From a virus: a stretch of 64,000 nt of DNA. The first letter of the stretch is position 1. The number at the start of each line of letters is the position of its first letter. This document shows, one piece after another, positions 1 to 64,000 of the stretch. The stretch is taken from IMG/VR virus record IMGVR_UViG_3300037010_001275, positions 1 through 64,000 of that record; one strand, written 5' to 3'. The notes beneath the pieces are model-generated. The model was not told the DNA's origin, did no database searches, and saw only the letters and a program-made list of their open reading frames with translations. Position numbers and translations under genes: made by a program.

Positions 1-69
1 GTGGTGCCTCCCTTCGCCACCCGCCGCGATAGCCCCTCTTGCGGAGCAGTAGAGGCAAACCCCTGAAAA

Positions 70-101
70 CCCCCACGGACTGTGCTCCCAGTCCGTGGGG
101 G
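70..101. terminator. perfect hairpin, likely terminator
   Basis: A 13-bp perfect stem (70-82 with 89-101) with a 6-base loop is followed on the plus strand by ATTTCTTTG. It probably ends a transcript entering from left of the window. No gene is visible in bases 1-69. Confidence 0.65.
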
Positions 102-129
102 ATTTCTTTGCAACGTCAAAAAAAAAACA

Positions 130-155
130 CCCCTACGACCGCAAAGTCGTAGGGG
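130..155. terminator. bidirectional rho-independent terminator
   Basis: Ten-base perfect stem (130-139 with 146-155), T-rich on the plus side and preceded by an A run that becomes a long U tract on the minus strand. It lies directly behind the minus-strand transglycosylase gene and most likely ends that transcript. Confidence 0.8.
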
Positions 156-178
156 TTTGTTTAGTCTCTTGCTTGTTG

Positions 179-850
179 TCAGTGAACGAAATTTTGTGTA
201 GATCTGTCCACTAGTTTAAAGTACTTGGCGTTCCTGCGTCCGGAGCGGTAAGCACTTTCCCCGAGATTGTACGCCATAATTGCAGCTCGCCTGCTCTTGA
301 GGCTCTCATACAACTCATGCAAGTAAGTCGCACCAATCCTGATATTCGTTTCAGGGTCGTACAGCGTCCCTCTCCAGATCCGTTCCTTGTGATGGTTACG
401 GTCGATCTGCATGAGGCCGAGGCAGGGGCCTAGCTTAGCCCTCGGGTTGAAGTCTGACTCAACCTCCATCACGCCGAGGATGTCCTTGGCGGTAGGGAAG
501 ACGGGGTCAGCGTATTTGGCCGCGAGAGCTGCAAGCATCCACGCATCATCCTCCTTTACATTCCGGTACGTCTTGGTAATGTACTGAGCGTTGATGGTGG
601 CTGACTCGATCTCGTCAGGTCGTTCCTTGGGCTTCTTCGCGACGGATGGCGCCGCTGTTAGAGTGACGGCTATAATGGCGACAGCTCGATGGGCAACAAT
701 CTTCTTAGCCTTAGTGGACTGTTTTACCTTGGCCTTGGAGATAGCTACGTGGGTAGTCGGCTTCGATGTCTTCGGTTTGGCGTAGGCTTCCCCGATGGAC
801 GTGAAGCAAATGGATATCGCAAGCGTAACGAACGCTATAAAGTTCTTCAT
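179..850 (-). CDS. secreted lytic transglycosylase (SLT family)
   Basis: Predicted peptidoglycan lytic transglycosylase of 223 aa. The N-terminus is a signal peptide ending in an A-Y-A type cleavage site (residues 1-24), then a Lys/Ala-rich linker, then an SLT domain (about 105-215). The catalytic Glu is in the MEVES motif (E131), followed by the family motifs GLMQI (145-149) and AYN (193-195). The start at 850 is chosen over an upstream ATG because AAGGAG lies 10 bases before it and the signal peptide begins there. It could be the exported endolysin or a wall-opening enzyme; the signal peptide favours action in the periplasm. It ends just before a strong terminator. Confidence 0.88.
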   Translation of the reverse strand: MKNFIAFVTLAISICFTSIGEAYAKPKTSKPTTHVAISKAKVKQSTKAKKIVAHRAVAIIAVTLTAAPSVAKKPKERPDEIESATINAQYITKTYRNVKEDDAWMLAALAAKYADPVFPTAKDILGVMEVESDFNPRAKLGPCLGLMQIDRNHHKERIWRGTLYDPETNIRIGATYLHELYESLKSRRAAIMAYNLGESAYRSGRRNAKYFKLVDRSTQNFVH

Positions 851-935
851 AGGGGGTCTCCTTATTGGGCGTTGCCCCGCCAGGATTGGCGGGGGTATTC
901 CCATTCATGAGATCTCTACGCGTGCTCAAAAGTGT

Positions 936-1700
936 TCAATGCACAGAGATCGATTGCAGGGCCTCCGCAGCTTTCCCCGGCTCCTTACCGAGAATAACTG
1001 CTACGGTCTGGTCCCTTTCTGCTCTCCTCCTGAAAGCAAGGGTTAACAACTTCGGCACGCCCATGGGCGAACCAACCTCATCAAAGTTCTCATCGAAGAA
1101 TCTTCGAAGTTCTTTATCATACGAGAGCTCCTCTCGCACAGTGTCAAATATCTCCGAGGCGGCCTCGATGACAGCGATATACGGATAGCTATCGTCCTTG
1201 GGTTGCTCCTTCATGTCCCGCTCGAATGCTTCGATATACTCCAACGTGGCCTTCTGTCGCGACATGAACGAAATGTCGAGCGCCAAATCACCTCGGGTCA
1301 CTCGGAACGTGTCATTTTTCATCACCATCACGCCATCAAGACCATGCAGATCATTGACAATCGTCTCTACAGCGGCCTGCACGGTCTCTGCCTTAGCCTC
1401 GGGGTCGATAGGGCGGGCGATGATGCCTGCCACGTCCGCGAACATCTCGGCAGCCACAAGAATCGGCAACCGATTGATAAATGGGATGCACTCCACGATC
1501 TTGCGGAATAGGACCGTGAAGTAAAGCGGAGACTCGGTTTGATCTACGAAGTAGATTTCACAGCAGTACTGCTTGCTGAATGTCTTCAATGCGTGCTCGA
1601 TCACCGTCGAAGCCTCGGTGGAGAACACCATGAAGTCAGTGCGCTCCAGTAAGTCGAAAAAACGGGTGGGCATTGAGCGCCTTTGTCTGATTCTTGTCAT
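936..1700 (-). CDS. hypothetical protein, 254 aa
   Basis: Not recognised. A mixed alpha/beta soluble protein with no signal peptide or obvious membrane segment. The start at 1700 follows GGAGG ten bases upstream; an in-frame ATG 20 codons earlier lacks such a site and runs into the terminator hairpin at 1748-1782. The C-terminal half is charged and probably helical. It is the last gene before the transglycosylase and is separated from the genes upstream by a terminator, so it is likely transcribed from its own promoter. Confidence 0.75.
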   Translation of the reverse strand: MTRIRQRRSMPTRFFDLLERTDFMVFSTEASTVIEHALKTFSKQYCCEIYFVDQTESPLYFTVLFRKIVECIPFINRLPILVAAEMFADVAGIIARPIDPEAKAETVQAAVETIVNDLHGLDGVMVMKNDTFRVTRGDLALDISFMSRQKATLEYIEAFERDMKEQPKDDSYPYIAVIEAASEIFDTVREELSYDKELRRFFDENFDEVGSPMGVPKLLTLAFRRRAERDQTVAVILGKEPGKAAEALQSISVH

Positions 1701-1726
1701 TACAATATATCCTCCACGCACTCTTA

Positions 1727-1871
1727 ATGAAACTCTACAAAAATGTTCCCTCTTCCCCAAAATTCGCGATCGGGGAAGAGGGGGCTTTGACCTTAAATGA
1801 CCATTTCCGCTAGAAGGTCAGAAGACTTCGTCGATGGATACCTACTTGCGGGTATTACAGCTGATGCCGGG
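1727..1871. repeat. direct repeat copy A (terminator plus ligase tail)
   Basis: About 120-145 bp closely matching 3705..3851. Shared parts are the block ATGAAACTCTAC, the CCTCTTCCCC/GGGGAAGAGG hairpin, and the reverse complement of the last codons of the DNA ligase gene (encoding VSIDEVF and stop). Similarity fades beyond about 1848. It looks like a segmental duplication of the ligase 3' end and its terminator. Confidence 0.8.
1748..1782. terminator. hairpin terminator (duplicated copy)
   Basis: Eleven-base perfect stem (1748-1758 with 1772-1782) with a 13-base loop. Unlike its twin at 3726, the plus-side poly-T has been replaced by GGCTTTGA, so it may be a weaker terminator. Confidence 0.6.
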
Positions 1872-1916
1872 TACTACGATATTTGCCGTCAGGTGCATCA
1901 TGTAATCATGCCCCAT
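1842..1916 (-). CDS. very small ORF, 24 aa, derived from a ligase C-terminus
   Basis: A 24-codon ORF starting with an excellent Shine-Dalgarno (AAAGGAGGT, 6 bases before ATG) and overlapping the end of the preceding gene. Its last residues (GISCNTRK) align with the LigA tail (GINRNSRK). The copy has TAG where ligase has a Lys codon; beyond that stop the frame still reads VSIDEVF. Either a tiny expressed peptide or the relic of a duplicated ligase end; the strong ribosome site argues that translation occurs. Confidence 0.4.
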   Translation of the reverse strand: MGHDYMMHLTANIVVPGISCNTRK

Positions 1917-2217
1917 AACGCACCTCCTTTCTAGTGTCGGGCCGGTCGAACAATTCCCCCTCCGGGTCATAGCCCTTCCAAACACCGCCGTCCTCTGGCA
2001 GACACTCGTTACCGACGATGCCCACCAACCACTCTCCATCAGCGTTGTCGGCACGCCCCGTGACCTCTCCGCCACAATGGTCACAGACCACCTTGGCGAT
2101 GTCGGTCATGAAGTCTGCGTATTTCTCCGTGGTGTCGAGTTGGTCGTGTAACAGTCGGCCAACAAGCAGCCTTGTCACGATCTCGGCAAGTTCGCCGTTG
2201 TTGATCTGCTTACTCAT
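1906..2217 (-). CDS. hypothetical protein, 103 aa
   Basis: Small acidic protein of unknown function with a single CDHC pair near the middle, so at most half a zinc site. Start at 2217 chosen for the GGAGG upstream; an earlier in-frame ATG would add a low-complexity stretch without a ribosome site. Its start overlaps the end of the 28-codon ORF before it and its end overlaps the 24-codon ORF after it, suggesting translational coupling of three small genes. Confidence 0.7.
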   Translation of the reverse strand: MSKQINNGELAEIVTRLLVGRLLHDQLDTTEKYADFMTDIAKVVCDHCGGEVTGRADNADGEWLVGIVGNECLPEDGGVWKGYDPEGELFDRPDTRKEVRYGA

Positions 2218-2296
2218 GGCAGGCCTCCTCCAGGAAGATGAGAAAGCGGTTGTGCTTCCTTTTGCTGCCGTATGGTTGTTGAAGCTGGATAGACAT
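2210..2296 (-). CDS. small ORF, 28 aa
   Basis: 28-codon basic peptide ending in LEEACHE, preceded by AAGGAG seven bases before ATG. Its stop overlaps the ATG of the next gene by a few bases, which is the usual arrangement of coupled phage genes. No family recognised. Support is limited to the ribosome site and the overlap. Confidence 0.4.
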   Translation of the reverse strand: MSIQLQQPYGSKRKHNRFLIFLEEACHE

Positions 2297-2390
2297 ATTT
2301 TTCTCCTTGTTGAAAATGGTTGAAATGAGAAGAAGTCACTGCCCGAAGGGCAAGAGACCCCTCCATAGGTTGGCGATTTATCGTCTGATG

Positions 2391-2729
2391 TTAGGCGCGT
2401 TCGTGCTTTGCAACCCACTTGTCCAGAAACTCAACCCAGGCATTGAAATCCCGCGCCAAGGCTTCAGGATTGTCGTGAAGCACACCCGTAGTTCCGTTCG
2501 GCAATATCTCTACCAAATACTTCTGGTATTTCGCCGGGCGGCAATTTGGACCAAGGAAAAAATCTACATATCCTGGATCAATGCACTCCCCCTTCTTTTC
2601 GGTAAGGGTCGCCAGAACTTCATCTTCTGGCCCATACAGCTTCAACAGCAAAGGCTTATTACCTCCGCCTAACTCGATCTGATGTAGCCCACGGGCTCCG
2701 AACCGCTTTGATGGTTTTCCTTCTCTCAT
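2391..2729 (-). CDS. hypothetical protein, 112 aa
   Basis: Unknown small soluble protein. The start at 2729 is preceded by AAGGAG eight bases upstream. No signal peptide, membrane segment or known motif; the C-terminus is a Trp-containing helix. It sits in a run of small minus-strand genes between the transglycosylase and ligase that look like accessory host-takeover genes, although nothing in the sequence shows such a role. Confidence 0.75.
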   Translation of the reverse strand: MREGKPSKRFGARGLHQIELGGGNKPLLLKLYGPEDEVLATLTEKKGECIDPGYVDFFLGPNCRPAKYQKYLVEILPNGTTGVLHDNPEALARDFNAWVEFLDKWVAKHERA

Positions 2730-2849
2730 TTTTTGATCTCCTTAAATATTTTGGTAATCAGGCGACAGGCGCACCAATCAGCATGCCGAAGATGACCTTA
2801 CCTTGACCTGCGCAGAAACACTCGCCCGAATCCGCTATGCTTCCTTGAA

Positions 2850-3500
2850 CTAGTCGTTCTCGCAATCGTCTTCGTACCGCGCGATGAGACCATTCAAGTC
2901 ATCATTGTCTACGTAGAAGACTCTGTCACCAACACGACGAAAATAGGCGCTCTCCGTAGAAAGAACTGCCACCGACACTAGATTGGCAATATTAATGACA
3001 GCAGTCTCGACGCTGTAACTAGCGTGTTTCGGGTAAGCCTCAAACCAGAAGGTATCCTTCCTAACTTGCATGGAACCCCATCCGATACGAAATTCGTCTT
3101 CTCGGTTCCAGCGATCTACTATGTCAGAAGTCGTTATCAATATCGATCCATGCTCTTTGCAAAGACGGGAAAATCTAAGAAGACGTTCGATGAATTCTGG
3201 CGTTACTCTGATTTCCGCGTAATCAGGTCCCTCTCCGAACTCGTTGGTAGTCCGAGCTTCCACGACTAACGTAAACGGCTCAAAAGTCGGTACTTTCCGG
3301 ACTTCTATGCCTTCTGTAACATCACAGTTCCAACTACCTTCGTCATCAATCCCGTTTTCGCGGAGGTAAGTGACGAGATCACGTAGTAAGGTTTTTATTC
3401 CCATACCGGACGGCGCAACGATTTCATCGTCTGGAAATCCTACGTACCTATCCCGGATGGCGGTCGTAGCAGCTGTAAGAAGCTTTATACATTCACTCAT
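2850..3500 (-). CDS. hypothetical protein, 216 aa
   Basis: Unknown acidic protein. The start has GGAGA about 12 bases upstream. The sequence alternates helices and strands and lacks transmembrane segments. It is the first gene of the small-gene run. The 297-base gap upstream holds only the ligase terminator and the repeat copy B, so its promoter should lie in 3510-3700, but no clear motif was seen there. Confidence 0.75.
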   Translation of the reverse strand: MSECIKLLTAATTAIRDRYVGFPDDEIVAPSGMGIKTLLRDLVTYLRENGIDDEGSWNCDVTEGIEVRKVPTFEPFTLVVEARTTNEFGEGPDYAEIRVTPEFIERLLRFSRLCKEHGSILITTSDIVDRWNREDEFRIGWGSMQVRKDTFWFEAYPKHASYSVETAVINIANLVSVAVLSTESAYFRRVGDRVFYVDNDDLNGLIARYEDDCEND

Positions 3501-3704
3501 TTCTTTAGTTCTCCAATTTTTGAAAATCCTAGAACACTATACTCTTGCGGAAAATAGCGTCTCTCAAGGTGGGGTTCTGGATGATAACCGATTGTCGTCT
3601 TGATACTGTTTGTTTTAGCGCAAGTATAGCGTCGTTCCCATTGTAAATTGATCTACTTGTTTAGTAGGTCGACTTAATCATAGCTTTTACGTCATACTCC
3701 CTTT

Positions 3705-3851
3705 ATGAAACTCTACAAAATATTCCCTCTTCCCCAAAATTCATGATCGGGGAAGAGGTTTTTTTTTTGACCTAACAGCTATTTCCGCTAGAGAAGGTCA
3801 GAAGACTTCGTCGATGGATACCTTCTTACGGCTGTTACGGTTAATACCGAG
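3705..3851. repeat. direct repeat copy B (ligase 3' end and terminator)
   Basis: Partner of the repeat at 1727..1871 and the presumed parent copy, since here it contains the real end of ligA. The two copies are almost identical through the terminator and the last seven ligase codons and then diverge. Confidence 0.8.
3726..3758. terminator. hairpin terminator behind ligA
   Basis: Ten-base perfect stem (3726-3735 with 3749-3758), followed on the plus strand by ten T residues; on the minus strand it is followed by GAATATTTT. It lies directly downstream of ligA. Confidence 0.75.
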
Positions 3852-5864
3852 GATATCGATTGCCTGCTGCTCATCGATGATCTTCACGCCAAGCTCGGTA
3901 GCCTTTTGGTTCTTAATGGTACCGGATGACGTGTCATTGGTGATGAGGTAGTCGGTCTTGCGACTGATTGACGATGCCATCTTATGGCCGAGACGCTCGA
4001 TTGCTTCCTTGAACTCATCGCGTCCGTAGCCCTTCAGGTTCCCGGTGACGACGACCGTGTACTTCTGACCCTCGACCTGATTTTCCTTGAGCTCCTGTGA
4101 GAAGCTGCGTACCTTGACGCGAGCGCTGAACACCTTGAAGGTCTCCTCGATTAGCTCCTGGTAACGGAACAACACGTCCACGGTGGCCTGATCGACGCCG
4201 TCGATCGCAAGAAGCTTCTGCTCCAGTCGATTTGGCTTCTCTCCAACCAGAGTCTCGACAGAGACATGCTTAAGGATCAGCTTGGCGCGGCTGCGACCAA
4301 AGAGCGGAATGTTGAGCGAGCCGAGCAGCTCATAGTCATACACACCCTTCTCGGAGTAAAGCTTCTTATGAATGGCATCGACGATGATCTTCGCCGACGA
4401 CTTCCCGAAGCCATCCTCTTTAGCCAGACGATCAGAAAGCTCGTCGTCGAAGTCGAGGAACTGGTGAACGTACTCCACGTAGCCCTTATCGTATAGGGCT
4501 TTGATCGTATTGCGCTTAATCCCCTTGATTCCCATCTTCTCAATGAACTGCTGCAGGCGACCAATCTTGACAAGGTCGCAAGCATCGTTATCACAGAACA
4601 GGAAGACACTGTCATTCTTCAGTTTTTCACCACAGCACTCGCAGTAGGACGGCGGAACGAGTACGACATCCTCCTTACCGCGAGGATGTACGGTCGGAAG
4701 TTTCTCCACGTAGCCGAGGACGTCGTTGTTGAGGCTGAACAACATCCGATCGTTCTTCTGAAGATTCATCTCTTTGAAACGGCGGTAGTTGGCTAGCGAG
4801 ACATTTTGGTATGTCGCGCCATTCATCATTACCGGCTCGAGAACCGCCACAGGCGTGTAGGTCGCACTGTTGCCGTCGGTATACCATTCGACGTCCTTTA
4901 GGCGGGTTTCCTGCTCCATGTATGGAAGCTTGAAGGCGACGGCAAAGCACGGGCGATTGTCAGAATAACCGAGGTTCTCGCGGACGTCCTGATCAACAAT
5001 CTCAACGACGATGCCATCGATCATGTACGGCAAATCAAAGCGATTCTCAGCGATGCTCTTATATAGCTCCTCTAGCTCTTCAACAGACTCTACGACGTGC
5101 ATGTCAATCGAATCAAAGCAACTCTGGCTCTCAGCAAGATCGAGTAGCGCATCAATCTCTTGAATGCGAGTAACATGTTGGCCGGTGATGGCACGATACT
5201 TGAGTGGGATGAGCGTCAAATATTTCGCCATCGGAATACCATTTTCCTTAATGATCCCACCAATCGCCGACCGTGGATTCTTGTAGGATGTGCTGAACTC
5301 AGCATTCAACTTCTCAAGATTCTCCCAAGAAATCACTGCTTCAAAGCCGAAAGCAAAGTCCTCGATAGTCTCGCCATCGATTTGAGGTGGAACGAACTTA
5401 CCTTTGAAGATGCCACCCCAAGCGTTGCGGAAGTACCCGGTCAAGTCTTTGCCTATACCATCCTTGCCGCGAGTCAGCGCCGCCGAGAGGCGATTTTTCT
5501 TGAACTCAGCATTGACGCTGTGACCGTCGTACTTTAGCGAGACGTACAGCGGGGTCTTCCTCGACACCTTGTAGCCACGCCGCCGTAGCCAGTCCTTCAT
5601 TTGGTCGGTACTGACCACCTTGTCGAGAGTGCCAGCGAGATCGTCATAGCTGTGAGACAGCGTAACGGTGCTCGACACGTTTGGGGAGGCTCCGACCTCG
5701 AATCGCTTACCGCTGGCTTTCTCCCAAGCGTCCTTTAGGTCGTCAAAGTCTTGATCCGACATAAGCTTCGTGTCAGTATTGTAATACGCTTGAGCGGCGA
5801 GACGGAGCTTCTTCTCGACCTCTGCTAAATTGATCTTACCACCCTTGGTGGGCTTGAGCGACAT
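3798..5864 (-). CDS. ligA: NAD-dependent DNA ligase LigA
   Basis: Full-length bacterial-type ligase (688 aa; the family is usually about 670). It seals nicks using NAD+. Order of domains: N-terminal Ia helices (YYNTD...SDQDFDDL), adenylation domain with the nucleophile in KYDG (K111), OB fold, a Cys4 zinc finger (C-x2-C-x12-C-x4-C near residue 415), helix-hairpin-helix region, and a C-terminal BRCT domain (about 600-670, VVVTGNLKGYGRDEF). AGGAGG lies nine bases before the start. Phages more often carry ATP-dependent ligases; NAD-dependent ones are known in several giant phages. It is flanked by terminators on both sides, so probably a single-gene unit. Its 3' end has been duplicated at 1727. 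Confidence 0.96.
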   Translation of the reverse strand: MSLKPTKGGKINLAEVEKKLRLAAQAYYNTDTKLMSDQDFDDLKDAWEKASGKRFEVGASPNVSSTVTLSHSYDDLAGTLDKVVSTDQMKDWLRRRGYKVSRKTPLYVSLKYDGHSVNAEFKKNRLSAALTRGKDGIGKDLTGYFRNAWGGIFKGKFVPPQIDGETIEDFAFGFEAVISWENLEKLNAEFSTSYKNPRSAIGGIIKENGIPMAKYLTLIPLKYRAITGQHVTRIQEIDALLDLAESQSCFDSIDMHVVESVEELEELYKSIAENRFDLPYMIDGIVVEIVDQDVRENLGYSDNRPCFAVAFKLPYMEQETRLKDVEWYTDGNSATYTPVAVLEPVMMNGATYQNVSLANYRRFKEMNLQKNDRMLFSLNNDVLGYVEKLPTVHPRGKEDVVLVPPSYCECCGEKLKNDSVFLFCDNDACDLVKIGRLQQFIEKMGIKGIKRNTIKALYDKGYVEYVHQFLDFDDELSDRLAKEDGFGKSSAKIIVDAIHKKLYSEKGVYDYELLGSLNIPLFGRSRAKLILKHVSVETLVGEKPNRLEQKLLAIDGVDQATVDVLFRYQELIEETFKVFSARVKVRSFSQELKENQVEGQKYTVVVTGNLKGYGRDEFKEAIERLGHKMASSISRKTDYLITNDTSSGTIKNQKATELGVKIIDEQQAIDILGINRNSRKKVSIDEVF

Positions 5865-5891
5865 GGCACTTACCTCCTAAAAAGAAAAAGA

Positions 5892-5915
5892 AGTGGGCTG
5901 TCAAAGTAGCCCACT
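5892..5915 (-). terminator. terminator between the TerC-like gene and ligA
   Basis: Eight-base stem (AGTGGGCT with AGCCCACT). On the minus strand it is followed by CTTCTTTTTCTTTTT, a good U tract, directly before the ligase ribosome site. Confidence 0.7.
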
Positions 5916-6024
5916 AAGTTATGTTTGACTACACTTCAGCATGTGACGTATTGTCAGTACTGCAAACATGACGGCTATGAACCTAGTGATCTTGTAGGTC
6001 AGGTGGCCCACAGACACCGATGAC

Positions 6025-6615
6025 TTAGTGGATACACTCCAAATAGTTAGACAGAAGCGGATCGCTGATGATCATCTCTGCGCCGACCCACCCGAGCAGA
6101 CTAGCGCTAGCCCAGATGATAATTGGGAACATGTCCTTCAGCTTCATGATACCCTTATCGGCGAAAGCGACAGCTTGAATCGACAATACAAGACCGACAA
6201 AGGCATAAGCATCACTGTGACCACCAGCCGATTGTGCTGCTTCAGCGATAACGAGAACATTACTGAGACTCATCATGAAGTCCACAACAATGATGGTCTT
6301 CACCGCGCCCCAAATGTGGTGTATTGATCGAACCTTATTGTTCTCTGACAGCAGATTATAAGCGATCCAAAGAAGGTACGCACCGGCCACAAGCTTGACG
6401 GCAGTGATACCCATCAAGTAAGAATCAAAGAACGGCAAGATTGCACGGAGTAACATAGCCCCAAAAGTACCTAGCAAGACAACACGGATTCGCATGGAAT
6501 TGGGCAGGTTAGCGCAAGCAAGCATGATCACAGCAACATTTTCGACGCCAAGTATAATACTTATGCCAACGATTTTGAAGATGGCGGACCAGTCAATAGA
6601 TGAGAAGAATTCCAT
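6025..6615 (-). CDS. TerC-family integral membrane protein
   Basis: 196-aa polytopic membrane protein with about six or seven hydrophobic helices. Two repeated family motifs are visible: LGVENVAVIML near residue 22 and MMSLSNVLVIA near residue 100, which match the acidic/Asn motifs of TerC/YjbE-type proteins. Cellular members have been linked to metal (manganese) export and to secretion-coupled metalation; the phage role is unknown. The start at 6615 follows AAGGAA; an ATG 15 codons upstream would add a non-hydrophobic leader. It forms a unit with terminators on both sides. Confidence 0.8.
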   Translation of the reverse strand: MEFFSSIDWSAIFKIVGISIILGVENVAVIMLACANLPNSMRIRVVLLGTFGAMLLRAILPFFDSYLMGITAVKLVAGAYLLWIAYNLLSENNKVRSIHHIWGAVKTIIVVDFMMSLSNVLVIAEAAQSAGGHSDAYAFVGLVLSIQAVAFADKGIMKLKDMFPIIIWASASLLGWVGAEMIISDPLLSNYLECIH

Positions 6616-6640
6616 TTGATTTCCTTTGACAAAAAGTAGA

Positions 6641-6664
6641 CCCCATGAGAAGCCTCTCATGGGG
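6641..6664 (-). terminator. terminator behind the 95-aa gene
   Basis: Perfect ten-base stem (6641-6650 with 6655-6664), tetraloop, then TCTACTTTTTG on the minus strand. Confidence 0.75.
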
Positions 6665-6679
6665 ATTGTTGGTGTGCGC

Positions 6680-6967
6680 TTAGATTGAAGGTTGCTCAGC
6701 GGGAGTCTGCTCCTGACCGCTGTCCTTCTGCTCGACGATCGGCTTCGTAAAAGTTACCACGAAGTTGCGCGGATGGATCTCGAAGTCGCGGTCAGTGACA
6801 TCCAGCTGCTTGTGGAAAGTGATGCTGCTGTTCATGTGGAAATTCACGATGTCGATTTTGTCCGAGGTGACACCGAACTGCTTGGCGATCTTCTCGCGCA
6901 CAATAGTAGCGATTTCCTCTTGAGAAACGGAGACGGTTAGGGTCAAGGTTTCGACGAATTGAGGCAT
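6680..6967 (-). CDS. hypothetical protein, 95 aa
   Basis: Unknown. Beta-rich N-terminal part, with a Pro/Glu/Gln-rich acidic tail of about 20 residues that is probably disordered. AAAGGAA lies seven bases before the start. It follows the 245-aa gene by 11 bases and ends at a terminator, so the two are probably co-transcribed with the topoisomerase gene upstream. Confidence 0.75.
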   Translation of the reverse strand: MPQFVETLTLTVSVSQEEIATIVREKIAKQFGVTSDKIDIVNFHMNSSITFHKQLDVTDRDFEIHPRNFVVTFTKPIVEQKDSGQEQTPAEQPSI

Positions 6968-6978
6968 GTTGCTTTCCT

Positions 6979-7716
6979 TTAAGAATTAAAGTTTAGTGGG
7001 ATCTTGGTATTTACAGTGAATTGAATGCGGTCCTCGCGGTGATCGCGTTCCGAGCCCTTCTTGGGCTTGTGACGGTGCGAATTATCATGCTTCGGAACCT
7101 CGGCGCGAACATGGTTCTTCGGATGACGGTCCTCGCGACGGAGGCGCGGCGCAATATCGATATCCAACTCAGCCTTGATGTACTCGATTGCCAGCTTTGC
7201 GGCGTCCGGGTCGGATTCCGCGATGAGCATCTTAATCTTCTCAATCCGTTTCTCGAGAAGCAGATCCGAGTCGTTAAGGATCGCTATTACTTCATTGAGC
7301 CGAAGATACTGTTTGATTTGCAGCGTTATGTCTTCTTCGCTGCTCTCTTCGGTATTCGCCTTGGTTTCGGCATACTTCTCAGACTCGCTGCGCTCCCAGA
7401 CGATTTCGTGCATCCGATGCTCGTCATCCTGTAGCGAGACAGCCACGACCTCGTGTTCTTTGGTCATGGTGACGGCAATCGTTAGCTCGACGTCAGAGAA
7501 GTTCTCCTTGAGAAACTGCTCAGAGACTACCAACACGGTCGAACCATTCACGAGGACGTAGTCGCCGAATGTAATGCGCTGCTTGGTCTCGTTGACCATA
7601 AACTCGTCACCCTTGTACTTCTTGCATAGCTTCTTGAGAATATCATTTTCCCTCCAGTTCCAGGTAAATTGATGAGCTTCGAAAACGGACTGTAGATTCT
7701 TTGGGTAGACTTTCAC
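6979..7716 (-). CDS. hypothetical protein, 245 aa, GTG start
   Basis: Unknown. The start codon is GTG at 7716, supported by AAAAGGAG seven bases before it; no ATG has such a site. The N-terminal 110 residues look globular, the middle (about 120-180) is helical and acidic, and the last 60 residues are a His/Arg/Lys-rich tail (HRHKPKKGSERDHRED) that could bind nucleic acid. It lies directly downstream of the ParC-like gene, so a link to DNA handling is possible but not shown. Confidence 0.75.
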   Translation of the reverse strand: MKVYPKNLQSVFEAHQFTWNWRENDILKKLCKKYKGDEFMVNETKQRITFGDYVLVNGSTVLVVSEQFLKENFSDVELTIAVTMTKEHEVVAVSLQDDEHRMHEIVWERSESEKYAETKANTEESSEEDITLQIKQYLRLNEVIAILNDSDLLLEKRIEKIKMLIAESDPDAAKLAIEYIKAELDIDIAPRLRREDRHPKNHVRAEVPKHDNSHRHKPKKGSERDHREDRIQFTVNTKIPLNFNS

Positions 7717-7770
7717 TTTTCTCTCCTTTTACGGTAATTCAAGAGAGGACCGAAGCCCTCCCTTGGTTTC

Positions 7771-10215
7771 TCAAATATTGACGACAGTGATGGACGAGAT
7801 CTCATCATCATCGTTCAATTTCATAATTGTGGAGCCCTTGGCCGCCCGCCCGAGAGTGGCGACTTGATCGGCTTCGATCTTGATAGTCTTGTTGCTCTTC
7901 GCCGTTATGACAACCTGCTCGGAGGCGCGGATGAGAACGGTCTTGCACAGCTTGTCCTCGGGGTACAGTTTGATCGCAAGGAAAGCTGCACCCTGACCGG
8001 ACTCGGTGCGCTTGTACAGCAGGTCGCTGATGCGGACCATCTTGCCCTTACCATTGGTCGTGATGAACAGGACAAAAGAGTTTTCTTCCTCGTCCGTGCT
8101 GCTCAGGACCGCCCCGGCGACACGCTCTCCTTTCTCCTTCAACCGGATCATCTTGCGGCCCATGGAAGGACGGCGCTGCTGCGCGATGTTCGACAAAGGA
8201 ATTTTGGAGGCATAGCCGCGAGATGTCGTGATCACTACGAGGTCCTTCTCGGGATTCTTCGCATGGAGGACAGACGTAAGAATTTCATCTCCCTCCAGTG
8301 ACACGACCAGCAGACCGTCAGCGGGCATTCGCTGCGGGCGGCACTCGTCAAGTGGAACACGCTTCGTCAGGGATGATGACGTCACAAACACGATGTCGCC
8401 AGCGTCGTCCGGTGTGATCGGGACCAAAGCTGCAACCTTCTTGCTACCAAGACCATTCACGATATTACTCAGGTGGACGTGGTTGACGTTCAACTGGAAG
8501 GCGTTGACGATGAATAGCTTGCCGTCCTCGGTGAAGACGAAGAGCTTATCGTGCGAATTCAACACGATCGACTTCTCGACCACCTTGTTGCGCTTGCTAT
8601 CAATAAGCAGCTGACCTTTCGTACCCTTGTTAGCGTCCCGAAGTTCCTCGACCGGTTTTGAGTAGACGTAACTGTCAGTCGTAAAAGCCAGCAGCAGGTT
8701 CTCCTCCTCTATCAGGTCCGTCATCTCAACCTTTCCGACATTCATCAGTTTGGTCTTACGCGGTGCTTTGTACTTCTTGGCGACGGCCTCGAGCTCCTCA
8801 CGGATGATGCCGTCGATCAGGTCGGAGTCCTTCAAGATGTCTTCATACTCCTTAGCCGTCGCAGCCTTTTCTTTTAACTCTGCTTCGAGCTTGGAGACTT
8901 CGAATCCAGAGATCTTGTAGAGCTGTTGCTCGACAATGTATTGTGCTTCTTTCTCAGCGAAGTCGTACTTCTCGATAAGTTGCTGCTTCGCATCTTCCTT
9001 GTCCTTAACCTTCTTCATCAGCGAGATGATGGCGTCGATGTTCTTGTTAGCCTTGATTAGCGCCCGTAGGATGGTCATGCGTTCCAGAGTCTTCCCGATC
9101 AGGTTGACATATAGGCGACGCACGGTCCGACGGCGGAACTCGATCCAGTTGGTCAGGATGAAGTCTAGAGATGCATTGGCGATGAACTTTCCGCCACTCA
9201 GGATATTCATCATATACTTATGCGAGTACGTCATGCTCGTGTTCTCAAGAATCAGGTTCTTGAGGACAGGTAGGCTAACGCCGCGCTTCGGGTACACGAT
9301 GATCTCGACCTTCATCTTAGCAGACGAGTCCTTAATGTCGGAGATCTTGTCCTGCAGTAGGCCGGGGACCTTCTTCTTGCCCTCATCACGCTCCCGGCAC
9401 AGAGCCGTGATCTCCTCAACGATTTTACCGGTGGTAAGCCTTGGCGGGATCTCCTTGATGATGAGAACCTCCTTACCACCCTTCTTACCCTCTTCGATCA
9501 CGCCCCGGACACGAATAACGCCCTGCCCAGTCTCGTAAATCCTTGGCAGGTCCGCCGCGTTCAGGATCTCGCCGCCTGTCGGGAAGTCAGGCCCCTTTAG
9601 ATGCTTGGCGATCTCCTTGCTATCGAGGCTCGGATCATCCAGCTTGGCAATTGTGGCGGCGCAGATGTCGCCGACGCTGTGGATGGGGATGTCGGAGGCG
9701 TAGCCAGAACCGATACCCATCATCCCGGAGTTCAGGATGACCGGAAACTTTGACGGCAGGAAGATGGCGATTTTCTGGCTGCGGTCGTAGTTATCCTCAA
9801 AGTCCACAATATCATTGCTGATATTCTCGAAGAGAACCTCACGAGAGTATGAGCTGAGCTTGAGCTCGAGATATCGCTGCGCGGCGAAGGGCTTACCCTG
9901 CAGGTTACCGTTATTGCCCTGCGCGTCGATGAACGGGATCTCGTTCTTCCACCACTGCGAGAGGCCGACCATCGAGTCATACAAGCTCAGGTCGCCATGC
10001 GGGTGGAACATAGACACCGTTGCCCCAGTGTAGTACGCCGCCTTCTTGAAACCCGAGACGTTCTCGCGGTGCATCGTGAAGAGGATGCGACGGTTGACGG
10101 GGGTCAGACCATCCTCGAGAGCGGGGATAGCACGGCTGATCAGCACCGAAGCGCCATAGATGCTGTACGCGTCGGCAAAAGCCTGATCGATCGGCTTGTC
10201 AATAATGTTTTGCAT
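7771..10215 (-). CDS. type IIA topoisomerase subunit A (ParC/GyrA-like)
   Basis: 814-aa DNA breakage-reunion subunit. Motifs: N-terminal winged helix with the catalytic Arg-Tyr pair in AAQRY (Y115), the HPHGD loop at 71-75, tower and coiled-coil region with long helices (about 360-480), and a C-terminal beta-pinwheel (about 500-814). A degenerate GyrA-box-like string, QQRRPSMGRK, is seen; because the box is imperfect, a topoisomerase IV-like decatenase is as likely as a gyrase. Partner of the ParE/GyrB-like subunit at 11979, 1.8 kb upstream. T4 instead uses a three-gene enzyme, so this is a bacterial-style pair. AAGGAA precedes the start. Confidence 0.93.
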   Translation of the reverse strand: MQNIIDKPIDQAFADAYSIYGASVLISRAIPALEDGLTPVNRRILFTMHRENVSGFKKAAYYTGATVSMFHPHGDLSLYDSMVGLSQWWKNEIPFIDAQGNNGNLQGKPFAAQRYLELKLSSYSREVLFENISNDIVDFEDNYDRSQKIAIFLPSKFPVILNSGMMGIGSGYASDIPIHSVGDICAATIAKLDDPSLDSKEIAKHLKGPDFPTGGEILNAADLPRIYETGQGVIRVRGVIEEGKKGGKEVLIIKEIPPRLTTGKIVEEITALCRERDEGKKKVPGLLQDKISDIKDSSAKMKVEIIVYPKRGVSLPVLKNLILENTSMTYSHKYMMNILSGGKFIANASLDFILTNWIEFRRRTVRRLYVNLIGKTLERMTILRALIKANKNIDAIISLMKKVKDKEDAKQQLIEKYDFAEKEAQYIVEQQLYKISGFEVSKLEAELKEKAATAKEYEDILKDSDLIDGIIREELEAVAKKYKAPRKTKLMNVGKVEMTDLIEEENLLLAFTTDSYVYSKPVEELRDANKGTKGQLLIDSKRNKVVEKSIVLNSHDKLFVFTEDGKLFIVNAFQLNVNHVHLSNIVNGLGSKKVAALVPITPDDAGDIVFVTSSSLTKRVPLDECRPQRMPADGLLVVSLEGDEILTSVLHAKNPEKDLVVITTSRGYASKIPLSNIAQQRRPSMGRKMIRLKEKGERVAGAVLSSTDEEENSFVLFITTNGKGKMVRISDLLYKRTESGQGAAFLAIKLYPEDKLCKTVLIRASEQVVITAKSNKTIKIEADQVATLGRAAKGSTIMKLNDDDEISSITVVNI

Positions 10216-10330
10216 ATCTTCCTTTCCTTTTCATGAAATCTCTGTGATGGATTACCAAACTGTTCAGGTGGCTCATCGTGATGCGATCCGTAGGAGTAGC
10301 AGCGCATTTTGCGCCGCTACCCCCTGCCCT

Positions 10331-10966
10331 CTATGCCCTGAAGTTCGAGAACATCCAGATCGTGTTGAGGAACGCGGAGTCCTCATGGATGAGACGCTGG
10401 ATGCCTTCGATGGTCGAGACAAGCTCTACATCACCACCGAGTGCGTAAGTTCGAAGGTCATCGTTTGATGCAAGCATCACGGCACGGACGGCACCGTTCT
10501 GGTCGCGAAAAACAACGAAGCGAAGATTGCTTCTGAGAAGCGACTTCAAGATATTCTCAGGAGTCATCTCGAACGGGAGCGGGATCTGATCTGGTTCTTT
10601 TTCGATTCGCTCGAGTTTTTGCTCTTTTCTCGAATTAGTAGACTTAGAGTCCTCCTCAGTTCCGCTGCGCTTACGCTCGAAGAGGTAGTAGTGCAAGGTA
10701 CATCCACCCTCCGGGACTCCCGCCAGATCACCTTCCTCGATCTGGTAGTTCTTCGTCATTCGCTTTAGGAGGCGAGGGCGAAAGTAGATTAAATTCTTCG
10801 CCTTCTTCATGGATGGAAAACTAACCCCGTAGTACAACTTCTCAATGTACTTTGGTTTGTCCTTCAGGTACTCTGCAATCTCATTAATAACGATTGCAGG
10901 TGTCTTGTCAGAACGATGGACCAGCTCATGGATCGCGTCGCTCACAAACAAACGGTAGTGTTTCAT
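10331..10966 (-). CDS. hypothetical protein, 211 aa
   Basis: Unknown. N-terminal 80 residues are basic and helical; a charged Ser/Arg/Glu-rich linker at about 100-125 separates them from a C-terminal alpha/beta part. GAGGATG lies close before the start. An AT-rich promoter-like motif lies 55-70 bases upstream. A 115-base gap to the ParC-like gene contains an imperfect GC hairpin (10296-10320) that may attenuate transcription. Confidence 0.75.
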   Translation of the reverse strand: MKHYRLFVSDAIHELVHRSDKTPAIVINEIAEYLKDKPKYIEKLYYGVSFPSMKKAKNLIYFRPRLLKRMTKNYQIEEGDLAGVPEGGCTLHYYLFERKRSGTEEDSKSTNSRKEQKLERIEKEPDQIPLPFEMTPENILKSLLRSNLRFVVFRDQNGAVRAVMLASNDDLRTYALGGDVELVSTIEGIQRLIHEDSAFLNTIWMFSNFRA

Positions 10967-11020
10967 GCTGGCATCCTCAAAATTGGTTACTGAAAGCGCA
11001 ATGCTGTAACGCTTTCAAAC

Positions 11021-11036
11021 CTATTATATATTAATG
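11021..11036 (-). promoter_or_regulatory. AT-rich promoter-like motif
   Basis: Minus-strand reading ATTAATATATAATAG, one of at least six similar strings placed upstream of minus-strand units. No fitting sigma-70 -35 box was seen, so a phage-specific promoter is inferred. Confidence 0.45.
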
Positions 11037-11107
11037 ACGGGTGCGTAAAAATTCATCAACTCAATATTAATTCACCTATCGGAGACCGCCATCTGGCGGA
11101 AAAAGTA

Positions 11108-11596
11108 ATGAATATCATGCAGAGAAGATCTGTCGAGCTGCTCGACAGCGATCGCAAGCTGGAGCTTGTGAGGCGACGTGTTGAAATCGTCGTCGTCAGA
11201 GATAACAAGGTGCTCGTGGGCCGGTATCTCCGGCGAACTACAGGCGACACTTTCTATAGCCTGCCTGGAGGCGGGATCGAGATTGGAGAAACGCCGGAGC
11301 AAGCGGTCCACCGGGAACTGCTTGAGGAGATGGGCGTTGTCGTTAAGAACGTCCGCGACCTGAACCTTGTGATGAACTTTCCGCCGCCGTACTTCATCTC
11401 AAACTACAGATACGACAAGATCGTGACTGAGTGGTACTCAGCGTCTTATACCAAGGAGGATTTGTCGTCTTTCAACTCGGCCCGAGACGGAAGCATTGAG
11501 AAACTGTGGCTTAACAAGAAGACGGCTCTCGAATACATCAATGACAGCCTCTATGCGAGGGGGTCAATTCGCGCCATCGAGCGTGTTCTGAGATAA
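11108..11596 (+). CDS. Nudix hydrolase
   Basis: 162-aa Nudix pyrophosphohydrolase. The Nudix box is complete: GGIEIGE followed by seven residues and RELLEEMGV, matching G-x5-E-x7-RE-U-x-EE-x-G-U. It should hydrolyse a nucleoside diphosphate linked to another moiety; the substrate cannot be told. The length and overall layout fit small phage and GDP-sugar-like Nudix enzymes. Ribosome site is weak (GGAAAAAGTA), and a second ATG three codons later is possible. It is the only plus-strand gene in this part of the window and ends at a shared bidirectional terminator. Confidence 0.9.
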   Translation: MNIMQRRSVELLDSDRKLELVRRRVEIVVVRDNKVLVGRYLRRTTGDTFYSLPGGGIEIGETPEQAVHRELLEEMGVVVKNVRDLNLVMNFPPPYFISNYRYDKIVTEWYSASYTKEDLSSFNSARDGSIEKLWLNKKTALEYINDSLYARGSIRAIERVLR

Positions 11597-11605
11597 AAAA
11601 AAAAG

Positions 11606-11633
11606 GAGCTACGGGGACGAACCCCCGTAGCTC
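11606..11633. terminator. bidirectional terminator between convergent genes
   Basis: Eleven-base perfect stem (11606-11616 with 11623-11633). A ten-A run on the left gives a strong U tract for minus-strand transcripts; CTAATTTATTT follows on the plus side. Confidence 0.85.
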
Positions 11634-11642
11634 TAATTTATT

Positions 11643-11942
11643 TCATCCGAAGAACTGGTGCATCTCGCGCTTCAGTCTGCTCAATCCGCCGTGCACCATC
11701 ATGAACTTGGTGTCTGGCGACAGCCCTTCTTTCACCGCGTCTTGTACCTTGTGAGAGATGAACTTCGTCATCAGGACGATCACGTCGGCGACCTTCGTAA
11801 CTTCTTGAAATCGGGAGGAGTTGCAACTACTCGTAAAGAAACGAAGGTCCAGCTTGTCGCCGAACTCCTTCTCCAGCACATGCAGCTGGCTGCCCTTATT
11901 GAGTCCTATTACCGCTACACGTAGCTTTTTCTGGTTGGGCAT
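11643..11942 (-). CDS. small DUF2325-like protein
   Basis: 99-aa protein with a Rossmann-like layout: VAVIGL at the N-terminus, ADVIVLMTKFISHKV in the middle and a terminal HGGLSRL. This pattern recalls the small DUF2325 family (a conserved SH-x motif and C-terminal glycines), found in bacteria and some phages; its function is unknown. ATG at 11942 is preferred to an adjoining GTG; no strong ribosome site is visible. It follows the ParE-like gene by 36 bases, with a GC-rich hairpin (11951-11974) in between that may limit read-through. Confidence 0.6.
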   Translation of the reverse strand: MPNQKKLRVAVIGLNKGSQLHVLEKEFGDKLDLRFFTSSCNSSRFQEVTKVADVIVLMTKFISHKVQDAVKEGLSPDTKFMMVHGGLSRLKREMHQFFG

Positions 11943-11978
11943 CACGTAAGTGGGACGGATTGACCCGCCCCACTCTCC

Positions 11979-14378
11979 CTAATACGATAACTGCTCACGG
12001 TCGAGGTTGTCAAACACCTCGTCCATGAACTGCTTGCGGAAGTCGACGCGGTTGGAGTTCATGAAGCAGTTTACCACTTCCTTAGCCTCCTCTATATTGT
12101 CGATAGTAACACGCACGAGCTCTCGGTGCTCCGGGTCCAGCGTCGTCTCCCAAAGCTCCTGAGCGTTCGCCTCGCCTAAACCCTTGAAGCGCAGCACGTT
12201 GTATTGCTTGTTCAGCATAATGTTGATCAGATCGATCTTGCCATATAGTGTACTAGTGGAGATTTCCTTACCATCGGCCCGAACGATCTCGACGCTCCCG
12301 GCCAGCTCCGCCAGCTTCACCTGTATCTCTTCGAGTCCCATAAGAAACTCCTCCGCGTTCTCGTTCACCACAGCGAGAAAACACTCTTCCTTGGTGTCTT
12401 TGTCACGGTAAAAGCCGACGATGCTCACTTTGTCATCATCGACCGTATACGAGATTTTCTTCTTGTCAAAGCCGAAGTCATAAGTCTCGGGGTCGAAATT
12501 GTTGAGCAGTGCCAGCTCATAGATATGCGGCTCAATCCGGTATTTTCCAGCCTGCTTCTCTAGCTCCCGGCAGTATTCGCGCAGTTCGTGGAAAAGCTTA
12601 CGCTTCGCCTTCGAGGCCGTTACCTGCTTCCCGTCGAGATAGAACTCGAACGTCTTCTCTGCCTCAGCGAGAAAGAAGTTGTCAAGATCAGTCGTAGTCT
12701 TCAGGTAGATTGGCTTCTTGCCGGACGCGGTAAGCCGGTATAGTGGCGGACGAGCGAAATACAGCTTACCAGCTGCTACCAACGGCTCAAAGAGTTCGAG
12801 GTAGTTGGTCAGCATAAGTAACTGGATGTGACTACCATCGTCGTCGGCGTCGGAGGCGACGATGATTTTATCAAATCGGCATTTATCGATGTCGATTGCA
12901 CCACGGATACCACACCGCATAATCGAGATTAAGTCGGAGAGCTCCTTATTCTTGTAGATCTTCTCGTCGTCGACACCGAGAGCATTCAGTGGTTTACCTT
13001 TCAGCTCGTAAACGGCCTGATAATCCTTGGCGCGTCCGTCGCAGACCGTACCAGCTGCCGAGGAACCCTCGACGATGAACAACTCGTTCTTGCTCGGGTC
13101 GTCCTCAAGACAGTCCGAAAACTTGCTGATACTGTTGAGGGATGACAGAAAGCCACCAGACTCCTTCTTGACGTTGTCTAGAGCACGCTTTGAGGCGATA
13201 CGTGCACGGGCCGTGAGAGCAAACCGCTCGGCCAGACGCTTCATCTCCTTGCCATTGCGGTCCAACCAGTCCTTCACACCTTTCGAGGCCACGGAGAAGA
13301 CTGAGCCGTTGACCTCATTGTTGGTGAGGCGCTGCTTTGTTTGCGTGGCATACTTCGGGTTCAAGACGAACACAGACACAATGGCGACGAGACCATTGAA
13401 GACGTCGTCATTTTCGATGGCTTCCTTGCATAGCTTGTTCGTCTTGACGTAGTCGGTGAAGTACTGTGATAATGCTCGCTTCAGACCGGTAACATGCACG
13501 CCGTGCTCGCCGGTTCGGATCGTGTTGCAAAACGAGTGTATCTCCTCGTCCTTGAAGTTCGGGGTCCAAGTAAAAGAGATCTCTACCTTAACGTCCTTGT
13601 CCACACCGTTGATAACGATGGGCTTCACGATCTGAGCATTCTGGTCGACAAACTCTTTCAGAAACTCTGATGTTCCATATTCAAAGCGCCAGTGCATGAC
13701 TTTCGATGACGCATTCAAGTCCGGCTTGTAGGTGATCTCGAGGCCGTTGTTGAGGTATGCTGTCTCGCGTAGGAGCTTAATAACCTCTTCATCACTGACA
13801 TAGCCCTCGAAGAGTGTGTCATCCAACTCGAAGTTGACGCTGGTCCCGGACTTGTAGCCCTTGGCCGGCTTGACATCCTTGTCGACCTTGAGGTCCTGCT
13901 TGATGCCCTTGGCGAAGACGATACGGCCTTCGGTGGTGTCACGACGAGATGTCACGATGAACTCCGAAGAGACTGCGTTAACGCAGGACGCACCCACACC
14001 ATTCAGACCAGTGGTATACTCAGTCTTTGCCGAGTCGAAGTTCCGGCCAGAGTGTAGTTCGCCAAAAATGACCTCGAGAGCATTCTTCTTGGAATCCTTG
14101 TGAATGTCGAACGGGACACCACGACCATTATCGGTGACAATAAACTCACGCTCGGATACCCGCACTACGTTAATCATTGTGCAGAAGCCTCGCAGAAACT
14201 CGTCCACGGAATTGTTCACGATCTCACGGAGGCAGGTCAGCGAGCCGTACTCATCTAGGTTCGACAGGTAGATCTGTGGGCGGGTCCGGACGTTCTCCGG
14301 GAACGGTAGTTGTTTGATATCGTCTGACGTGTAGTCAGCAGCTTTCTTAGCCACAGTTGCTTGTTTTACTTTTGCCAT
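11979..14378 (-). CDS. type IIA topoisomerase subunit B (ParE/GyrB-like)
   Basis: 799-aa ATPase subunit. GHKL ATP-binding motifs are present: REIVNNSVDE, DNGRGVPFDIH and the lid TGLNGVGASCVNAVS. A transducer domain follows, then a TOPRIM domain with the Glu in EGSSAAG and the metal-binding DADDDGSH, and the C-terminal RFKGLGE motif of the family. It pairs with the ParC-like subunit at 7771 to pass DNA duplexes through each other using ATP. The length (ParE about 630, GyrB about 800) includes extra sequence between TOPRIM and the C-terminus. AAGGAA precedes the start. Confidence 0.94.
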   Translation of the reverse strand: MAKVKQATVAKKAADYTSDDIKQLPFPENVRTRPQIYLSNLDEYGSLTCLREIVNNSVDEFLRGFCTMINVVRVSEREFIVTDNGRGVPFDIHKDSKKNALEVIFGELHSGRNFDSAKTEYTTGLNGVGASCVNAVSSEFIVTSRRDTTEGRIVFAKGIKQDLKVDKDVKPAKGYKSGTSVNFELDDTLFEGYVSDEEVIKLLRETAYLNNGLEITYKPDLNASSKVMHWRFEYGTSEFLKEFVDQNAQIVKPIVINGVDKDVKVEISFTWTPNFKDEEIHSFCNTIRTGEHGVHVTGLKRALSQYFTDYVKTNKLCKEAIENDDVFNGLVAIVSVFVLNPKYATQTKQRLTNNEVNGSVFSVASKGVKDWLDRNGKEMKRLAERFALTARARIASKRALDNVKKESGGFLSSLNSISKFSDCLEDDPSKNELFIVEGSSAAGTVCDGRAKDYQAVYELKGKPLNALGVDDEKIYKNKELSDLISIMRCGIRGAIDIDKCRFDKIIVASDADDDGSHIQLLMLTNYLELFEPLVAAGKLYFARPPLYRLTASGKKPIYLKTTTDLDNFFLAEAEKTFEFYLDGKQVTASKAKRKLFHELREYCRELEKQAGKYRIEPHIYELALLNNFDPETYDFGFDKKKISYTVDDDKVSIVGFYRDKDTKEECFLAVVNENAEEFLMGLEEIQVKLAELAGSVEIVRADGKEISTSTLYGKIDLINIMLNKQYNVLRFKGLGEANAQELWETTLDPEHRELVRVTIDNIEEAKEVVNCFMNSNRVDFRKQFMDEVFDNLDREQLSY

Positions 14379-14396
14379 TTTCTTCCTTTCAGCTAG

Positions 14397-14732
14397 TTAG
14401 GAACACAGAATTTTCTTACGGTGATCATCGATGTCTCGAGTGAACCATCTAGTCACTTGTGTCATCTCAGAGAATGTTGTCTCAGTAACCTCTTTGTAGG
14501 AGTTGATTTGTACGCATGGGCTCGTACTGCCGTTGTGGAAATAAAAGACGTTATCGTCTTGGACAGTAAAGTGTCCATACCACTTGGAGAGAATATCATC
14601 CAGCGCCACAGAGATGAACTTCTCGACCTCTTCATCCTTGCAGCAGATACAGAGCATCACGACCGACTGGAAGGTATTTTCACCGTCCTTCTCGATCAGG
14701 GAGACGGCATAGTGATGGTTCCGCTTACCCAT
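14397..14732 (-). CDS. hypothetical protein, paralogue 3 of a tandem trio
   Basis: 111 aa. Clearly related to the two genes before it: shared pattern of an N-terminal strand, a helix ending in LSKWYG, and a C-terminal helix ending in RKKILCS. Function unknown. Its ATG overlaps the end of the preceding gene by 8 bases, with AAGGGGA as ribosome site, so the trio is translationally coupled. It lies just upstream of the ParE-like gene. Confidence 0.75.
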   Translation of the reverse strand: MGKRNHHYAVSLIEKDGENTFQSVVMLCICCKDEEVEKFISVALDDILSKWYGHFTVQDDNVFYFHNGSTSPCVQINSYKEVTETTFSEMTQVTRWFTRDIDDHRKKILCS

Positions 14733-15135
14733 CTCCGTTCCCCTTAAGAACGGCTCTGCGTACGAGATCGATGTCGTACTCGATCTTCGGTATCAATGAT
14801 ATATCGTCGAAGGTCGTGTCGGAGACTGACTCATACCCATCGAGCGATGCAGTGCTGTCTCGGTCATTCACATAGTGCCAACTGTAAGGGGTCTCCAAGT
14901 CCTGTTCAGCCTCCACATAGAGGTTCTTGAAGTATTCCGTCAATGCGTAGTCGAGTAGCTCATCAACTTCATTGTCCTTGCACCAGAGTCGAAAGAGCTG
15001 AAAAACGTCTGACGTACCCAAATCGCCTGAGTAGTAGACGTGGAACTTTGCCAAAAGACAGAAGGATTTTTTACTTATATTGGCATCTGTACTGTCATGT
15101 TCAATCGATGTAGTGCTCCCCTTCTCTACGAGCAT
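14725..15135 (-). CDS. hypothetical protein, paralogue 2 of a tandem trio
   Basis: 136 aa, the most diverged member of the trio. It keeps the DEL...YALTEYFKNLY helix and the terminal VRRAVLK helix but has an N-terminal extension of about 25 residues. Its ATG lies inside the last codons of the preceding gene (overlap 10 bases), with AAGGTG as ribosome site. Acidic, soluble, no known motif. Confidence 0.72.
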   Translation of the reverse strand: MLVEKGSTTSIEHDSTDANISKKSFCLLAKFHVYYSGDLGTSDVFQLFRLWCKDNEVDELLDYALTEYFKNLYVEAEQDLETPYSWHYVNDRDSTASLDGYESVSDTTFDDISLIPKIEYDIDLVRRAVLKGNGDG

Positions 15136-15461
15136 AGCACCTTCTTCCGAATCTCATCAGTGTCAAATTGATAATCGTGCACTATGTCTGCGATAGCTTC
15201 GTAGACCTCCTCAGTGATCTCCTTATATTTGAACATCTCGATCGACATTGATCCATCAGCATTTTCATACCAGGAGCCTTCCTCCATACACTCTGTAGGT
15301 TCGCCATACCAGTTCGACATGATGCTGTCCACACAGGCATCAATGACCTTATCTGGATCTTCATAATTATCAGCAACGACTTTGACCCTACAGACAGTGT
15401 AGAACTCTGTTTCTCCAAAGTTTTCCTTCAGCTTCAGTAAGTAGTAAAGTGTTTTCTTCAT
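15126..15461 (-). CDS. hypothetical protein, paralogue 1 of a tandem trio
   Basis: 111 aa, first of three tandem paralogues. It shares IMSNWYGE and the C-terminal RKKVLCS with the third member (LSKWYG, RKKILCS). A GGAGC-type ribosome site precedes it, and an AT-rich promoter-like motif lies about 40-55 bases upstream. Function unknown; small acidic trios like this in phages are often host-directed, which is only inference. Confidence 0.75.
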   Translation of the reverse strand: MKKTLYYLLKLKENFGETEFYTVCRVKVVADNYEDPDKVIDACVDSIMSNWYGEPTECMEEGSWYENADGSMSIEMFKYKEITEEVYEAIADIVHDYQFDTDEIRKKVLCS

Positions 15462-15495
15462 GCATTCGCTCCTGCTCCGCGCTTCAAATATTTAT

Positions 15496-15515
15496 TAATA
15501 ATATTATATATAAAA
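15496..15515 (-). promoter_or_regulatory. AT-rich promoter-like motif
   Basis: Minus-strand reading TTTTTATATATAATATTATT, upstream of the paralogue trio; the longest example of the repeated ATATATAAT motif. A hairpin (GAAACGTCTT, 15533-15542, with 15556-15565) sits just before it. Confidence 0.5.
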
Positions 15516-15577
15516 AGAACCGGAAGGTCCGAGAAACGTCTTAACAGCTTACATCAAGACGTTTCTATATTTGATTC

Positions 15578-16036
15578 TCAGAGGACTGGGACATCTATCT
15601 GGAAGAGGTGATCGTAGACCTTCAACAGACCTTCAATGTGCCTCCACTGAATCCAGTATGGCTCTTTTCTCGTCCACTTCGGAACCCTCGGTGCTGGTTT
15701 GTAGGTCTGGAAGATCTTATTGCTGAAGACGGTGTTATAGATGACGCACTCTACCTCGCCAGAGAGACGAAGAAGCTGCGCCTGCTTCTTGTGGGCCAGA
15801 GCGATCTCTTTGTCTGTCATCTGAGGGTGTTTCCCATAGTGCTCTTCGATGAACTCGTAAAAGGCATCGAGAACATCGAGCTGATTGTTGAGCTCCTCAA
15901 CCACGTCTTGAAGGGCGCTGAGCATGACATCGTTCAGTTCAACTTGGCGTAGTCCGAAGAGCTTGAACGAGGGCTTCAGAGAACGGAGTGTTTGGGCGCT
16001 GTCATCGACCCGCGAGCAGAGCTTGGATAACTTCAT
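15578..16036 (-). CDS. hypothetical protein, 152 aa
   Basis: Unknown, predominantly helical. TAGGAGA lies seven bases before the start. Its end is followed by the 15533-15565 hairpin. It may belong to the same unit as the metallopeptidase-VWA gene upstream, from which it is separated by 45 bases that hold a short GC hairpin. Confidence 0.72.
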   Translation of the reverse strand: MKLSKLCSRVDDSAQTLRSLKPSFKLFGLRQVELNDVMLSALQDVVEELNNQLDVLDAFYEFIEEHYGKHPQMTDKEIALAHKKQAQLLRLSGEVECVIYNTVFSNKIFQTYKPAPRVPKWTRKEPYWIQWRHIEGLLKVYDHLFQIDVPVL

Positions 16037-16081
16037 AATTTCTCCTAAGAGTTACGAAGGGGCTCCATGCCCCTCCGAGTT

Positions 16082-17338
16082 TCAGTCTTCATCCGGGTCA
16101 AACTCGACCACGGAGCCAAACGGAAACTTGTCGGCGGGCAGGCAGCCCTTCAATACGACCCAGACGACCTCGAAGTCTGGCGGGATTTGCGGAAAGGCTC
16201 CCCACCCGTCAGTACAGTAGACCATGATGCGGCAGTTCGGCATGTGTTCGTTAACGTACTCGATTGCTGGGATGAACGAGGTGCCACCTCCGCCGCTACC
16301 CTTTGGTGTATTACTCTGGAAGTCTTCACCGACGGTATAGTGGTAGACCGCGTCGACCGCCGCATCGGCTTCGATCAGCGTCAGGTCATAGCTGTCAAAA
16401 CTGTTGAAGATGTGTTGTAGCTCACCATAGACCTTCGGCAGGTATCGCACCATCGAGCCGGATGTGTCCGCCGCTACGGCGAATTCTACGTGTTCACCCT
16501 GCACTGAAGGCATGATCATGTTGAGATGAAAGAATCGTTTGTTCGGCGGATTCATCTGATAAACACTCTTGAACATATTCATCACATGATTCGCGAGCAA
16601 CTCCCGCCAATCGATCTTTGGCTCGGTAGTGATCATTTTCTCGAGTAGTCTCATGGACGCAGGAAGGTTGCCCTGGTTTTGTTGCTTCATGGAGATCAAT
16701 TCTTTCTCCATACGGTTCTTCCACTGGCTTTCGTTCTTCTTGGCCTCTGCATCACCGATCATATTTTTCAGCTGCTCGGGCGGTAGGTGGTCGTCGACGA
16801 GGCCACCATTCGGAATCTGCGGCATCAATCCCTGCCCTCCGCCTGGCATAGAGATCTTCTTCCAACCTTTGCTCTCCTTGACGAGATCGGCATAGACCTG
16901 CTCTACTGTCATGCCGTCATACTTGACGTTGAAGAGGGCGTGTTCTGGCATCTTCATGAAGACCTTCTTGCGGGCAGCGACAGTCTCATCAATCACATTC
17001 TTGAGTAGACCATTCACAACGTAGTCGGCAGCGATATTCCACAGTGAAATCGGCGTGCCGTCGCTGCTCAGGACTATGATGTTACGGTCACCTATGCGGT
17101 ACGGATTACAGTGACCGAGGGCGGCGTGCAGGACCTCGTGGGCAATAAGGAACGTGTTTTCCTCCTCCGTGTTTTTATTCACGAAGTCAGAATTGTAGTA
17201 CAGATTTTTGGAGTCAGTTGTCATCGTCTTAATGCTATTTCTTTCCACCCGGTGCAGCCCGCATGCGAGGCTGCCGAATAGGCGGTAGGAGAAAAGCATC
17301 CGGAAAATGGCCTTCTTAAGTTGTTCCTCGATCGTCAT
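16082..17338 (-). CDS. metallopeptidase-like plus VWA domain protein (DUF2201 type)
   Basis: 418 aa in two parts. The N-terminal part has a zincin-like site HEVLHAALGH (H67, E68, H71, H76). A central helical linker follows. The C-terminal part is a von Willebrand A-like domain with the metal-binding MIDAS string DTSGS (291-295) and a later CTDG. This is the layout of the putative metallopeptidase/VWA family that works beside MoxR ATPases. The start overlaps the stop of the 445-aa gene (ATGA), and the MoxR-type ATPase is the first gene of the operon. Likely role: substrate-binding partner of the ATPase in remodelling a protein complex; the target is unknown. Confidence 0.85.
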   Translation of the reverse strand: MTIEEQLKKAIFRMLFSYRLFGSLACGLHRVERNSIKTMTTDSKNLYYNSDFVNKNTEEENTFLIAHEVLHAALGHCNPYRIGDRNIIVLSSDGTPISLWNIAADYVVNGLLKNVIDETVAARKKVFMKMPEHALFNVKYDGMTVEQVYADLVKESKGWKKISMPGGGQGLMPQIPNGGLVDDHLPPEQLKNMIGDAEAKKNESQWKNRMEKELISMKQQNQGNLPASMRLLEKMITTEPKIDWRELLANHVMNMFKSVYQMNPPNKRFFHLNMIMPSVQGEHVEFAVAADTSGSMVRYLPKVYGELQHIFNSFDSYDLTLIEADAAVDAVYHYTVGEDFQSNTPKGSGGGGTSFIPAIEYVNEHMPNCRIMVYCTDGWGAFPQIPPDFEVVWVVLKGCLPADKFPFGSVVEFDPDED

Positions 17339-18672
17339 TTATTTCTCCTGAGTTCGTAGTAAGTTGTAATAAGGGTTTGCAGTACGTAATCGCTAATAAC
17401 AAGATGATTGTGGCTCGTGTTGTTGATGAGCTTCATCCGGTTTTGGATGGCTGTGTCAAGCCTTACGATGATGGAATCACCGAGCATTCCGCTGTCGCGG
17501 GCGGCAATCAGTTTCATACAGAGTGGTCGTAGGGTCTGGTCGACCGACATGTTGTAGACCATCAGACTCGGGGTCTGGATTATAGTCTCGATGTTGGTCA
17601 TCGGGTCGCCAGACAGAGTTATGATGAGGCTCATAATCTTCCGCTCCGAATTCGTGTCCAGACTCGAGGAGACCTCCTTCAAGCTAATAATCTTCTGTGC
17701 GGCGTAGGACTCCGGCTTTACTAGCCCTCCGAGCGTCGTGATGATCTGTGTCGTCAATCCCATCATCGAGAAGGCCTCGACGTACGGACGCAACGTCTGG
17801 TCATTGGTGCTAAAGCGGAAGGCAGCTGTTAGGTCTTTCATGACGGATACCGCGCATCCGATCACTTCATCAACACAGTACGCGTTTGACGGCTCCGAGA
17901 TTGCCGTGTTCTGCTGGATCATATTAAGGAGGTGATACGTGACTGACTTACCAAACCTGTCGTATCCATAGACCAGATCTGTCTCGTTCTGACCGAAGTA
18001 CCTCATCGAAATGTAGTCCTTCCACCAGTACGCCAGATCTGAGATTCTCTCAGCGTTGCCGACCCAGCCCCCTAGTGCCAGCCCGAGGAAGAATGTGAAC
18101 GATGGATCCATTGATTTGACGATCGCTGTTATTCCGCCATTCTTGCTGGTCCTTTTCTTGTAGATTGAAAGGTTCCGGTAGCACTCTTGGAAGCATATGT
18201 CTGCGCACAGGTTAAGCAGATGCTTACGTGCTTCCCAGCCTAGCCCAATTTTGCTGCGAATATCATTGATAAAACCGGCACTTTCGGCGTCAAGATACGA
18301 CGTCCAAGTCTCCCGGCGCATGACATGTGAATAGAAGTCCGAAAGGATACCCCCAGCGGTGTGATATTTCTTCTTGAGCTGTTTTACCTGATGGCTCGGC
18401 ACATTCAGGTCGACATCGCCGGATCGCAGAAGCAGGTTCAGTGTCAGCATATTCAGCCGGTACAGATTGAATTCTGTAATCTCCCAAGCTTCCATGCGCT
18501 GGCTCTCGTTGAGCATCGTCAGACTTGGGATCGATAACACGACATTGTCCGGCGTCAGGTCCTTTCCGTACTGACGTTTGAGGAAGGTGTAGACCTTGTT
18601 GAAGTCATTCGACAACATGAAGTCTAAATCCTGCAGAAGGCAGAACCCTATGGCGTCTTGAATTATGTTCAT
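17335..18672 (-). CDS. hypothetical protein between MoxR and VWA genes, 445 aa
   Basis: Not recognised. Mostly helical, soluble, without a signal peptide. GGAG lies six bases before ATG, directly after the U tract of a terminator. Its stop overlaps the start of the VWA gene by four bases, so the two are coupled. Its position between an AAA+ ATPase and its VWA partner suggests an adaptor or a phage-specific substrate of that machine; this is inference from context. Confidence 0.8.
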   Translation of the reverse strand: MNIIQDAIGFCLLQDLDFMLSNDFNKVYTFLKRQYGKDLTPDNVVLSIPSLTMLNESQRMEAWEITEFNLYRLNMLTLNLLLRSGDVDLNVPSHQVKQLKKKYHTAGGILSDFYSHVMRRETWTSYLDAESAGFINDIRSKIGLGWEARKHLLNLCADICFQECYRNLSIYKKRTSKNGGITAIVKSMDPSFTFFLGLALGGWVGNAERISDLAYWWKDYISMRYFGQNETDLVYGYDRFGKSVTYHLLNMIQQNTAISEPSNAYCVDEVIGCAVSVMKDLTAAFRFSTNDQTLRPYVEAFSMMGLTTQIITTLGGLVKPESYAAQKIISLKEVSSSLDTNSERKIMSLIITLSGDPMTNIETIIQTPSLMVYNMSVDQTLRPLCMKLIAARDSGMLGDSIIVRLDTAIQNRMKLINNTSHNHLVISDYVLQTLITTYYELRRNK

Positions 18673-18687
18673 TCTTACTCCAAAAAA

Positions 18688-18719
18688 ATAGGACGAAGCC
18701 TTAGTAGGCTTCGTCCTAT
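18688..18719 (-). terminator. terminator or attenuator inside the MoxR operon
   Basis: Thirteen-base perfect stem (18688-18700 with 18707-18719), then a seven-U tract on the minus strand. It ends most MoxR transcripts before the two downstream genes, so their level is probably set by read-through or a separate start. Confidence 0.8.
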
Positions 18720-18723
18720 GCGG

Positions 18724-19803
18724 TTACGCGAGAGGCAACAAGTGCTTGATCTGCGAATAGAAGCATTCGAAGGCTTGCTTCACCTTCTCGCTCTTTGCTC
18801 CGATGATTGGTAACTTGTTACCAGTAAACTCCTTGAAAGAGGCAACACGGATCTCCTCCGTTGGAATCCGCTCGAGGTAGCGGTACACGGCGAGAAGTTG
18901 CTCCTCCGTTGGGGCCTTCTTCTGGTTTTGGAAGAAGTACACGAGAGCCGTGTTGATACCGTAGATTGCTGACAGGTCGCTCGGTAGAGTGTATTCTTTG
19001 TCCATGTCGAGGAGCGTCTGAGTATCTACGACGCCGTTAAGCAATTCACGATACGCCCAAAAGTCGATGCCAGCACCCTCGCCCACGGTACCGAAAATCG
19101 TCTCGCGCATCTCATCCGGTGGCAGATTCAAGCCCAGTACCATTGAGGTGTATTCCCAAGTACGTGGAGAAGGGAAAGCCTTGCTCTTCGAGTTCGGATC
19201 GAATTTGTGGAGTAGGTCTTCGCGGAATGACAGAAAGCCGAGAACCGACTTGTCGATACCTTCCTTGTACGCCCACGGCTTCCACTTTTCGAGGCTGATG
19301 TCAAGGTCGAGGTGGATCATCCGGTTAGCTAGTGGTGCAGCCATCTTGAAAACGACACCCTTGTCCGTCTCGCGATTTCCGGCACATACGAGTGCGGCAC
19401 CTTCCGGCAGAGTGTAATCACCAATTTTGCGGTCCAATACGAGCTGATAAGCGGCAGCCTGAATTAGCGGCGGTGCACTGGTCAGCTCGTCGAGCATGAT
19501 GACCCCACACCAATCTTGGTTGGTTGGAAGCATTGCGGGTGGGAGCCAGATCGCCTTGCCGGTCTTCGGGTTCGGGTATAAAATACCACGCAGATCAGAG
19601 GGCTCTAGCTGGCTGAGACGGATGTCGACGTGGTGGAAGACGAACTCGTTGTCTTCGGTCGTCTCGCGCAGCTCCTCGGTTATTTCGTCTGCGATTTGAC
19701 GTACAATCGAGCTCTTACCGCCGCCAGCGGCACCCCATACACCGACGGGGATCTTATTCATGATGAGCTCTTTCAGGGTCAGTTTCAGGGAATCGATAAA
19801 CAT
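18724..19803 (-). CDS. MoxR-type AAA+ ATPase
   Basis: 359-aa AAA+ protein. Walker A is GAAGGGKSS (24-32), Walker B is VIMLDELTS, and a sensor-like CAGNRETDKG follows, as in MoxR/RavA ATPases. Start at 19803 chosen because the fold begins there and GAGAGGA lies upstream; an ATG six codons earlier lacks a site. MoxR ATPases pair with VWA proteins to assemble or activate complexes; the VWA gene lies two genes downstream. An AT-rich promoter-like motif lies 60-75 bases upstream. Confidence 0.9.
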   Translation of the reverse strand: MFIDSLKLTLKELIMNKIPVGVWGAAGGGKSSIVRQIADEITEELRETTEDNEFVFHHVDIRLSQLEPSDLRGILYPNPKTGKAIWLPPAMLPTNQDWCGVIMLDELTSAPPLIQAAAYQLVLDRKIGDYTLPEGAALVCAGNRETDKGVVFKMAAPLANRMIHLDLDISLEKWKPWAYKEGIDKSVLGFLSFREDLLHKFDPNSKSKAFPSPRTWEYTSMVLGLNLPPDEMRETIFGTVGEGAGIDFWAYRELLNGVVDTQTLLDMDKEYTLPSDLSAIYGINTALVYFFQNQKKAPTEEQLLAVYRYLERIPTEEIRVASFKEFTGNKLPIIGAKSEKVKQAFECFYSQIKHLLPLA

Positions 19804-19864
19804 AATTGATGGTCCTCTCAAAGGAATAGTGGTCTTTTAGCGGTGATGAAACACTCTCCATCAC

Positions 19865-19880
19865 CAATTATATCATATAT
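19865..19880 (-). promoter_or_regulatory. AT-rich promoter-like motif
   Basis: Minus-strand reading ATATATGATATAATTG, a variant of the repeated motif, in the divergent gap between the MoxR gene and the plus-strand fibre module. Confidence 0.4.
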
Positions 19881-19984
19881 CTGTATTAGAAGCATCAAAA
19901 GTACCACGAAAATAGGTGTTCAAGTGTTCTTGAAAGCTGAACGCGTCATTAATTTATACTCTCTCTTCACATGGTGAGAAGAAA

Positions 19985-20188
19985 ATGTCGAGATTCTACC
20001 ATGACATATCGACTGCCTCGGCCACGGAGACACCAACGATGGGGGAAATCATGACCGAACTCAATAGAGACGTACTCGGCTATGGAACCAATGATGAGGC
20101 CCTGATGTCTCTAGCCCCTAGTGGGATTATTCCCGATGTCTACACACAGGTCGAGGTAAAAGAAAAGGTATTGTTACTCGCGGGATAA
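19985..20188 (+). CDS. small fibre-related protein or fibre fragment, 67 aa
   Basis: 67 aa. The end (LAPSGIIPDVYTQVEVKEK) resembles the repeat units found in phage tail fibres of the form P-x-TYT-x-V-x-VD. Ribosome site GGTGAGAA is acceptable. First gene of the plus-strand fibre module and two bases before the frameshifted ORF that carries a fibre C-terminal-like domain. It may therefore be the N-terminal piece of a broken short fibre rather than an independent gene. Confidence 0.5.
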   Translation: MSRFYHDISTASATETPTMGEIMTELNRDVLGYGTNDEALMSLAPSGIIPDVYTQVEVKEKVLLLAG

Positions 20189-20190
20189 CC

Positions 20191-20459
20191 ATGTCTGCCA
20201 AGAACATAGTTGTCGTCTATACGTACTCGTTCTGGAAGTCATCCCTCCGTTGGAAGGTAGTTCACGGATTGAATACCACGGATTTCGTAGTGAATATAAA
20301 GAATAAAGAAGGCGACACAGTTTTCACGAGCACTAAAACATTAAAGTAATTGATGGTATTGAATTTTGGGTCGAGTTCATGGAGGCAACTTCCGGGAAGA
20401 TCGCAGTCGCATTCGACCTTGTCCAGTCTATCAACGATTTCACGTCATATCAACTCTAA
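20191..20459 (+). pseudogene. frameshifted fibre C-terminal domain protein
   Basis: The ATG frame gives 52 aa and stops at 20349. The -1 frame from 20346 continues the same domain for 37 more codons to 20459. Joined, the product aligns with the last 75 residues of the big fibre that follows: VVHGLNTTDFVVNI against TINHGLNSEHILFNI, then matching strands (IEFWVEFMEA against NSFRIELTEA). One extra A in the run at 20344 would restore a single frame. It is either a decayed gene, a sequencing indel, or a frameshift-decoded gene. There is no clear ribosome site before 20191. Confidence 0.6.
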
Positions 20460-20471
20460 GGAAGATCAATC

Positions 20472-22580
20472 ATGACACATTTCCACAAGTTTCACGATAC
20501 TACTCAGGCGGCTCCCAATAGCCGGAACGAGAATGCTAGTTTCGAACGCCTTGCAACTGATCCAGTTCCCGTTTCCGCCGGTCGTATCTGGTTCAACACT
20601 ACTGACAAGGCGTTGAAGTATTCCTCGCTCGACACCAATGGTGCGGTTGTCGTCCGCACTATCAGTTCCGTCGAGGATATGCAGGCCACCATCTCCACTT
20701 TCCAGACCGCTCTATCCAATGAGGTTTCTCGCGCCCAATCCGCCGAATCTACTCTCACGACTAATTTGTCTGCTGAGGTTGCTCGTGCACAGGCCGCTGA
20801 CGCCGCTTTGGAAGCCGAGGCCCAAGTCCGTGCCGCTGCTGACTCCCAACTGACCAGCGATCTAGCTGTTGAAGTTTCTCGCGCTACGAATGCTGAGGCT
20901 CAGCTTCAGACCGCTCTGTCCAGCGAGGTCTCTCGTGCCACGAATGCTGAAGCTCAGCTTCAGACCGCTCTGTCCAGCGAGGTCTCTCGTGCCACGAATG
21001 CTGAAGCCGTTGAGACGCAGGCTCGTATCGATGCTGACACGGCTGCTGCCGCTGCTGCCGCTAATCAGCTTGCAACCGAAGCAGCCACTCGTCAGGCTGG
21101 GGATACCCGTCTTGATGGTCGCATTGACACTGTTCAAGCCGAGCTGGATTGCACTCAGGCTGGCACTGGTCTGAATGCTGATGGTACGTTCACTGCTCCG
21201 GAGAACACCACTTACCTTGGTGAAGTCGTTACTCTGAAGGCTGCTGGTGCCGCGCTAGATAAGGCTATCACAACTGAAGTCAGCCGCGCTCAGGCAGCTG
21301 AAGCCGCTCTGTCTTCTGCTCTGGCTGCCGAGGCTCAGCTCCGCACTGACGGCGACAACGCCCTGCAAGAGCAGATTGAAGCTTGGGTTAAAACCCAGAT
21401 CGCTCTCGGCGGCACGACTGACGAGAATCGCGTTGCTGCCGAAGCCGCTCTGCGTATCGCCAAGGACGACGCACTGCAAGCTGAGTTGGATCGCACTCAG
21501 GCTGCTGTCGGTCTCGACACTGATGGAAACTTGACTCCCATCACCGGCACGAACTATCTTGATGGTGTTGCGTCTGTCTTTGCCGGTGTCAACGCGCTTG
21601 ACGTGCAACTGAAGGTCGTCACTGACGGTCTGGCCGGCGAAGCTCTGGCCCGTCAGACTACCGATCAAGACTTCCTGAATCATCTGCAGGCTGAAACCAT
21701 TGCTCGCACTTCCGGTGACGTCGCTATCCTCCAAGGAATTGATTTCATGCGGGCTGGTGCTGGCTTAGAAGCTGATGGTTCCTACGCTGCTCCCACAGGC
21801 TCCAACTATCTGAATAGTGCTACCAGCCTGAAGGGTGCCGATTACATCCTTGACGCTGCTATCAAGGTTAACGCTGACGCGATCGCTGCTGAGAGCGCCG
21901 CTCGGGATGCTGCTGATGCTAACGAAGCCTCCCTACGCACTGCTGCTGATACTGCTCTTGACTCTCGTGTGGCCATAGTTGAAGGTCAGGTCAATGGTAA
22001 GATTGGTGACCTGTCCACGCTGGTAACCATTGACAAGAGCACGCTGATTGCCGCTATCAACGAGGTCAGCAGCAGTGCCGCTGCCGAAACAACCCGTGCC
22101 ACCGCTGCTGAAGCTGCTCTGACGTCTGACCTCGCCACAGAGGCTTCTCGTGCTCAGGCTGCTGAAGCCACTCTGACGTCTAATTTGGCTACTGAAGCTG
22201 CTGCTCGTTTGGCTGCTGAAGCCACTCTGACGTCTGACCTCGCCACAGAGGCTTCTCGTGCTCAGGCTGCTGAAGCCACTCTGACGTCTAATTTGGCTAC
22301 TGAAGCTTCTCGTGCTCAAGCTGCTGAAGCTGCCCTGAAGAGCACTATCAACGCTCAACAGTTCACATACATTTCTGATACAGCTAATCTGTCTCACACG
22401 ATCAATCACGGTCTGAACAGCGAACACATCCTGTTCAACATCATGGTTGAAGGTGCGGATGGCAAGTTCCGCACCGACACCGTTTCAGTGGAAGAGCTGG
22501 ACTTCAACTCCTTCCGCATCGAGCTGACTGAAGCTCACCGTGTGAAGGTTGCTGTTTGTGCGATGACAGCTTTGTCTTAG
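20472..22580 (+). CDS. long repetitive tail fibre, 702 aa
   Basis: Fibre shaft protein. The N-terminus (GRIWFNTTDKALKY) looks like an attachment domain. The shaft is made of 18-residue repeats such as EASRAQAAEATLTSNLAT, interrupted by three copies of a 40-45-residue block with the pattern AG-GL--DG--P--NYL--A--SL. A beta-rich C-terminal domain (TINHGLNSEHILFNI to the end) follows and is shared with the broken ORF upstream. Fibres of this kind are trimers that bind host surface structures. AAGGAAG lies before the start. DNA repeats inside it make it prone to length change. Confidence 0.88.
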   Translation: MTHFHKFHDTTQAAPNSRNENASFERLATDPVPVSAGRIWFNTTDKALKYSSLDTNGAVVVRTISSVEDMQATISTFQTALSNEVSRAQSAESTLTTNLSAEVARAQAADAALEAEAQVRAAADSQLTSDLAVEVSRATNAEAQLQTALSSEVSRATNAEAQLQTALSSEVSRATNAEAVETQARIDADTAAAAAAANQLATEAATRQAGDTRLDGRIDTVQAELDCTQAGTGLNADGTFTAPENTTYLGEVVTLKAAGAALDKAITTEVSRAQAAEAALSSALAAEAQLRTDGDNALQEQIEAWVKTQIALGGTTDENRVAAEAALRIAKDDALQAELDRTQAAVGLDTDGNLTPITGTNYLDGVASVFAGVNALDVQLKVVTDGLAGEALARQTTDQDFLNHLQAETIARTSGDVAILQGIDFMRAGAGLEADGSYAAPTGSNYLNSATSLKGADYILDAAIKVNADAIAAESAARDAADANEASLRTAADTALDSRVAIVEGQVNGKIGDLSTLVTIDKSTLIAAINEVSSSAAAETTRATAAEAALTSDLATEASRAQAAEATLTSNLATEAAARLAAEATLTSDLATEASRAQAAEATLTSNLATEASRAQAAEAALKSTINAQQFTYISDTANLSHTINHGLNSEHILFNIMVEGADGKFRTDTVSVEELDFNSFRIELTEAHRVKVAVCAMTALS
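20873..21010 (+). repeat. 54-bp tandem repeat in fibre gene
   Basis: About 2.5 copies of a 54-bp unit encoding VSRATNAEAQLQTALSSE; adjoining copies are nearly identical, including GAATGCTGA at 20889 and 20943. Confidence 0.8.
22110..22330 (+). repeat. 54-bp tandem repeat array, C-terminal part of fibre
   Basis: Four copies of an 18-codon unit (EASRAQAAEATLTSNLAT and variants). Alternate units are almost identical at DNA level, for example GCTTCTCGTGCTCAGGCTGC. Confidence 0.8.
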
Positions 22581-22582
22581 TC

Positions 22583-22623
22583 AAAATAACTGGGGATGGG
22601 TCTATTGATCCATTCCCTAGTTA
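22583..22623 (+). terminator. terminator and 17-bp tandem duplication behind the fibre
   Basis: Imperfect stem AAAATAACT-GGGATGG paired with CCATTCCCTAGTTATTTT. The right arm CCTAGTTATTTTAATGC is then repeated once in tandem. Confidence 0.6.
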
Positions 22624-22707
22624 TTTTAATGCCCTAGTTATTTTAATGCTAAGGCTCTTTCAGTCATTGGGGACTCTTCCATAGCAAGGGCATGGAGGAT
22701 CCGATAG

Positions 22708-22839
22708 AACCCAACTACATGGTCACATCCTTCACATGTTTCTGACGCGGCAATCCATTTGACTTCCGCTCAGAATGTGTTTCTGGATGCACTCGTCATC
22801 GGCGGTGATGTTGTTCTCAATGTTAATGTGGCGTTCTGA
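22708..22839 (+). pseudogene. remnant of a fibre or spike gene
   Basis: An open stretch of 43 codons without a start codon encodes SHVSDAAIHLTSAQNVFLDAL. This matches a widespread phage fibre motif (a His, then D/T-x-IH-x-T-x-x-Q, then LDAL). The frame closes upstream at TAG (22705). It lies in the 337-base gap between two fibre genes and has no ribosome site, so it is read as debris of a lost fibre gene. Confidence 0.45.
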
Positions 22840-22917
22840 TGAATTGGGAGGCAAAGATCAACCTTCACCTCTCTCAACTTATAAATAGTTTTCAAATGCT
22901 ATCAGCTGGAGCAATCT

Positions 22918-24375
22918 ATGCCGAAAATTTCTATTGTCCCATATCGTGTGGCAGACCAGAGCGACACAGCTGGCTTGGCACTAGCCAAATCTGGTGAGCT
23001 CTTCCTTGCTTCCAATACCGGGCGTACGCTTTATAAGAAGAACAGCGATGGCTCTCTGCTCGAGGGCCTGCTAGAAGAAACGAAATCTCGCCCTGCTGTC
23101 AAACCAGCATTAGTTGCGAATTTTGTCAATGCGAAATATCTGAATGCTATGTTCGATTACTCGCGCAGTAGCACTGGCACTTACTTCAGTAAGCAAGGAA
23201 ATCTCGTCACTGCAGCCATTGGCGAACCGCGCTTCGAGTACGACCCAGCCACCCGCATGAGTGAGGGTTTACTTTTAGAATCCTCCGCCATCAATTTCCT
23301 ATGCAATTCCGACAGTCTCATTGGTCCACAGTGGAGCCTTAGCAATTGCACGGAGATCGCAAATGCAACAGTATCGCCGACCGGCGATATAAATGCGACC
23401 AAGATTGTTGAGAGTGCAGATGCAACTGCAGTTTGGCATCAGCTTGGGCAGTCGTACAACATTACTTCATTACCGACCTCCCAGGTCTACATGACATCGT
23501 CCGTCTTTGCCAAGGCAGGAGAGCGTTCTACGCTTTTGCTCCAAATCACTGGTGGTGTCAACTCGCAAACCTCCGGCGTTCGAGCTATCTTCGATCTCGC
23601 AAATGGAACTGTGTCAACGCCTTTCCAGTATAGCGAAGTTACGACGACCATGACAAAGGCTACAATCACCCTCTGCAGTAACGGCTGGTACCGATGTGTG
23701 GTAAGTGCCATGCTTCCCGACGGCTCCAACCGGTTCAACTGGACAGTGATGCCAACGAAGTCCACATCATATCCTGACGGTCTCAACTATGTTGGTGATG
23801 GCGTAAGCGGTTTATACCTCTTCGGTGCTCAAGCTGAGTACTCCACTGGACCTACGTCATATATCAGTGCTGGAGATTCCCCCGTATCACGGTCTGCTGA
23901 CTATCTCGTCCTGAAGGACGGCAAAGCCGGTGCGATCCTTGGGGGTGAAATGACCTTCTTCGTTGAATTTGATCAAAACTTCTCCGAATCCGAATGGGGC
24001 CGCATTGTTTCTGTCACGGAAAACGACACGTCAGATTCTTGGCACAACGAATGGTGCCTTATGTACAACCAGACTGCGCAGATGCTTTACGTAGGTGGGC
24101 AGACCAATGGCGTCGCTCTAAATAACTCTGCAGGTGTCCCAATTGCAGCGAATATCATCCAGCGTGCATGCTTTGGGTACAGTAAGACTGCGTCATGTGG
24201 ATCCATCAACGGCTCCAATCCATTTACCAATGATGGATTGTCACTCAACGCAACTATCTTACGACTTGGCAATCGTCCTGGCGGCGATGAGGAACTTAGT
24301 TGCCATATTCGTCACTTCGTTATTTATCCCAGTCTGCTTGCAGCCTCCGAGATGAAGGCTCTTAGCACCCTGTAA
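22918..24375 (+). CDS. tail fibre with lectin-like domain, 485 aa
   Basis: Virion fibre or spike. The N-terminal 60 residues, ending in LLEGLLEETKSR, are shared with the next gene (ILEGIIEESKSR) and are probably the attachment domain. A block with SRSSTGTYF...EPRFEYDPATRMSEGLLLES matches a repeat common in phage fibres. The middle and end look like concanavalin A-type beta sandwiches (NGWYRC, GLYLFGAQAEYS, then a second one near 340-485), suited to binding polysaccharide. The ribosome site is weak (GGAG before CAATCT). Host range would depend on it. Confidence 0.8.
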   Translation: MPKISIVPYRVADQSDTAGLALAKSGELFLASNTGRTLYKKNSDGSLLEGLLEETKSRPAVKPALVANFVNAKYLNAMFDYSRSSTGTYFSKQGNLVTAAIGEPRFEYDPATRMSEGLLLESSAINFLCNSDSLIGPQWSLSNCTEIANATVSPTGDINATKIVESADATAVWHQLGQSYNITSLPTSQVYMTSSVFAKAGERSTLLLQITGGVNSQTSGVRAIFDLANGTVSTPFQYSEVTTTMTKATITLCSNGWYRCVVSAMLPDGSNRFNWTVMPTKSTSYPDGLNYVGDGVSGLYLFGAQAEYSTGPTSYISAGDSPVSRSADYLVLKDGKAGAILGGEMTFFVEFDQNFSESEWGRIVSVTENDTSDSWHNEWCLMYNQTAQMLYVGGQTNGVALNNSAGVPIAANIIQRACFGYSKTASCGSINGSNPFTNDGLSLNATILRLGNRPGGDEELSCHIRHFVIYPSLLAASEMKALSTL

Positions 24376-24481
24376 GGATGTGATCCGAGGGAATCCTCGG
24401 ATCACCCCTTCTGGCAGAAAGTGCCTATGATAACAATGATATAGTTACTCTCTTGCACCGTTCTAACCAAAGGATTTAATT

Positions 24482-26953
24482 ATGGCAAGACTTGTTCTGA
24501 AGCCTCTGAGGGCGTCTAGTGTCTCTGACACGACCACCCTCAACAAAGCTTCCAATGGCGAGATCATCATCGATGACTCGACCGGCAAAGTTCTGTACAA
24601 GAATACTAGCGGCACCATCCTCGAAGGCATCATCGAAGAATCAAAAAGCCGCTATAAGCAATCCCCGTCTCTCCTCGCCAACTTCGCCGAAGGCAAGTTC
24701 TTGGATAGCCGCTTCAGCTTCTCCCGCAGCTCCGTTGCGACCTACTTTAACGCAGCTGGTCGCATTGCGTACGCGAAGAACGACGAGCCGCGCTTTACGC
24801 ATGACCCGAAAACCGGCGAATCTCTTGGTCTTCTAATTGAACCGCAGCCGAAGACCAACTACATCACGTCGAACCAGTTCCACACGAATCGCCATGACGA
24901 GCCTGTGTACCCGGCACGTATCGAACTGGAGAACACCATCCAAGGTCCGGACGGATCCTACGGTCAGGCTGCTCTTGTATTGAGCACTTCTGATATCGTC
25001 CAGGTTCAGAACATCCGTGCATATACACCCATCACGTCATCCTGCCAGAATTGGACGTACTCGGTCTTTGTGAAGCAGCATAGCAGCCGCTACTGTGCTC
25101 TTGGTATCGACATTAGCCTGAATTCCGCGTACAAGGCCGTGTTCATGATCTTCGACTTCACCGACAAGGTGCTACGTCAAGATAGTGCGAGACCGGCCTT
25201 GGGTGGAACTGTGACCGAGATGAAAAACGGCTGGTATCGGTTGTCGATCACGATCGACAACACGATCAATGCTAATATAGCTCACTGCTTCTTCTTTCCC
25301 GCTGTCAATTCTAGTAATGCCGTTACTGGGATGGACATTGGCACGACTGCAGGTACCTACGTTTGGGGGTCTCAGCTCGAGACCGGGAACATGCTCAACA
25401 GCTTCATTCCGTCTGTTGAGACTCTGTCGTCTCGCGCCTCCACGGCTACATACATCGACAGCGAGACTAGCCTACTAAAGATTGCTCCTGCTAATGTCGG
25501 TCGTCCGGTTTTCAACCCAACTACACGCGTTAATCGCGGTCTGCTAATCGAAAATGCTGCGACAAATATGTTGCTGCAGTCGAATAACTTCACCGATACT
25601 GTTTGGCCAACCGCTGCGTCCTCCGTTATTGCTGCCAGCACAACTGGCCCTGATGGTGTTGCTGCATCCGCATCCTCTCTGATTGAGGAGTCCAGTTTAA
25701 AACCTCACTACATCAGCCAAGCCGTTAGTGGACTTCGAAAGAATGGAATTTATACATTATCTATTTTCATGAAGGCTGGAAAGCGCGGCATTATCGGCGT
25801 ATTAATGTGCGATATACCATGGAGTAATGGCAGTGATGCTGGTGCTATATTCAACCTGTGGACTGGTAAGATGCTCAAAACTTATGAGTCGAATCCAGCA
25901 ATTAAGAAAGTACTTCGCACTGACATTACACCACTGGCTAACGGCTGGTACCGTTGTTCTGTAACGTTTCGTCATTTGAGCAATGCAACCTCTATGTGGC
26001 TTCAGTTTAACATGTATGAGTCTGCTAGTAACGTGAGCCCAGTTTATAATGGCGACGGCACAAGCGGTGTGTTTATGTACGGCGCTCAGTTAGAGGCTGG
26101 CTACGCCGACCTCATCTCCTCCGGCACTATTACAGCTATATCCACCGATGGCTTGACGCTCACACTGAGCTCCGTCCTTAGCACGAGCACGTCGACGTTA
26201 TATGTCGGTAAATACATCGAGATCGGTGGCGTGTACCGCAAGATCACAGCGTTTGACACTGCAGCGTTGGCGGTTACAATCAGCGAGGCATATGCTGATG
26301 GGGCTGTTACAGCTGGTGTTGCCTTCACGATCAACCAAGTCAACGGTTTCGTGACGTCATATATCCCGACCACCACTGCTCAGGCGACTCGCTCCGCAGA
26401 TGTTGCCTCGTACCCGACTGCGACCCGCGCAGCTGAAACCTTCAGCCTTCCGTCCAATGCCTTCCTTGATTTATATGATACCAGCAAAGGCGGTACGCTT
26501 GTCGTCGATATGCGCCCTCTGGCTCTGCCGCTGAGAAGCACAGGCGGTGGCAATGCTATCTCTAGTGGTATCAAGATCGGTGGTACCGGTACCGGAGTTG
26601 ATATGCGATTTATCGCAGACGGTTCCAATCCATATGCTGATGCATTTTATACCAGCAACGCGACTGCTGTATTTGATTCGGGCAATTTCAATCTCACAGC
26701 CGCAAATCAGCTGGTTCGCCGCGCCATGACCCACGGTAATGGCAACATCGGTGAGGCGATAAATGGCAACGAGATCGACTATGGTACTGGGGCTACGACT
26801 ACTTTCAGCGTCGAGAAAATCAATCAGCTGTATGTCTTTGGCACCGGTGAGAATATCTACGGTAACGCGTCGTTCGGCATGATTTTTGGCAAGATGATAT
26901 ACATCCCCGATCTGCTCACTGCGAATGAGCGTAAGATCATCACGTCTGTTTAA
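24482..26953 (+). CDS. tail fibre with duplicated lectin-like modules, 823 aa
   Basis: Paralogue of the 485-aa fibre. After a shared N-terminus it carries two tandem copies of the Tyr/Phe-rich module: SRSSVATYF...EPRFTHDPKTGESLGLLIE (about residue 75) and SRASTATYI...RPVFNPTTRVNRGLLIE (about 320). Each is followed by a beta-sandwich ending in NGWYR and a WGSQLE or YGAQLE string. The C-terminal 250 residues form a further beta domain. The arrangement suggests duplication and swapping of receptor-binding modules. An in-frame start follows AAAGGATT. Confidence 0.82.
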   Translation: MARLVLKPLRASSVSDTTTLNKASNGEIIIDDSTGKVLYKNTSGTILEGIIEESKSRYKQSPSLLANFAEGKFLDSRFSFSRSSVATYFNAAGRIAYAKNDEPRFTHDPKTGESLGLLIEPQPKTNYITSNQFHTNRHDEPVYPARIELENTIQGPDGSYGQAALVLSTSDIVQVQNIRAYTPITSSCQNWTYSVFVKQHSSRYCALGIDISLNSAYKAVFMIFDFTDKVLRQDSARPALGGTVTEMKNGWYRLSITIDNTINANIAHCFFFPAVNSSNAVTGMDIGTTAGTYVWGSQLETGNMLNSFIPSVETLSSRASTATYIDSETSLLKIAPANVGRPVFNPTTRVNRGLLIENAATNMLLQSNNFTDTVWPTAASSVIAASTTGPDGVAASASSLIEESSLKPHYISQAVSGLRKNGIYTLSIFMKAGKRGIIGVLMCDIPWSNGSDAGAIFNLWTGKMLKTYESNPAIKKVLRTDITPLANGWYRCSVTFRHLSNATSMWLQFNMYESASNVSPVYNGDGTSGVFMYGAQLEAGYADLISSGTITAISTDGLTLTLSSVLSTSTSTLYVGKYIEIGGVYRKITAFDTAALAVTISEAYADGAVTAGVAFTINQVNGFVTSYIPTTTAQATRSADVASYPTATRAAETFSLPSNAFLDLYDTSKGGTLVVDMRPLALPLRSTGGGNAISSGIKIGGTGTGVDMRFIADGSNPYADAFYTSNATAVFDSGNFNLTAANQLVRRAMTHGNGNIGEAINGNEIDYGTGATTTFSVEKINQLYVFGTGENIYGNASFGMIFGKMIYIPDLLTANERKIITSV

Positions 26954-26964
26954 GGAACCAAGAA

Positions 26965-27285
26965 ATGAAAGACTACTTCCTGAAGTTCTCTTCGAAGGCT
27001 ATTGCAGAGCAGACCCTCAAGGCCGCTGGCTTCGTCAGTCAGAACATGCTCGGACAGGAGTTCATCCAGACTGCCAGCAAGACCGTCGCGATCGATCTGG
27101 TTGGCGACATCGTTCTGCCTGGTCAATACGCCCTCAATGGCGACCAGTTCGTCGAGGTCGTGGCTCCTGTTGCCGTCCCCGGCTACCATGTCAACATCCG
27201 TGGCGAGCTGAGCGAATCACAAGAAGCCCTGCTGGCTCCCTACATCATTGAAGCCCCGAAGAATCCCCGTCGCGTCTTCGCCTAA
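26965..27285 (+). CDS. small protein associated with tail fibre genes, 106 aa
   Basis: 106 aa. The pattern, an N-terminal YFLKF strand then PGYHVNIRG and a terminal P-x-x-PRRVFA, recalls small proteins often found behind phage fibre genes, whose role (structural or assembly) is not established. It starts 11 bases after the fibre stop, with GGAACC as ribosome site, so it is probably co-translated with the fibre. A terminator follows. Confidence 0.7.
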   Translation: MKDYFLKFSSKAIAEQTLKAAGFVSQNMLGQEFIQTASKTVAIDLVGDIVLPGQYALNGDQFVEVVAPVAVPGYHVNIRGELSESQEALLAPYIIEAPKNPRRVFA

Positions 27286-27293
27286 GGGCGGAA

Positions 27294-27328
27294 AAGTGAG
27301 CGGAAGCGCAATGTCTCCCCGCTCACTT
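27294..27328 (+). terminator. terminator
   Basis: Ten-base perfect stem (AAGTGAGCGG with CCGCTCACTT) followed by CTTCATC, between the 106-aa gene and the beta-helical spike gene. Confidence 0.65.
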
Positions 27329-27359
27329 CTTCATCAACCATTCGTAAAAAGGATCAAAA

Positions 27360-28568
27360 ATGGCTAATCTCATTGGTACCGCACCCAATCAGGTGCCGAC
27401 CAACGCGGACCTGGGCCGCTTGGCGTTTATTGACGCCCTGCGGACGCAGGATGTCGGCGCTCTGCCACTGTCTTTCGCCGACATCTGGACTCTGGGCGAT
27501 AAGGATGTGACGACGATGATCAACGTCGGTCCGAATCGCACTTACACATCCATTCAGTCTGCCGTCAACTCTCTCGAAGGTAAGGCTATCAGGGGTACCG
27601 TCAAGATCAAGGTCGATGACGGTACCTACAACATGGGCGCTAGTCTGTTGATCGATGGTTTCTACGCGTCTTCGAACATGAGTAAGGTCATCATTGAGGG
27701 TAATGTAGGCAATCCGCAAAACTGTGTACTGCAGTTCACAAAGGACACGAATAACCTTGTGCACGGTGTTATGTGCCAGAAATTTAGCGGACAACTGCAG
27801 TTTTCCGGTTTCCGTCTCGTCGGTGATCCCTCTATTCCTCTGACAAACAACTTCCGTGGCATCCTTCCATTCATTGGAGCGGCAGTCTGGTCACTGGACA
27901 ATTCCCTGATAATCGATGGTTTCAATAACGGTATCGAAGCCTACGGTCGCTCACATGCGCACTTTTTTTATGCACGCATTGTAAATTGTCTACATGGCGT
28001 AACTGCCGCTAGTAACAGTCTGGTTGAAGTTGACTTCAGTTCAATTACTGGTGTTGGCGTAAAGTATAATAATCAGGACATTGGACACGGCGTCTGGGCA
28101 TCTGGCGGTGGTGTTATCTCCGCCAATGGTGTGACGATCACCAACACGAACCAAGGCGCGGGTGCAACTGAAAGCGGGGTTGTCTATACTAACAACGCAG
28201 TGATCTCCAACTGCCGCCGTAATATTGCGGCGTACCTCAGAGGCATAGTTTATAGTGATAGTGCCTCGATCTCTACATCCACCGATCGGTTAGTTCTGGC
28301 AGAGAATGGTGGGACCGTCAGCATTCCCAACTGTATAGTCGATGGTATTGACAAGACCGCCTACGGTGTTTATGCGTTGCACGGTTCCTTCATCAATGCG
28401 TATAACTGCACGGTAAAGAATTGTCTGACGGCATATCAAGCTGAGCATCTCAGCGCAATTCGTGCTGAGGGCTCCAGTGGTGCCGGCAGGCTGGTTAACA
28501 ATACGAACAACTACAATTCTAACCCCAATGCTGTGAACTCCAGTGGCGGTTACATCTTCGCCTCATGA
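27360..28568 (+). CDS. beta-helical tail spike, 402 aa
   Basis: The N-terminal 50 residues (PTNADLGRLAFID) are a short adaptor. From about residue 55 (NRTYTSIQSAVNSL) the sequence has the form of right-handed parallel beta-helix proteins: regular short turns with N, G and aromatic residues through residue 390. Spikes of this fold often bind or cut host polysaccharide; no catalytic pair can be assigned. AAAAAGGA lies before the start. The stop overlaps an upstream ATG of the next gene. Confidence 0.8.
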   Translation: MANLIGTAPNQVPTNADLGRLAFIDALRTQDVGALPLSFADIWTLGDKDVTTMINVGPNRTYTSIQSAVNSLEGKAIRGTVKIKVDDGTYNMGASLLIDGFYASSNMSKVIIEGNVGNPQNCVLQFTKDTNNLVHGVMCQKFSGQLQFSGFRLVGDPSIPLTNNFRGILPFIGAAVWSLDNSLIIDGFNNGIEAYGRSHAHFFYARIVNCLHGVTAASNSLVEVDFSSITGVGVKYNNQDIGHGVWASGGGVISANGVTITNTNQGAGATESGVVYTNNAVISNCRRNIAAYLRGIVYSDSASISTSTDRLVLAENGGTVSIPNCIVDGIDKTAYGVYALHGSFINAYNCTVKNCLTAYQAEHLSAIRAEGSSGAGRLVNNTNNYNSNPNAVNSSGGYIFAS

Positions 28569-28582
28569 CAAGGAGAAATGAC

Positions 28583-28828
28583 ATGAATTTTCCTCAGCCC
28601 TCCGACAATACCTATGCAATGGAATCTCCTGTTGATCCGATTATTCAATCTCGCTATCTCTGCGCAGATCACATTGCCAAGTTCTACCCAATGTGGAAGC
28701 AGATAAACGTGGTTCGCTCCGGCAATGCAGCTGAAATTCAGAAGATGGGTGCCTTTATTGATGCCTGCCGAAACTGGTCTAACCAGTCCGATCCGAAGCT
28801 CGAAGATCTGACCCAGATCGCTCCGTAA
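28583..28828 (+). CDS. small protein behind spike, 81 aa
   Basis: 81 aa, unknown. The start at 28583 is chosen over the ATG at 28565 (which overlaps the spike stop) because AAGGAG lies at the right distance. Middle part is helical with conserved-looking Trp and Tyr (YLCADHIAKFYPMWKQ). A strong terminator follows, so the spike and this gene form one unit. Confidence 0.7.
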   Translation: MNFPQPSDNTYAMESPVDPIIQSRYLCADHIAKFYPMWKQINVVRSGNAAEIQKMGAFIDACRNWSNQSDPKLEDLTQIAP

Positions 28829-28844
28829 GGTAATGCGGCAAAGC

Positions 28845-28868
28845 CCCGTAGGACTCCAGTCCTACGGG
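28845..28868 (+). terminator. strong terminator
   Basis: Eleven-base perfect stem (28845-28855 with 28858-28868), then TTTTTCTTTTTT. Confidence 0.88.
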
Positions 28869-28942
28869 TTTTTCTTTTTTGTATAGGCGGCGAGATAAAA
28901 ATCTTTACTATTCCTCAGTAATGAGCTAATAAGGAATCTGAA

Positions 28943-30781
28943 ATGAGTAATCCTATTTTCAAGTCGGGTGGTAAATTTTACATTGAGGAGGTGGTTAATG
29001 GGAAGCTGATGTTGCGCGAGGTAAACCCTTCGTCCATCGTCAATCCTACCCCTCCCTCCAGTGTCGCCATCAACATCGATAACAAGATCAGTGAAGCCGT
29101 CGAGAAAATCCTCGACAAAACTGACGACCAGATCATCGATGACCGTATTGTCAAACACGTTGCACCAGTTGTCGCCGAGTTGCGCCAGCCCCTCGAGATC
29201 TGTGAGCTGCATGATGCTGGTAGCTTCGAGTATGAGGCTGAGAAGTTCCGCTGGCTTGGTCAATCTGGGATCATTGGTACGCGTCAGTATAGCTATGGCG
29301 GCACGAAAGCATATCATCGTCCCTTCGATATCGCCTATAACCCCATGAACATTCATACGCACTCCAACTACCTTGGTCTTCAGGGTATGGCCGAGCTCGT
29401 GCTGTCTGTGAACGGGTATTACATCCGCACTCGTCATAACGACTACCGTGACTGGTGTCCGCACTCTTCCTCGAACGCCTATGAGGCAATTGAACGCGCC
29501 CCACGCCCGATAGTACCACCAAGTATCGTTGGTACCGTCCCCGAGCAAATCAATTTGATGCGTGATCTGTACTCCCGTCTGTACAACACTCTTCAAGAGA
29601 ACACCGGTTCCAAGCTGACTTCCGCCGAGAAGAGCTTTTTTCGCTGGGACATGGCATACGCTGAGATCTGGTGGGAGGTTCTCACTGATGATACGGTGAA
29701 CGATCCCGGTAACGCTACTCGCCACACCAATGCCTCCAACAGTGTTCGTCAAATGCTGCGCGAAGCACAGTTCTATAACTACGGCGGCCATAAGAACCGT
29801 TTCGAGAACACTGGTTTCTGGGTCGCAGCAGTCAAAGAAGTTAGCGTCGACGGTAAGCCTGCCTTCGCAGTACTTAAGTTCCGCATTCTAACTATGCCTG
29901 TTGCTACACTGACCGACTACCTACCAAGCCAACTGTTTAGTCACGTTAAGGACTATAAGACTCTGATGCGTCGCAATCTGAATAACTTCGATTCGCTAAA
30001 GAATTCTGCTTGGGGCCGATTCCATATCAAAGAGGGTCGCGATACATACGGTTTGCTCGATCAACTCGTGAACAAGATCCCAGGTCTGGATAACGGTATG
30101 GCAAACTTGACTGAGATGTATACACATTACGGCGTGACTGAGACCATCTATAACATGTCGAACTCCGCTGTGAATAATGCTGGTAAATACTTCCGATATT
30201 CTTATATCCTCTTGGACGCCTCTGGCCGCGATATGGAACGACGTGGTTTCAATGATCCATACTTGTTCGTTGCTATGAACACGCAGGATAAGTGCAAGAA
30301 GTACTCAATCAACGGTCGCGATTACCGCTTTTCGTACATGATCCCGCTGGAGATGGTACTGCGCCACCCGCTCGAAGTTTGGAATCCCTACCAGATCCCC
30401 GAAGCCGCAGAGTTCAACAACGTGATTGGCGACGGTACTGACTCCAACCCGTTCAATGCCGTCTGCCAAGATATCCTTTGGTATCTGACCCCAGCAACGT
30501 TCTTCGGCAGCCGTATCGATGGCGATGCCGCCGACACCACTCAGAACAATCGTTATTACCGTGGCTCTGATAGTGTGGTGCACAGCACTAAAGCTTCTGG
30601 TACATACATCTTCCTCCCTGAAATTAAAGATGATAACGGCTCTACGCTTGTTCCGAATAATGGTATTCGTATTCGCTGGCCAATCTACCCCAGCTTTCAT
30701 GAAGGTTCTTATGCCTTTGCAGAGTTGGAAGCATTCAAAGATTACTTGATTACATCTAATGTAATGAACAATCCATCCTGA
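28943..30781 (+). CDS. putative virion structural protein, 612 aa
   Basis: Not assigned to a family. Begins with a beta-hairpin segment (GGKFYIEEVVNGKLMLREV), then a helical segment (residues 35-80), and a large Tyr/Trp/Asn-rich body typical of capsid or tail proteins. It follows the spike unit and has its own terminator, so it probably belongs to the adsorption apparatus. Ribosome site TAAGGAAT lies eight bases before ATG. Confidence 0.7.
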   Translation: MSNPIFKSGGKFYIEEVVNGKLMLREVNPSSIVNPTPPSSVAINIDNKISEAVEKILDKTDDQIIDDRIVKHVAPVVAELRQPLEICELHDAGSFEYEAEKFRWLGQSGIIGTRQYSYGGTKAYHRPFDIAYNPMNIHTHSNYLGLQGMAELVLSVNGYYIRTRHNDYRDWCPHSSSNAYEAIERAPRPIVPPSIVGTVPEQINLMRDLYSRLYNTLQENTGSKLTSAEKSFFRWDMAYAEIWWEVLTDDTVNDPGNATRHTNASNSVRQMLREAQFYNYGGHKNRFENTGFWVAAVKEVSVDGKPAFAVLKFRILTMPVATLTDYLPSQLFSHVKDYKTLMRRNLNNFDSLKNSAWGRFHIKEGRDTYGLLDQLVNKIPGLDNGMANLTEMYTHYGVTETIYNMSNSAVNNAGKYFRYSYILLDASGRDMERRGFNDPYLFVAMNTQDKCKKYSINGRDYRFSYMIPLEMVLRHPLEVWNPYQIPEAAEFNNVIGDGTDSNPFNAVCQDILWYLTPATFFGSRIDGDAADTTQNNRYYRGSDSVVHSTKASGTYIFLPEIKDDNGSTLVPNNGIRIRWPIYPSFHEGSYAFAELEAFKDYLITSNVMNNPS

Positions 30782-30806
30782 TTTCGGGATAATCAGACGA
30801 TCAATT

Positions 30807-30844
30807 AAGATGACAATTCTCATTATTCTGAGAATTGTCATCTT
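30807..30844 (+). terminator. strong terminator
   Basis: Fifteen-base perfect stem (30807-30821 with 30830-30844), then CATTTTATTT. Confidence 0.85.
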
Positions 30845-30870
30845 CATTTTATTTGAGGTATTCTCTACAC

Positions 30871-31044
30871 CTACATCTGTTTCACGATCTTCTTTATCAC
30901 TTTGCCAGAAGTATTAGCTTTTGGCAGATGGTCTTCAACTAGATAGATGATGCTCTCTGCTCCAAGTACAATCTTAAGATAGAGTGAGCATGACCCTTTT
31001 GAAAATCCGAGAGCATCGTCTTGACCGTTGGAGTAGACAAGTTT
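30871..31044 (-). pseudogene. start-less coding-like fragment, 57 codons
   Basis: Minus-strand frame open from 31044 to a TAG at 30871 without ATG, GTG or TTG near its left end. It encodes a protein-like sequence that ends in EDHLPKANTSGKVIKKI. The string LPK-x-SGK is reminiscent of the C-terminus of AMP-forming acyl/aryl-CoA ligases, but over so short a stretch this may be chance. Flanked by two terminators. Probably the tail of a lost gene. Confidence 0.3.
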
Positions 31045-31065
31045 TCACAAAAAAAAAAGAGATAA

Positions 31066-31089
31066 CCCCATAACTAGCTAGTTATGGGG
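31066..31089. terminator. bidirectional terminator
   Basis: A 24-base perfect palindrome (12-base arms) within an outer AGAG/CTCT pair, with a ten-A run to its left and CTCTTTT to its right. It serves the helicase unit on the minus strand; the remaining 150 bases to the helicase stop hold no visible gene. Confidence 0.75.
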
Positions 31090-31247
31090 CCTCTTTTCAG
31101 TCATGATTTTTCCAGAGCCATCAATATTTTCACTTAGAAATTTGCATTAAGCTTTACGAGTTAACTCTCTCCTTCTATTTGATGTAACTGAGCAAAAGTA
31201 TGATTTTCATTTCTGGAGAGGTTTCCAAGTTCCCATGTTACCTTCTT

Positions 31248-32453
31248 CTATATATTACGCACGAGAATGAGCTTCTCCTCAGCACGAGTTACAGCTGTAT
31301 AGAGCCAACGTTTGTGAAACTCGCGATCACCGAACTTTTCTTCGATCACGATCGGTTTTCGGTATGATGACCCCTGACTTTTGTGGCAGGTGACAGCGTA
31401 TGCGAAATCCATTTTGATAAGAGTCTGGCGTTTCATGAAGTACCGCTCTTCATTGATAGTCTCAAACTGTCTCGACCCGTCAAAGTATGGCTTCAAGGCT
31501 ACCAGACGCCAGTTCTCCACCGAGGTCGATATCGTCTTCTCGAGGTCGAGCTGTCGACCTCCGAAGTCGATTTCGCGACGGAAGCTGTGCGTCACACCGA
31601 CACAGTCAGTGAGGCTCATATGGTTATTGTCCTCGGCGCTTTCGATCACCAGCCCGTTGAATAAGCCAAGGTCTCGATAGTTCTCTAGGATCATTACGGG
31701 CTCGTCGACAGCTGGCATATTACCCGGCTTGAAGCCCTTCAACTTCCGGATGAGACGATTGTAGTATTTTCGTGTCTCGTTCTTACCCACGATCATTTGA
31801 TCAGTCTTGAGTAGTAGGTCGTCATCGAGGTCATCCTCTTCAATAATCCAGACACCCTTACCGTACTTCCCGAATGGGATCCTCTTACCCTGACGGATGT
31901 CCATCGAAAGTCGGATGATTGGGGAGTCTGCTGCCTGTCGATGGACCTCAGTCAGCTCTGACTCAGCTTCCATCATGAATTTACCGTTCTTGTCAGACGG
32001 GTCATTTGAAATGGGAGGCAGCTGGCCAGAGTCGCCAACGAAGAGGATCGGCACGCCGAAGCTCAGAAGATCGTCGCGCATAGTCTTGGAGACCATGGAC
32101 GCCTCATCAATGATGATGAGGGAGTAGAGGGAGCGGATCTCCTCGGGGGGCCGCTTGATGAAGATGTAGTCGCCATTCGGCAACTCTTCGGCCTTATAGG
32201 CGAGGGAGTGGATTGTCTTAGCTTCGGGGATACCCTTCTTTCGAAGGACGGACGCAGCCTTGTGTGTGAATGCGACCACAGCAATCTGCTTATTGCTTTG
32301 GAATTCTTCACAGGTCATCAGGAACTTCATAATCGACGTTTTACCGGTTCCAGCAAAGCCCTTCAGTCTCCAGAACGGCTGCATGCGGTCGATGTACCAT
32401 GTCTTAATCTCGAAGATTGCCCTTGTTTGTTCGTCTGTCAGGGTGAAGCTCAT
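31248..32453 (-). CDS. SF1B DNA helicase, Dda/RecD2-like
   Basis: 401-aa superfamily 1 helicase. Motif I GFAGTGKT (about 33-40), motif Ia with AFTHKAA, motif II IIDEAS, motif III VGDSGQLPP, motif V/VI TCHKSQGS and YTAVTRAEEK at the C-terminus. Order and length match T4 Dda (439 aa), a 5'-3' helicase that helps start replication and moves proteins off DNA. AAGGAG lies six bases before the start and an AT-rich promoter-like motif lies about 95-105 bases upstream. Confidence 0.93.
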   Translation of the reverse strand: MSFTLTDEQTRAIFEIKTWYIDRMQPFWRLKGFAGTGKTSIMKFLMTCEEFQSNKQIAVVAFTHKAASVLRKKGIPEAKTIHSLAYKAEELPNGDYIFIKRPPEEIRSLYSLIIIDEASMVSKTMRDDLLSFGVPILFVGDSGQLPPISNDPSDKNGKFMMEAESELTEVHRQAADSPIIRLSMDIRQGKRIPFGKYGKGVWIIEEDDLDDDLLLKTDQMIVGKNETRKYYNRLIRKLKGFKPGNMPAVDEPVMILENYRDLGLFNGLVIESAEDNNHMSLTDCVGVTHSFRREIDFGGRQLDLEKTISTSVENWRLVALKPYFDGSRQFETINEERYFMKRQTLIKMDFAYAVTCHKSQGSSYRKPIVIEEKFGDREFHKRWLYTAVTRAEEKLILVRNI

Positions 32454-32546
32454 AGCTCTCCTTAAATGGGGTATCGAATTGTTCGATGGTGAACTCAGTA
32501 GCCTTCAGATGGAAATAGAAGCTGCGGAGTTGTAGTAGACATCTGA

Positions 32547-32560
32547 CATATTATATATGC
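32547..32560 (-). promoter_or_regulatory. AT-rich promoter-like motif
   Basis: Minus-strand reading GCATATATAATATG, upstream of the helicase. It abuts the left arm of a 12-bp inverted repeat (32559-32570). Confidence 0.5.
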
Positions 32561-32929
32561 CCAACTTCCAAATCTCGCTGAGACAATGCTCTTGAATCCT
32601 TGTGATTGCCTTTTGGGAAAGCGGTTTATAGATGTTCTTGGAGAGTTTACATCAAAACTCGACGCGGTAGGTCACGGAGTCCGTCCGGGTCACAGAAACA
32701 GACTCGAAGAGCCTACTAGGGATTTTGAGCTCTGCATCACATTGTACAACGAAGTCCTTTATGAGTTTTTCGGTGTGGCTCAAAGTGAGCCTCCCTGCGC
32801 TTGCAATATGACTTTAGTGTATAAGGTCTGCAATCACATCCGACTTCGCGGACAAGAGTGACAACCCGTTTGATCCCATGTCTACGCAAATGCTGGTGAT
32901 ATTTTGTATAGGCTAACTGGAAGTTGGGC
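32559..32929. repeat. 12-bp inverted repeat around a 371-base segment
   Basis: GCCCAACTTCCA at 32559-32570 is exactly inverted at 32918-32929. The segment between them contains a 43-codon minus-strand ORF and no other supported gene. A mobile or recombining origin is possible; no transposase is seen. Confidence 0.55.
32652..32783 (-). CDS. small protein, 43 aa, TTG start
   Basis: TTG start at 32783 with AGGGAGG six bases upstream. It encodes a compact 43-residue protein (begins SHTEKLIKDF, ends TYRVEF) with GC-rich third positions like its neighbours. An overlapping plus-strand ORF (32586..32861) has no ribosome site. Function unknown. It lies between the inverted repeats upstream of the helicase. 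Confidence 0.5.
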   Translation of the reverse strand: MSHTEKLIKDFVVQCDAELKIPSRLFESVSVTRTDSVTYRVEF

Positions 32930-32982
32930 TGTTTAAGATCGATTAACTATAGGATAACTGAGACAACTAATAAGGAAACGTG

Positions 32983-33783
32983 ATGGCCTTGAAATCAATT
33001 AACGAGATCTCGCGCGACGGCCTGATGCGCGGGATCGTTGTCAACAATGAAGATCCTCAGCTTGAGGGAAGAGTGGCCCTCAATGTGCCAAAGTTCATCA
33101 CTAAGCACGACCCCAATAAGGTCATGCCAGTTAAATTGGAGGAGCAGATCAATGTTGACAATTTGCGCAACGAGGAAATCAAGGACTTTGTTCCTTCATC
33201 TGTGAAGACTGCGAATTACATTTGGTTTCGTCCAGTCTTCAACAATAACTTTCTCGTACCATACATCGGTCAGGTAGTCTACTGCTTCTTCGAGGACGGA
33301 GATCCTAACAAGCCGTACTACTATCCCCATGCCGCCACGCTAAACGGTGAGGTGACTCCAATGGACAAACTTAAGGCGACCGCCGACAAGTTTGACGCTG
33401 ATAAAAAACCGAAAATTCATGTCCTCGCTGAGTTTAAGGATGGCACAATCATCTACCACAACGAGAACGCGAAGACAAAACGGTTCGCGATCACGTTCAA
33501 GAACAACCATTCAATCAGCATCAATGAAAATCCCGAAGAGAACTCGATCGAGTTTATCACGCAATCCAAACACCGTATAGTTCTGGATCAGCTGAACAAA
33601 CACATCACTATCAAGACATCTGAGGGCCATGTCGGTACATTCGATGATCTTAATAAGAAGATTCAGATTATGACGACTGGGGGTCACAACGTCTTATTGG
33701 ATGATAAGGCAGGCCAGATCACCGTACAGGCATCCAGCGGTGGAGTGATCAAAATAGGAGGCGGAATCACCAGTATCAACTAA
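32983..33783 (+). CDS. baseplate central spike, gp5/gpV-like
   Basis: 266-aa tail spike subunit. Residues 15-110 form an OB-fold-like domain with the family pattern RGIVVNNEDPQLEGRV, and a later segment of regular beta-strands (DGTIIYHNENAKTKR onward) fits the triple-stranded beta-helix needle of T4 gp5 and P2 gpV. No lysozyme domain is present, unlike T4 gp5. ATG at 32983 is chosen over GTG at 32980 because AAGGAAA is better placed. It probably carries the PAAR tip encoded at 45047. A strong terminator follows. Confidence 0.85.
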   Translation: MALKSINEISRDGLMRGIVVNNEDPQLEGRVALNVPKFITKHDPNKVMPVKLEEQINVDNLRNEEIKDFVPSSVKTANYIWFRPVFNNNFLVPYIGQVVYCFFEDGDPNKPYYYPHAATLNGEVTPMDKLKATADKFDADKKPKIHVLAEFKDGTIIYHNENAKTKRFAITFKNNHSISINENPEENSIEFITQSKHRIVLDQLNKHITIKTSEGHVGTFDDLNKKIQIMTTGGHNVLLDDKAGQITVQASSGGVIKIGGGITSIN

Positions 33784-33795
33784 GCAAAAAAAAAA

Positions 33796-33826
33796 GTCCG
33801 ATAGGAGCACGAGGCTCCTATCGGAC
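33796..33826. terminator. bidirectional terminator between convergent genes
   Basis: Thirteen-base perfect stem (33796-33808 with 33814-33826) with a long A run on its left, between the plus-strand spike gene and the minus-strand 269-aa gene. Confidence 0.85.
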
Positions 33827-33867
33827 AAATGCCCCTTTTGAGCGAGGCGGGGGTATAACAAACCTTG

Positions 33868-34677
33868 TCAGGCTGCGAATTTTTCCTTCAGTGCCGTAAG
33901 CTTTTCGAGACTTACTGCAGGCTGAGCAGCAGCTTTGGCGGATGTGAAGTAATCCTCCGGAAAACCGATGTACTCGGTCTTCTTAAAGGAAGTCGTCAAA
34001 GCCTTGACCAATTTCGGGTCAAGACTTACACAGCCTTGCACGAGAGAAGCTTTTGCACCGAGGTTCTGTAGCTCATTTAGGAACGTCCAGAAACGGAACA
34101 TAACCAGCGTGCGGCGGCGCTCGTCGAAGGTCAGTTCCGTCTTCGGGTCAATAGCGTCAATGACGAACTGCGGCAGGTTGATGCGAGACTTCTCGGCGAA
34201 TACCGGCATGGTAACGCGCTTCTCTTCGGTTGCATCAGCCTGTTTGTGGAACACGGTGATGACAATGCCATTTTCACCCTCGACATCCTTCAACAGCGGC
34301 CAGTCCTCTTTGTCGAAGCCGACGAAACGGACAGTGCTGTTCGGGATCATTCGCTCGATCTGACCGAGCAGATAGCTACCAATGAGGTAGCCGTTCTCGA
34401 TGGCGAAGTTGGTTGCGTCAGTAGCAGCGATCAGGGACTCGATGCGGCACAGTGCCTCGAACCACTTCACTGCGCGTCGAATCTGTGCGTCACTTAAGGG
34501 TTTGGGACCCTTTTGATCATCCTTTTTGTGGCGAGAGTTCTGCTGCTGAATACAGCTCTGGACGAAGCGGGGGAGCTGAGGAAATTCCGCGCCTTTCTTA
34601 GACGGGACCGTCACAATTGCGACGGCTTCGGCCTGGATCTTCTGGGGAGCGTTTTTGTAGTGGAAGGTGACTTTCAT
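33868..34677 (-). CDS. hypothetical protein, 269 aa
   Basis: Unknown soluble protein. Start at 34677 preferred over an ATG 20 codons upstream because GAGGA lies before it. Contains a Lys/Asp-rich loop (RHKKDDQKGPKPL) near residue 50. Single-gene unit between divergent and convergent neighbours. A motif GATATATTC about 80 bases upstream is a poor version of the AT-rich promoter-like motif. Confidence 0.75.
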   Translation of the reverse strand: MKVTFHYKNAPQKIQAEAVAIVTVPSKKGAEFPQLPRFVQSCIQQQNSRHKKDDQKGPKPLSDAQIRRAVKWFEALCRIESLIAATDATNFAIENGYLIGSYLLGQIERMIPNSTVRFVGFDKEDWPLLKDVEGENGIVITVFHKQADATEEKRVTMPVFAEKSRINLPQFVIDAIDPKTELTFDERRRTLVMFRFWTFLNELQNLGAKASLVQGCVSLDPKLVKALTTSFKKTEYIGFPEDYFTSAKAAAQPAVSLEKLTALKEKFAA

Positions 34678-34838
34678 GAACGTGTCCTCGTTGTTTGGTT
34701 GTTGGATGGTGACTTGTAAGCAAACCGACGCTATCATTGGTCGTCAGCATTAAAAGAATATATCGGTGATTTATGAATAGATACCTCTCGCTCGTTATAA
34801 CTCATAAATAATCACCGAGCAATGTACTGTTGATCATT

Positions 34839-35573
34839 ATGGTAAAGAAAAAGAAAGACCAGACAAAAGTTATTGATCAAGAAGTGGAGGAAGCCCAGTC
34901 GGAGCAACAAGGTACACCGCCATGGGAAGACCCACCGGCATCTATTGCCGTCGAGATTGACCAGATCGAGGCTCCCGACGACAACGTTGAGATTCTTGGG
35001 AAGAATCAGGAGTACTCGCTGACAATGTATCTCGACCCTGACGTTGAAGCGAAATTCTTCGTTCGCTTTATTAAGAAGGTCGAGCAACTGGTGCGATCTA
35101 ACCCCGATTACAAAGATTATATCACGCTCCTTCGCGATGAGATGGGCCTTGACACCTGTGCTTACCTCGGCAAGGTAGATGTCAACAAGGCTGAGATCCA
35201 GCTCCATCATTGCATCAGCAATCTTTACACGATCTGTGTCACAGTGTGCAACCGTCTGATGAAGACTGGCAAACAGGTGACAAGTTTCATCCTCGCCGAC
35301 GAGGTCGTCAGGCTCCACATGAACGACAAGATCGCCCTTGTCCCGCTCACCACGACGATGCATGAGTTGGTCCACGCTGGAAAGATCAAGATCCCGAAGA
35401 ACGTCATTTTTGGGAACTACCATGAATACTTTGAGGAACATAAAGAGTACATGGATGAGTACGAGCTGAAGCTCTATGAGGATATCGAGGGCTTTGAAGT
35501 GCTCAATTCCAAGGAGATTTTAATGCTTACTACTCCGATCAAGGAAACCGAAACTAAGGAAGAAGAGTTATGA
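34839..35573 (+). CDS. hypothetical protein, paralogue A, 244 aa
   Basis: First of a pair of paralogues (see 35865). A Lys-rich then acidic leader of about 50 residues precedes a domain with LRDEMGLDTCAYL, ADEVVRLHM and LVPLTTTMHELVHAGKI. The string HELVH formally fits the zincin HExxH pattern, but the paralogue has HQMAH, so catalysis is doubtful. A TTG at 34830 is an alternative start; neither has a clear ribosome site. It heads a four-gene plus-strand operon. Confidence 0.75.
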   Translation: MVKKKKDQTKVIDQEVEEAQSEQQGTPPWEDPPASIAVEIDQIEAPDDNVEILGKNQEYSLTMYLDPDVEAKFFVRFIKKVEQLVRSNPDYKDYITLLRDEMGLDTCAYLGKVDVNKAEIQLHHCISNLYTICVTVCNRLMKTGKQVTSFILADEVVRLHMNDKIALVPLTTTMHELVHAGKIKIPKNVIFGNYHEYFEEHKEYMDEYELKLYEDIEGFEVLNSKEILMLTTPIKETETKEEEL

Positions 35574-35854
35574 AATCCGTTCAAGCACTCGTAGAGGAGC
35601 TTCTCTATGAGAAAAAGATATCTAAGTTCGAGAAGCTTAAGCAGAACAAAGTAAAGCTAACTGACGAGGAGCGGTCGAAGGTCGCTGCTGCCAAGGCTGA
35701 GTGGAGTGATGGCCGTAGTGCTGTCTGGAAGTCCGTCTGCCCGAAAACTGGCAAAACCACTTACGTCACGCATACGCACCGCGCCTACCAGACTGCTGAT
35801 AGCGTCGAGGGAGCATGCAGCAAATTCCACAAGTTCATCAAGAGTACCGCATAG
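35570..35854 (+). CDS. small conserved-type phage protein, 94 aa
   Basis: 94 aa; ATG overlaps the previous stop by four bases. The C-terminal half (AVWKSV, then K-T-TYVTHTHRAYQ, then GACSKFHKFIKSTA) recalls small uncharacterised proteins encoded by many phages and gut phage-like elements (I recall the DUF6321 type; not verified). It lies between the two paralogues of the operon. Function unknown. Confidence 0.7.
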   Translation: MKSVQALVEELLYEKKISKFEKLKQNKVKLTDEERSKVAAAKAEWSDGRSAVWKSVCPKTGKTTYVTHTHRAYQTADSVEGACSKFHKFIKSTA

Positions 35855-35864
35855 GGAGACACCG

Positions 35865-36548
35865 ATGACCGGGAGAAAAGAGAAGCAGCCGCCGAAGGAG
35901 CGTGATCCCGGAGTACGCTCACTCTATGGGAAACCTGCGTTTTACGCGCTATATAATCTTGAGAACAACGAGAAAAATAAGAAGAAGTTTATCAAGAACG
36001 TAGAGAGCATGGTACGCTCCTCTCATGAGTACAGGAACTTTCTCACTTACCTCAAGCAGGAAGCCGAGCTAACGTATTGCGCCATCATGAACGGACTCGA
36101 TGCCGACGTTATGAAGGACATCTCGCTCGAGATTCACCACTACCCGTATACGCTGTATGACATCACGGAGGCCGTTCTCGATCGACATCTGATGAACAAC
36201 CTCGATTTCACCCGGCTCAGTATCGCCCACGAAGTCATGGGCCTGCACTTCTCGTTACAGGTCGGCCTCGTGCCGCTAACACTCACGATGCACCAGATGG
36301 CCCACACCGGAAATATTCTCATCGACATGGACCACGTTTTCGGCGATTACAAAAAGTTCTCGAAGGATTACGGGCTGTACTTGTCCGACGAGGCAAAGGG
36401 CCGATACATGCACTACTACCAGCGTACAAAGAACAAAGAGCTGATCAGACAGTTCAATACTGACAAGCTCACGATCAATCAAAAGCTCTTCCTGCTCCCG
36501 GAGCCGAAGGGCGAAAACAAGGATGAAGACGATGAAGAATCTTTTTAA
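35865..36548 (+). CDS. hypothetical protein, paralogue B, 227 aa
   Basis: Paralogue of the gene at 34839: matching strings are LKQEAELTYCAIM, AHEVMGLHF and LVPLTLTMHQMAHTGNI. GGGAGACACCG before ATG at 35865 sets the start; the longer open frame upstream has none. Acidic C-terminus (DEDDEESF). Function unknown. The two copies probably arose by tandem duplication around the 94-aa gene. Confidence 0.75.
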   Translation: MTGRKEKQPPKERDPGVRSLYGKPAFYALYNLENNEKNKKKFIKNVESMVRSSHEYRNFLTYLKQEAELTYCAIMNGLDADVMKDISLEIHHYPYTLYDITEAVLDRHLMNNLDFTRLSIAHEVMGLHFSLQVGLVPLTLTMHQMAHTGNILIDMDHVFGDYKKFSKDYGLYLSDEAKGRYMHYYQRTKNKELIRQFNTDKLTINQKLFLLPEPKGENKDEDDEESF

Positions 36549-36897
36549 GTGGCTTTTCTCTATGTACCGAAGAAAGTCCGTAGACAAGCGCCCCGCGACC
36601 ACATTTGCCCCAGCCAACTTCAAGCAGGACACGGAATGCCTGCTTAGCGTGATCAGCACGTTCATCGAGAATGAGCGATTCAAGATTACGATCGCACAGA
36701 AGAAGATCCTGTCCGACAGCGATCTAGTAGAGATCGCGAACGTCGTGACGCTTCGCACCATCGCCACCCTTTCTGAAGACTATAAGACCCTACTACAGAG
36801 GTACTTCTCTAAGGAGGAGCTCACCACGTTTATCTCTGAAATCGTCGTACGCAACGTCGTCCAGCTCGGTCTCGACGTGAACCGCAAGGTTGTGTAA
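36532..36897 (+). CDS. hypothetical protein, 121 aa
   Basis: Unknown. The start overlaps the end of the preceding gene; ATG 36532 (or 36523) lies close to AAGGATG. Basic N-terminal helix (LFKWLFSMYRRK) that could be membrane-associated, then a helical domain. Last gene of the operon, ending at a strong terminator. Confidence 0.65.
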   Translation: MKNLFKWLFSMYRRKSVDKRPATTFAPANFKQDTECLLSVISTFIENERFKITIAQKKILSDSDLVEIANVVTLRTIATLSEDYKTLLQRYFSKEELTTFISEIVVRNVVQLGLDVNRKVV

Positions 36898-36904
36898 AAA
36901 AAAA

Positions 36905-36935
36905 AGACCCATCCGCCCAAAGGCTGGATGGGTCT
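36905..36935. terminator. bidirectional terminator between convergent genes
   Basis: Ten-base perfect stem (36905-36914 with 36926-36935), nine A before it and TTTGCTTTATTT after it. Confidence 0.85.
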
Positions 36936-36941
36936 TTTGCT

Positions 36942-37262
36942 TTATTTGGCTTCCGTCTCCTCTGAGTCCTCGTGATCGTAAGGGCCGTCGAACTCATCAT
37001 CATTGTCATCTTCTATTTCCAGCTCAGTCAGCGGTTCGCTCTCATGAAGGCCGTCGAACACAGAGCAGATATAGATACCGACCGTGTCATATAGCTGCTC
37101 GATGTCCTTGGCAGACATGGACTCAACGTCATCGTTTTCATCGAACTCGATGAGTTCAACGTACACCGCCTTGCGGATCTCGTCCGAGGTCGGGTTCCCG
37201 TCGAGGTGAAGAATGATGGTCTCGTTGGATGCAGTGTCAAAAGCGGTGATAGTCTTAGGCAT
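36942..37262 (-). CDS. acidic hypothetical protein, 106 aa
   Basis: Unknown, strongly acidic; the last 30 residues are almost all Asp/Glu with few hydrophobics and are probably disordered. AAGGAGA lies before the start. It follows the 256-aa gene by 15 bases. Such acidic small proteins can mimic DNA, but there is no direct evidence here. Confidence 0.72.
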   Translation of the reverse strand: MPKTITAFDTASNETIILHLDGNPTSDEIRKAVYVELIEFDENDDVESMSAKDIEQLYDTVGIYICSVFDGLHESEPLTELEIEDDNDDEFDGPYDHEDSEETEAK

Positions 37263-37277
37263 GTTGCTTCTCCTTGG

Positions 37278-38048
37278 TTAAATTATGATACGGATGAGAG
37301 GTAACAGAATGTTCTCATAGTTATATGAGATGTCTAGGTCGTCCACGGACTCGTCGTCAGCGTGTTCGATGAAGACCGTGTAGCCCTTCATAGAGCTGGT
37401 CAGGCGGTAGGCGGCGTTTGGTCCGAGCTCCTTGTAGTAACTGTGACAGAGCTCTCGACCGACGTAAGCCTGTCGAATCTCCTTGATATATTCAAACAGG
37501 AATCTTCGATCCTTGTATTCGGCAAACTCGAGGACCTTGCGGACTTCCTCAAGCAGCGTCTCCACCGGGTCTAGCTCGGAGTCGAACCCCTTGTACCAGA
37601 ATTTCCCGGTCTTAGAGTTCAGGAAGAACTCCTTTTTGCCGAGGAGAAGGTATGAGGTTGCGGTTTCCCGGAGCGTGAACTCGACGTACTCGCCGAACCT
37701 CGTTGTTTCGATATTGGTGTCGTAGAGCGTGATCGAGTCCTTTTTAATGCTAAGAACTTTTTCGTTCTCAACTCCGTTCTCTTCGCGAAAGAGCTTCACA
37801 TATTTCCGGAAGCCAGCAAAGAGGGATTTGGTGAATTCCTTGTGTTCGCCAGAGTAGATGCCGATCTCGATGTGTCGGCGCTTCTTATCGAGCCTTGCCA
37901 GTCGCCGGAGGAAGTCTCTCGATAGTAGCTTCTCGTTTCTAGCGACCGAGTAGCCACCCTCGACGATGTCGTATTCGATGATCCTCTTATTCCTCAAGTA
38001 CACGACATCGTCGTTGAGGTAGACCAGTCGGTCAAGATTCACTTGCAT
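37278..38048 (-). CDS. hypothetical protein, 256 aa, with an SIKKDS motif
   Basis: Function unknown. N-terminus RLVYLNDDVVYLRNKRIIEYD, then KRRHIEIGIYSGEHKEF and VLSIKKDSITLYD. The combination of an EYDI-like segment, an IGI...F segment and an IKKD[AS] segment resembles uncharacterised proteins I recall from other large phages; this memory is unverified. The gene is divergent from the beta-prime polymerase gene and shares its control region. A weak ribosome site precedes the ATG. Confidence 0.7.
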   Translation of the reverse strand: MQVNLDRLVYLNDDVVYLRNKRIIEYDIVEGGYSVARNEKLLSRDFLRRLARLDKKRRHIEIGIYSGEHKEFTKSLFAGFRKYVKLFREENGVENEKVLSIKKDSITLYDTNIETTRFGEYVEFTLRETATSYLLLGKKEFFLNSKTGKFWYKGFDSELDPVETLLEEVRKVLEFAEYKDRRFLFEYIKEIRQAYVGRELCHSYYKELGPNAAYRLTSSMKGYTVFIEHADDESVDDLDISYNYENILLPLIRIII

Positions 38049-38095
38049 TTTCCCTTTTCCTCATATATAATACATACGAACACCGAGTCAATCAT

Positions 38096-38112
38096 GGAAA
38101 TTATATATACGT
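38096..38112 (-). promoter_or_regulatory. AT-rich promoter-like motif
   Basis: Minus-strand reading ACGTATATATAATTTCC, 50-65 bases before the 256-aa gene. A second copy, CATATATAATACAT, lies in the opposite direction at 38062-38075 and points toward the polymerase gene, 145 bases away. Confidence 0.5.
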
Positions 38113-38219
38113 CTTGGTATTTTAGAAGAGTTGAAAGGAGAAGTCCACTGAACACATTACTAATTTAGGGTCCGATCCGGCCCTACAAATTTCGAGCGAA
38201 TATGAAAGGAAGAGCATAA

Positions 38220-39572
38220 ATGCTAAATGTAAAACCGAGAGACATCCAGAGCGAGTTCAATGAGCTGGCGCTTGTGACCAACTACGAGGCACTCGACAAC
38301 GATTTCCGCTTCACGGCGGACGGCGTCTTCTCCGAGCGGATCTTCGGGTTCATGACGAACGGCGTCGATCATTCCTGTGAGTGTGGAAAGTTTCAGGGTT
38401 CGTTCAACCTTGGACACACCTGTGATGCGTGCGGTACGAAGGTGACGTTCAGGGGGTTACAGTTAGCGCGGGAAGGCTGGGTCGACTTGCGCTATCCAGC
38501 CCTACACCCAGTCTTCTTCCGCTATTTACGGAAGATCATCGGAGCGACGGCGCTGAATGACATCCTAAACTACAAGATGAAGATCAATGTCAATGGAACT
38601 CCGGTGGAAGTCCCAATGGAGGCACCTTTCAAGGGGATCGGGATGTTCCGTTTCATTGAAAACCTCGACGACATCGCCCAACATTTCCTCGACAAAAAGA
38701 AGGACCCAGCCAAGTGGCGTGACTGGCAGTTCTTTAAGGAAAACGAGGAGATAGCATACATCGACAAGTTCCCAATTATCAATAGCCGCCTTCGCCCCGG
38801 CAACGTCATTAACGGCGAGTTTCAGTTCGACGAGATCAACAACCTGTACAATGCGATCATCAGGAACTCGGAGACACTCGGCAGCTTCACGGATATCGAG
38901 GCGACCGAGTCGAACATTCTGACGTTGGTCTATAAAAACCAAATGCTCATCAACGAGATCTTCGACACGATCCTCGAAACCCTCTCGAACAAAGAAGGTT
39001 TCATTCGGAACAGTCTGATCGGTTCCCGACTGAACCTCTCAGCCAGGAATGTGATTACGCCACTGTCTGGCGAGTACAAGATGAACGACTGCGTCGTGCC
39101 CTATAAGACAGCGATGGAGCTCATGAAGCCACTAATCCTTCGCAAGTTGCAAAAGATCAAACGCGTCCCGATCCAGCAGGCGCAGAAGATTTGGTTCGAG
39201 GCTACCCTTACGTACAATAAGCTCGTCCATGCAGTGATGCGTGATATCGCCAAGAACGAGAACGTCAAGATTCTTCTGAACCGTAACCCGACCATCAACG
39301 TCGGATCGATCCTGTTGCTCAACATCGCTGACGTAAAAGGCGACATGAGCGATGTCACACTGAGTATCAGTAATCTTGTGTTGCCGTTGCTTGGTGCCGA
39401 CTACGATGGTGACGTGCTCAACATCGTTCTTGTTGTCTCGAAGCGGTTCGTCGAGATGTTTGCGCCCTTCCAGCCGTCGAATTTCGTAATCAACTGTGAC
39501 AGTGGCGACTTCAATGGCAGCTTTAAGCCCTTCAAGGATATCGAGGTCGGGCTGCAGTCACTCTTGAACTAA
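38220..39572 (+). CDS. RNA polymerase beta-prime subunit, N-terminal part
   Basis: 450 aa covering the N-terminal third of bacterial RpoC. A zinc-binding domain has the exact bacterial spacing C53-x-C55-x12-C68-x2-C71. Near the C-terminus the catalytic loop LLGADYDGDVLN carries the three Asp residues (D394, D396, D398) that hold Mg2+, matching NADFDGD. LLNRNPTINVGSI matches the LNRAPTLHR motif. The subunit ends shortly after the loop, so the rest of beta-prime must be a separate gene outside the window, as in phiKZ-type phages. AAGGAAG before ATG. Terminator follows. Confidence 0.93.
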   Translation: MLNVKPRDIQSEFNELALVTNYEALDNDFRFTADGVFSERIFGFMTNGVDHSCECGKFQGSFNLGHTCDACGTKVTFRGLQLAREGWVDLRYPALHPVFFRYLRKIIGATALNDILNYKMKINVNGTPVEVPMEAPFKGIGMFRFIENLDDIAQHFLDKKKDPAKWRDWQFFKENEEIAYIDKFPIINSRLRPGNVINGEFQFDEINNLYNAIIRNSETLGSFTDIEATESNILTLVYKNQMLINEIFDTILETLSNKEGFIRNSLIGSRLNLSARNVITPLSGEYKMNDCVVPYKTAMELMKPLILRKLQKIKRVPIQQAQKIWFEATLTYNKLVHAVMRDIAKNENVKILLNRNPTINVGSILLLNIADVKGDMSDVTLSISNLVLPLLGADYDGDVLNIVLVVSKRFVEMFAPFQPSNFVINCDSGDFNGSFKPFKDIEVGLQSLLN

Positions 39573-39589
39573 TTTTGTTTTAGAAAGTT

Positions 39590-39620
39590 AGACCACTACG
39601 AGGAATCCTCGTAGTGGTCT
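39590..39620. terminator. bidirectional terminator
   Basis: Fourteen-base perfect stem with a three-base loop, followed by nine T on the plus strand. It ends the polymerase subunit transcript and the convergent hydrolase transcript. Confidence 0.88.
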
Positions 39621-39630
39621 TTTTTTTTTA

Positions 39631-40248
39631 TTATGTAAGCCCTAGCCGCTTGGCGTAGCTGCGAAATGTGCCACGGAATTCATACCTCAACGTCCGGTTT
39701 CCTTTAAAATCGTGCGGCGCGGGGATCCGATCATCGCGGAAGAGCTTAATATTAGCAATCTGGAGGATCTCTGCAACGAACGTACTACAGATGTACTCGT
39801 TCCGGAGGTTCTCATCGTGCTCAAAGATCTTAACACCAGTAAGCTGGTTAATGGTCGCCTTCAACAGTGTAAGTCGTGAGTAGAAGAACGATCGTCTGTT
39901 CTTCATCATGTAGTCGATACGTTCTCTAATTCGGCTTAAGGCTTCCATTGTGACGTCAATAGAATACACGATAAACTCTGCGAGAGGATCAAATTTGTCA
40001 ATTGTCTCGATCATGATCGAATTCTCGCCGAGATCGAAAGTGAAGAGCTTCTTTAAGTCTCGGTCAAAGGAAAGCGAAATATGGTTGTAGTTCTGCCGGG
40101 TAATCAGAGATGCCACCTTCGAGAAGGCAGTCTTCGTGTTTGTTAGAACGATGTAGATCTTAGCCTTTACGGCATCCACGGCGTCTTCGATGCTGATTGA
40201 GTCCTCCGTGAGATACCTGATAAAGATCTCGTCGGCTGCTCCGTTCAT
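39631..40248 (-). CDS. permuted papain-like (NlpC/P60 or YiiX type) hydrolase
   Basis: 205 aa. YNHISLSFDRDL with His56, followed by LFTFDLGENS, and later EYICSTFVAEIL with Cys154 give the His-then-Cys order of permuted NlpC/P60 enzymes. Such proteins cleave peptide or amide bonds in cell wall or lipid-linked substrates. The start at 40248 follows AAGGAAC; a longer frame to 40545 would overlap the divergent gene and has no ribosome site. No signal peptide is present, so it may act inside the cell or in the virion. Confidence 0.7.
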   Translation of the reverse strand: MNGAADEIFIRYLTEDSISIEDAVDAVKAKIYIVLTNTKTAFSKVASLITRQNYNHISLSFDRDLKKLFTFDLGENSIMIETIDKFDPLAEFIVYSIDVTMEALSRIRERIDYMMKNRRSFFYSRLTLLKATINQLTGVKIFEHDENLRNEYICSTFVAEILQIANIKLFRDDRIPAPHDFKGNRTLRYEFRGTFRSYAKRLGLT

Positions 40249-40327
40249 ATTGGTTCCTTTGAATATACCATCTATTATTAAGTTACATCGCCAACAACTA
40301 GTTAACGTAATTTGACGAGGAAAAACG

Positions 40328-41623
40328 ATGGCAAATCTGAAGGCCACCGTGTTCCCCACCGTCGGCTCGGGGGTGATGCTCGGAAGCATCACCGGGATTG
40401 TAAAGAACCACATCCTCTCTAAGCTGCCAAAGGGGTTCATCAAGTACACATACATCAAGAACTCCATCCCCTCCGTCACGGAGCAGATGAACAACGAGGA
40501 AGCAAACCTTGTGAAGGAGCGGCCCACTCTCTCAATAGGTCTCAACTACTCCTTTAATAATGACGCTGCGTCACAGGGCGACCAGTTCCAGTGGGGCATG
40601 AGCAAGATCCCAGTCGGCGTGTACATGTATGACTCGATCTACACGAAAATTTTCTACAACGAGCAGGACTGCATCTACCTCTCGACGATCGATGAGCGCA
40701 CAAAGCTTGTCTACGACGTGGCGATCCGCCTCGATTCTGAAACGCAAGCGTACAACCTGATGAACTACATGCGGGCGTACATTGGCGTAGGTCGCCCATA
40801 TTACCTGAGTCGGGTAAACATTGAGACCCCGATCCCTTTCGAGTGCCTCATTATGATCTCCGCCGGTAAGGGCTTTGATCTGAAGAGCCCGGTGGGCCGT
40901 CAGGCGTTCCATGAATACCTATCGAAGTGGTCCGGTGGGCGAGTCACCTACAAGAGGAACCTCTCTAGTGGGAACTACAACTACTTCCTGCTCTACAACG
41001 CCAACATCCTCTGCAAGATCCCCGACGCTCCGACGATTGAGAAGAATATGGAGGGTAAATCTGTTATAAATACAGACATGCGTCTCCAGCTTGAGGTCGA
41101 GTTCCCGACATTTACTAACTTCATTACCGAGCGTGAAGAGCTATCGCCGGTAGACGACGGAATGAAAGATATGGTCGACGACTCCAGCACTGCGGTTATC
41201 TACAATTTTACTTCTCAGATGCCGGTGATGCGGATGTTGGGGGAAAAGACGCTAGTCTCACACTTCGAGGTCGTGACGGGCCTTAATGAGACAGTTGATG
41301 AGACTTCCTTTGAGGAGGCGCTACAGCCACGCATCATGTTCTTCATCCAGCATCAAAAGCAGTACCTCGGCGCTGACCCGGATGCAATCAAGCGTCATAT
41401 AAAGATTAGCGTGATCCGCGACACGGAGCTGCTCGTGGAGGACCTGGATTACGAGGTCGATTGGGGAGGTTATACTGTGCGGATCCTCAACCCAATGCTG
41501 AATTACGTTTATCGCTTTGCATTCTACATAGATCTCGTGAAGTATAACCAGATCATGGAGGTTCACGACTCGCTCGGCCTGCGACAGTACGAGCAAGTCA
41601 ATAAGGTCAAAGAAATCCTTTGA
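40328..41623 (+). CDS. putative virion structural protein, 431 aa
   Basis: Not assigned. A beta-rich body with long Tyr-containing strands and a helical C-terminus; soluble, no signal peptide. AGGAAAAACG precedes the start. It begins a three-gene plus-strand unit (40328-44340) whose members look like tail or neck components, since the middle gene has fibre- or baseplate-like beta domains. Confidence 0.65.
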   Translation: MANLKATVFPTVGSGVMLGSITGIVKNHILSKLPKGFIKYTYIKNSIPSVTEQMNNEEANLVKERPTLSIGLNYSFNNDAASQGDQFQWGMSKIPVGVYMYDSIYTKIFYNEQDCIYLSTIDERTKLVYDVAIRLDSETQAYNLMNYMRAYIGVGRPYYLSRVNIETPIPFECLIMISAGKGFDLKSPVGRQAFHEYLSKWSGGRVTYKRNLSSGNYNYFLLYNANILCKIPDAPTIEKNMEGKSVINTDMRLQLEVEFPTFTNFITEREELSPVDDGMKDMVDDSSTAVIYNFTSQMPVMRMLGEKTLVSHFEVVTGLNETVDETSFEEALQPRIMFFIQHQKQYLGADPDAIKRHIKISVIRDTELLVEDLDYEVDWGGYTVRILNPMLNYVYRFAFYIDLVKYNQIMEVHDSLGLRQYEQVNKVKEIL

Positions 41624-41679
41624 TTATATACCTAACAAATCTTTAGTTAATCTTTCCTGACCCTATAAAGGAAAAAGTC

Positions 41680-43359
41680 ATGCCCAATGCAACCAATTTC
41701 CGCCATGATTTGGCGGGGAAGGTATACCAGCTCAGCCAGTACTCTGCCTTGCAGCCGGTAGCCGACAAGAACTTCGACGTGACAAAGATGAATGAACGGT
41801 TCATCAAACTGCACAATGCTGTCCGCGTCTGCTTTGACGCCATCGCCGACCTCGCTTCCCGCGACACTACATTCCTGCCGTCTTTCTTTCAAGGATTTGT
41901 TAATCCGGTGTACGTTAAGTCTGTCACGTACGCAGACAAATCGCTCTATACACTGGTGAATGGTTTCAACAGCAACGGAACACCGGTTTCTTTCCCGGAG
42001 GAGCGCATTGTTTACTCTTTTCCAGATATTGGTGATATCACTACCGAAGACTACGAATACATGATGTTCCAAAACGGCGCTTCCGTCGAGCCGAGCAGCT
42101 ACACTGTTGACAACAGCGCTTTCGGTGTCAAGGCGTATATCAAGTCTGCGTACGTGGCGAACAATGACACTTGGACGCTTGCGGTGCATCGCGTTTTCAA
42201 TCGTAACTACCAAATGTACAAGAAGGTCTTCTCTGGAGTCTCTAGCGGCTTGACGGAGATCATCGATGTGCCAGCGAACTTCCCGAACTTCTACGACTCA
42301 CGCTACCTGCGCGTTGCCGTCCGTTCCGGCTCTGGTCAGTTCTACGACATCATCGACCCATCTAAGTACAGCATTGTCTACGACTCTGCCAACCAAAAGG
42401 TCCGTGTTGTTATTGACAGCTCGATCAAGTTTGCTCAATTCGACACGATGATTGTGTTCGACTGCACCTCCTTCTGGAAGAACACGGTATATGGTACTAG
42501 CTCCTCGTCCGAGGTGGCTCCACCAAGTTCCATTGCCTTGACCCAAACGCTCACTAGTGGTGAGAAAGTGCCGGTTGGCATTATGTTCTATCGTGATCTG
42601 GACATCTGGTTTAACGGTCGGCATCTCGTCCCCGGAAAGCATTTCGTGGTCTCGCCCGGCTTCTCCAACGGTGCCGGTAACAACAGTCAATGGTATATTG
42701 ACTTCTTGTTTACTCTACCAGAGAATACGGCTTACCGTGTGGACATTATGAAAAACGTGCCATATATTCCAGGCGAGTCAACTTACGTTTACAAGGAAGA
42801 GATCGATCCGAAGGGTGTCGAGTATATTGACTCCAACAAGTTCCCAGTCTTCTCCGGCATGGGCGAGATGTACATCAACGGCTACTTCATTGATCCGAAG
42901 AATATCGCGGCAGCTCATAAGAACGTGATGCTAGTCAATAATGTGACGGACACGAAGGAATTCTTCTTCAAGATGATGCCTCCGGTCACGAATGTCACGA
43001 GCTCCATGTTGGATGAGCACATGCGTCGTCCTACCGAGTTCGATCAGACCGTCGAGGCACTTGGCGGCGTTAGTGAGCTGATTGCCCGACTGAAGGTCAA
43101 CCGTGCCGACATTTCCAGCTCCGATCGTGATGACCTGATCTCCGCTCTTGGTGGTGCAGTCATGCCGATTGAAGCTGTGGTTTCCGGTGATGCTGCTAAT
43201 TATGTCAGCACATCTTTCGCCTCTGCGACTGCCGACTTCGATATGGATGCTAACGTCGCGTTGCCTGATGCGGCCTGGGATATCTCCATTCTCACGACGG
43301 ATGCTATCATCGATTCCAATGTCTACGTCCAGAATAGTGTGATGCTCGACTGCAACTAA
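41680..43359 (+). CDS. putative virion structural protein, 559 aa
   Basis: Not assigned. Repeated beta-sandwich-like segments (for example YDSRYLRVAVRSGSGQFYDI and FYRDLDIWFNGRHLVPGKH) suggest an extended tail or baseplate protein. The last 100 residues are Ala/Asp/Ser-rich. AAAGGAAAA is about eight bases before ATG. A 12-base gap leads to the next gene, so they are co-transcribed. Confidence 0.68.
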   Translation: MPNATNFRHDLAGKVYQLSQYSALQPVADKNFDVTKMNERFIKLHNAVRVCFDAIADLASRDTTFLPSFFQGFVNPVYVKSVTYADKSLYTLVNGFNSNGTPVSFPEERIVYSFPDIGDITTEDYEYMMFQNGASVEPSSYTVDNSAFGVKAYIKSAYVANNDTWTLAVHRVFNRNYQMYKKVFSGVSSGLTEIIDVPANFPNFYDSRYLRVAVRSGSGQFYDIIDPSKYSIVYDSANQKVRVVIDSSIKFAQFDTMIVFDCTSFWKNTVYGTSSSSEVAPPSSIALTQTLTSGEKVPVGIMFYRDLDIWFNGRHLVPGKHFVVSPGFSNGAGNNSQWYIDFLFTLPENTAYRVDIMKNVPYIPGESTYVYKEEIDPKGVEYIDSNKFPVFSGMGEMYINGYFIDPKNIAAAHKNVMLVNNVTDTKEFFFKMMPPVTNVTSSMLDEHMRRPTEFDQTVEALGGVSELIARLKVNRADISSSDRDDLISALGGAVMPIEAVVSGDAANYVSTSFASATADFDMDANVALPDAAWDISILTTDAIIDSNVYVQNSVMLDCN

Positions 43360-43371
43360 TTGAGATGAACG

Positions 43372-44340
43372 ATGAAGAAATCCATTCGGGACACCTACGT
43401 CTACAAGGTCCTCGATCTGGAAGCGACTGTCAAGAACTGTGGGGTGGTCAACTCCAGCCTCGACAAGTATGTCCTGAGCAAGGACGTCGTCGAGGCCATC
43501 TTGAGCGAGATGAAGTTTAAGATTAGCTTCCCATCTAAGCAACTCGTCATCGATGAGATTAAGGCGGGACATATCACGTTGGTTGACACTTCGCTGGTGT
43601 CGTCTCTGCCGACGTGGATGATCACCGCCGATGGTGTGTCTATCAAGACCGCCGTCGTGAACCTCTTCGGGAAGATCAAGATCCGCGAGGATGGCACTGC
43701 GCAGTTCAATATCCGGGAGGTCTTCGCCCTTGCGGTGATCGCCCTAACGGTGCGCGAGTTCTACCTCAAAGAGGCCAAGATTGTCAACAACCTGAACATT
43801 ACGAAACTCGCTGTCGCGATCTATGAGCGCATGATATACCGCGTACTCGACGTGCTGTTCTCGCTCGATGTCGGACCCGAGTGGCTCCGCAATTCCATTA
43901 AGGTCGATATTCGAATCTTCGCTGCGTACTATCTGATGGAGAAGCGGTTCAACTCCGTCTCCGACTACGATAACGTGTATAACTACATTCTCAAGGACGT
44001 TCTCCGTAACGTCGATCCTGCGCAGTATCTCGCCAAGGTCGCCGCCGGGGGCGGTCAGGTCTTCGACGCTGAGAAGTACTCCTCACTACCGACGTTCATT
44101 GAGTGTCTGTCGAAAGTCCATCCGATCCTCAAGGACTTGGACGTCACGATGTTCCTCCGTAAATTCATTATGATGTACGGTGAGAAAGCCTTACTCATGA
44201 TTGAGAACTACCAGTACTTCCTCGCATATGTCTTCTCGGTGACCCTCTCAGGTAACATTGTGAAGGACTTTGCTCTGGAGGCTCCTGTAGGCAAGGAGGG
44301 TATCCAGCTATACAACTCGTATTTTGAGCTTGTGAAGTAA
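43372..44340 (+). CDS. hypothetical protein, 322 aa
   Basis: Not assigned; mainly helical. Start supported by GAGATGAACG. Third gene of the unit that starts at 40328, ending at a terminator hairpin. Probably a structural or assembly factor given its neighbours. Confidence 0.68.
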   Translation: MKKSIRDTYVYKVLDLEATVKNCGVVNSSLDKYVLSKDVVEAILSEMKFKISFPSKQLVIDEIKAGHITLVDTSLVSSLPTWMITADGVSIKTAVVNLFGKIKIREDGTAQFNIREVFALAVIALTVREFYLKEAKIVNNLNITKLAVAIYERMIYRVLDVLFSLDVGPEWLRNSIKVDIRIFAAYYLMEKRFNSVSDYDNVYNYILKDVLRNVDPAQYLAKVAAGGGQVFDAEKYSSLPTFIECLSKVHPILKDLDVTMFLRKFIMMYGEKALLMIENYQYFLAYVFSVTLSGNIVKDFALEAPVGKEGIQLYNSYFELVK

Positions 44341-44343
44341 GAT

Positions 44344-44386
44344 AATATGAACCGATGGGCCGATCAATGGTCTATCGGTTCATATT
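44344..44386 (+). terminator. terminator
   Basis: Thirteen-base perfect stem (44344-44356 with 44374-44386), 17-base loop, T-rich tail. Confidence 0.75.
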
Positions 44387-44452
44387 TATGCGGTACTAAG
44401 TGTTATTTTTAATGAGTAAACACCCAGTTAGATTAACAATTGCGAGGTTTCT

Positions 44453-44899
44453 ATGATCCGAACCCTAGTTGAGCGAATCAGCAATTTCTGGTTGCGCCGG
44501 AAAATCCATCAGCGACGAAAGCTGACACCACTCGAGGTCCTTCGTGTCGCTAGCTCGCCAAGGCTGATGCAAGAAGCTACAGATTATGGTATTCGGCTTG
44601 TCTTATTTCTACCGCCGTCCGTTGTCGTCACAGGTCTGGAAAACCTAAGACTAGAAGGCGACGTTCGCATTCACTGTACACGGTCAATGATGGTTAGTAC
44701 CACCAAGCGGCTTCACATCAACCCAAAAGACTATAAGAATACGAGATTTGTTAGCGCGAGGGAAATTGAAGAGTATGATCATTATGCCGTCACTCATGCA
44801 GAAGAACTGTTACCATCCGTAGCTGGAGAAGTGATTCCGCATGATTTGAAGTCTCGTTTAGATAGTACACTCGGCTGTGGGTGTCATTCGGTTAAATAA
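44453..44899 (+). CDS. hypothetical protein, 148 aa
   Basis: Unknown. Basic N-terminal helix (RISNFWLRRKIHQRRK), an alpha/beta middle, and a Cys-containing end (LGCGCHSVK). Ribosome site is GCGAGGTTTCT. First of three small genes leading to PAAR, so it may belong to the spike assembly group. Confidence 0.65.
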   Translation: MIRTLVERISNFWLRRKIHQRRKLTPLEVLRVASSPRLMQEATDYGIRLVLFLPPSVVVTGLENLRLEGDVRIHCTRSMMVSTTKRLHINPKDYKNTRFVSAREIEEYDHYAVTHAEELLPSVAGEVIPHDLKSRLDSTLGCGCHSVK

Positions 44900-44910
44900 A
44901 GGAAATCGAT

Positions 44911-45045
44911 ATGTCAACAGATAGTTTACTGAGTTGCAGTTTGACGGTTTCACTGTTTAGTACGAATAGCAACATCTTCGAAGTGATTGGCATTACAGCT
45001 GGTATGTCTGGTATGTTAAATTTGATGACGGAGCAAGAGGGATAA
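44911..45045 (+). CDS. small protein, 44 aa
   Basis: Short ORF with AAAGGAAA before ATG, ending one base before the PAAR start codon. Ser/Thr-rich N-terminus and a hydrophobic second half with three Met. No family. Position suggests co-translation with the PAAR protein. Confidence 0.5.
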   Translation: MSTDSLLSCSLTVSLFSTNSNIFEVIGITAGMSGMLNLMTEQEG

Positions 45046-45046
45046 C

Positions 45047-45331
45047 ATGCCAGCTGTTGTTAGATTAGGAGATGTATGTACTGGTCACGGCTGCTTTGGA
45101 TCTAGACCTAACGTACAAGGTAGCAACGACACCTTTGTTAACGGTATACCAGTTCATAGACAGACTGATGCCTGGGCGTCTCATTGTTGTGGTCCTCCAT
45201 GTCATTCCTCAGTTCTGGCCGCTGGATCTGCTGTTACATATGTCAACGGTCTTCAACTCGGAAGAATCGGAGATCCAGTAGCATGCGGGAGCGCATGTGC
45301 TACCGGATCTCCCGATACGTTTTCTGGATGA
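45047..45331 (+). CDS. PAAR-domain spike tip protein
   Basis: 94 aa, the length of single PAAR proteins. The PAAR pattern is clear: AVVRLGDVCTGHGCF, PNVQGSNDTFVNG, VHRQTD, and the closing YVNGLQLGRIGDPVACG...GSPDTFSG. His and Cys residues (H14, H37, H46, Cys cluster) probably hold the metal at the tip. PAAR proteins cap the trimeric spike of contractile tails and help pierce the outer membrane. It would sit on the gp5-like spike encoded at 32983. Confidence 0.93.
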   Translation: MPAVVRLGDVCTGHGCFGSRPNVQGSNDTFVNGIPVHRQTDAWASHCCGPPCHSSVLAAGSAVTYVNGLQLGRIGDPVACGSACATGSPDTFSG

Positions 45332-45446
45332 AGAAATAAAGTTCCACAGCGAAATATAGCAGGTTGGCCTCAAAGATCAAAGATTGGTTACAATGCAACG
45401 AGTTCCATTCGAGGCTGAACTGTATTAATTACCCGTAAGGGAAACA

Positions 45447-45481
45447 GGGCTCGATCCGGTATATCAGCTGCGACCGAGCCC
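45447..45481 (+). terminator. possible terminator hairpin
   Basis: GGGCTCG and CGAGCCC arms separated by 21 bases, in the 199-base gap between PAAR and the RyR gene. No U tract. The rest of the gap holds nothing recognisable. Confidence 0.35.
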
Positions 45482-45530
45482 ACTGCATCAACGAAGCACT
45501 CTCATAAGTCCATAAATGAAAGGAGATACA

Positions 45531-45950
45531 ATGTCTGGCATTAATCAGCAATTCCTCGAACGCATCGCCAAAGTTTGTCACGAGGCCAACCGCGCCTATT
45601 GCATTGCCATGGGCGATCTATCTCAGTTGCCTTGGGCTAAGGCCCCGGATTGTCAAAGGTCTAGCGTCATCGACGGTGTCCGCTTCAACATCGATAATCC
45701 AGACGCCACACCGGAGAATAGCCACGAGAATTGGCTCAAGCAGAAGCAAGAAGAAGGTTGGACGTACGGCCCAATTAAGGACGATGAAAAGAAACAGCAT
45801 CCCTGCTGCGTCCCGTACTCCGACCTTCCAGTTGAGCAGAAGGCCAAGGATTACATCTTCCAGGCTATCGTCCGCGCAATGTACGTCCCGACCGTCCTTA
45901 TCACTGTGGCTGAAAGTCCGAAAAGCGATGGACCAGCTCGTTCTCATTAA
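45531..45950 (+). CDS. RyR-domain protein, 139 aa
   Basis: Single RyR (ryanodine receptor repeat) domain. Signature strings are HEANRAYCIAMGDLSQLPW, SVIDGVRFNIDNPDATPE, SHENWLKQKQEEGWTYG and HPCCVPYSDLPVEQKAKD. Such single-domain proteins are frequent in phages and bacteria but have no proven role; nucleotide or small-ligand binding has been suggested. AAAGGAGA before ATG at 45531 sets the start (an ATG five codons earlier lacks it). Its last codons overlap the following frameshifted ORF. Confidence 0.9.
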   Translation: MSGINQQFLERIAKVCHEANRAYCIAMGDLSQLPWAKAPDCQRSSVIDGVRFNIDNPDATPENSHENWLKQKQEEGWTYGPIKDDEKKQHPCCVPYSDLPVEQKAKDYIFQAIVRAMYVPTVLITVAESPKSDGPARSH

Positions 45951-46159
45951 GCGAGATTCTCGCCAAGACCGACAAGATCTCCGATGGCTGCACGCCAACT
46001 GCAATCTTCGTGACAAGCAACAACCGACTGATCAGTGCTCAGCTCACGACATTTGCCGTTCTGCAGCGTATGTTTTACGAAGCCCTCGACAAGCTCAGTC
46101 CAAATCAGGGTCCGGCTGGCAAGCCTCGCATCGGTCCGGGAGCCAAACATGAAGAGTAA
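45928..46159 (+). pseudogene. small gene needing a one-base frame correction
   Basis: ATG 45928 opens as MDQLVLI and would then run into an Arg/Ser/Gln-rich shadow frame. Skipping one A in ATTAAG at 45949-45950 gives MDQLVLISEILAKTDKI and a sensible 76-aa protein to the stop at 46159, which overlaps the next start (46149). Without the extra A, the RyR gene would still stop at the same place with TAG. So this is a sequencing indel, a fresh mutation, or a +1 frameshift site. Confidence 0.5.
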
Positions 46160-46931
46160 AAACCGTTTTTTCAAGCTCGATCGTTATGATGAAAAAGATA
46201 TGTTCGAGGTATGTCTATACTCCGGCCATGCAAACGAGGATTCGAAGTGCCGCCTTGTGCTCTCAGCGTTCGGTTGGTACCTCACCTTCTTCCTTCCTCG
46301 CTTCATCCGGCCCTACAAGTACTGGGTCGATCTGTCAAAAGCAGATTGGCTCGATTTGGACGGCTACTGGAAAGAAGATGAGCGGGCATTTGGTCTCTAC
46401 CTCTTCAAGAACCACTTCAACATCCTCTATGGTCGTCAGTCTACCGAGGGGAATCCTTCGAAGTCGTGGGGCTTCTTTCTCCCTTGGAATGAATGGCGAC
46501 ACGTCCGGCTCAGCCTGTACGACAAGGATGGTCAGCATTTCTGGACACAGAGCCGAGACGATGACAAGCAGGGCAGCTATTTTCAGGATGGATCCTATGA
46601 TCAGCAAACGGAGGCCAAGAAACAGTGTTCGAAGCGCCTTTTCGAGTTTCAAGACTACGATGGCGAAAGGATCACCGTCACGACTATGATCCAAGAACGA
46701 GAGTGGCTGCGGGGCGTCAAAGCGTTCCGCTGGCTCTCGCGATTCTTTTGTCCGAAGATCCGTCGGCGTCTTGATCTCGAATTCCACAAGGAGGTCGGAC
46801 CCCGTAAAGGATCTTGGAAGGGAGGCACTATCGGGCACTCGATTGAGATGCTTCCCGGAGAGCTTCACGAAGCGGCTTTCCGGCGCTACTGTGAGAAGAA
46901 CGACATGACCTTTATCCGGGAGATTGTATAA
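46149..46931 (+). CDS. hypothetical protein, 260 aa
   Basis: Unknown. Trp/Phe/Arg-rich, with segments FGWYLTFFLPRFIRPYKYWV and GFFLPWNEWRHVRLSLYD, and a basic C-terminal half. The start at 46149 follows GGGAG by six bases; the longer open frame to 46035 overlaps the preceding gene. Tandem aromatic segments may touch a membrane, but there is no clear transmembrane helix. Confidence 0.7.
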   Translation: MKSKNRFFKLDRYDEKDMFEVCLYSGHANEDSKCRLVLSAFGWYLTFFLPRFIRPYKYWVDLSKADWLDLDGYWKEDERAFGLYLFKNHFNILYGRQSTEGNPSKSWGFFLPWNEWRHVRLSLYDKDGQHFWTQSRDDDKQGSYFQDGSYDQQTEAKKQCSKRLFEFQDYDGERITVTTMIQEREWLRGVKAFRWLSRFFCPKIRRRLDLEFHKEVGPRKGSWKGGTIGHSIEMLPGELHEAAFRRYCEKNDMTFIREIV

Positions 46932-46932
46932 A

Positions 46933-47085
46933 ATGCTGACGGCGGCTTTTTCGACCCTCTTCGGTATCATTATCACCTGTCTATAGGTGGTGCCTATAGA
47001 GTTTATCTTTGGGATGCTTCTGGAGTTCTGCCTCCAACTCAATCTCGCCGGCACCTACCGATCCCGTCGGCGCAGTAACAGGTGA
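46933..47085 (+). pseudogene. small membrane protein ORF with internal amber codon
   Basis: Starts one base after the previous stop. Seventeen hydrophobic codons (MLTAAFSTLFGIIITCL), then TAG at 46984, then 32 more in-frame codons (VVPIEFIFGMLLEFCLQLNL and a basic tail) to TGA. Read through, it is a 50-residue membrane protein with a positive C-terminus. TAG is a normal stop elsewhere here (the helicase, for example), so this is a nonsense mutation, a leaky stop, or two tiny ORFs. Confidence 0.45.
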
Positions 47086-47120
47086 ATTCCCCCCCCCCGC
47101 AAGAGAAAGCGAAAAAAAAA

Positions 47121-47155
47121 ACACCCCCTACGGCCTTGCGGGTCGTAGGGGTGTT
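47121..47155. terminator. bidirectional terminator between convergent genes
   Basis: Stem of about 11 pairs with one bulged C (CACCCCCTACG with CGTAGGGGTG), ten A to its left, GTTTTCATT to its right. It ends the beta-subunit transcript on the minus strand. Confidence 0.8.
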
Positions 47156-47159
47156 TTCA

Positions 47160-47441
47160 TTAAATAATTAGATCTTCGATCATCTCAACCTGATCTGACT
47201 CGAGCGTAATACCAATCCCAGCGAAGAACGAACGAATCACCTGTGCAGCGTTGGTGATTGTGCGTTCTTCATCGTCGACCGGGTTGACGCTCTCGATGCG
47301 ATCCGGGTCCATACGCAGAAGCTTCTGCAGCAGAACGCGGCGCTCCTTATTGTGCGATGAATAGTGACGGAGGAAGTTGATGATACCCTTCGCGCCGTCC
47401 TCCTTATTTGCCAGCAGTAGCATGTTGAAGAGCTCTTGCTC
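47160..47441 (-). CDS. RNA polymerase beta subunit, C-terminal part, exon 2
   Basis: Last 93 codons of the split beta gene. Spliced to exon 1, it reads SPIRFG-EQELFNMLLLANKEDGA, matching the RpoB C-terminal motif RFGEMEVWALEAYGA, and continues through KERRVLLQKLL to the end. In unspliced form it begins with ATG (47444), whose AT belongs to the intron; there is no ribosome site there, which supports splicing over independent translation. A bidirectional terminator follows. Confidence 0.85.
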   Translation of the reverse strand, partial: EQELFNMLLLANKEDGAKGIINFLRHYSSHNKERRVLLQKLLRMDPDRIESVNPVDDEERTITNAAQVIRSFFAGIGITLESDQVEMIEDLII

Positions 47442-48083
47442 CATATGTGTTCAGAAGTGTTCGCTACACACTCCCCGGATAATAAATCCAGCTGCATGTC
47501 ACCATGCAGATCAGACTATATCTTCTCTCCTTTATCGGAGAGCTCCCTATTTCCATCGCCAATGGCTTGCGATGTACTCTACTTGATTCCGCTATTACTA
47601 GCGTTCTTTCGATAGTCGTTGAACGTTCCACTGACACTTACCACGAATAATTAATTGATATATGTTTCCAAGTTTTTCTTTGCTGGATATTCCGCACTGT
47701 TTACTCTGATAATTCCATCAGATTCATATCCTGTTGGGTATTATTCACAGTCTTCCAGCAACCAGCTTATTACAGATCTCGTGAACCTGCTTTTCTGTTG
47801 GAAGTACATTTTTGCATGCCGCGCCTCTTGGTCTTAAATTTATATCAACTACGTGCTATAAAAATTCTTAGTAGGCATAACCCACTCCAAGTTGGATACT
47901 TCATTGCATCGTTTGATGTCATTGATGTGATTCACTTGGTAAGAATCGTCAAATATAATTCGTGATTTGTTTAGCTAAAGGCTATCTCCATTTCTGTGGT
48001 GAGCCAGTGGCTTCGCTGCTGATTGTCTCAAAGAGAGTTTCCAGCAGTTAAAGGAGTTTTACTTCGGCAGGCAATGAACTTTT
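47442..48083 (-). other. group I intron in the RNA polymerase beta gene
   Basis: 642-nt intron. P1: exon TTCGGT (48089-48084) pairs with internal guide GCCGAA (48068-48063), with a U.G pair at the splice site. CTGCTG (48047-48042) pairs with CAGCAG (48021-48016) around GAAACTCTCTTTGAGACAAT, a P3-P4 type segment. P7: GACTAT (47617-47612) pairs with ATAGTC (47519-47514), within TTCAACGACTATC and AAGATATAGTC, the classic R and S boxes. P9: CTGCATG/CATGCAG (47509-47492). The intron ends in G (47442). Joining 48084 to 47441 keeps the frame (GGT/GAG) inside RFG-E. Confidence 0.9.
47745..47974 (-). pseudogene. decayed HNH homing endonuclease in the intron
   Basis: Two fragments in different frames. 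The first (47974-47849) encodes YQVNHINDIKRCNEVSNLEW, the HNH_3 core with the paired Asn-His and the NLEW end. The second (47855-47745) encodes GAACKNVLPTEKQVHEICNK, the usual region after the HNH core. A frameshift and stops separate them, and there is no start codon or ribosome site. The endonuclease that once spread the intron is therefore probably inactive. Confidence 0.8.
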
Positions 48084-49814
48084 ACCGAATCGGATTGGAC
48101 TGTTGTTGTACGGTGCGGTGCCCTTCTTGTACATCTCATTTGACTTAAATGGGGCGTTCAGCAGACTTACCTGACCGGCGGATCGAGCAGAGAACTTGCC
48201 GATAGCCTCATGACGAAGCTTGATGAAGTACATGGATCCAAGAACGAGCGGCTGCTCGATCCCGATGAACTTCAACTTTTTCACGCCGAACCTGTCGTAC
48301 AGCTTTAGCATCTTGACTGGGTCAGCGTTCTCGAAGAAGGGCGGCTGATGGATTAACAAGCCGTCTTCACGCACACTCCGCACGAACTCAGAGATGGCCT
48401 TGACGTCGCCATCAAGGGTTGCCTTCAAGTAGTCCGCTTGTCCGCTACCGAGGATATTGAAAAAGTCCAAGATATCATCATACAGCGCGATGTTACCTTC
48501 CTTGTCATCTGGATGCCTCTTGACAATCTGGTCGGCGATAAACGTCAGCTCATGTTCATACAGCTGCGCCACGTTCATGCGCCCGACAACGCCTAGCGGG
48601 TTCAGTACGACATCCGGGATGTCACCATCCTCGGTTCGGGGCATTTGGTCATCGGGCAGGATCTTCGAAATCACCCCCTTGTTGCCGTAACGTCCAGTGA
48701 TCTTTGATCCCACTTTCAGCGGGACGGTCTCGCGGATCTTAAAGCGCAGGATTGTTCCCTCAAACTCGCTCTTATCGTAGCTGAACTTCTTACCACAGAG
48801 GTAATCCGTCGCCTTTTGCAGCAGGAAGCCACAGTTGTCGCGGAGTGTCATCCCCTCATCTCGGAAGTATTCGATAATCTCCTTGATCTCTGTGAATAAC
48901 TCCTTTCGGGTTTTCAGCAGGGCTGCGATCGGCGCGTTGTGGGGCTGCGCCAGCTCGTCATCCGACAGGTTGGAGAAGACCTCGATCGACTCGACCACAC
49001 CATTAAAGAAGAAGAGCGTATCATTAACGTAATCGATCTGGCGGTCATTCTCCTTAAAGTCTGTCAGGACTGTCGAGTAGCTGATCCGGCGACGGGCGCA
49101 CAGAATGCCATCCTTGACGTACTCACCGATTTCCGGAAAAGGTTTGTATTCGTTCCGAGTGCCATACATGTTGACCAGAACATCGTTATTGTTGAGGGAT
49201 ACCACGGCCTCGTGGACGGCGGTATGTGAGAGCTTCTTTGCCCCGCTCTCACTTATGATGATACCATCCTCAAACGTCAGGCCGTCCTTTGCGATGAAGG
49301 CTGCCTTCAGGTTGACGCCATAGCGCAGATTCAGGTTGTCATCGTACATCGGGTTACGAGCAAGGAGCGTTCCCTCGGGAAGGTCCGTACCAGGTTCGAC
49401 ATCCGGGAGCTTGTACTCGTTTAAGAAACCATACGACTCAGTAAGCCGTACACACGAATTGTACGTCACAACGTCAACCGACCCGTCCTCATAACTGAAA
49501 AACAAGTATCGCTCGTTATCACCGTACTTGACTTCACCAAGGAGCTGCGCAGGTGCTTTCAGAGAGGTATAACCCATCCCCTGTGAGAACTTTCCAACCT
49601 GATTCTCGAAGCGAGTAAACACCCTCGGGATTTCAGCGTTGTTCAGCGTGAGGAACTGCGCGACGTGTGAGATGAACATGTTAAGACGACCACCGTCGCA
49701 CTTGTTCACATTCGGGGTGAGTAGGTCCTCCCCAAGGAAATAGTGTTTCGGACGGCCATCCTCACGGATAAACTTACTCGCCACCACGGTTTTCTTAGCC
49801 TTCTTTTCCTTCAT
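48084..49814 (-). CDS. RNA polymerase beta subunit, C-terminal part, exon 1
   Basis: 577 codons; with exon 2 the protein is 670 aa. RpoB motifs: FEDGIIISES (181-190), GSKITGRYGNKGVISK (369-384, matching GDK-TGRHGNKGVVSK), MP at 391, VVLNPLGVVGRMN (402-414) and KLRHEAIGKFSARSAG (532-547). The N-terminal half of beta is absent and must be another gene, as in phiKZ-type split polymerases. Start 49814 follows AAAGGAG. Without splicing it would end with 11 intron-encoded residues (KSSLPAEVKLL). Confidence 0.94.
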
Positions 49815-50118
49815 CAGGGCTCCTTTCAAAATAATACACACTCTGCGTATGCAGTACTGGCATTTTCTCGTGCGTTTTTATAAATGTGAATGTTGGCGTA
49901 TAAAAGCATGGCTCGTCACCAACACGTAAGCCAGTGCTCTTTCGCCAAGCCACAATCTTACGTTTGCGGATGGATGATGTACAGGCAATGATGTTATGGA
50001 CCGGATATTGGGCAGTGTAGAAAAGCGTCTTCGTCTGCCTGATGACCGGGAGTACATAGGTAGTTATGTTCTCGGACGCCCTTCTGTTGGGATACAGTTC
50101 TCTGACTTCTAGATACAT
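49795..50118 (-). CDS. hypothetical protein, 107 aa
   Basis: Unknown; Arg/Tyr/Thr-rich and basic. The start at 50118 follows GGGAG by eight bases. Its 3' end overlaps the start of the polymerase beta gene by 20 bases, so the two are probably coupled. It fills most of the gap between uvsX and the polymerase gene. Confidence 0.6.
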   Translation of the reverse strand: MYLEVRELYPNRRASENITTYVLPVIRQTKTLFYTAQYPVHNIIACTSSIRKRKIVAWRKSTGLRVGDEPCFYTPTFTFIKTHEKMPVLHTQSVYYFERSPDEGKEG

Positions 50119-50159
50119 GATTGGACTCCCACGGGTAATGGTGCGCGAACGCACCATAC

Positions 50160-50172
50160 CCATTATATATCT
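50160..50172 (-). promoter_or_regulatory. AT-rich promoter-like motif
   Basis: Minus-strand reading AGATATATAATGGG, immediately behind the uvsX stop and about 40 bases before the 107-aa and polymerase beta genes. Confidence 0.45.
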
Positions 50173-51395
50173 CAGTCTTCGAACTCTTCGTCCATCGACT
50201 CCTTACCACCGGAAGCTGAGACGTGCTCCTCGTCAGCGTTCTTGGCGTCGATCACTTTGCTGTACTGCTCTGCAACGAACTCCTCAAACTTCTGCGCAAA
50301 CTCCTCATTGGTGCGGTACAATTTAAGGAACTCACGCTGCGTAAAACGAAATTCTTCAGCATTTGGCAGGTAGAAACCTTTCGAACCGCCGCCCTTCAGA
50401 AATCCCTGCTCCTTCAAGAAGTAGACGTTAGTCATCTCGTCGTGGAAGCCACGCTTGAAATGATATACCAACGGCAAGGTCGTGACGTTATAGCCAGAGC
50501 GTGTCTTCAGCAAGCGGCAATTCACAATGCGACCGTAGAAGCCAAAGTCCTTGTCAGCCTTGAACTCCTTACCGGCGGTTAATCTGAACAGGTAGCTTGA
50601 CATGAATACGAACTTGTTGCCACCACTGATATTCTCATCGTCTTCCAGACCCGGCAGCTGCACCTTACGGGGAGCATACGGGTTGATTCGGATCTTGGCA
50701 CCTAAATGACCGACAGCAAGGATCGTGATGTTATATGCCTCGAGGAAGTGCTCAATGGAGGTCAGGAATGCGCCGTTAGACTTAGCAATCTGTGCGGCGA
50801 CCATATTGTTATCGAGGTCCTTGTTCTCTAACAGTTCTTTGGAGCGCATGGTAGACACGGAATCAATGACGATCACGGTCGGCGGGAAGATCTTGATCGG
50901 GTTGCCCTCAAGATCCATCCAATCAACAAGGTCGTTCTTTGACAGAGCACGCTTAGTCTCGACGATGTCGAAAATCATCTTCTTAAGGAACTCGGCTGTC
51001 ATATCTTCGTGGTTGAAAATTGTGAACCGCTCATCGTATTCCTCGTCGGTGATGCCACAAATGTTCTTGATGCGGCTGCGCGGATCGGTGGAGCTGCGCT
51101 CGAAGTCGGCAAGGATGACGTCACCGTTTAAGTCCTTGGTCATCGCGTCAGCAAACTGCAGCATCAGGGTCGTCTTACCGGACTGCGAATGACCAATTGC
51201 CATGTGGATCTTACCCATCGGCAGGCCGATGTTGTAGAAGTTCTCACCGTCCTCGGCGTTGGTAGCCATCGTACCGCCGTTGTAGTCAAGAATCTTAATG
51301 TTGGTCGGCACGAAGACGGTCTCGGAGACGCTACCGACACTCTTCTTGGCGACGGTCTTCTTAGTTTCTTTAATCTTGGCAGAGAGAATACCCAT
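50172..51395 (-). CDS. uvsX: UvsX/RecA-like recombinase
   Basis: 407-aa RecA-fold ATPase. Walker A GHSQSGKTT, Walker B TVIVIDSVS, and downstream RecA-like core elements (NITILAVGHLGAK, a disordered GLEDDENISGGNKF loop that corresponds to a DNA-binding loop). It should form filaments on single-stranded DNA and drive strand exchange for repair and recombination-dependent replication. The N-terminus is Lys/Val-rich and the C-terminus acidic, as in UvsX. Start 51395 follows AGGGAAA; a longer frame upstream overlaps the next gene. It is co-transcribed with DHH and RNase H genes. Confidence 0.88.
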   Translation of the reverse strand: MGILSAKIKETKKTVAKKSVGSVSETVFVPTNIKILDYNGGTMATNAEDGENFYNIGLPMGKIHMAIGHSQSGKTTLMLQFADAMTKDLNGDVILADFERSSTDPRSRIKNICGITDEEYDERFTIFNHEDMTAEFLKKMIFDIVETKRALSKNDLVDWMDLEGNPIKIFPPTVIVIDSVSTMRSKELLENKDLDNNMVAAQIAKSNGAFLTSIEHFLEAYNITILAVGHLGAKIRINPYAPRKVQLPGLEDDENISGGNKFVFMSSYLFRLTAGKEFKADKDFGFYGRIVNCRLLKTRSGYNVTTLPLVYHFKRGFHDEMTNVYFLKEQGFLKGGGSKGFYLPNAEEFRFTQREFLKLYRTNEEFAQKFEEFVAEQYSKVIDAKNADEEHVSASGGKESMDEEFED

Positions 51396-51405
51396 TGCAA
51401 TTTCC

Positions 51406-51846
51406 CTAGATGAAGTCTTTGACGGATATGATGGCAGAATGTGCGCCAATCTCGATGAGCGGGCGTGACCAATTCGGGTCGTTCTTGGTGTCGAACACCT
51501 CAATGAAGATCATGAAATTCTCTGAGCTGGCGATATAGTTGGAGTCAAGAATACCGCTCAAGAATGCTCTGGTGAACTCGAGTGGATCAGACACGAGGTC
51601 AAGTGTTACTTCATGATAGCTAGAGAATGCTTGCATTTTGCCGTCGATGATGCCCTTGAATCGATAGCTGAAGCCGAGGTCAACGCCGTCGCGAAGCATT
51701 GCGACAAAATCATTAGCGTTGGCCTCGACCACTTCAATGATAAGGGCAAAGTTGCGCTTTTTCTGTTGATCACGGATACTTGTCGCATCTACGATAGGGG
51801 TAAGAAGAGCATTGAGATCGTTAGCTTCGGTCTTTGAGTCGGACAT
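51406..51846 (-). CDS. hypothetical protein, 146 aa
   Basis: Unknown alpha/beta protein with an acidic character. Its ATG overlaps the end of the DHH gene by 26 bases, with AAAGGATC as ribosome site. It lies 10 bases before uvsX. A recombination helper role is possible from its position only. Confidence 0.75.
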   Translation of the reverse strand: MSDSKTEANDLNALLTPIVDATSIRDQQKKRNFALIIEVVEANANDFVAMLRDGVDLGFSYRFKGIIDGKMQAFSSYHEVTLDLVSDPLEFTRAFLSGILDSNYIASSENFMIFIEVFDTKNDPNWSRPLIEIGAHSAIISVKDFI

Positions 51847-52858
51847 TTTCAGATCCTTTCAGAATGGTTTCGAACTTCTCTAGCGTGATTCTCCCGCCAG
51901 ACGCGGCGTAGTGACCACCACCGTTGAAGTGACATTTTGCGATTTCAGAGACATCGCAGACTCCGTCAGCCCGAGAACGCAGGCCAACTACAATATCGTT
52001 GTTTTTATTGTCGAATGCCCAAATTAACGCAAAATCGAATTTCTCTACAAGGCGATTCCCCAGCTCAGAGGTAAACATCGCATTCGCGTTAAAGACTACC
52101 CCCTTGAACTGCTCAAAGCCGGGAAGCTGTAGCCGTTTAAGTGGCATCGACGAGAGTTGATCGATGTACTGATTGAAAAGCCGGAGTTGGGCGCGACCTT
52201 CCGCGAGGAAGTCGCAGTATCCGGGAAGGCTCCTGGTTTTCCTAAAAAGTTCGTCATAAACATCCAACTTCATCGGGTATGACATCAGGTTCATCATGAA
52301 GGCCCGAGTGTTCTCGTCGTGGAACTTCCAAAGATCACGATCCTCAACATGCTTCACTAGCTTCGGAGGCCGAGTCTTGTAGAAGTAATCCCAAGCGAGG
52401 CCGGCACCGGACATGTCATTGTTCAAGCGGATATCGAGTTTGTCAAGCAGCATCTCGAACTCGAGAGTCTCATCTATGCTCATGCTGTACTCGCTTTGGC
52501 AGCGGGCGATGAACTCGTCGTATCTAATGCGGTTTGCGCAGAAAGCGTCGACCGCCTCAAGCTTCTCCATCGCCGACTTGTGATGATCGAGCATCACAGC
52601 GGAGTTGGCAGCGGCAAGAACGCTCATCAGACCCTTCTTAGGCTCCAGTGAGAAGTCTACGATGTAAACTGCTCGCTCACGCAAACCGTCGAGGAACTCA
52701 GCTTCCTGCGAGTAATCGACGTTGTAGCGCATCGGGGTGATCGTCGTATTGTCATACCCGAGAAAGCGGGATGCAATCCAAGCAGCCGTGAAACCATCGT
52801 GGCAGGGCGAATGGTACAGCACAACATTGTCTTTGTTTTCAGCCTTTTTCTCAGCCAT
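51821..52858 (-). CDS. DHH-family phosphoesterase
   Basis: 345-aa DHH/DHHA1 protein. Motifs: YHSPCHDGFTAAW (motif I, residues 15-27), VDFSLE (motif II), LDHHKSA (the DHH motif), VEDRDLW, and the DHHA1 end GGGHYAASGG. Related to oligoribonuclease/NrnA-type and RecJ-type enzymes that cut phosphodiester bonds with Mn2+. The gene is longer than RecJ's core only in its DHHA1 linker. It lies between RNase H and uvsX, consistent with nucleic acid recycling or repair. CGGAGAT precedes the start. Confidence 0.88.
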   Translation of the reverse strand: MAEKKAENKDNVVLYHSPCHDGFTAAWIASRFLGYDNTTITPMRYNVDYSQEAEFLDGLRERAVYIVDFSLEPKKGLMSVLAAANSAVMLDHHKSAMEKLEAVDAFCANRIRYDEFIARCQSEYSMSIDETLEFEMLLDKLDIRLNNDMSGAGLAWDYFYKTRPPKLVKHVEDRDLWKFHDENTRAFMMNLMSYPMKLDVYDELFRKTRSLPGYCDFLAEGRAQLRLFNQYIDQLSSMPLKRLQLPGFEQFKGVVFNANAMFTSELGNRLVEKFDFALIWAFDNKNNDIVVGLRSRADGVCDVSEIAKCHFNGGGHYAASGGRITLEKFETILKGSENVRLKDRS

Positions 52859-52887
52859 TTACATCTCCGTATTTGTTAGAAGATCAT

Positions 52888-52922
52888 AGGAGCCTTCGCC
52901 GCGAAAATTGGCGAAGGCTCCT
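52888..52922. terminator. hairpin between RNase H and DHH genes
   Basis: Thirteen-base perfect stem (52888-52900 with 52910-52922). There is no strong U tract on the minus strand, so it may attenuate rather than terminate, or protect mRNA. Confidence 0.55.
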
Positions 52923-52928
52923 TCAGAA

Positions 52929-53423
52929 TTACGCCGTAAAGGCGAGGTCGTGTACGGCCTTGTCAATCCGGTTATTGTACTCGGACTCAGCGTGGGCCTT
53001 GACGTGGATGTATCGGACTTCCGTCAGGTCATCTTCGACGGAGAGGATCTCCTTAAAGAGGTCTTGGTTGACAACAGGTTGCCCGTTTGTGGCAATCCAT
53101 ATATCACTACCGAAAGCTTTACGCCTCCACTTCGGGATATAAATATTCATCGAATCGACAACCATCTTGCTGTCGGAGTAAACGTCAACGATAACAATCT
53201 CGTTGCTGTCGGCATGGGCGGTTGCCGAACGCAGACCATCGAGGACCGCCTTGATTTCAAGGACGGAGATCGTGGAGCTATCTTCACGGATCGTCTTCTC
53301 TTCGATGATAACATCCTCATCACCATTCTTACAGATCAAAATCCAGCCGTAAGCGCCACGGCCCGTCTTGGTGTCGATGCTACCGTCGGTATATAGCTTG
53401 AAACGGGCCTTACTCTTTTTCAT
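52929..53423 (-). CDS. rnhA: ribonuclease HI
   Basis: 164 aa, the size of RNase HI. Active-site residues follow the family order: Asp in LYTDGSID (D13), Glu in VLEIKAVLDGL, Asp in VYSDSKMVV, and the late VKAHAESEYNNRIDKA with His and Asp. It degrades RNA in RNA-DNA hybrids such as primers. Its ribosome site is weak (TTGGAAAAA). It lies among replication genes (primase upstream, uvsX downstream). Confidence 0.93.
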   Translation of the reverse strand: MKKSKARFKLYTDGSIDTKTGRGAYGWILICKNGDEDVIIEEKTIREDSSTISVLEIKAVLDGLRSATAHADSNEIVIVDVYSDSKMVVDSMNIYIPKWRRKAFGSDIWIATNGQPVVNQDLFKEILSVEDDLTEVRYIHVKAHAESEYNNRIDKAVHDLAFTA

Positions 53424-53452
53424 TTAACGATTTTTCCAATTTGGTTAATCAG

Positions 53453-53890
53453 TCAAGTGGAGGCTTCGTTGGCAGCTTCCGGAGCGATAATAACCTCAGC
53501 TTGCTGCTGACCGGCGAAGGGGTTAGTGGACATACGGTCAAGGCATTGCGGGATCGTCATGACTTGAGTGTCCCACTGCTTATCAAGGGTTTCGCGCATC
53601 TTGGCATACCAGTCTTCGAGGCGTATCATAGCAAATGGGTAATGGCCCTGTTCAATCACAGTGGAGGGGTGGACGAACGCTTCAAGTTGAGATCCCTTGA
53701 TCCAATCGGCCTTGCCGGTTTTGGCGTCGACCAGCGACTCGTTCTCGACAATGGCAATGAGGGCTTCCTCGGTGTCGGCGCGGAGCACCGGAACGACGCA
53801 CTCAACGTCCGTCTTGAGCTGAAGGGCGAGAACGTACTGCTCGCTCTTGCGGGTGATTTCGGTACCGTTATTGTCGGTGAATTGGGGCAT
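53453..53890 (-). CDS. hypothetical protein, 145 aa
   Basis: Unknown, between the primase and RNase H genes. AAAGGAAAG precedes the start. Sequence has a beta-rich first half and a Gln/Ala-rich end. A role in replication is suggested only by its neighbours. Confidence 0.72.
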   Translation of the reverse strand: MPQFTDNNGTEITRKSEQYVLALQLKTDVECVVPVLRADTEEALIAIVENESLVDAKTGKADWIKGSQLEAFVHPSTVIEQGHYPFAMIRLEDWYAKMRETLDKQWDTQVMTIPQCLDRMSTNPFAGQQQAEVIIAPEAANEAST

Positions 53891-53906
53891 GTGCTTTCCT
53901 TTCGAT

Positions 53907-54929
53907 TTACTTGAGTTTGAATGTCTTCGGAAGGATCAGTTCTTTCCTGACTCCGAAATCCTTCTGACCCTCGTATCGGTTGTAGACCACTCGGATCCTA
54001 TTATACCGCCACTCGGGGAGAATGAACTTATAATCATCGAGGTTGATATCATTGTCGCTATATAGCGACAAGTTGATGTTGAGGAAGCCCATCTTCATGA
54101 GCATGAGCGGGAACAGGTTGAAGCCCTTCCCATTGATCGCGCAAAATACCCGGTTTCGCAATCTCTCTCCATTGAAGAAGTTGCGGTGGATGGAGAGCAC
54201 GTCGAAGAAGCCCTCCGTCATCACAACCTCGATCTCTGGGGCCATCAGGTCCAGCTCTGACCTAATCGTGAAGACCTTACTCCCCTCTCCGTAGGGGTTG
54301 AGGTTTATGGTCTTGAATCGCTTCTTGAAATCGCCAGCGATGAAGCGAAAGCTGGCATGGGAGCTGTCCCGCGATAGCCAACCGAGACCGAACTTATCGA
54401 CCAGCCAGCAGTCCTTTGAGAACTTGTCGTCGTCCAGCATATGGTCAAGCTTATTCAGAATTAGAAAGTCCTCCAGCGAACCAATGACGCGGTACCGCAG
54501 TAGGTCCTCCTTACGGAGGGTGAACCCGAGCCGGTCCTCCATATACTCGAGTTTCTCCTTGAAGCGGCCCTTCAAGTCGTACTTTGGGAACTTCGGATTC
54601 CGGACCTTCAGATAAGCAAGGCTAGAGCTGTGTATCGTCGTGTTGCGCTTGAACTTCTTGATCTCCCGGTGGAACTCCATCGAAAGCTCGTCGTCGTGGA
54701 CGCCGATGTCCTCAAGCACGTTGTCGCCCACAATCCCCGATGCCTCGCACCGCTGACAGAAGAACTTGAAGGGTGGGTCACATGAAATATAGAGGTGCGC
54801 GTGCGATCTGTCTTTCGATGAATCGCCGCAGTAAGGACAACGACAACTCATCTCTGTATTGTTGCTGTTCAAGTACGCTACACGGCCCTCCGCTCGGAGG
54901 GCCTTGTAGAGGTCGTCTACAAGAGACAT
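53907..54929 (-). CDS. DNA primase (DnaG-type)
   Basis: 340 aa. N-terminal zinc ribbon with CRCPYCGD and FFCQRC (four to five Cys, residues about 29-60). A TOPRIM-like region contains VVMTEGFFDVLSIH and, about 50 residues later, LYSDNDIN, the acidic residues that bind Mg2+. Length and layout match T4 gp61-type phage primases. It makes RNA primers for lagging-strand synthesis, presumably with a helicase outside the window. AAAGGAGG lies six bases before ATG. Confidence 0.87.
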   Translation of the reverse strand: MSLVDDLYKALRAEGRVAYLNSNNTEMSCRCPYCGDSSKDRSHAHLYISCDPPFKFFCQRCEASGIVGDNVLEDIGVHDDELSMEFHREIKKFKRNTTIHSSSLAYLKVRNPKFPKYDLKGRFKEKLEYMEDRLGFTLRKEDLLRYRVIGSLEDFLILNKLDHMLDDDKFSKDCWLVDKFGLGWLSRDSSHASFRFIAGDFKKRFKTINLNPYGEGSKVFTIRSELDLMAPEIEVVMTEGFFDVLSIHRNFFNGERLRNRVFCAINGKGFNLFPLMLMKMGFLNINLSLYSDNDINLDDYKFILPEWRYNRIRVVYNRYEGQKDFGVRKELILPKTFKLK

Positions 54930-54949
54930 TGGCCCTCCTTTCTCTCAGA

Positions 54950-56440
54950 TTAGTAACGCTCCAAGAAAGATAATATATCCTGGATAATCGTTCTCTGGTT
55001 GGCCTCAGTATCAACGTGCGGCTGTAAGTCCTCCTCGTTCTCGTCAAACGGATTGACACAGGTGAAGTCGGTATTCATGATGTCACCGATAAAGCTGACG
55101 AGCATCTTGTTTTCCGCGAGCTTAGCCTTCACGAGTGGGAAACGGCTCAGCAGGTTGCGGTATGACCGCGACTGTATGACTTCGCCGACCAGCTTGCCCC
55201 GTTTGAAGTTCTTCTGGTTCTCCTTCGGGGCGACATCAGCTGAGATCATGCCTGCGAGGCACTTAAACCCTTTGTCCAGCAGGAACCTCCGTGTGATCAT
55301 CAGGAGCCAGATATACTCCTCCCGGTTGCACAGCTGAATGTTCAACTTGTCCTTACTGTTGACATAGTAGTTGATGATCTTCATCTGCACCATGTTGGGA
55401 GAGATGACCTCCATAAAGTGATCGTGCTCCTCTTCGGAAAAGTAGATCTTGTAACGGTCGATGAAGCTCCGGATTGCTTCCTTCTCGATGATGTAATTCA
55501 TCTCATTAGCGCTGACCAGCCGCATCTCCATCCGCGTGAACGGGTTCACGCTGTTCTCGGTTCCCTCGGTACGAATCTGCGAGATCGGCTTAAAGGTGAT
55601 CTTGATGTTCTGGATAAAAGTGTAGTTGATTTGGCCTTTGATCACGACATGTAGAAAGGACACCACCGACCTGTTGACATCGAGCTTCGGGATCGTGTCA
55701 CGAACGATCTTGCGGAACAGGTCGAGTGCGAGGATCGGTGCGGAGACCGTGATGTTTTTAAGGTACTCCCAAATCACCTTGTCGCTGTATAGTGTGTTCT
55801 CGACGTTGCTGGTAATGAACCGCTGAATCTTACCTGGCAGGTCGACATCATCGCCGTTCTCATCGATGCTGAAGACCTTGAAGATCTCGGTGAAGACCCT
55901 GATTGTGAGGTCCTGCTCCTTTTTCATATCCATCCGCTCCATGTAGAGACAGATGAGCGGAACGACGAGACGACACATGTACGATACACAGATCAGCAAC
56001 TTGGCGTAAGAGTCCTTGAATTGGAGTTCCTCTTCACCACGCTGTGTCTCGATTGAGATCGTGTACTGGCTGTCTACGTAGTCCCGAATGAAGTGCTGTA
56101 GGGTTTCATTGGTAATGATCTCATTCGTGATAATACCAATGAGTTTCTGCTCACTCGCATCACGGTTGTCGATGTTACCTTCTTCACCCTCCTGATCGCA
56201 GATATGCTCAATGCCCTCGATCAGAAGGCGGGAGTGGAGGTAGCTCTCGATGAAGTCCGGGTACTCTCGAAAGACGTGCTTGAGGTCCTCGACGATGCGC
56301 TCCATAATGCTCTGGTAGACGCGTTTCTTATACAGCGGGAAGAAGTTGTGGGTCATGTCATCGTCCATGTCGAAGAGATCATGGAACCGAATATTGAACC
56401 CCTTCTGTTCAATTTCAAAAAGTTTGTTGACGTGTGCCAT
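54950..56440 (-). CDS. hypothetical protein, 496 aa
   Basis: Not recognised. Almost wholly helical and acidic, with many Ile/Phe-rich stretches and no signal peptide. AAGGGGAG precedes the start, and the stop lies 20 bases before the primase gene, so it is co-transcribed with it. Its size and position in a replication cluster would fit a phage-specific replication or transcription factor; sequence motifs do not decide. Confidence 0.75.
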   Translation of the reverse strand: MAHVNKLFEIEQKGFNIRFHDLFDMDDDMTHNFFPLYKKRVYQSIMERIVEDLKHVFREYPDFIESYLHSRLLIEGIEHICDQEGEEGNIDNRDASEQKLIGIITNEIITNETLQHFIRDYVDSQYTISIETQRGEEELQFKDSYAKLLICVSYMCRLVVPLICLYMERMDMKKEQDLTIRVFTEIFKVFSIDENGDDVDLPGKIQRFITSNVENTLYSDKVIWEYLKNITVSAPILALDLFRKIVRDTIPKLDVNRSVVSFLHVVIKGQINYTFIQNIKITFKPISQIRTEGTENSVNPFTRMEMRLVSANEMNYIIEKEAIRSFIDRYKIYFSEEEHDHFMEVISPNMVQMKIINYYVNSKDKLNIQLCNREEYIWLLMITRRFLLDKGFKCLAGMISADVAPKENQKNFKRGKLVGEVIQSRSYRNLLSRFPLVKAKLAENKMLVSFIGDIMNTDFTCVNPFDENEEDLQPHVDTEANQRTIIQDILSFLERY

Positions 56441-56454
56441 TTACTCCCCTTCTG

Positions 56455-57186
56455 TCAATGTTTCTTGGAAGACGATGGCTTCGCCATCGTCGCCGCTCTG
56501 CGGGTTTGCTTTTGCTTGGCTAACTCTCCAGCCCTGGCTGCTTTCGCCGCTTTCTTTTCCTGCTCTTTCTTCTTGGACTGCAGGGACTTCTTGATGGCAT
56601 AGTCGCGTTCAATGTCTTCGAATTCGTGGATCTCTTTTTTGATTGAGACCTTATTCGAGACGTGCAGAATCGGGCCATAGTTCTCGCGCAGGAATAGACG
56701 GTGTTCTTGAATGTAGTAGATCGCGTAAACGATTGACTTCTCGTAGTTTACTGTCTCGTCCGGGTTACGCCGTTTCGGAGGTTCTGACAAGACCTCTTTT
56801 GGGAGCAACGACCTCAAATAGTCGATCAGGAGGCCGCGCTGGTTCATCACGTAGGCATACGTGTACACAAAAGCGAAGTTGTTGCTAAAGACCTTGATGT
56901 TTTTAGTGAGCATGGATGTTTCCATGCCCCCGACGTCCATAAATTCAATGCAGACGTCATAGCGTACTCCCTCCACACTCTCAGAGGGAATGCGGATGTG
57001 CAGCACCACCGAGTCGGAAACGCGGTATGCCGAAGTTTTGAAGTGGTGGTTCGCCTTCAGCAGCGCCCTGTACTTCGCGAACAGGGTGTCGAGGATGGCC
57101 TTCCTTTGTGGGGTAGAAGCCGCGCCGGCCCCAACCGGGTTCTTGAGATACGACTGAATGGTATACTGATAGCTAGTCTCGTTCAT
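56455..57186 (-). CDS. hypothetical protein with basic coiled-coil tail, 243 aa
   Basis: Unknown. N-terminal 180 residues look globular and contain YRVSDSVVLHIRI and VRYDVCIEFMDVGG. The last 50 residues are Lys/Ala-rich and helical (KKEQEKKAAKAARAGELAKQ), ending in a Ser/Lys tail, suitable for nucleic acid contact. GAGAGA lies upstream of ATG. Followed by the 496-aa gene after 14 bases. Confidence 0.72.
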   Translation of the reverse strand: MNETSYQYTIQSYLKNPVGAGAASTPQRKAILDTLFAKYRALLKANHHFKTSAYRVSDSVVLHIRIPSESVEGVRYDVCIEFMDVGGMETSMLTKNIKVFSNNFAFVYTYAYVMNQRGLLIDYLRSLLPKEVLSEPPKRRNPDETVNYEKSIVYAIYYIQEHRLFLRENYGPILHVSNKVSIKKEIHEFEDIERDYAIKKSLQSKKKEQEKKAAKAARAGELAKQKQTRRAATMAKPSSSKKH

Positions 57187-57251
57187 ATTGCGTGTCTCTC
57201 GATGCGTGAGCTCGCCATTTTATCACGTCCCTCTCCTTTTTGCAAATGAAA

Positions 57252-57290
57252 AAGAGTAGACGACTCCTGTGATTGGAGAAGTCTACTCTT
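57252..57290 (-). terminator. terminator behind the GroEL-like gene
   Basis: Ten-base stem (57252-57261 with 57281-57290), extended by an inner ACTCC/GGAG pairing; the minus strand continues TTTCATTTGC. Confidence 0.75.
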
Positions 57291-57300
57291 TTATCATATA

Positions 57301-58998
57301 TCAACAGCTTACGAATTGGTTGATGCTGATCAGCATACCCATGATGGACACTGACGCCTTGAGGATCTGGATATCGGTGTCGATTGGAGCGAGCACGGTA
57401 GTCTCATCAAGGTTTTCGAATGCTCCGGTTATCACGTTGAAGATCCGATCAGTCTCCTCGATGATTTCGTCACGCATCTTCTCTCCGCGCCAGTCGTATT
57501 CAGGCGACTTAGTCATGATGCAGAAGTAGGTGTCGAAGTAGACGCGACGAAGCTGGAGGAAGATTGTTTTCACGAACTCCTTGCTGAACTGATTGAAGAC
57601 GTAGTCTCCTTCCCAAATGGTATCGAAGCGGTTGCAGAGACGAGTCATCGCGAAGTACAGGTTGACATTACCGCCAAATCCGTAGCCCTTTGCAAGGGCT
57701 GACTTACAGGCCAGCACAGCGTCTTCGACGAGGAAGCGGCGTGCCTTCTTCTCTTCCTCGGTAATGCCACCGACAAGGATCTTCACGGAGACGCCAGATA
57801 GCTTCGAGAGGCGCAGGCGGATTGCGCCGCGCTTCGAAGGCAGGTTGTTCGGCGTCTCATCATACTCCTTCTCAAGCTGCTGAACACGCTCATTGTAGAA
57901 GTCAGTGCCGCGAACCATGCCATCGCCGGACATAAACACGGTCTTTGTACCAAAAAACTCGACCGACTTGCAGGCTCCGAGCTGCTCTGGCTTGAAGGTA
58001 TTCGGGTCACGGATGATGTCAGAGTCAAGGTAGATCGCCGCGTCAAGAAACTCGTCGTGGTAAGCTTCAAGTGACATATCACCGGCGCGGATTAGAAGGA
58101 TCTTGTTGTTACCCTTTAGGAAATCAGACAAACACTCATTGACGGTGTCCTCGTGGGTCTGCTCCACGATTGCCACAATAGCGCGGTCCGGGTTGGCCTT
58201 CTGGATCTCCTTCAGGTTTTCATAGTGCGGCGGGAAGAACTCGTAGCTCATGTATACAAGCGGCTCCTTCACTGCCAGCGTCGAACGACCGACCTGATTG
58301 AAGTACAGGTTGTGGATCGGACCGCGATCGAAGGTGAATCCGTAGCGGATGCTGTGGGTCAGCGGGACGCTGGAGTCGCGGGGATCCTCCTCGATCCTGA
58401 CGTCGGAGAGGAAGTTGAGCTTCTGAAAGATGCCAGCAATGTAATCGCCGATCTTCAAGTCGTTGTTGTTGGAGATGCTGGCGATCGACGTCAGCACACG
58501 CTGCTTGTTGTTGCCGTCGATTTTACGGGCATTGCTCTCAAGATCATCGACAAGATAACCAACGATCCGCTCAAGGATATCAACCAGCTGCTTACGGCTG
58601 CACATGCCTGAGTTACGGAGCGGAGCAAGGTACTCGTACATGAACGATGCTGAAAGCACGGCGCTCGTGGAGCCATCGCCGACGGTTTTGACGAGATTAT
58701 ACGAAACCCGCTTGATCAAGTCATGCAGCGCTTTGTCCTGCGAGTTAGTGAAGCGCAGGTTCTCGAGAATGGTGTAACCGTCCTTTGTGACGGTCGGGGT
58801 TGAGCCGAGTCGCTCGATTAGCGTGTTGGATCCGAGCGGACCATAGCTCTTGGCGAGGACGCCGCAAAGCGCTGCAAGGAACTTGACGGTGTCATTGTAG
58901 AATTGCTGGTCGTCCTTGACAATCCCCTCGAAACGGCTAAGCTCCTCCGTCATTACGATCTCATCGGCTTTTTTCTTTTTGAAAAGATTCTTCAACAT
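57301..58998 (-). CDS. GroEL-like chaperonin
   Basis: 565-aa group I chaperonin relative (GroEL is 548). Equatorial motifs: SYGPLGSNTLIERLG, TPTVTKDGYTIL (ATP-site Asp of KDG) and VGDGSTSAVL (matching GDGTTTAT). The late string LSKLSGVSVKILVGG-TEEEKKAR...VEDAVLACKSALAKGYGFGG keeps the hydrolysis Asp of RVDDALHATRAAVEEG. No GroES-like gene is present in the window. Phage EL encodes a distant GroEL that works without a co-chaperonin; this protein may be similar. It probably folds phage proteins, including nearby baseplate subunits. AGGATCC precedes the start. Confidence 0.9.
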   Translation of the reverse strand: MLKNLFKKKKADEIVMTEELSRFEGIVKDDQQFYNDTVKFLAALCGVLAKSYGPLGSNTLIERLGSTPTVTKDGYTILENLRFTNSQDKALHDLIKRVSYNLVKTVGDGSTSAVLSASFMYEYLAPLRNSGMCSRKQLVDILERIVGYLVDDLESNARKIDGNNKQRVLTSIASISNNNDLKIGDYIAGIFQKLNFLSDVRIEEDPRDSSVPLTHSIRYGFTFDRGPIHNLYFNQVGRSTLAVKEPLVYMSYEFFPPHYENLKEIQKANPDRAIVAIVEQTHEDTVNECLSDFLKGNNKILLIRAGDMSLEAYHDEFLDAAIYLDSDIIRDPNTFKPEQLGACKSVEFFGTKTVFMSGDGMVRGTDFYNERVQQLEKEYDETPNNLPSKRGAIRLRLSKLSGVSVKILVGGITEEEKKARRFLVEDAVLACKSALAKGYGFGGNVNLYFAMTRLCNRFDTIWEGDYVFNQFSKEFVKTIFLQLRRVYFDTYFCIMTKSPEYDWRGEKMRDEIIEETDRIFNVITGAFENLDETTVLAPIDTDIQILKASVSIMGMLISINQFVSC

Positions 58999-59022
58999 TG
59001 TGCGGATCCTATATCCTTTTCC

Positions 59023-59295
59023 CTATTTCTTTTTCTGAGCGGTAGCGGCCTGCGACTTGATTCGCTCCATCTCCCGCTCCTCGATTTTCCTCTTGTCTTC
59101 GAGAAACTTCGCCCGACCATTGTACAGGTCAGTTAGCAAGGGAAGCTCGATCGTCATAACGTCTTCAAGGGTTAGCTGGCCTTTGAAGATGTCCAGTGTC
59201 GCTGCGATCTGGTACATAACCTGATCGAGCGACCGTTGGACTACGTTACCGGGGCGAATCTCGATGAGCTTAATCAGGCCCTTACCATACTTAGA
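59023..59295 (-). CDS. -1 frame extension of the gp26-like protein, 90 codons
   Basis: Open -1 frame overlapping the end of the gp26-like gene. It has no start codon with a ribosome site before the ATG at 59217, yet it reads like protein well before it (SKYGKGLIKLIEIRPGNVVQ). The -1 frame is closed upstream by TGA at 59307-59305, so a shift must occur between 59304 and 59295, at CCCTTTTT. The product would add 90 residues with a charged helical tail (KRKIEEREMERIKSQ). An alternative is a separate 64-aa gene starting at 59217. Confidence 0.6.
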   Translation of the reverse strand, partial: SKYGKGLIKLIEIRPGNVVQRSLDQVMYQIAATLDIFKGQLTLEDVMTIELPLLTDLYNGRAKFLEDKRKIEEREMERIKSQAATAQKKK

Positions 59296-60455
59296 AAAAG
59301 GGTTTCAGTCATGTCGACCACGATGTTCTTAATCTCAGCACCGCAGTGACGGCAGATGGCGTCGGGCAACTTGTATTCGACCTTGTATTTGTCCATCTTC
59401 TCTTTGATTGCCTTGTCGAGGAACTTGCGATCCTCTGATGGGATATCGACGATGGCGCGTAGCTTGTCCTCGATAGTCTCAAGCTGGATGTACTCGACAT
59501 CACCCTGCGCGAAAGCGTGGATGTGCGGGATGTATAGCTCTTCGACGTACTTCAAGTACGTAAAGATCTCTGGCTCGTAGCCCTTGAAGGACTCAGCACG
59601 CTGCAGGGACTTCAGGTAGTCGTGCAGAGTCGGAGTGCCAATATCGGCGATGATCTTAGTCTGCGGTAGGATCACGCGATCCTTCATATTGACCACGGAG
59701 TGCTTAACCAGTTCCTCGGGTGTGTAGTTCTTGGACAGGATGTCCTGAATGTACGCACCAGTGGCGGCCTCGTCCTTGGCCTGAATCAGCAGTTCCTTGG
59801 AAATGCGGGCCTTGTTCTCCTTACCGCACTTTGGACAGGAAACATCATAGTCAGTCTCGTTCGGAAAGGTAGCGCAGTAGATGCCATAGATTAGGGTCTC
59901 GAAGTCGTTTTCAGCAGTAACCTTCAGCCAGTCATCGAAGCGGATCTTGCCGAGTGAGCCATTGACCATGTGTGTATAGACGAAGTTGAAGAGCTTCATG
60001 TTCTGCTCTTTTTCCGTCCCGGTGAACTTACGCACCTTAATCATGTCGTCGTTGTTCAGCGACCGGAACGCGGCACGATAACCGGACTGCAGTGCGATAA
60101 CGTCGTAGGAAGGCTTCAGAAACAGGGTCTCGAGCTCTTGGAAGACGCCGAGTGGGTTGGGGCTTTTGACGATTTTGATCTTACTCAGATCGACCTGAAC
60201 GTTGCTCAGGACCTTGTCACGCAGTGCCTCGCGAGAGACAGTATCGGCTTGCGGAGCCTCGGTGGCGGGCTGAACAACAGTTTCGTTCTGCTGGAGCTCG
60301 CCAGCTTCGTCGCGGGTAACTTGGGACGATGCCGTGGTTGAAGTGGTCTGTTCAACAGCGGCATTGGCGACCTCGGCGGGGCTTTGCTCAGGTTGCTGAG
60401 TCTGCCCGTTGATCATCTTGCTGAGATCTTCCATAGAGTTGATTTCCATTGCCAT
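59274..60455 (-). CDS. baseplate hub protein, T4 gp26-like
   Basis: 393 aa. The N-terminal 90 residues are Gln/Thr/Ala-rich and probably disordered. The C-terminal part matches the T4 gp26 baseplate family: DWLKVTAENDFETLIYGIY followed by a zinc-ribbon half CPKCGKEN and, near the end, CRHCGAEI. In T4 this protein family belongs to the baseplate hub. AAAGGAT precedes the start. The stop lies inside an open -1 frame, suggesting a frameshift extension (see 59023). The gp25-like wedge gene is the gene directly upstream. Confidence 0.82.
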   Translation of the reverse strand: MAMEINSMEDLSKMINGQTQQPEQSPAEVANAAVEQTTSTTASSQVTRDEAGELQQNETVVQPATEAPQADTVSREALRDKVLSNVQVDLSKIKIVKSPNPLGVFQELETLFLKPSYDVIALQSGYRAAFRSLNNDDMIKVRKFTGTEKEQNMKLFNFVYTHMVNGSLGKIRFDDWLKVTAENDFETLIYGIYCATFPNETDYDVSCPKCGKENKARISKELLIQAKDEAATGAYIQDILSKNYTPEELVKHSVVNMKDRVILPQTKIIADIGTPTLHDYLKSLQRAESFKGYEPEIFTYLKYVEELYIPHIHAFAQGDVEYIQLETIEDKLRAIVDIPSEDRKFLDKAIKEKMDKYKVEYKLPDAICRHCGAEIKNIVVDMTETLFLSMVRA

Positions 60456-60580
60456 GTGCTTATCCTTTCGTGATTGGAAACGGTAATGTGACGGATGAAT
60501 GTCAGGGACTAAAGCGCTGTTTCACCTTTGAGCACTAGCAAAACTTCGGGCTGTAACTGGAACCTTGAACGCGAAGAAAA

Positions 60581-60609
60581 CACCCTAAGCCCGAAAGGAG
60601 CTTAGGGTG
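60581..60609 (-). terminator. terminator behind the gp25-like gene
   Basis: Ten-base perfect stem (60581-60590 with 60600-60609); the minus strand continues TTTTCTTCGCG. Confidence 0.75.
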
Positions 60610-60613
60610 TCTC

Positions 60614-61039
60614 TTAGAAGTAGAAGTCCGACTTTACGGAACTCCCCTTGTTGTTGGAACTAAACGTCAACGCAAAGGTGTCTTTCCCATCCACAGGTTT
60701 ACCAATGCGGAAAAAGATTACGAGGTACTCTTCTTTGGCAGTTCCAAGGTTCGACATTTTCACGTCGATGGCATCCACGGAGTCATTTGGAAGATAGGTC
60801 TCAACCTGACGATTAATCCGAGAACGGATCGACTCGAGAGTGTTCTCATCAGCGATCTCGTGTAGATAGGTTCCTATACCGACTCCAGCGTCAACGAGGT
60901 TAGGAATCGTCCCCGGCTCCATGAGAATGAGTGTCTGTAACCTGCGGGCTAAAGCGAGCATTCCCTTAATATTATGCGACGAGCGAAAAGCGTCCGGGAC
61001 AAACGTCGGCTCGTCCAATAGATCAGGGTTGGTGACCAT
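60614..61039 (-). CDS. baseplate wedge protein, gp25/GPW-like
   Basis: 141 aa, the usual size of gp25 proteins. The family pattern is visible: SHNIKGMLALARRLQTLILMEPGTIPNLVDAGVGIGTYLHEIADENTLESIRSRI in segments, then a beta-rich end. It is one of the most conserved parts of contractile-tail baseplates and docks the sheath. GAG is the only ribosome-like element before ATG. It is followed by the gp26-like gene. Confidence 0.88.
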   Translation of the reverse strand: MVTNPDLLDEPTFVPDAFRSSHNIKGMLALARRLQTLILMEPGTIPNLVDAGVGIGTYLHEIADENTLESIRSRINRQVETYLPNDSVDAIDVKMSNLGTAKEEYLVIFFRIGKPVDGKDTFALTFSSNNKGSSVKSDFYF

Positions 61040-61048
61040 GATTTACAC

Positions 61049-61513
61049 TCAGGTGTTATCGCCAATGCGGTAGACGTTGTCGCCATTCTCGCCACCAGAA
61101 GAGCCACCGTTCTTTTGGCTCTCGAGGTGGTCGACGATGTTAAAGGACTGGGCTTTGGAGAGCAGGACCTTGAGGATACCGATGTGCTCCTGCATGTACT
61201 TCAGCTGGTCGCGCTTAGCAGTATCTTCCTTGCAACTTATACACTTGGTCTTAGTGAACTGCTTCTTCTCGAGCTCCTCCTCGGCGGCGCGAAGCGCGTC
61301 GCGGATACGCTCGATGACTTCAGTCTTCTCCTCATGTGTGTCGATGTTGACGACACGCTTGGCGAGGTAGTCGATCTCCTTAATGGAATAGCCCTTCAGC
61401 TTGCGGGCTGCCCACGACACGAAGCTCTCGTAGGAGAACTCCTCATTCATGATCTGCTGCTCCTGACGGGTGAGGAGAGCCTCTCTGTCCAGAATGATGT
61501 GTTTATCGAACAT
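61049..61513 (-). CDS. hypothetical protein, 154 aa, near baseplate genes
   Basis: Unknown. Helical with a coiled-coil-like stretch (RIRDALRAAEEELEKKQ) and a single CISC pair, then a Gly/Ser/Asn-rich tail. AGGAACC precedes the start. Its gene lies 9 bases before the gp25-like gene; a tail assembly role is inferred from that. Confidence 0.7.
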   Translation of the reverse strand: MFDKHIILDREALLTRQEQQIMNEEFSYESFVSWAARKLKGYSIKEIDYLAKRVVNIDTHEEKTEVIERIRDALRAAEEELEKKQFTKTKCISCKEDTAKRDQLKYMQEHIGILKVLLSKAQSFNIVDHLESQKNGGSSGGENGDNVYRIGDNT

Positions 61514-61522
61514 GGTTGGTTC

Positions 61523-62014
61523 CTATGTGGTTGTGAGACGCAGGGTCGTCAAGCAACTGTCGTTGCGGACGAAGCCCATGCCTCGGATGTTGGTCAGAAG
61601 AATCTCGGAGAGCGGCCTTTTGTGGATGTCTACGAGACCGGAGGTCCCGAGGCGGTAGCCAGCATCGTATGCCTCGTCCGTGAGTTCCAGAAGCCCAAAA
61701 ATACTTGGATCCTTCGACTGGAACCTCTCGAGCAGCGGGATCGCCACGAACTCGCCCTTCGGGATGACGTGCCTGTTGAGGATGGTCCGCATCAGACTCT
61801 TCGAGAACGAGACGTGCAAATCCATCTCACGCTGAGTGTGGACCTCAGTCTTCCATTCGAGGAAGTTGCCACGGAAGAGACGATCCTTCATCTGATAATC
61901 AAGATCTACGACAAGTGCAATATCGTTTGTCGTGAAGATGCGTTCATCCAGGTCAAGCGTCAGGGTCTCCCGCTGAAAGAGGTCAAACACCTCCGGGTAA
62001 CTGAAAATTCTCAT
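61523..62014 (-). CDS. putative tail or neck protein, 163 aa
   Basis: Not assigned. Beta-rich with an acidic first third (TLTLDLDERIFTTNDIALVVD). AAAAGGAAAG precedes the start. It is in the same direction and close to the gp25-like gene, so a baseplate or tail completion role is plausible. A large antisense frame (61115..62776) covers this region but shows no ribosome site or family and is rejected. Confidence 0.7.
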   Translation of the reverse strand: MRIFSYPEVFDLFQRETLTLDLDERIFTTNDIALVVDLDYQMKDRLFRGNFLEWKTEVHTQREMDLHVSFSKSLMRTILNRHVIPKGEFVAIPLLERFQSKDPSIFGLLELTDEAYDAGYRLGTSGLVDIHKRPLSEILLTNIRGMGFVRNDSCLTTLRLTTT

Positions 62015-62044
62015 TGTGCTTTCCTTTTTCTTTTATTCTTTATG

Positions 62045-62758
62045 TCACGCCTCCAGCACCTTCTCTCTAAAATAGGCATTGAATGGCGTATAAACCTTAT
62101 CATTCACCTGAACGAAATCGAACCCCTCTCGGCGAGTGGCTTCAGCCTTCAGCTTCTCGAGTCTCTCGTCGCGTTTCTGGTAGTGCTCATTACCGCCCTT
62201 GATCTCGATGATCAGGTTCAGCGACGGGATGAAGAAGTCTGGAAGGTAAAACCTTGTCTTATCGCCGTCTTTATAGTAGATTGTTGGCGGCTCGGCAATG
62301 TATTCTCTCTTGAAGTGGTACACAGTCTCGAGGAAGTGGAGAAAGTGCGCCTCGTAGTTTCCCGTGACCGGAGTCTCAGACCCGTCCAGCCACTTGTAGG
62401 TCTGCGTGATGGAGCGCGAAGCCAGCATTTTCTTCTGATGCTCCGGCTCGTCTGTGATGTATACCTTACCGTACTTTTTCAACATCCGCGCCTTGAACTC
62501 CTCGCGGTACTGTTGTTTCTCGGTCTCCCCTGTGAACCGTTCGTAACGCTCAGTGACGGGGTTCCAGGCGGTCGGCTTACCGGAGATGACAGATCGTCCT
62601 TGCGTCTTGCCGTACTTGACGAAGAACCAGAACCGGGCCGGATCATCCCAACCGAGGTTCTCCATCTCACCCTTCTTGGTCTCAGCGATGTAGGCGTAGA
62701 GGGCTTGTTTCGACAGGAAAGTTTTCCCCTCATACTTGAATATCTTTTTCGCTGCCAT
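62045..62758 (-). CDS. PD-(D/E)XK nuclease-like protein, 237 aa
   Basis: The C-terminal domain has the restriction-endonuclease-like active site: Glu in TGNYEAHFLHFLE, Asp in RFYLPDFFIPS and the E-x-K of LIIEIKGG. This is the arrangement of a common phage family of uncertain target (capsid maturation, resolvase-like or DNA repair roles are possible). The N-terminal 130 residues are basic and may bind DNA (ALYAYIAETKKGEMENLGW). AGGAAAAG precedes the start. First gene of the minus-strand baseplate cluster, divergent from the spanins. Confidence 0.82.
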   Translation of the reverse strand: MAAKKIFKYEGKTFLSKQALYAYIAETKKGEMENLGWDDPARFWFFVKYGKTQGRSVISGKPTAWNPVTERYERFTGETEKQQYREEFKARMLKKYGKVYITDEPEHQKKMLASRSITQTYKWLDGSETPVTGNYEAHFLHFLETVYHFKREYIAEPPTIYYKDGDKTRFYLPDFFIPSLNLIIEIKGGNEHYQKRDERLEKLKAEATRREGFDFVQVNDKVYTPFNAYFREKVLEA

Positions 62759-62905
62759 AACTTTTCCTATGATTAACGATCATGACGTTAGCACCGAGAT
62801 CTTCCATACTACTATTTTGTTACATAATGTAATTGGAAAACATAAGAATAATTCTAAGGATTTTGATGATAGATCCTTCCAACAGTTTCCAATCGAGGTT
62901 TCATC

Positions 62906-63355
62906 ATGATTACAGTATTGCTCAAGAACTGGAAGCTTGGCTTCTTCACGGTGCTCATACTTCTCGTGGCATTCTTTGCTTACCAATGGAAGTCTGCCAA
63001 GGCTGAGATTGCCGAACAAGCAGTCGTTCTCAACCGAAAGATATCGACCCTAGAAGAGACGCTGGCCCACAACCAAGACCAACTCAAGAAGGCTGAAGAA
63101 ATCAATGAAGAATATGAGCGGAACGCCGAAGCTCAGAAAGTAATCGAAAAAGCTAACACTGAGGCCAAAGACCGACTCAGTGTGAAGACTGGAAAGGTCG
63201 ACCGTACCAAGGCAGAGCTCACACAGGAGTCCTATTCTCAGATCCCCGAGAATCGGGTACTCTCCGCCGAGAGCGTGAACATTATGATCAAGCTCATAGA
63301 GACAGTCGATCCTCTGCTGCCCGTCGAATCTAATTCTAACGTCTCACAGGGATAA
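62906..63355 (+). CDS. inner-membrane spanin, Rz-like
   Basis: 149 aa. One N-terminal membrane helix (about 10-27, LGFFTVLILLVAFFAYQW) with a short basic leader, then a long periplasmic coiled-coil stretch (about 28-105) of Lys/Glu/Ala heptads. This is the usual form of i-spanins. GAGGTTTC lies before ATG. The lipoprotein gene follows after four bases, which supports a spanin pair that fuses inner and outer membranes at lysis. Confidence 0.82.
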   Translation: MITVLLKNWKLGFFTVLILLVAFFAYQWKSAKAEIAEQAVVLNRKISTLEETLAHNQDQLKKAEEINEEYERNAEAQKVIEKANTEAKDRLSVKTGKVDRTKAELTQESYSQIPENRVLSAESVNIMIKLIETVDPLLPVESNSNVSQG

Positions 63356-63359
63356 GACC

Positions 63360-63701
63360 ATGAAAAAACTTATTATCATCATTACGGTGGCCCTTTCCCT
63401 CGTCGGCTGCGCCACAAACGGTGGAACCACTGTCGAGCGTGTTGACGTTAACATGACATCACGCAAGTTGCAGTTTGTCGAGTTGGATGAGGATATTCTC
63501 GCTGCCTGCAAGCAACCGCGCCCAATGGCCGAGCGTTTGCCTAGCCGCACTACCGGAAAGATCAAGGAGTCTGAGGTCGTGGCCGCTCTCGTGGAATCCT
63601 ACACGAACGAAGTAAACTGCTTCCTCGCGACAAGGGAGCTGTTCCGTCTGCAACGCGATGTTAAGTCCAAGCTTGAGAGTTCCTCCAATGACAACAAGTA
63701 A
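63360..63701 (+). CDS. outer-membrane lipoprotein spanin, Rz1-like
   Basis: 113 aa. Signal peptide MKKLIIIITVALSLVGC with a lipobox (LVGC, lipid-anchored Cys17) then a periplasmic domain. As the gene directly after an Rz-like i-spanin, it is the o-spanin candidate. At 113 aa it is larger than lambda Rz1 and is not proline-rich, so other periplasmic lipoproteins are possible. Its 3' end overlaps the start of the last gene. Confidence 0.78.
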   Translation: MKKLIIIITVALSLVGCATNGGTTVERVDVNMTSRKLQFVELDEDILAACKQPRPMAERLPSRTTGKIKESEVVAALVESYTNEVNCFLATRELFRLQRDVKSKLESSSNDNK

Positions 63702-64000
63702 CGATCTGGTCGTACTGGCTCGGCGGGATGTCGCCGAGCTAATCGAGCACTGCCGGAAGATTGTCGTAAAGGACCAAGATTTAGCGGATTCGCTCGAAAC
63801 ATCTGAGAGTATGATCGAAGCGTCAAGATACCTCGAGGTTTACTATAAGATCGATAAGTACCCATACCACGAAATCATCAAGATGGCGATCCTCGAGAAA
63901 GTCATCGGACTAGACCGTGCCGAGGATACCGTACTAGCTGCAGATGTTCGTACGTCCATCGAGGCGATGACGGACATCACAAACCAGCAAAGGGCTGAGG
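63688..64000 (+). CDS. partial hypothetical protein, cut by window end
   Basis: Starts at 63688 inside the last codons of the lipoprotein gene and stays open for at least 104 codons to the window end. N-terminal helices (LVVLARRDVAELIEHCRKI, then DKYPYHEIIKMAILEKVIG). No motif can be assigned; it is probably co-transcribed with the spanins. The ribosome site is only GAGAG. Confidence 0.65.
   Translation, partial: MTTSNDLVVLARRDVAELIEHCRKIVVKDQDLADSLETSESMIEASRYLEVYYKIDKYPYHEIIKMAILEKVIGLDRAEDTVLAADVRTSIEAMTDITNQQRAE

Follow-up and report, generated by a model that had tools for sequence, protein, structure and literature searches.

On the minus strand of the window, the whole stretch of 64,000 nucleotides that was analysed (positions 1 to 64,000 of the IMG/VR virus record IMGVR_UViG_3300037010_001275), an ATPase gene and a gene for a zincin-like metallopeptidase fused to a VWA domain enclose a gene for a protein of 445 amino acids (aa) without known family. 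ATPase and zincin-VWA protein form an already known phage pair; the protein between them is, as judged from sequence comparison, a real third component and is new here. It is about an even chance that the three proteins constitute an ATP-powered remodelling or protease-like machine with the ATPase in excess and an exchangeable, fast-evolving specificity subunit, of which the target would more likely be a host or early phage component than the virion.

Organisation of the operon

All parts of the operon that a sequence-only reading had proposed at 16082–19803 were found, all on the minus strand, in the order ATPase (359 aa), hairpin, middle gene (445 aa) and zincin-VWA gene (418 aa). The ATPase gene (18724–19803, ATG start) is followed by an intrinsic-terminator-like hairpin of 14 pairs and a U tract (18688–18719), the middle gene (17335–18672) and the zincin-VWA gene (16082–17338). 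The stop codon of the middle gene and the start codon of the VWA gene share an ATGA overlap (17338/17335 junction), which bears out the coupling that had been claimed for the 445-aa gene. A downstream gene for 152 aa (15578–16036) was considered as a fourth operon member and rejected, as it had no detectable counterpart in the related contig G002.

The ATPase was assigned to the MoxR/midasin clade of AAA+ proteins by its match to PHROG 1297 ('ATPase', E 2e-83), by a PDB profile search, which gave midasin (E 2e-17) and 2r44, a protein of MoxR type, as closest solved relatives, and by residue conservation, since the Walker and arginine positions are kept in about 150 relatives. Walker A (GAAGGGKS) lies at 19734–19711 and Walker B (VIMLDE) at 19503–19486. 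The earlier label 'MoxR' thus holds at the level of the clade, but not for Pfam AAA_5 itself, to which the match is weak (E 0.2). By analogy with its family, the ATPase would form a hexameric ring.

A promoter-like motif of the class TATATRATW is located at 19871–19879, 68–76 nt before the ATPase start. Motifs of this class number 12 over the 95-kb record (1.5 expected), nearly all of them in intergenic regions upstream of genes, and the window alone has seven (0.37 expected). The motif resembles the AT-rich early promoters of the AR9 group, the early (virion RNA polymerase) promoter consensus of AR9 being AAATATATATTAT-N6-G (PMC5312081). The ATPase gene may therefore be driven from its own early-type promoter.

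The VWA protein matched DUF2201_N (E 7e-26) and DUF2201 (E 7e-15) in Pfam, both zincin-VWA domains (PF13203 and PF09967) scoring above their cut-offs (91.9 versus 23.2 bits and 55.7 versus 26.4 bits), as well as PHROG 1314 (E 5e-75). The name 'HNH endonuclease' given to it by PHROG was rejected, as DUF2201 and HExxH are present and an HNH domain is not. The stretch HEVLHAALGH (residues 67–76; 17111–17140) comprises the HExxH zinc site and a fourth invariant histidine; H67, E68, H71 and H76 are unchanged in 132 of 132 homologues and also in all 50 relatives found via the ATPase alone. The same 132 homologues keep the MIDAS residues D291, S293 and S295 (DTSGS, residues 291–295; 16454–16468), T353 (16280–16282) and D377 (16208–16210). 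Both motifs had been described as intact in the VWA partner, and their loss across relatives, which had been named as an argument against the proposal, was not seen in any of the 132 homologues. In an AlphaFold2 model (pLDDT 86.4) the VWA fold was confirmed by Foldseek; the zincin half had no separate PDB match in Foldseek, and HExxH lies on a helix of the confident model. According to alignment and model, N101, D105 and N109 of the segment NIAADYVVN (17012–17038) are invariant and located on the next helix; the metal probably has D105 or H76 as its third ligand. The VWA protein would act as co-chaperone of the ATPase and grip a partner by an acidic group through its MIDAS, whereas the zincin domain may cut, or at least bind, the polypeptide that is pulled.

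Relation to known phage pairs

The split multisubunit RNA polymerase of the window phage is most similar to those of phiR1-37 (44%) and AR9 (38%), and a virion protein gene (43372–44340) matches the AR9/phiR1-37 group only. By these gene comparisons, the phage is a member of this jumbo phage group, an assignment that is new here. In AR9 (g028/g029) and phiR1-37 (g304/g305), orthologues of ATPase and zincin-VWA protein share a strand and adjoin each other in the vicinity of DNA gyrase B, and a terminator follows the ATPase gene of phiR1-37, comparable to the terminator-like hairpin of the window. The VWA proteins of AR9 and phiR1-37 are longer (474 and 611 aa versus 418 aa), and both phages lack the middle gene that the window phage has.

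The pair is neither newly recognised nor a speciality of jumbo phages. AR9 g029 is annotated as 'zincin-like protease fused to vWA', and the VWA protein was found in 745 of 50,697 phage records, N4-like and rV5-like phages included. In group 2.2 jumbo phages a pair with the same domain make-up, a MoxR-type ATPase and a vWA protein with N-terminal metallopeptidase, was described by Iyer et al. 2021 as a two-component virion-assembly chaperone (PMC7824862); compared with this pair, the window has in addition a coupled third component as well as a conserved hairpin; its phage is of the AR9 type. In N4 (Schitoviridae), gp24/gp25 are an ATPase and a DUF2201-type protein in the same order, the latter about 23% identical to the VWA protein of the window.

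The middle protein

The middle protein, predicted to be mainly helical, gave no usable match in Pfam, PHROG, NCBIfam, PADLOC (known defence systems) or the PDB, and its peptide patterns found nothing in phages, IMG/VR and GTDB contigs. An AlphaFold model made without alignment was unusable (pLDDT 38.6). The codon usage of the gene agrees with the coding frame only. Homologues were reached only via the nearest phages, which were fetched first by their RNA polymerase: three related contigs (G001, G002 and G003, two of them representing about one phage) hold one in the same slot. The protein has no recognised family, as had been noted, but it does not stand alone. Identity is 33% over the full length in G001/G002 and 25.6% in G003. 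Towards G001, the middle protein (32.9%) is far more diverged than the ATPase (76.7%) and the VWA protein (64.7%); the 37 genes shared with G001 have a median identity of 66.8% and a 10th percentile of 43.5%. Residues 1–45 are 60% and 51% identical to two homologues, and the remainder mostly 4–38%. The conserved block (residues 14–45; 18538–18633) has the pattern LQDLDFxxSNDFNKxxTxLKRxxG and is a candidate docking element. The middle protein would then be a specificity subunit, which docks with its N-terminal element on the core of ATPase and VWA protein and contacts the target with its fast-changing helical body.

A passenger, inserted behind the terminator and ahead of the VWA gene without functional link, is a quite improbable explanation for the middle gene. 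Gap insertions do occur elsewhere, such as homing endonucleases in Pseudomonas phage Cassandra and other single genes, and the closest named relatives phiR1-37, AR9 and SA1 lack the middle gene, no homologue being detectable anywhere in the genomes of AR9 and phiR1-37. However, slot, strand and ATGA coupling are retained across phages with RNA polymerases 58–72% identical, and the slot is occupied in other clades too. 

Among 149 loci with both genes, nearly all show the ATPase gene before the VWA gene on one strand with a short gap. The slot is occupied by a pair of 390-aa proteins in contigs G006/G008, by a 218-aa family in seven contigs and, both in phages and in plasmids of Burkholderia, by a DUF3150-like family. 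Examples of the latter are Bcep1808_7108–7110 of plasmid pBVIE02 and cyanophage MinM2, with the order ATPase, DUF3150-like, DUF2201; their middle protein is also mainly helical, but unrelated in sequence. Litunavirus Ab09 likewise has an unrelated gene between its ATPase and DUF2201-type genes. That unrelated families fill the slot in other phage clades and plasmids is new here. Homology of the middle protein to the DUF3150-like (hhalign probability 0.2 per cent), 218-aa and 390-aa proteins was tested and unsupported, as was homology to AR9 g030/g031 or the SA1 downstream genes. A 69-aa open reading frame in contig L099 (E 0.06) was dropped as a chance match.

MoxR-VWA pairs usually adjoin the genes of their clients. 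The middle protein might hence be a client rather than an adaptor, which ATPase and VWA protein activate, mature or clip as in CbbQ/CbbO, NorQ/NorD and CobS/CobT. The genomic neighbourhood of such pairs, for example the rubisco activases (PMC4660213), and the unrelated proteins found in the slot in different clades fit this explanation. It is nevertheless unlikely, as the body of the middle protein has no enzyme-like motifs or invariant acidic or catalytic residues, conservation being N-terminal, and as many phages hold the pair without any middle gene. The third gene is therefore dispensable for the core pair, which also counts against its reading as a specificity subunit.

The hairpin after the ATPase gene

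The RNA of the hairpin folds with -26.8 kcal/mol (z = -5.6 versus dinucleotide shuffles). Terminator-like hairpins follow the ATPase gene in 58% of 22 independent ATPase clusters and other genes in 14% (paired Wilcoxon p 4e-4). Hairpins of unrelated sequence are found at this site in the window, G001, G003, G006, G008, phiR1-37 and SA1; in AR9 and G004 there is none. The hairpin with U tract had already been noticed, and its recurrence at this position looks new.

It is doubtful that the hairpin, instead of being a terminator, shields the 3' end of the ATPase mRNA or marks where this mRNA is processed. The hairpins of G003, which has no U tract, and G008 lack a clean one right behind the stem and would agree with such a role, but most of the hairpins carry a U tract, and that of phiR1-37 was annotated as rho-independent terminator by its depositors. 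As a terminator, it would end most transcripts behind the ATPase gene and thus leave the ATPase in excess, which would suit a hexamer with few co-chaperones; the middle and VWA proteins, translationally coupled, would be scarcer. The proposal that the hairpin reduces partner levels is plausible. In RavA-ViaA of Escherichia coli, the MoxR ATPase also exceeds the VWA co-chaperone, but there is no third coupled gene. ViaA is not known to have a zincin domain. About 350 molecules of RavA versus about 90 of ViaA were counted per cell (PMC3893208).

Target and biological meaning

The machine may assemble or activate a complex of the virion or of a polymerase. A role as virion assembly or maturation chaperone, in which the pair folds head or tail intermediates or takes them apart, with the zincin as processing enzyme of structural proteins, was proposed by Iyer et al. 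2021 for group 2.2 jumbo phages in analogy to Acidianus two-tailed virus (PMC7824862). In favour of it, the operon faces tail genes in the window (tail-fibre-like and PHROG 5939 genes from 20472), and N4-like roseophages have a second cluster of structural genes close to their gp24/gp25 homologues (PMC4193335). Against this role, which we regard as rather improbable, stand the early promoter directly before AR9 g028 and the transcription of the N4 gp24/gp25 homologues as middle genes (PMC4193335), which weaken virion assembly in particular. Furthermore, the divergent gene order places gyrase and ligase genes, and not the head genes, together with the pair, and the third component evolves unlike nearby structural genes (43372–44340, for example, at 71%). 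Because of the early or middle expression in AR9 and N4 and the fast divergence of the middle protein, the machine would most likely act on a protein or complex of the host, or else on an early complex of the phage, rather than on the virion.

VMAP ternary conflict systems share the MoxR and vWA core and a fast-evolving third component (Kaur et al. 2020, PMC7159879). They are ordered VMAP-MoxR-vWA, whereas the window is ordered ATPase-middle-VWA, lacks the VMAP-C domain and fused effectors and has an N-terminal zincin on its vWA protein instead. Membership of the operon in these systems was rejected because of the different gene order and the missing Pfam or PADLOC match of the middle protein; the likeness is one of outline only. 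It is possible, though still doubtful, that phages carry modular ternary systems with a constant, ATP-driven and protease-like core, a swappable, fast-evolving targeting subunit in a fixed slot of the operon and an ATPase excess set by the conserved hairpin, which act early in infection on complexes of the host or of its defence as a phage mirror of the bacterial MoxR-vWA-VMAP systems.

The pairs are present in more than 700 sequenced phages, often mislabelled as 'HNH endonuclease'. A third subunit about twice as diverged as its partners and conserved at one end offers a handle on the target of the machine, and the recurrent hairpin provides a rule for subunit ratios that is testable across unrelated phages. 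Middle subunit and hairpin together may reveal how such machines choose their targets and set the ratio of their subunits.

Phage Identity

The IMG/VR record comprises 94,984 bases and has genes for split RNA polymerase subunits, a gyrase, a primase and an NAD-dependent ligase. Its RNA polymerase is nearest to that of Yersinia phage phiR1-37 (44%), followed by the Bacillus phages PBS1/AR9 (38%), and one virion protein of the window matches the phiR1-37/PBS1/AR9 group only. Closer kin are present in IMG/VR (3300042389_000647, 3300047095_000666 and 3300046513_000221), where, by RNA polymerase, contigs G001 and G002 reach 72% and the 263-kb contig G003 58%. Because of these relatives, the window is probably a piece of a jumbo phage of roughly 250 kb. 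With this contig of about 50% G+C, the AR9/PBS1/phiR1-37 jumbo phage group gains a new member (window regions 38220-39572, 48048-49841, 54950-56440 and 43372-44340). Intergenic duplications of 42-nt and 69-nt segments, about 2 kb apart, were also seen at 1740-1880 and 3717-3860.

The ATPase and the VWA Protein

A sequence-only reading had described a MoxR ATPase, a protein without recognised family and a zincin-like VWA protein in one operon (16082-19803). The genes, hairpin and coupling were all found in place, and the interpretation was supported in part. The sequence shows that the ATPase and the VWA protein are members of the MoxR/zincin-VWA family. The ATPase gene (19803-18724, minus strand) falls in PHROG 1297, and a profile search identified midasin and a MoxR protein as its nearest solved structures. 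The VWA protein gene (17338-16082, minus strand) contains complete DUF2201_N and DUF2201. AlphaFold modelled it with confidence (pLDDT 86.4), placing HExxH on helix 58-73 and the invariant residues N101, D105 and N109 on the long helix that follows. Foldseek confirmed the VWA fold, its matches including the MIDAS domain of human MDN1, and found no separate PDB match for the zincin half.

The pair itself is already known. MoxR and metallopeptidase-vWA pairs were reported in group 2.2 jumbo phages, and virion assembly was proposed (Iyer et al. 2021, PMC7824862). The AR9 counterparts are g028/g029, the latter annotated as 'zincin-like protease fused to vWA domain', and the pair is also present in phiR1-37, SA1 and LPJP1. 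Of 50,697 phage records, 745 contain the VWA protein and 845 the ATPase, and in almost all of the 149 loci with both, the ATPase gene immediately precedes the VWA gene on one strand. The zincin and MIDAS residues, which had been read as intact, are not lost across relatives: H67, E68, H71, H76, N101, D105 and N109 as well as the MIDAS residues D291, S293, S295, T353 and D377 were invariant in 132/132 homologues and in 50/50 homologues reached via the ATPase alone, thus without selection by VWA motifs. The PHROG 1314 zincin-VWA protein is widely labelled 'HNH endonuclease' in INPHARED phage records, but its domains do not bear this name out.

Beside the operon lie two small paralogous proteins (14397-14732 and 15126-15461), both matching one G002 gene, and the gene between them (14725-15135) may share their family. 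In the tail-fibre-like gene (702 aa) that faces the operon, 54-nt periodic repeats (18-residue units) lie at 20685-22373.

The Middle Protein and Its Slot

New are a third component that is conserved yet evolves fast, the diversity of proteins that occupy its slot between the ATPase and VWA genes, and a recurrent hairpin, none of which was found described in the open-licence papers searched. Codon usage favours reading the 445-aa frame (18672-17335, minus strand) as a gene, with adaptation slightly below its neighbours. It seemed an orphan at first, and homologues emerged from a direct search of the nearest phages: 444 aa with 33% identity over the full length (E 7e-48) in G001 and G002, which are nearly one phage, and 472 aa with 25.6% identity (E 6e-15) in G003. 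All occupy the same slot on the same strand. The middle stop and VWA start share four bases in the window and G001, and the two reading frames overlap in G003.

Between the window and G001, identity is 76.7% for the ATPase, 64.7% for the VWA protein and 32.9% for the middle protein, compared with a median of 66.8% and a 10th percentile of 43.5% for shared genes (n = 37, at least 150 aa). The middle protein is therefore among the fastest-changing conserved genes, though flanked by two slow ones. Residues 1-45 are conserved (60% and 51% identity; SNDFNKxxTxLKR) and the remainder is mostly at 4-38%; a constant end with a drifting body would suit a putative docking element joined to a target-facing body.

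Across other phages, the slot occupants belong to unrelated families. Contigs G006 and G008 carry a 390-aa protein that overlaps the VWA start and showed no relation to the middle protein by hhalign. A 218-aa family occurs in seven IMG/VR contigs, and a DUF3150-like family (about 285 aa) is shared by three contigs, cyanophage MinM2 and Burkholderia plasmids, pBVIE02 among them. Certain insertions, such as the homing endonucleases of Cassandra, are clearly unrelated. The majority of ATPase/VWA loci are without any middle gene, and the core pair can therefore work without one. The 218-aa family has weak Nmad5/PHROG 1965 similarity (L097:7209-7865, with further members in loci L096, L105, L120, L121, L151 and L155). 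In pBVIE02 (CP000618.1 72379-75649, i.e., L193:2861-6131) and further plasmids, the ATPase, DUF3150-like and DUF2201 genes keep the same layout and adjoin conjugation genes.

The Hairpin after the ATPase Gene

The window hairpin (18719-18688) is far stabler than shuffled sequence (z -5.6), and a scan of 131 ATPase-VWA gaps gave 62 terminator-like hairpins versus 0.6 in mononucleotide shuffles. After clustering of ATPases at 70% identity, the control being the remaining same-strand gene pairs in those contigs, hairpins followed the ATPase in 58% of 22 clusters, other genes in 14% and the VWA gene in 22% (paired Wilcoxon p 4e-4). In AR9-group phages, the site carries hairpins with no sequence relation to one another, as seen in the window, G001, G003 (without U tract), G006, G008, phiR1-37 (an annotated terminator) and SA1; AR9 and the related contig G004 have none. 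As the position is kept and the sequence is not, this points to selection for the hairpin. The sequence-only reading had it lowering partner levels; an ATPase excess over its co-chaperone would fit a hexamer and the RavA:ViaA numbers, measured at about 350:90 (PMC3893208).

Timing and Possible Target

The motif TATATRATW is strongly over-represented, with 12 copies in the record where 1.5 would be expected, and almost all copies precede genes. In the window it was noted at 11022-11030, 15502-15510, 19871-19879, 32549-32557, 38064-38072 and 57292-57300, and one copy lies 68-76 nt before the ATPase start. It is likely an early promoter class of this phage and resembles AR9's AT-rich early promoters, AAATATATATTAT-N6-G (PMC5312081); a search with the strict AR9 consensus gave no match. 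In the AR9 record, an early promoter stands immediately before g028, and in N4 the gp24/gp25 genes belong to the middle class (PMC4193335). Early or middle synthesis argues against a role limited to virion assembly, while leaving room for virion assembly itself, and favours as target either the host or an early complex of the phage.
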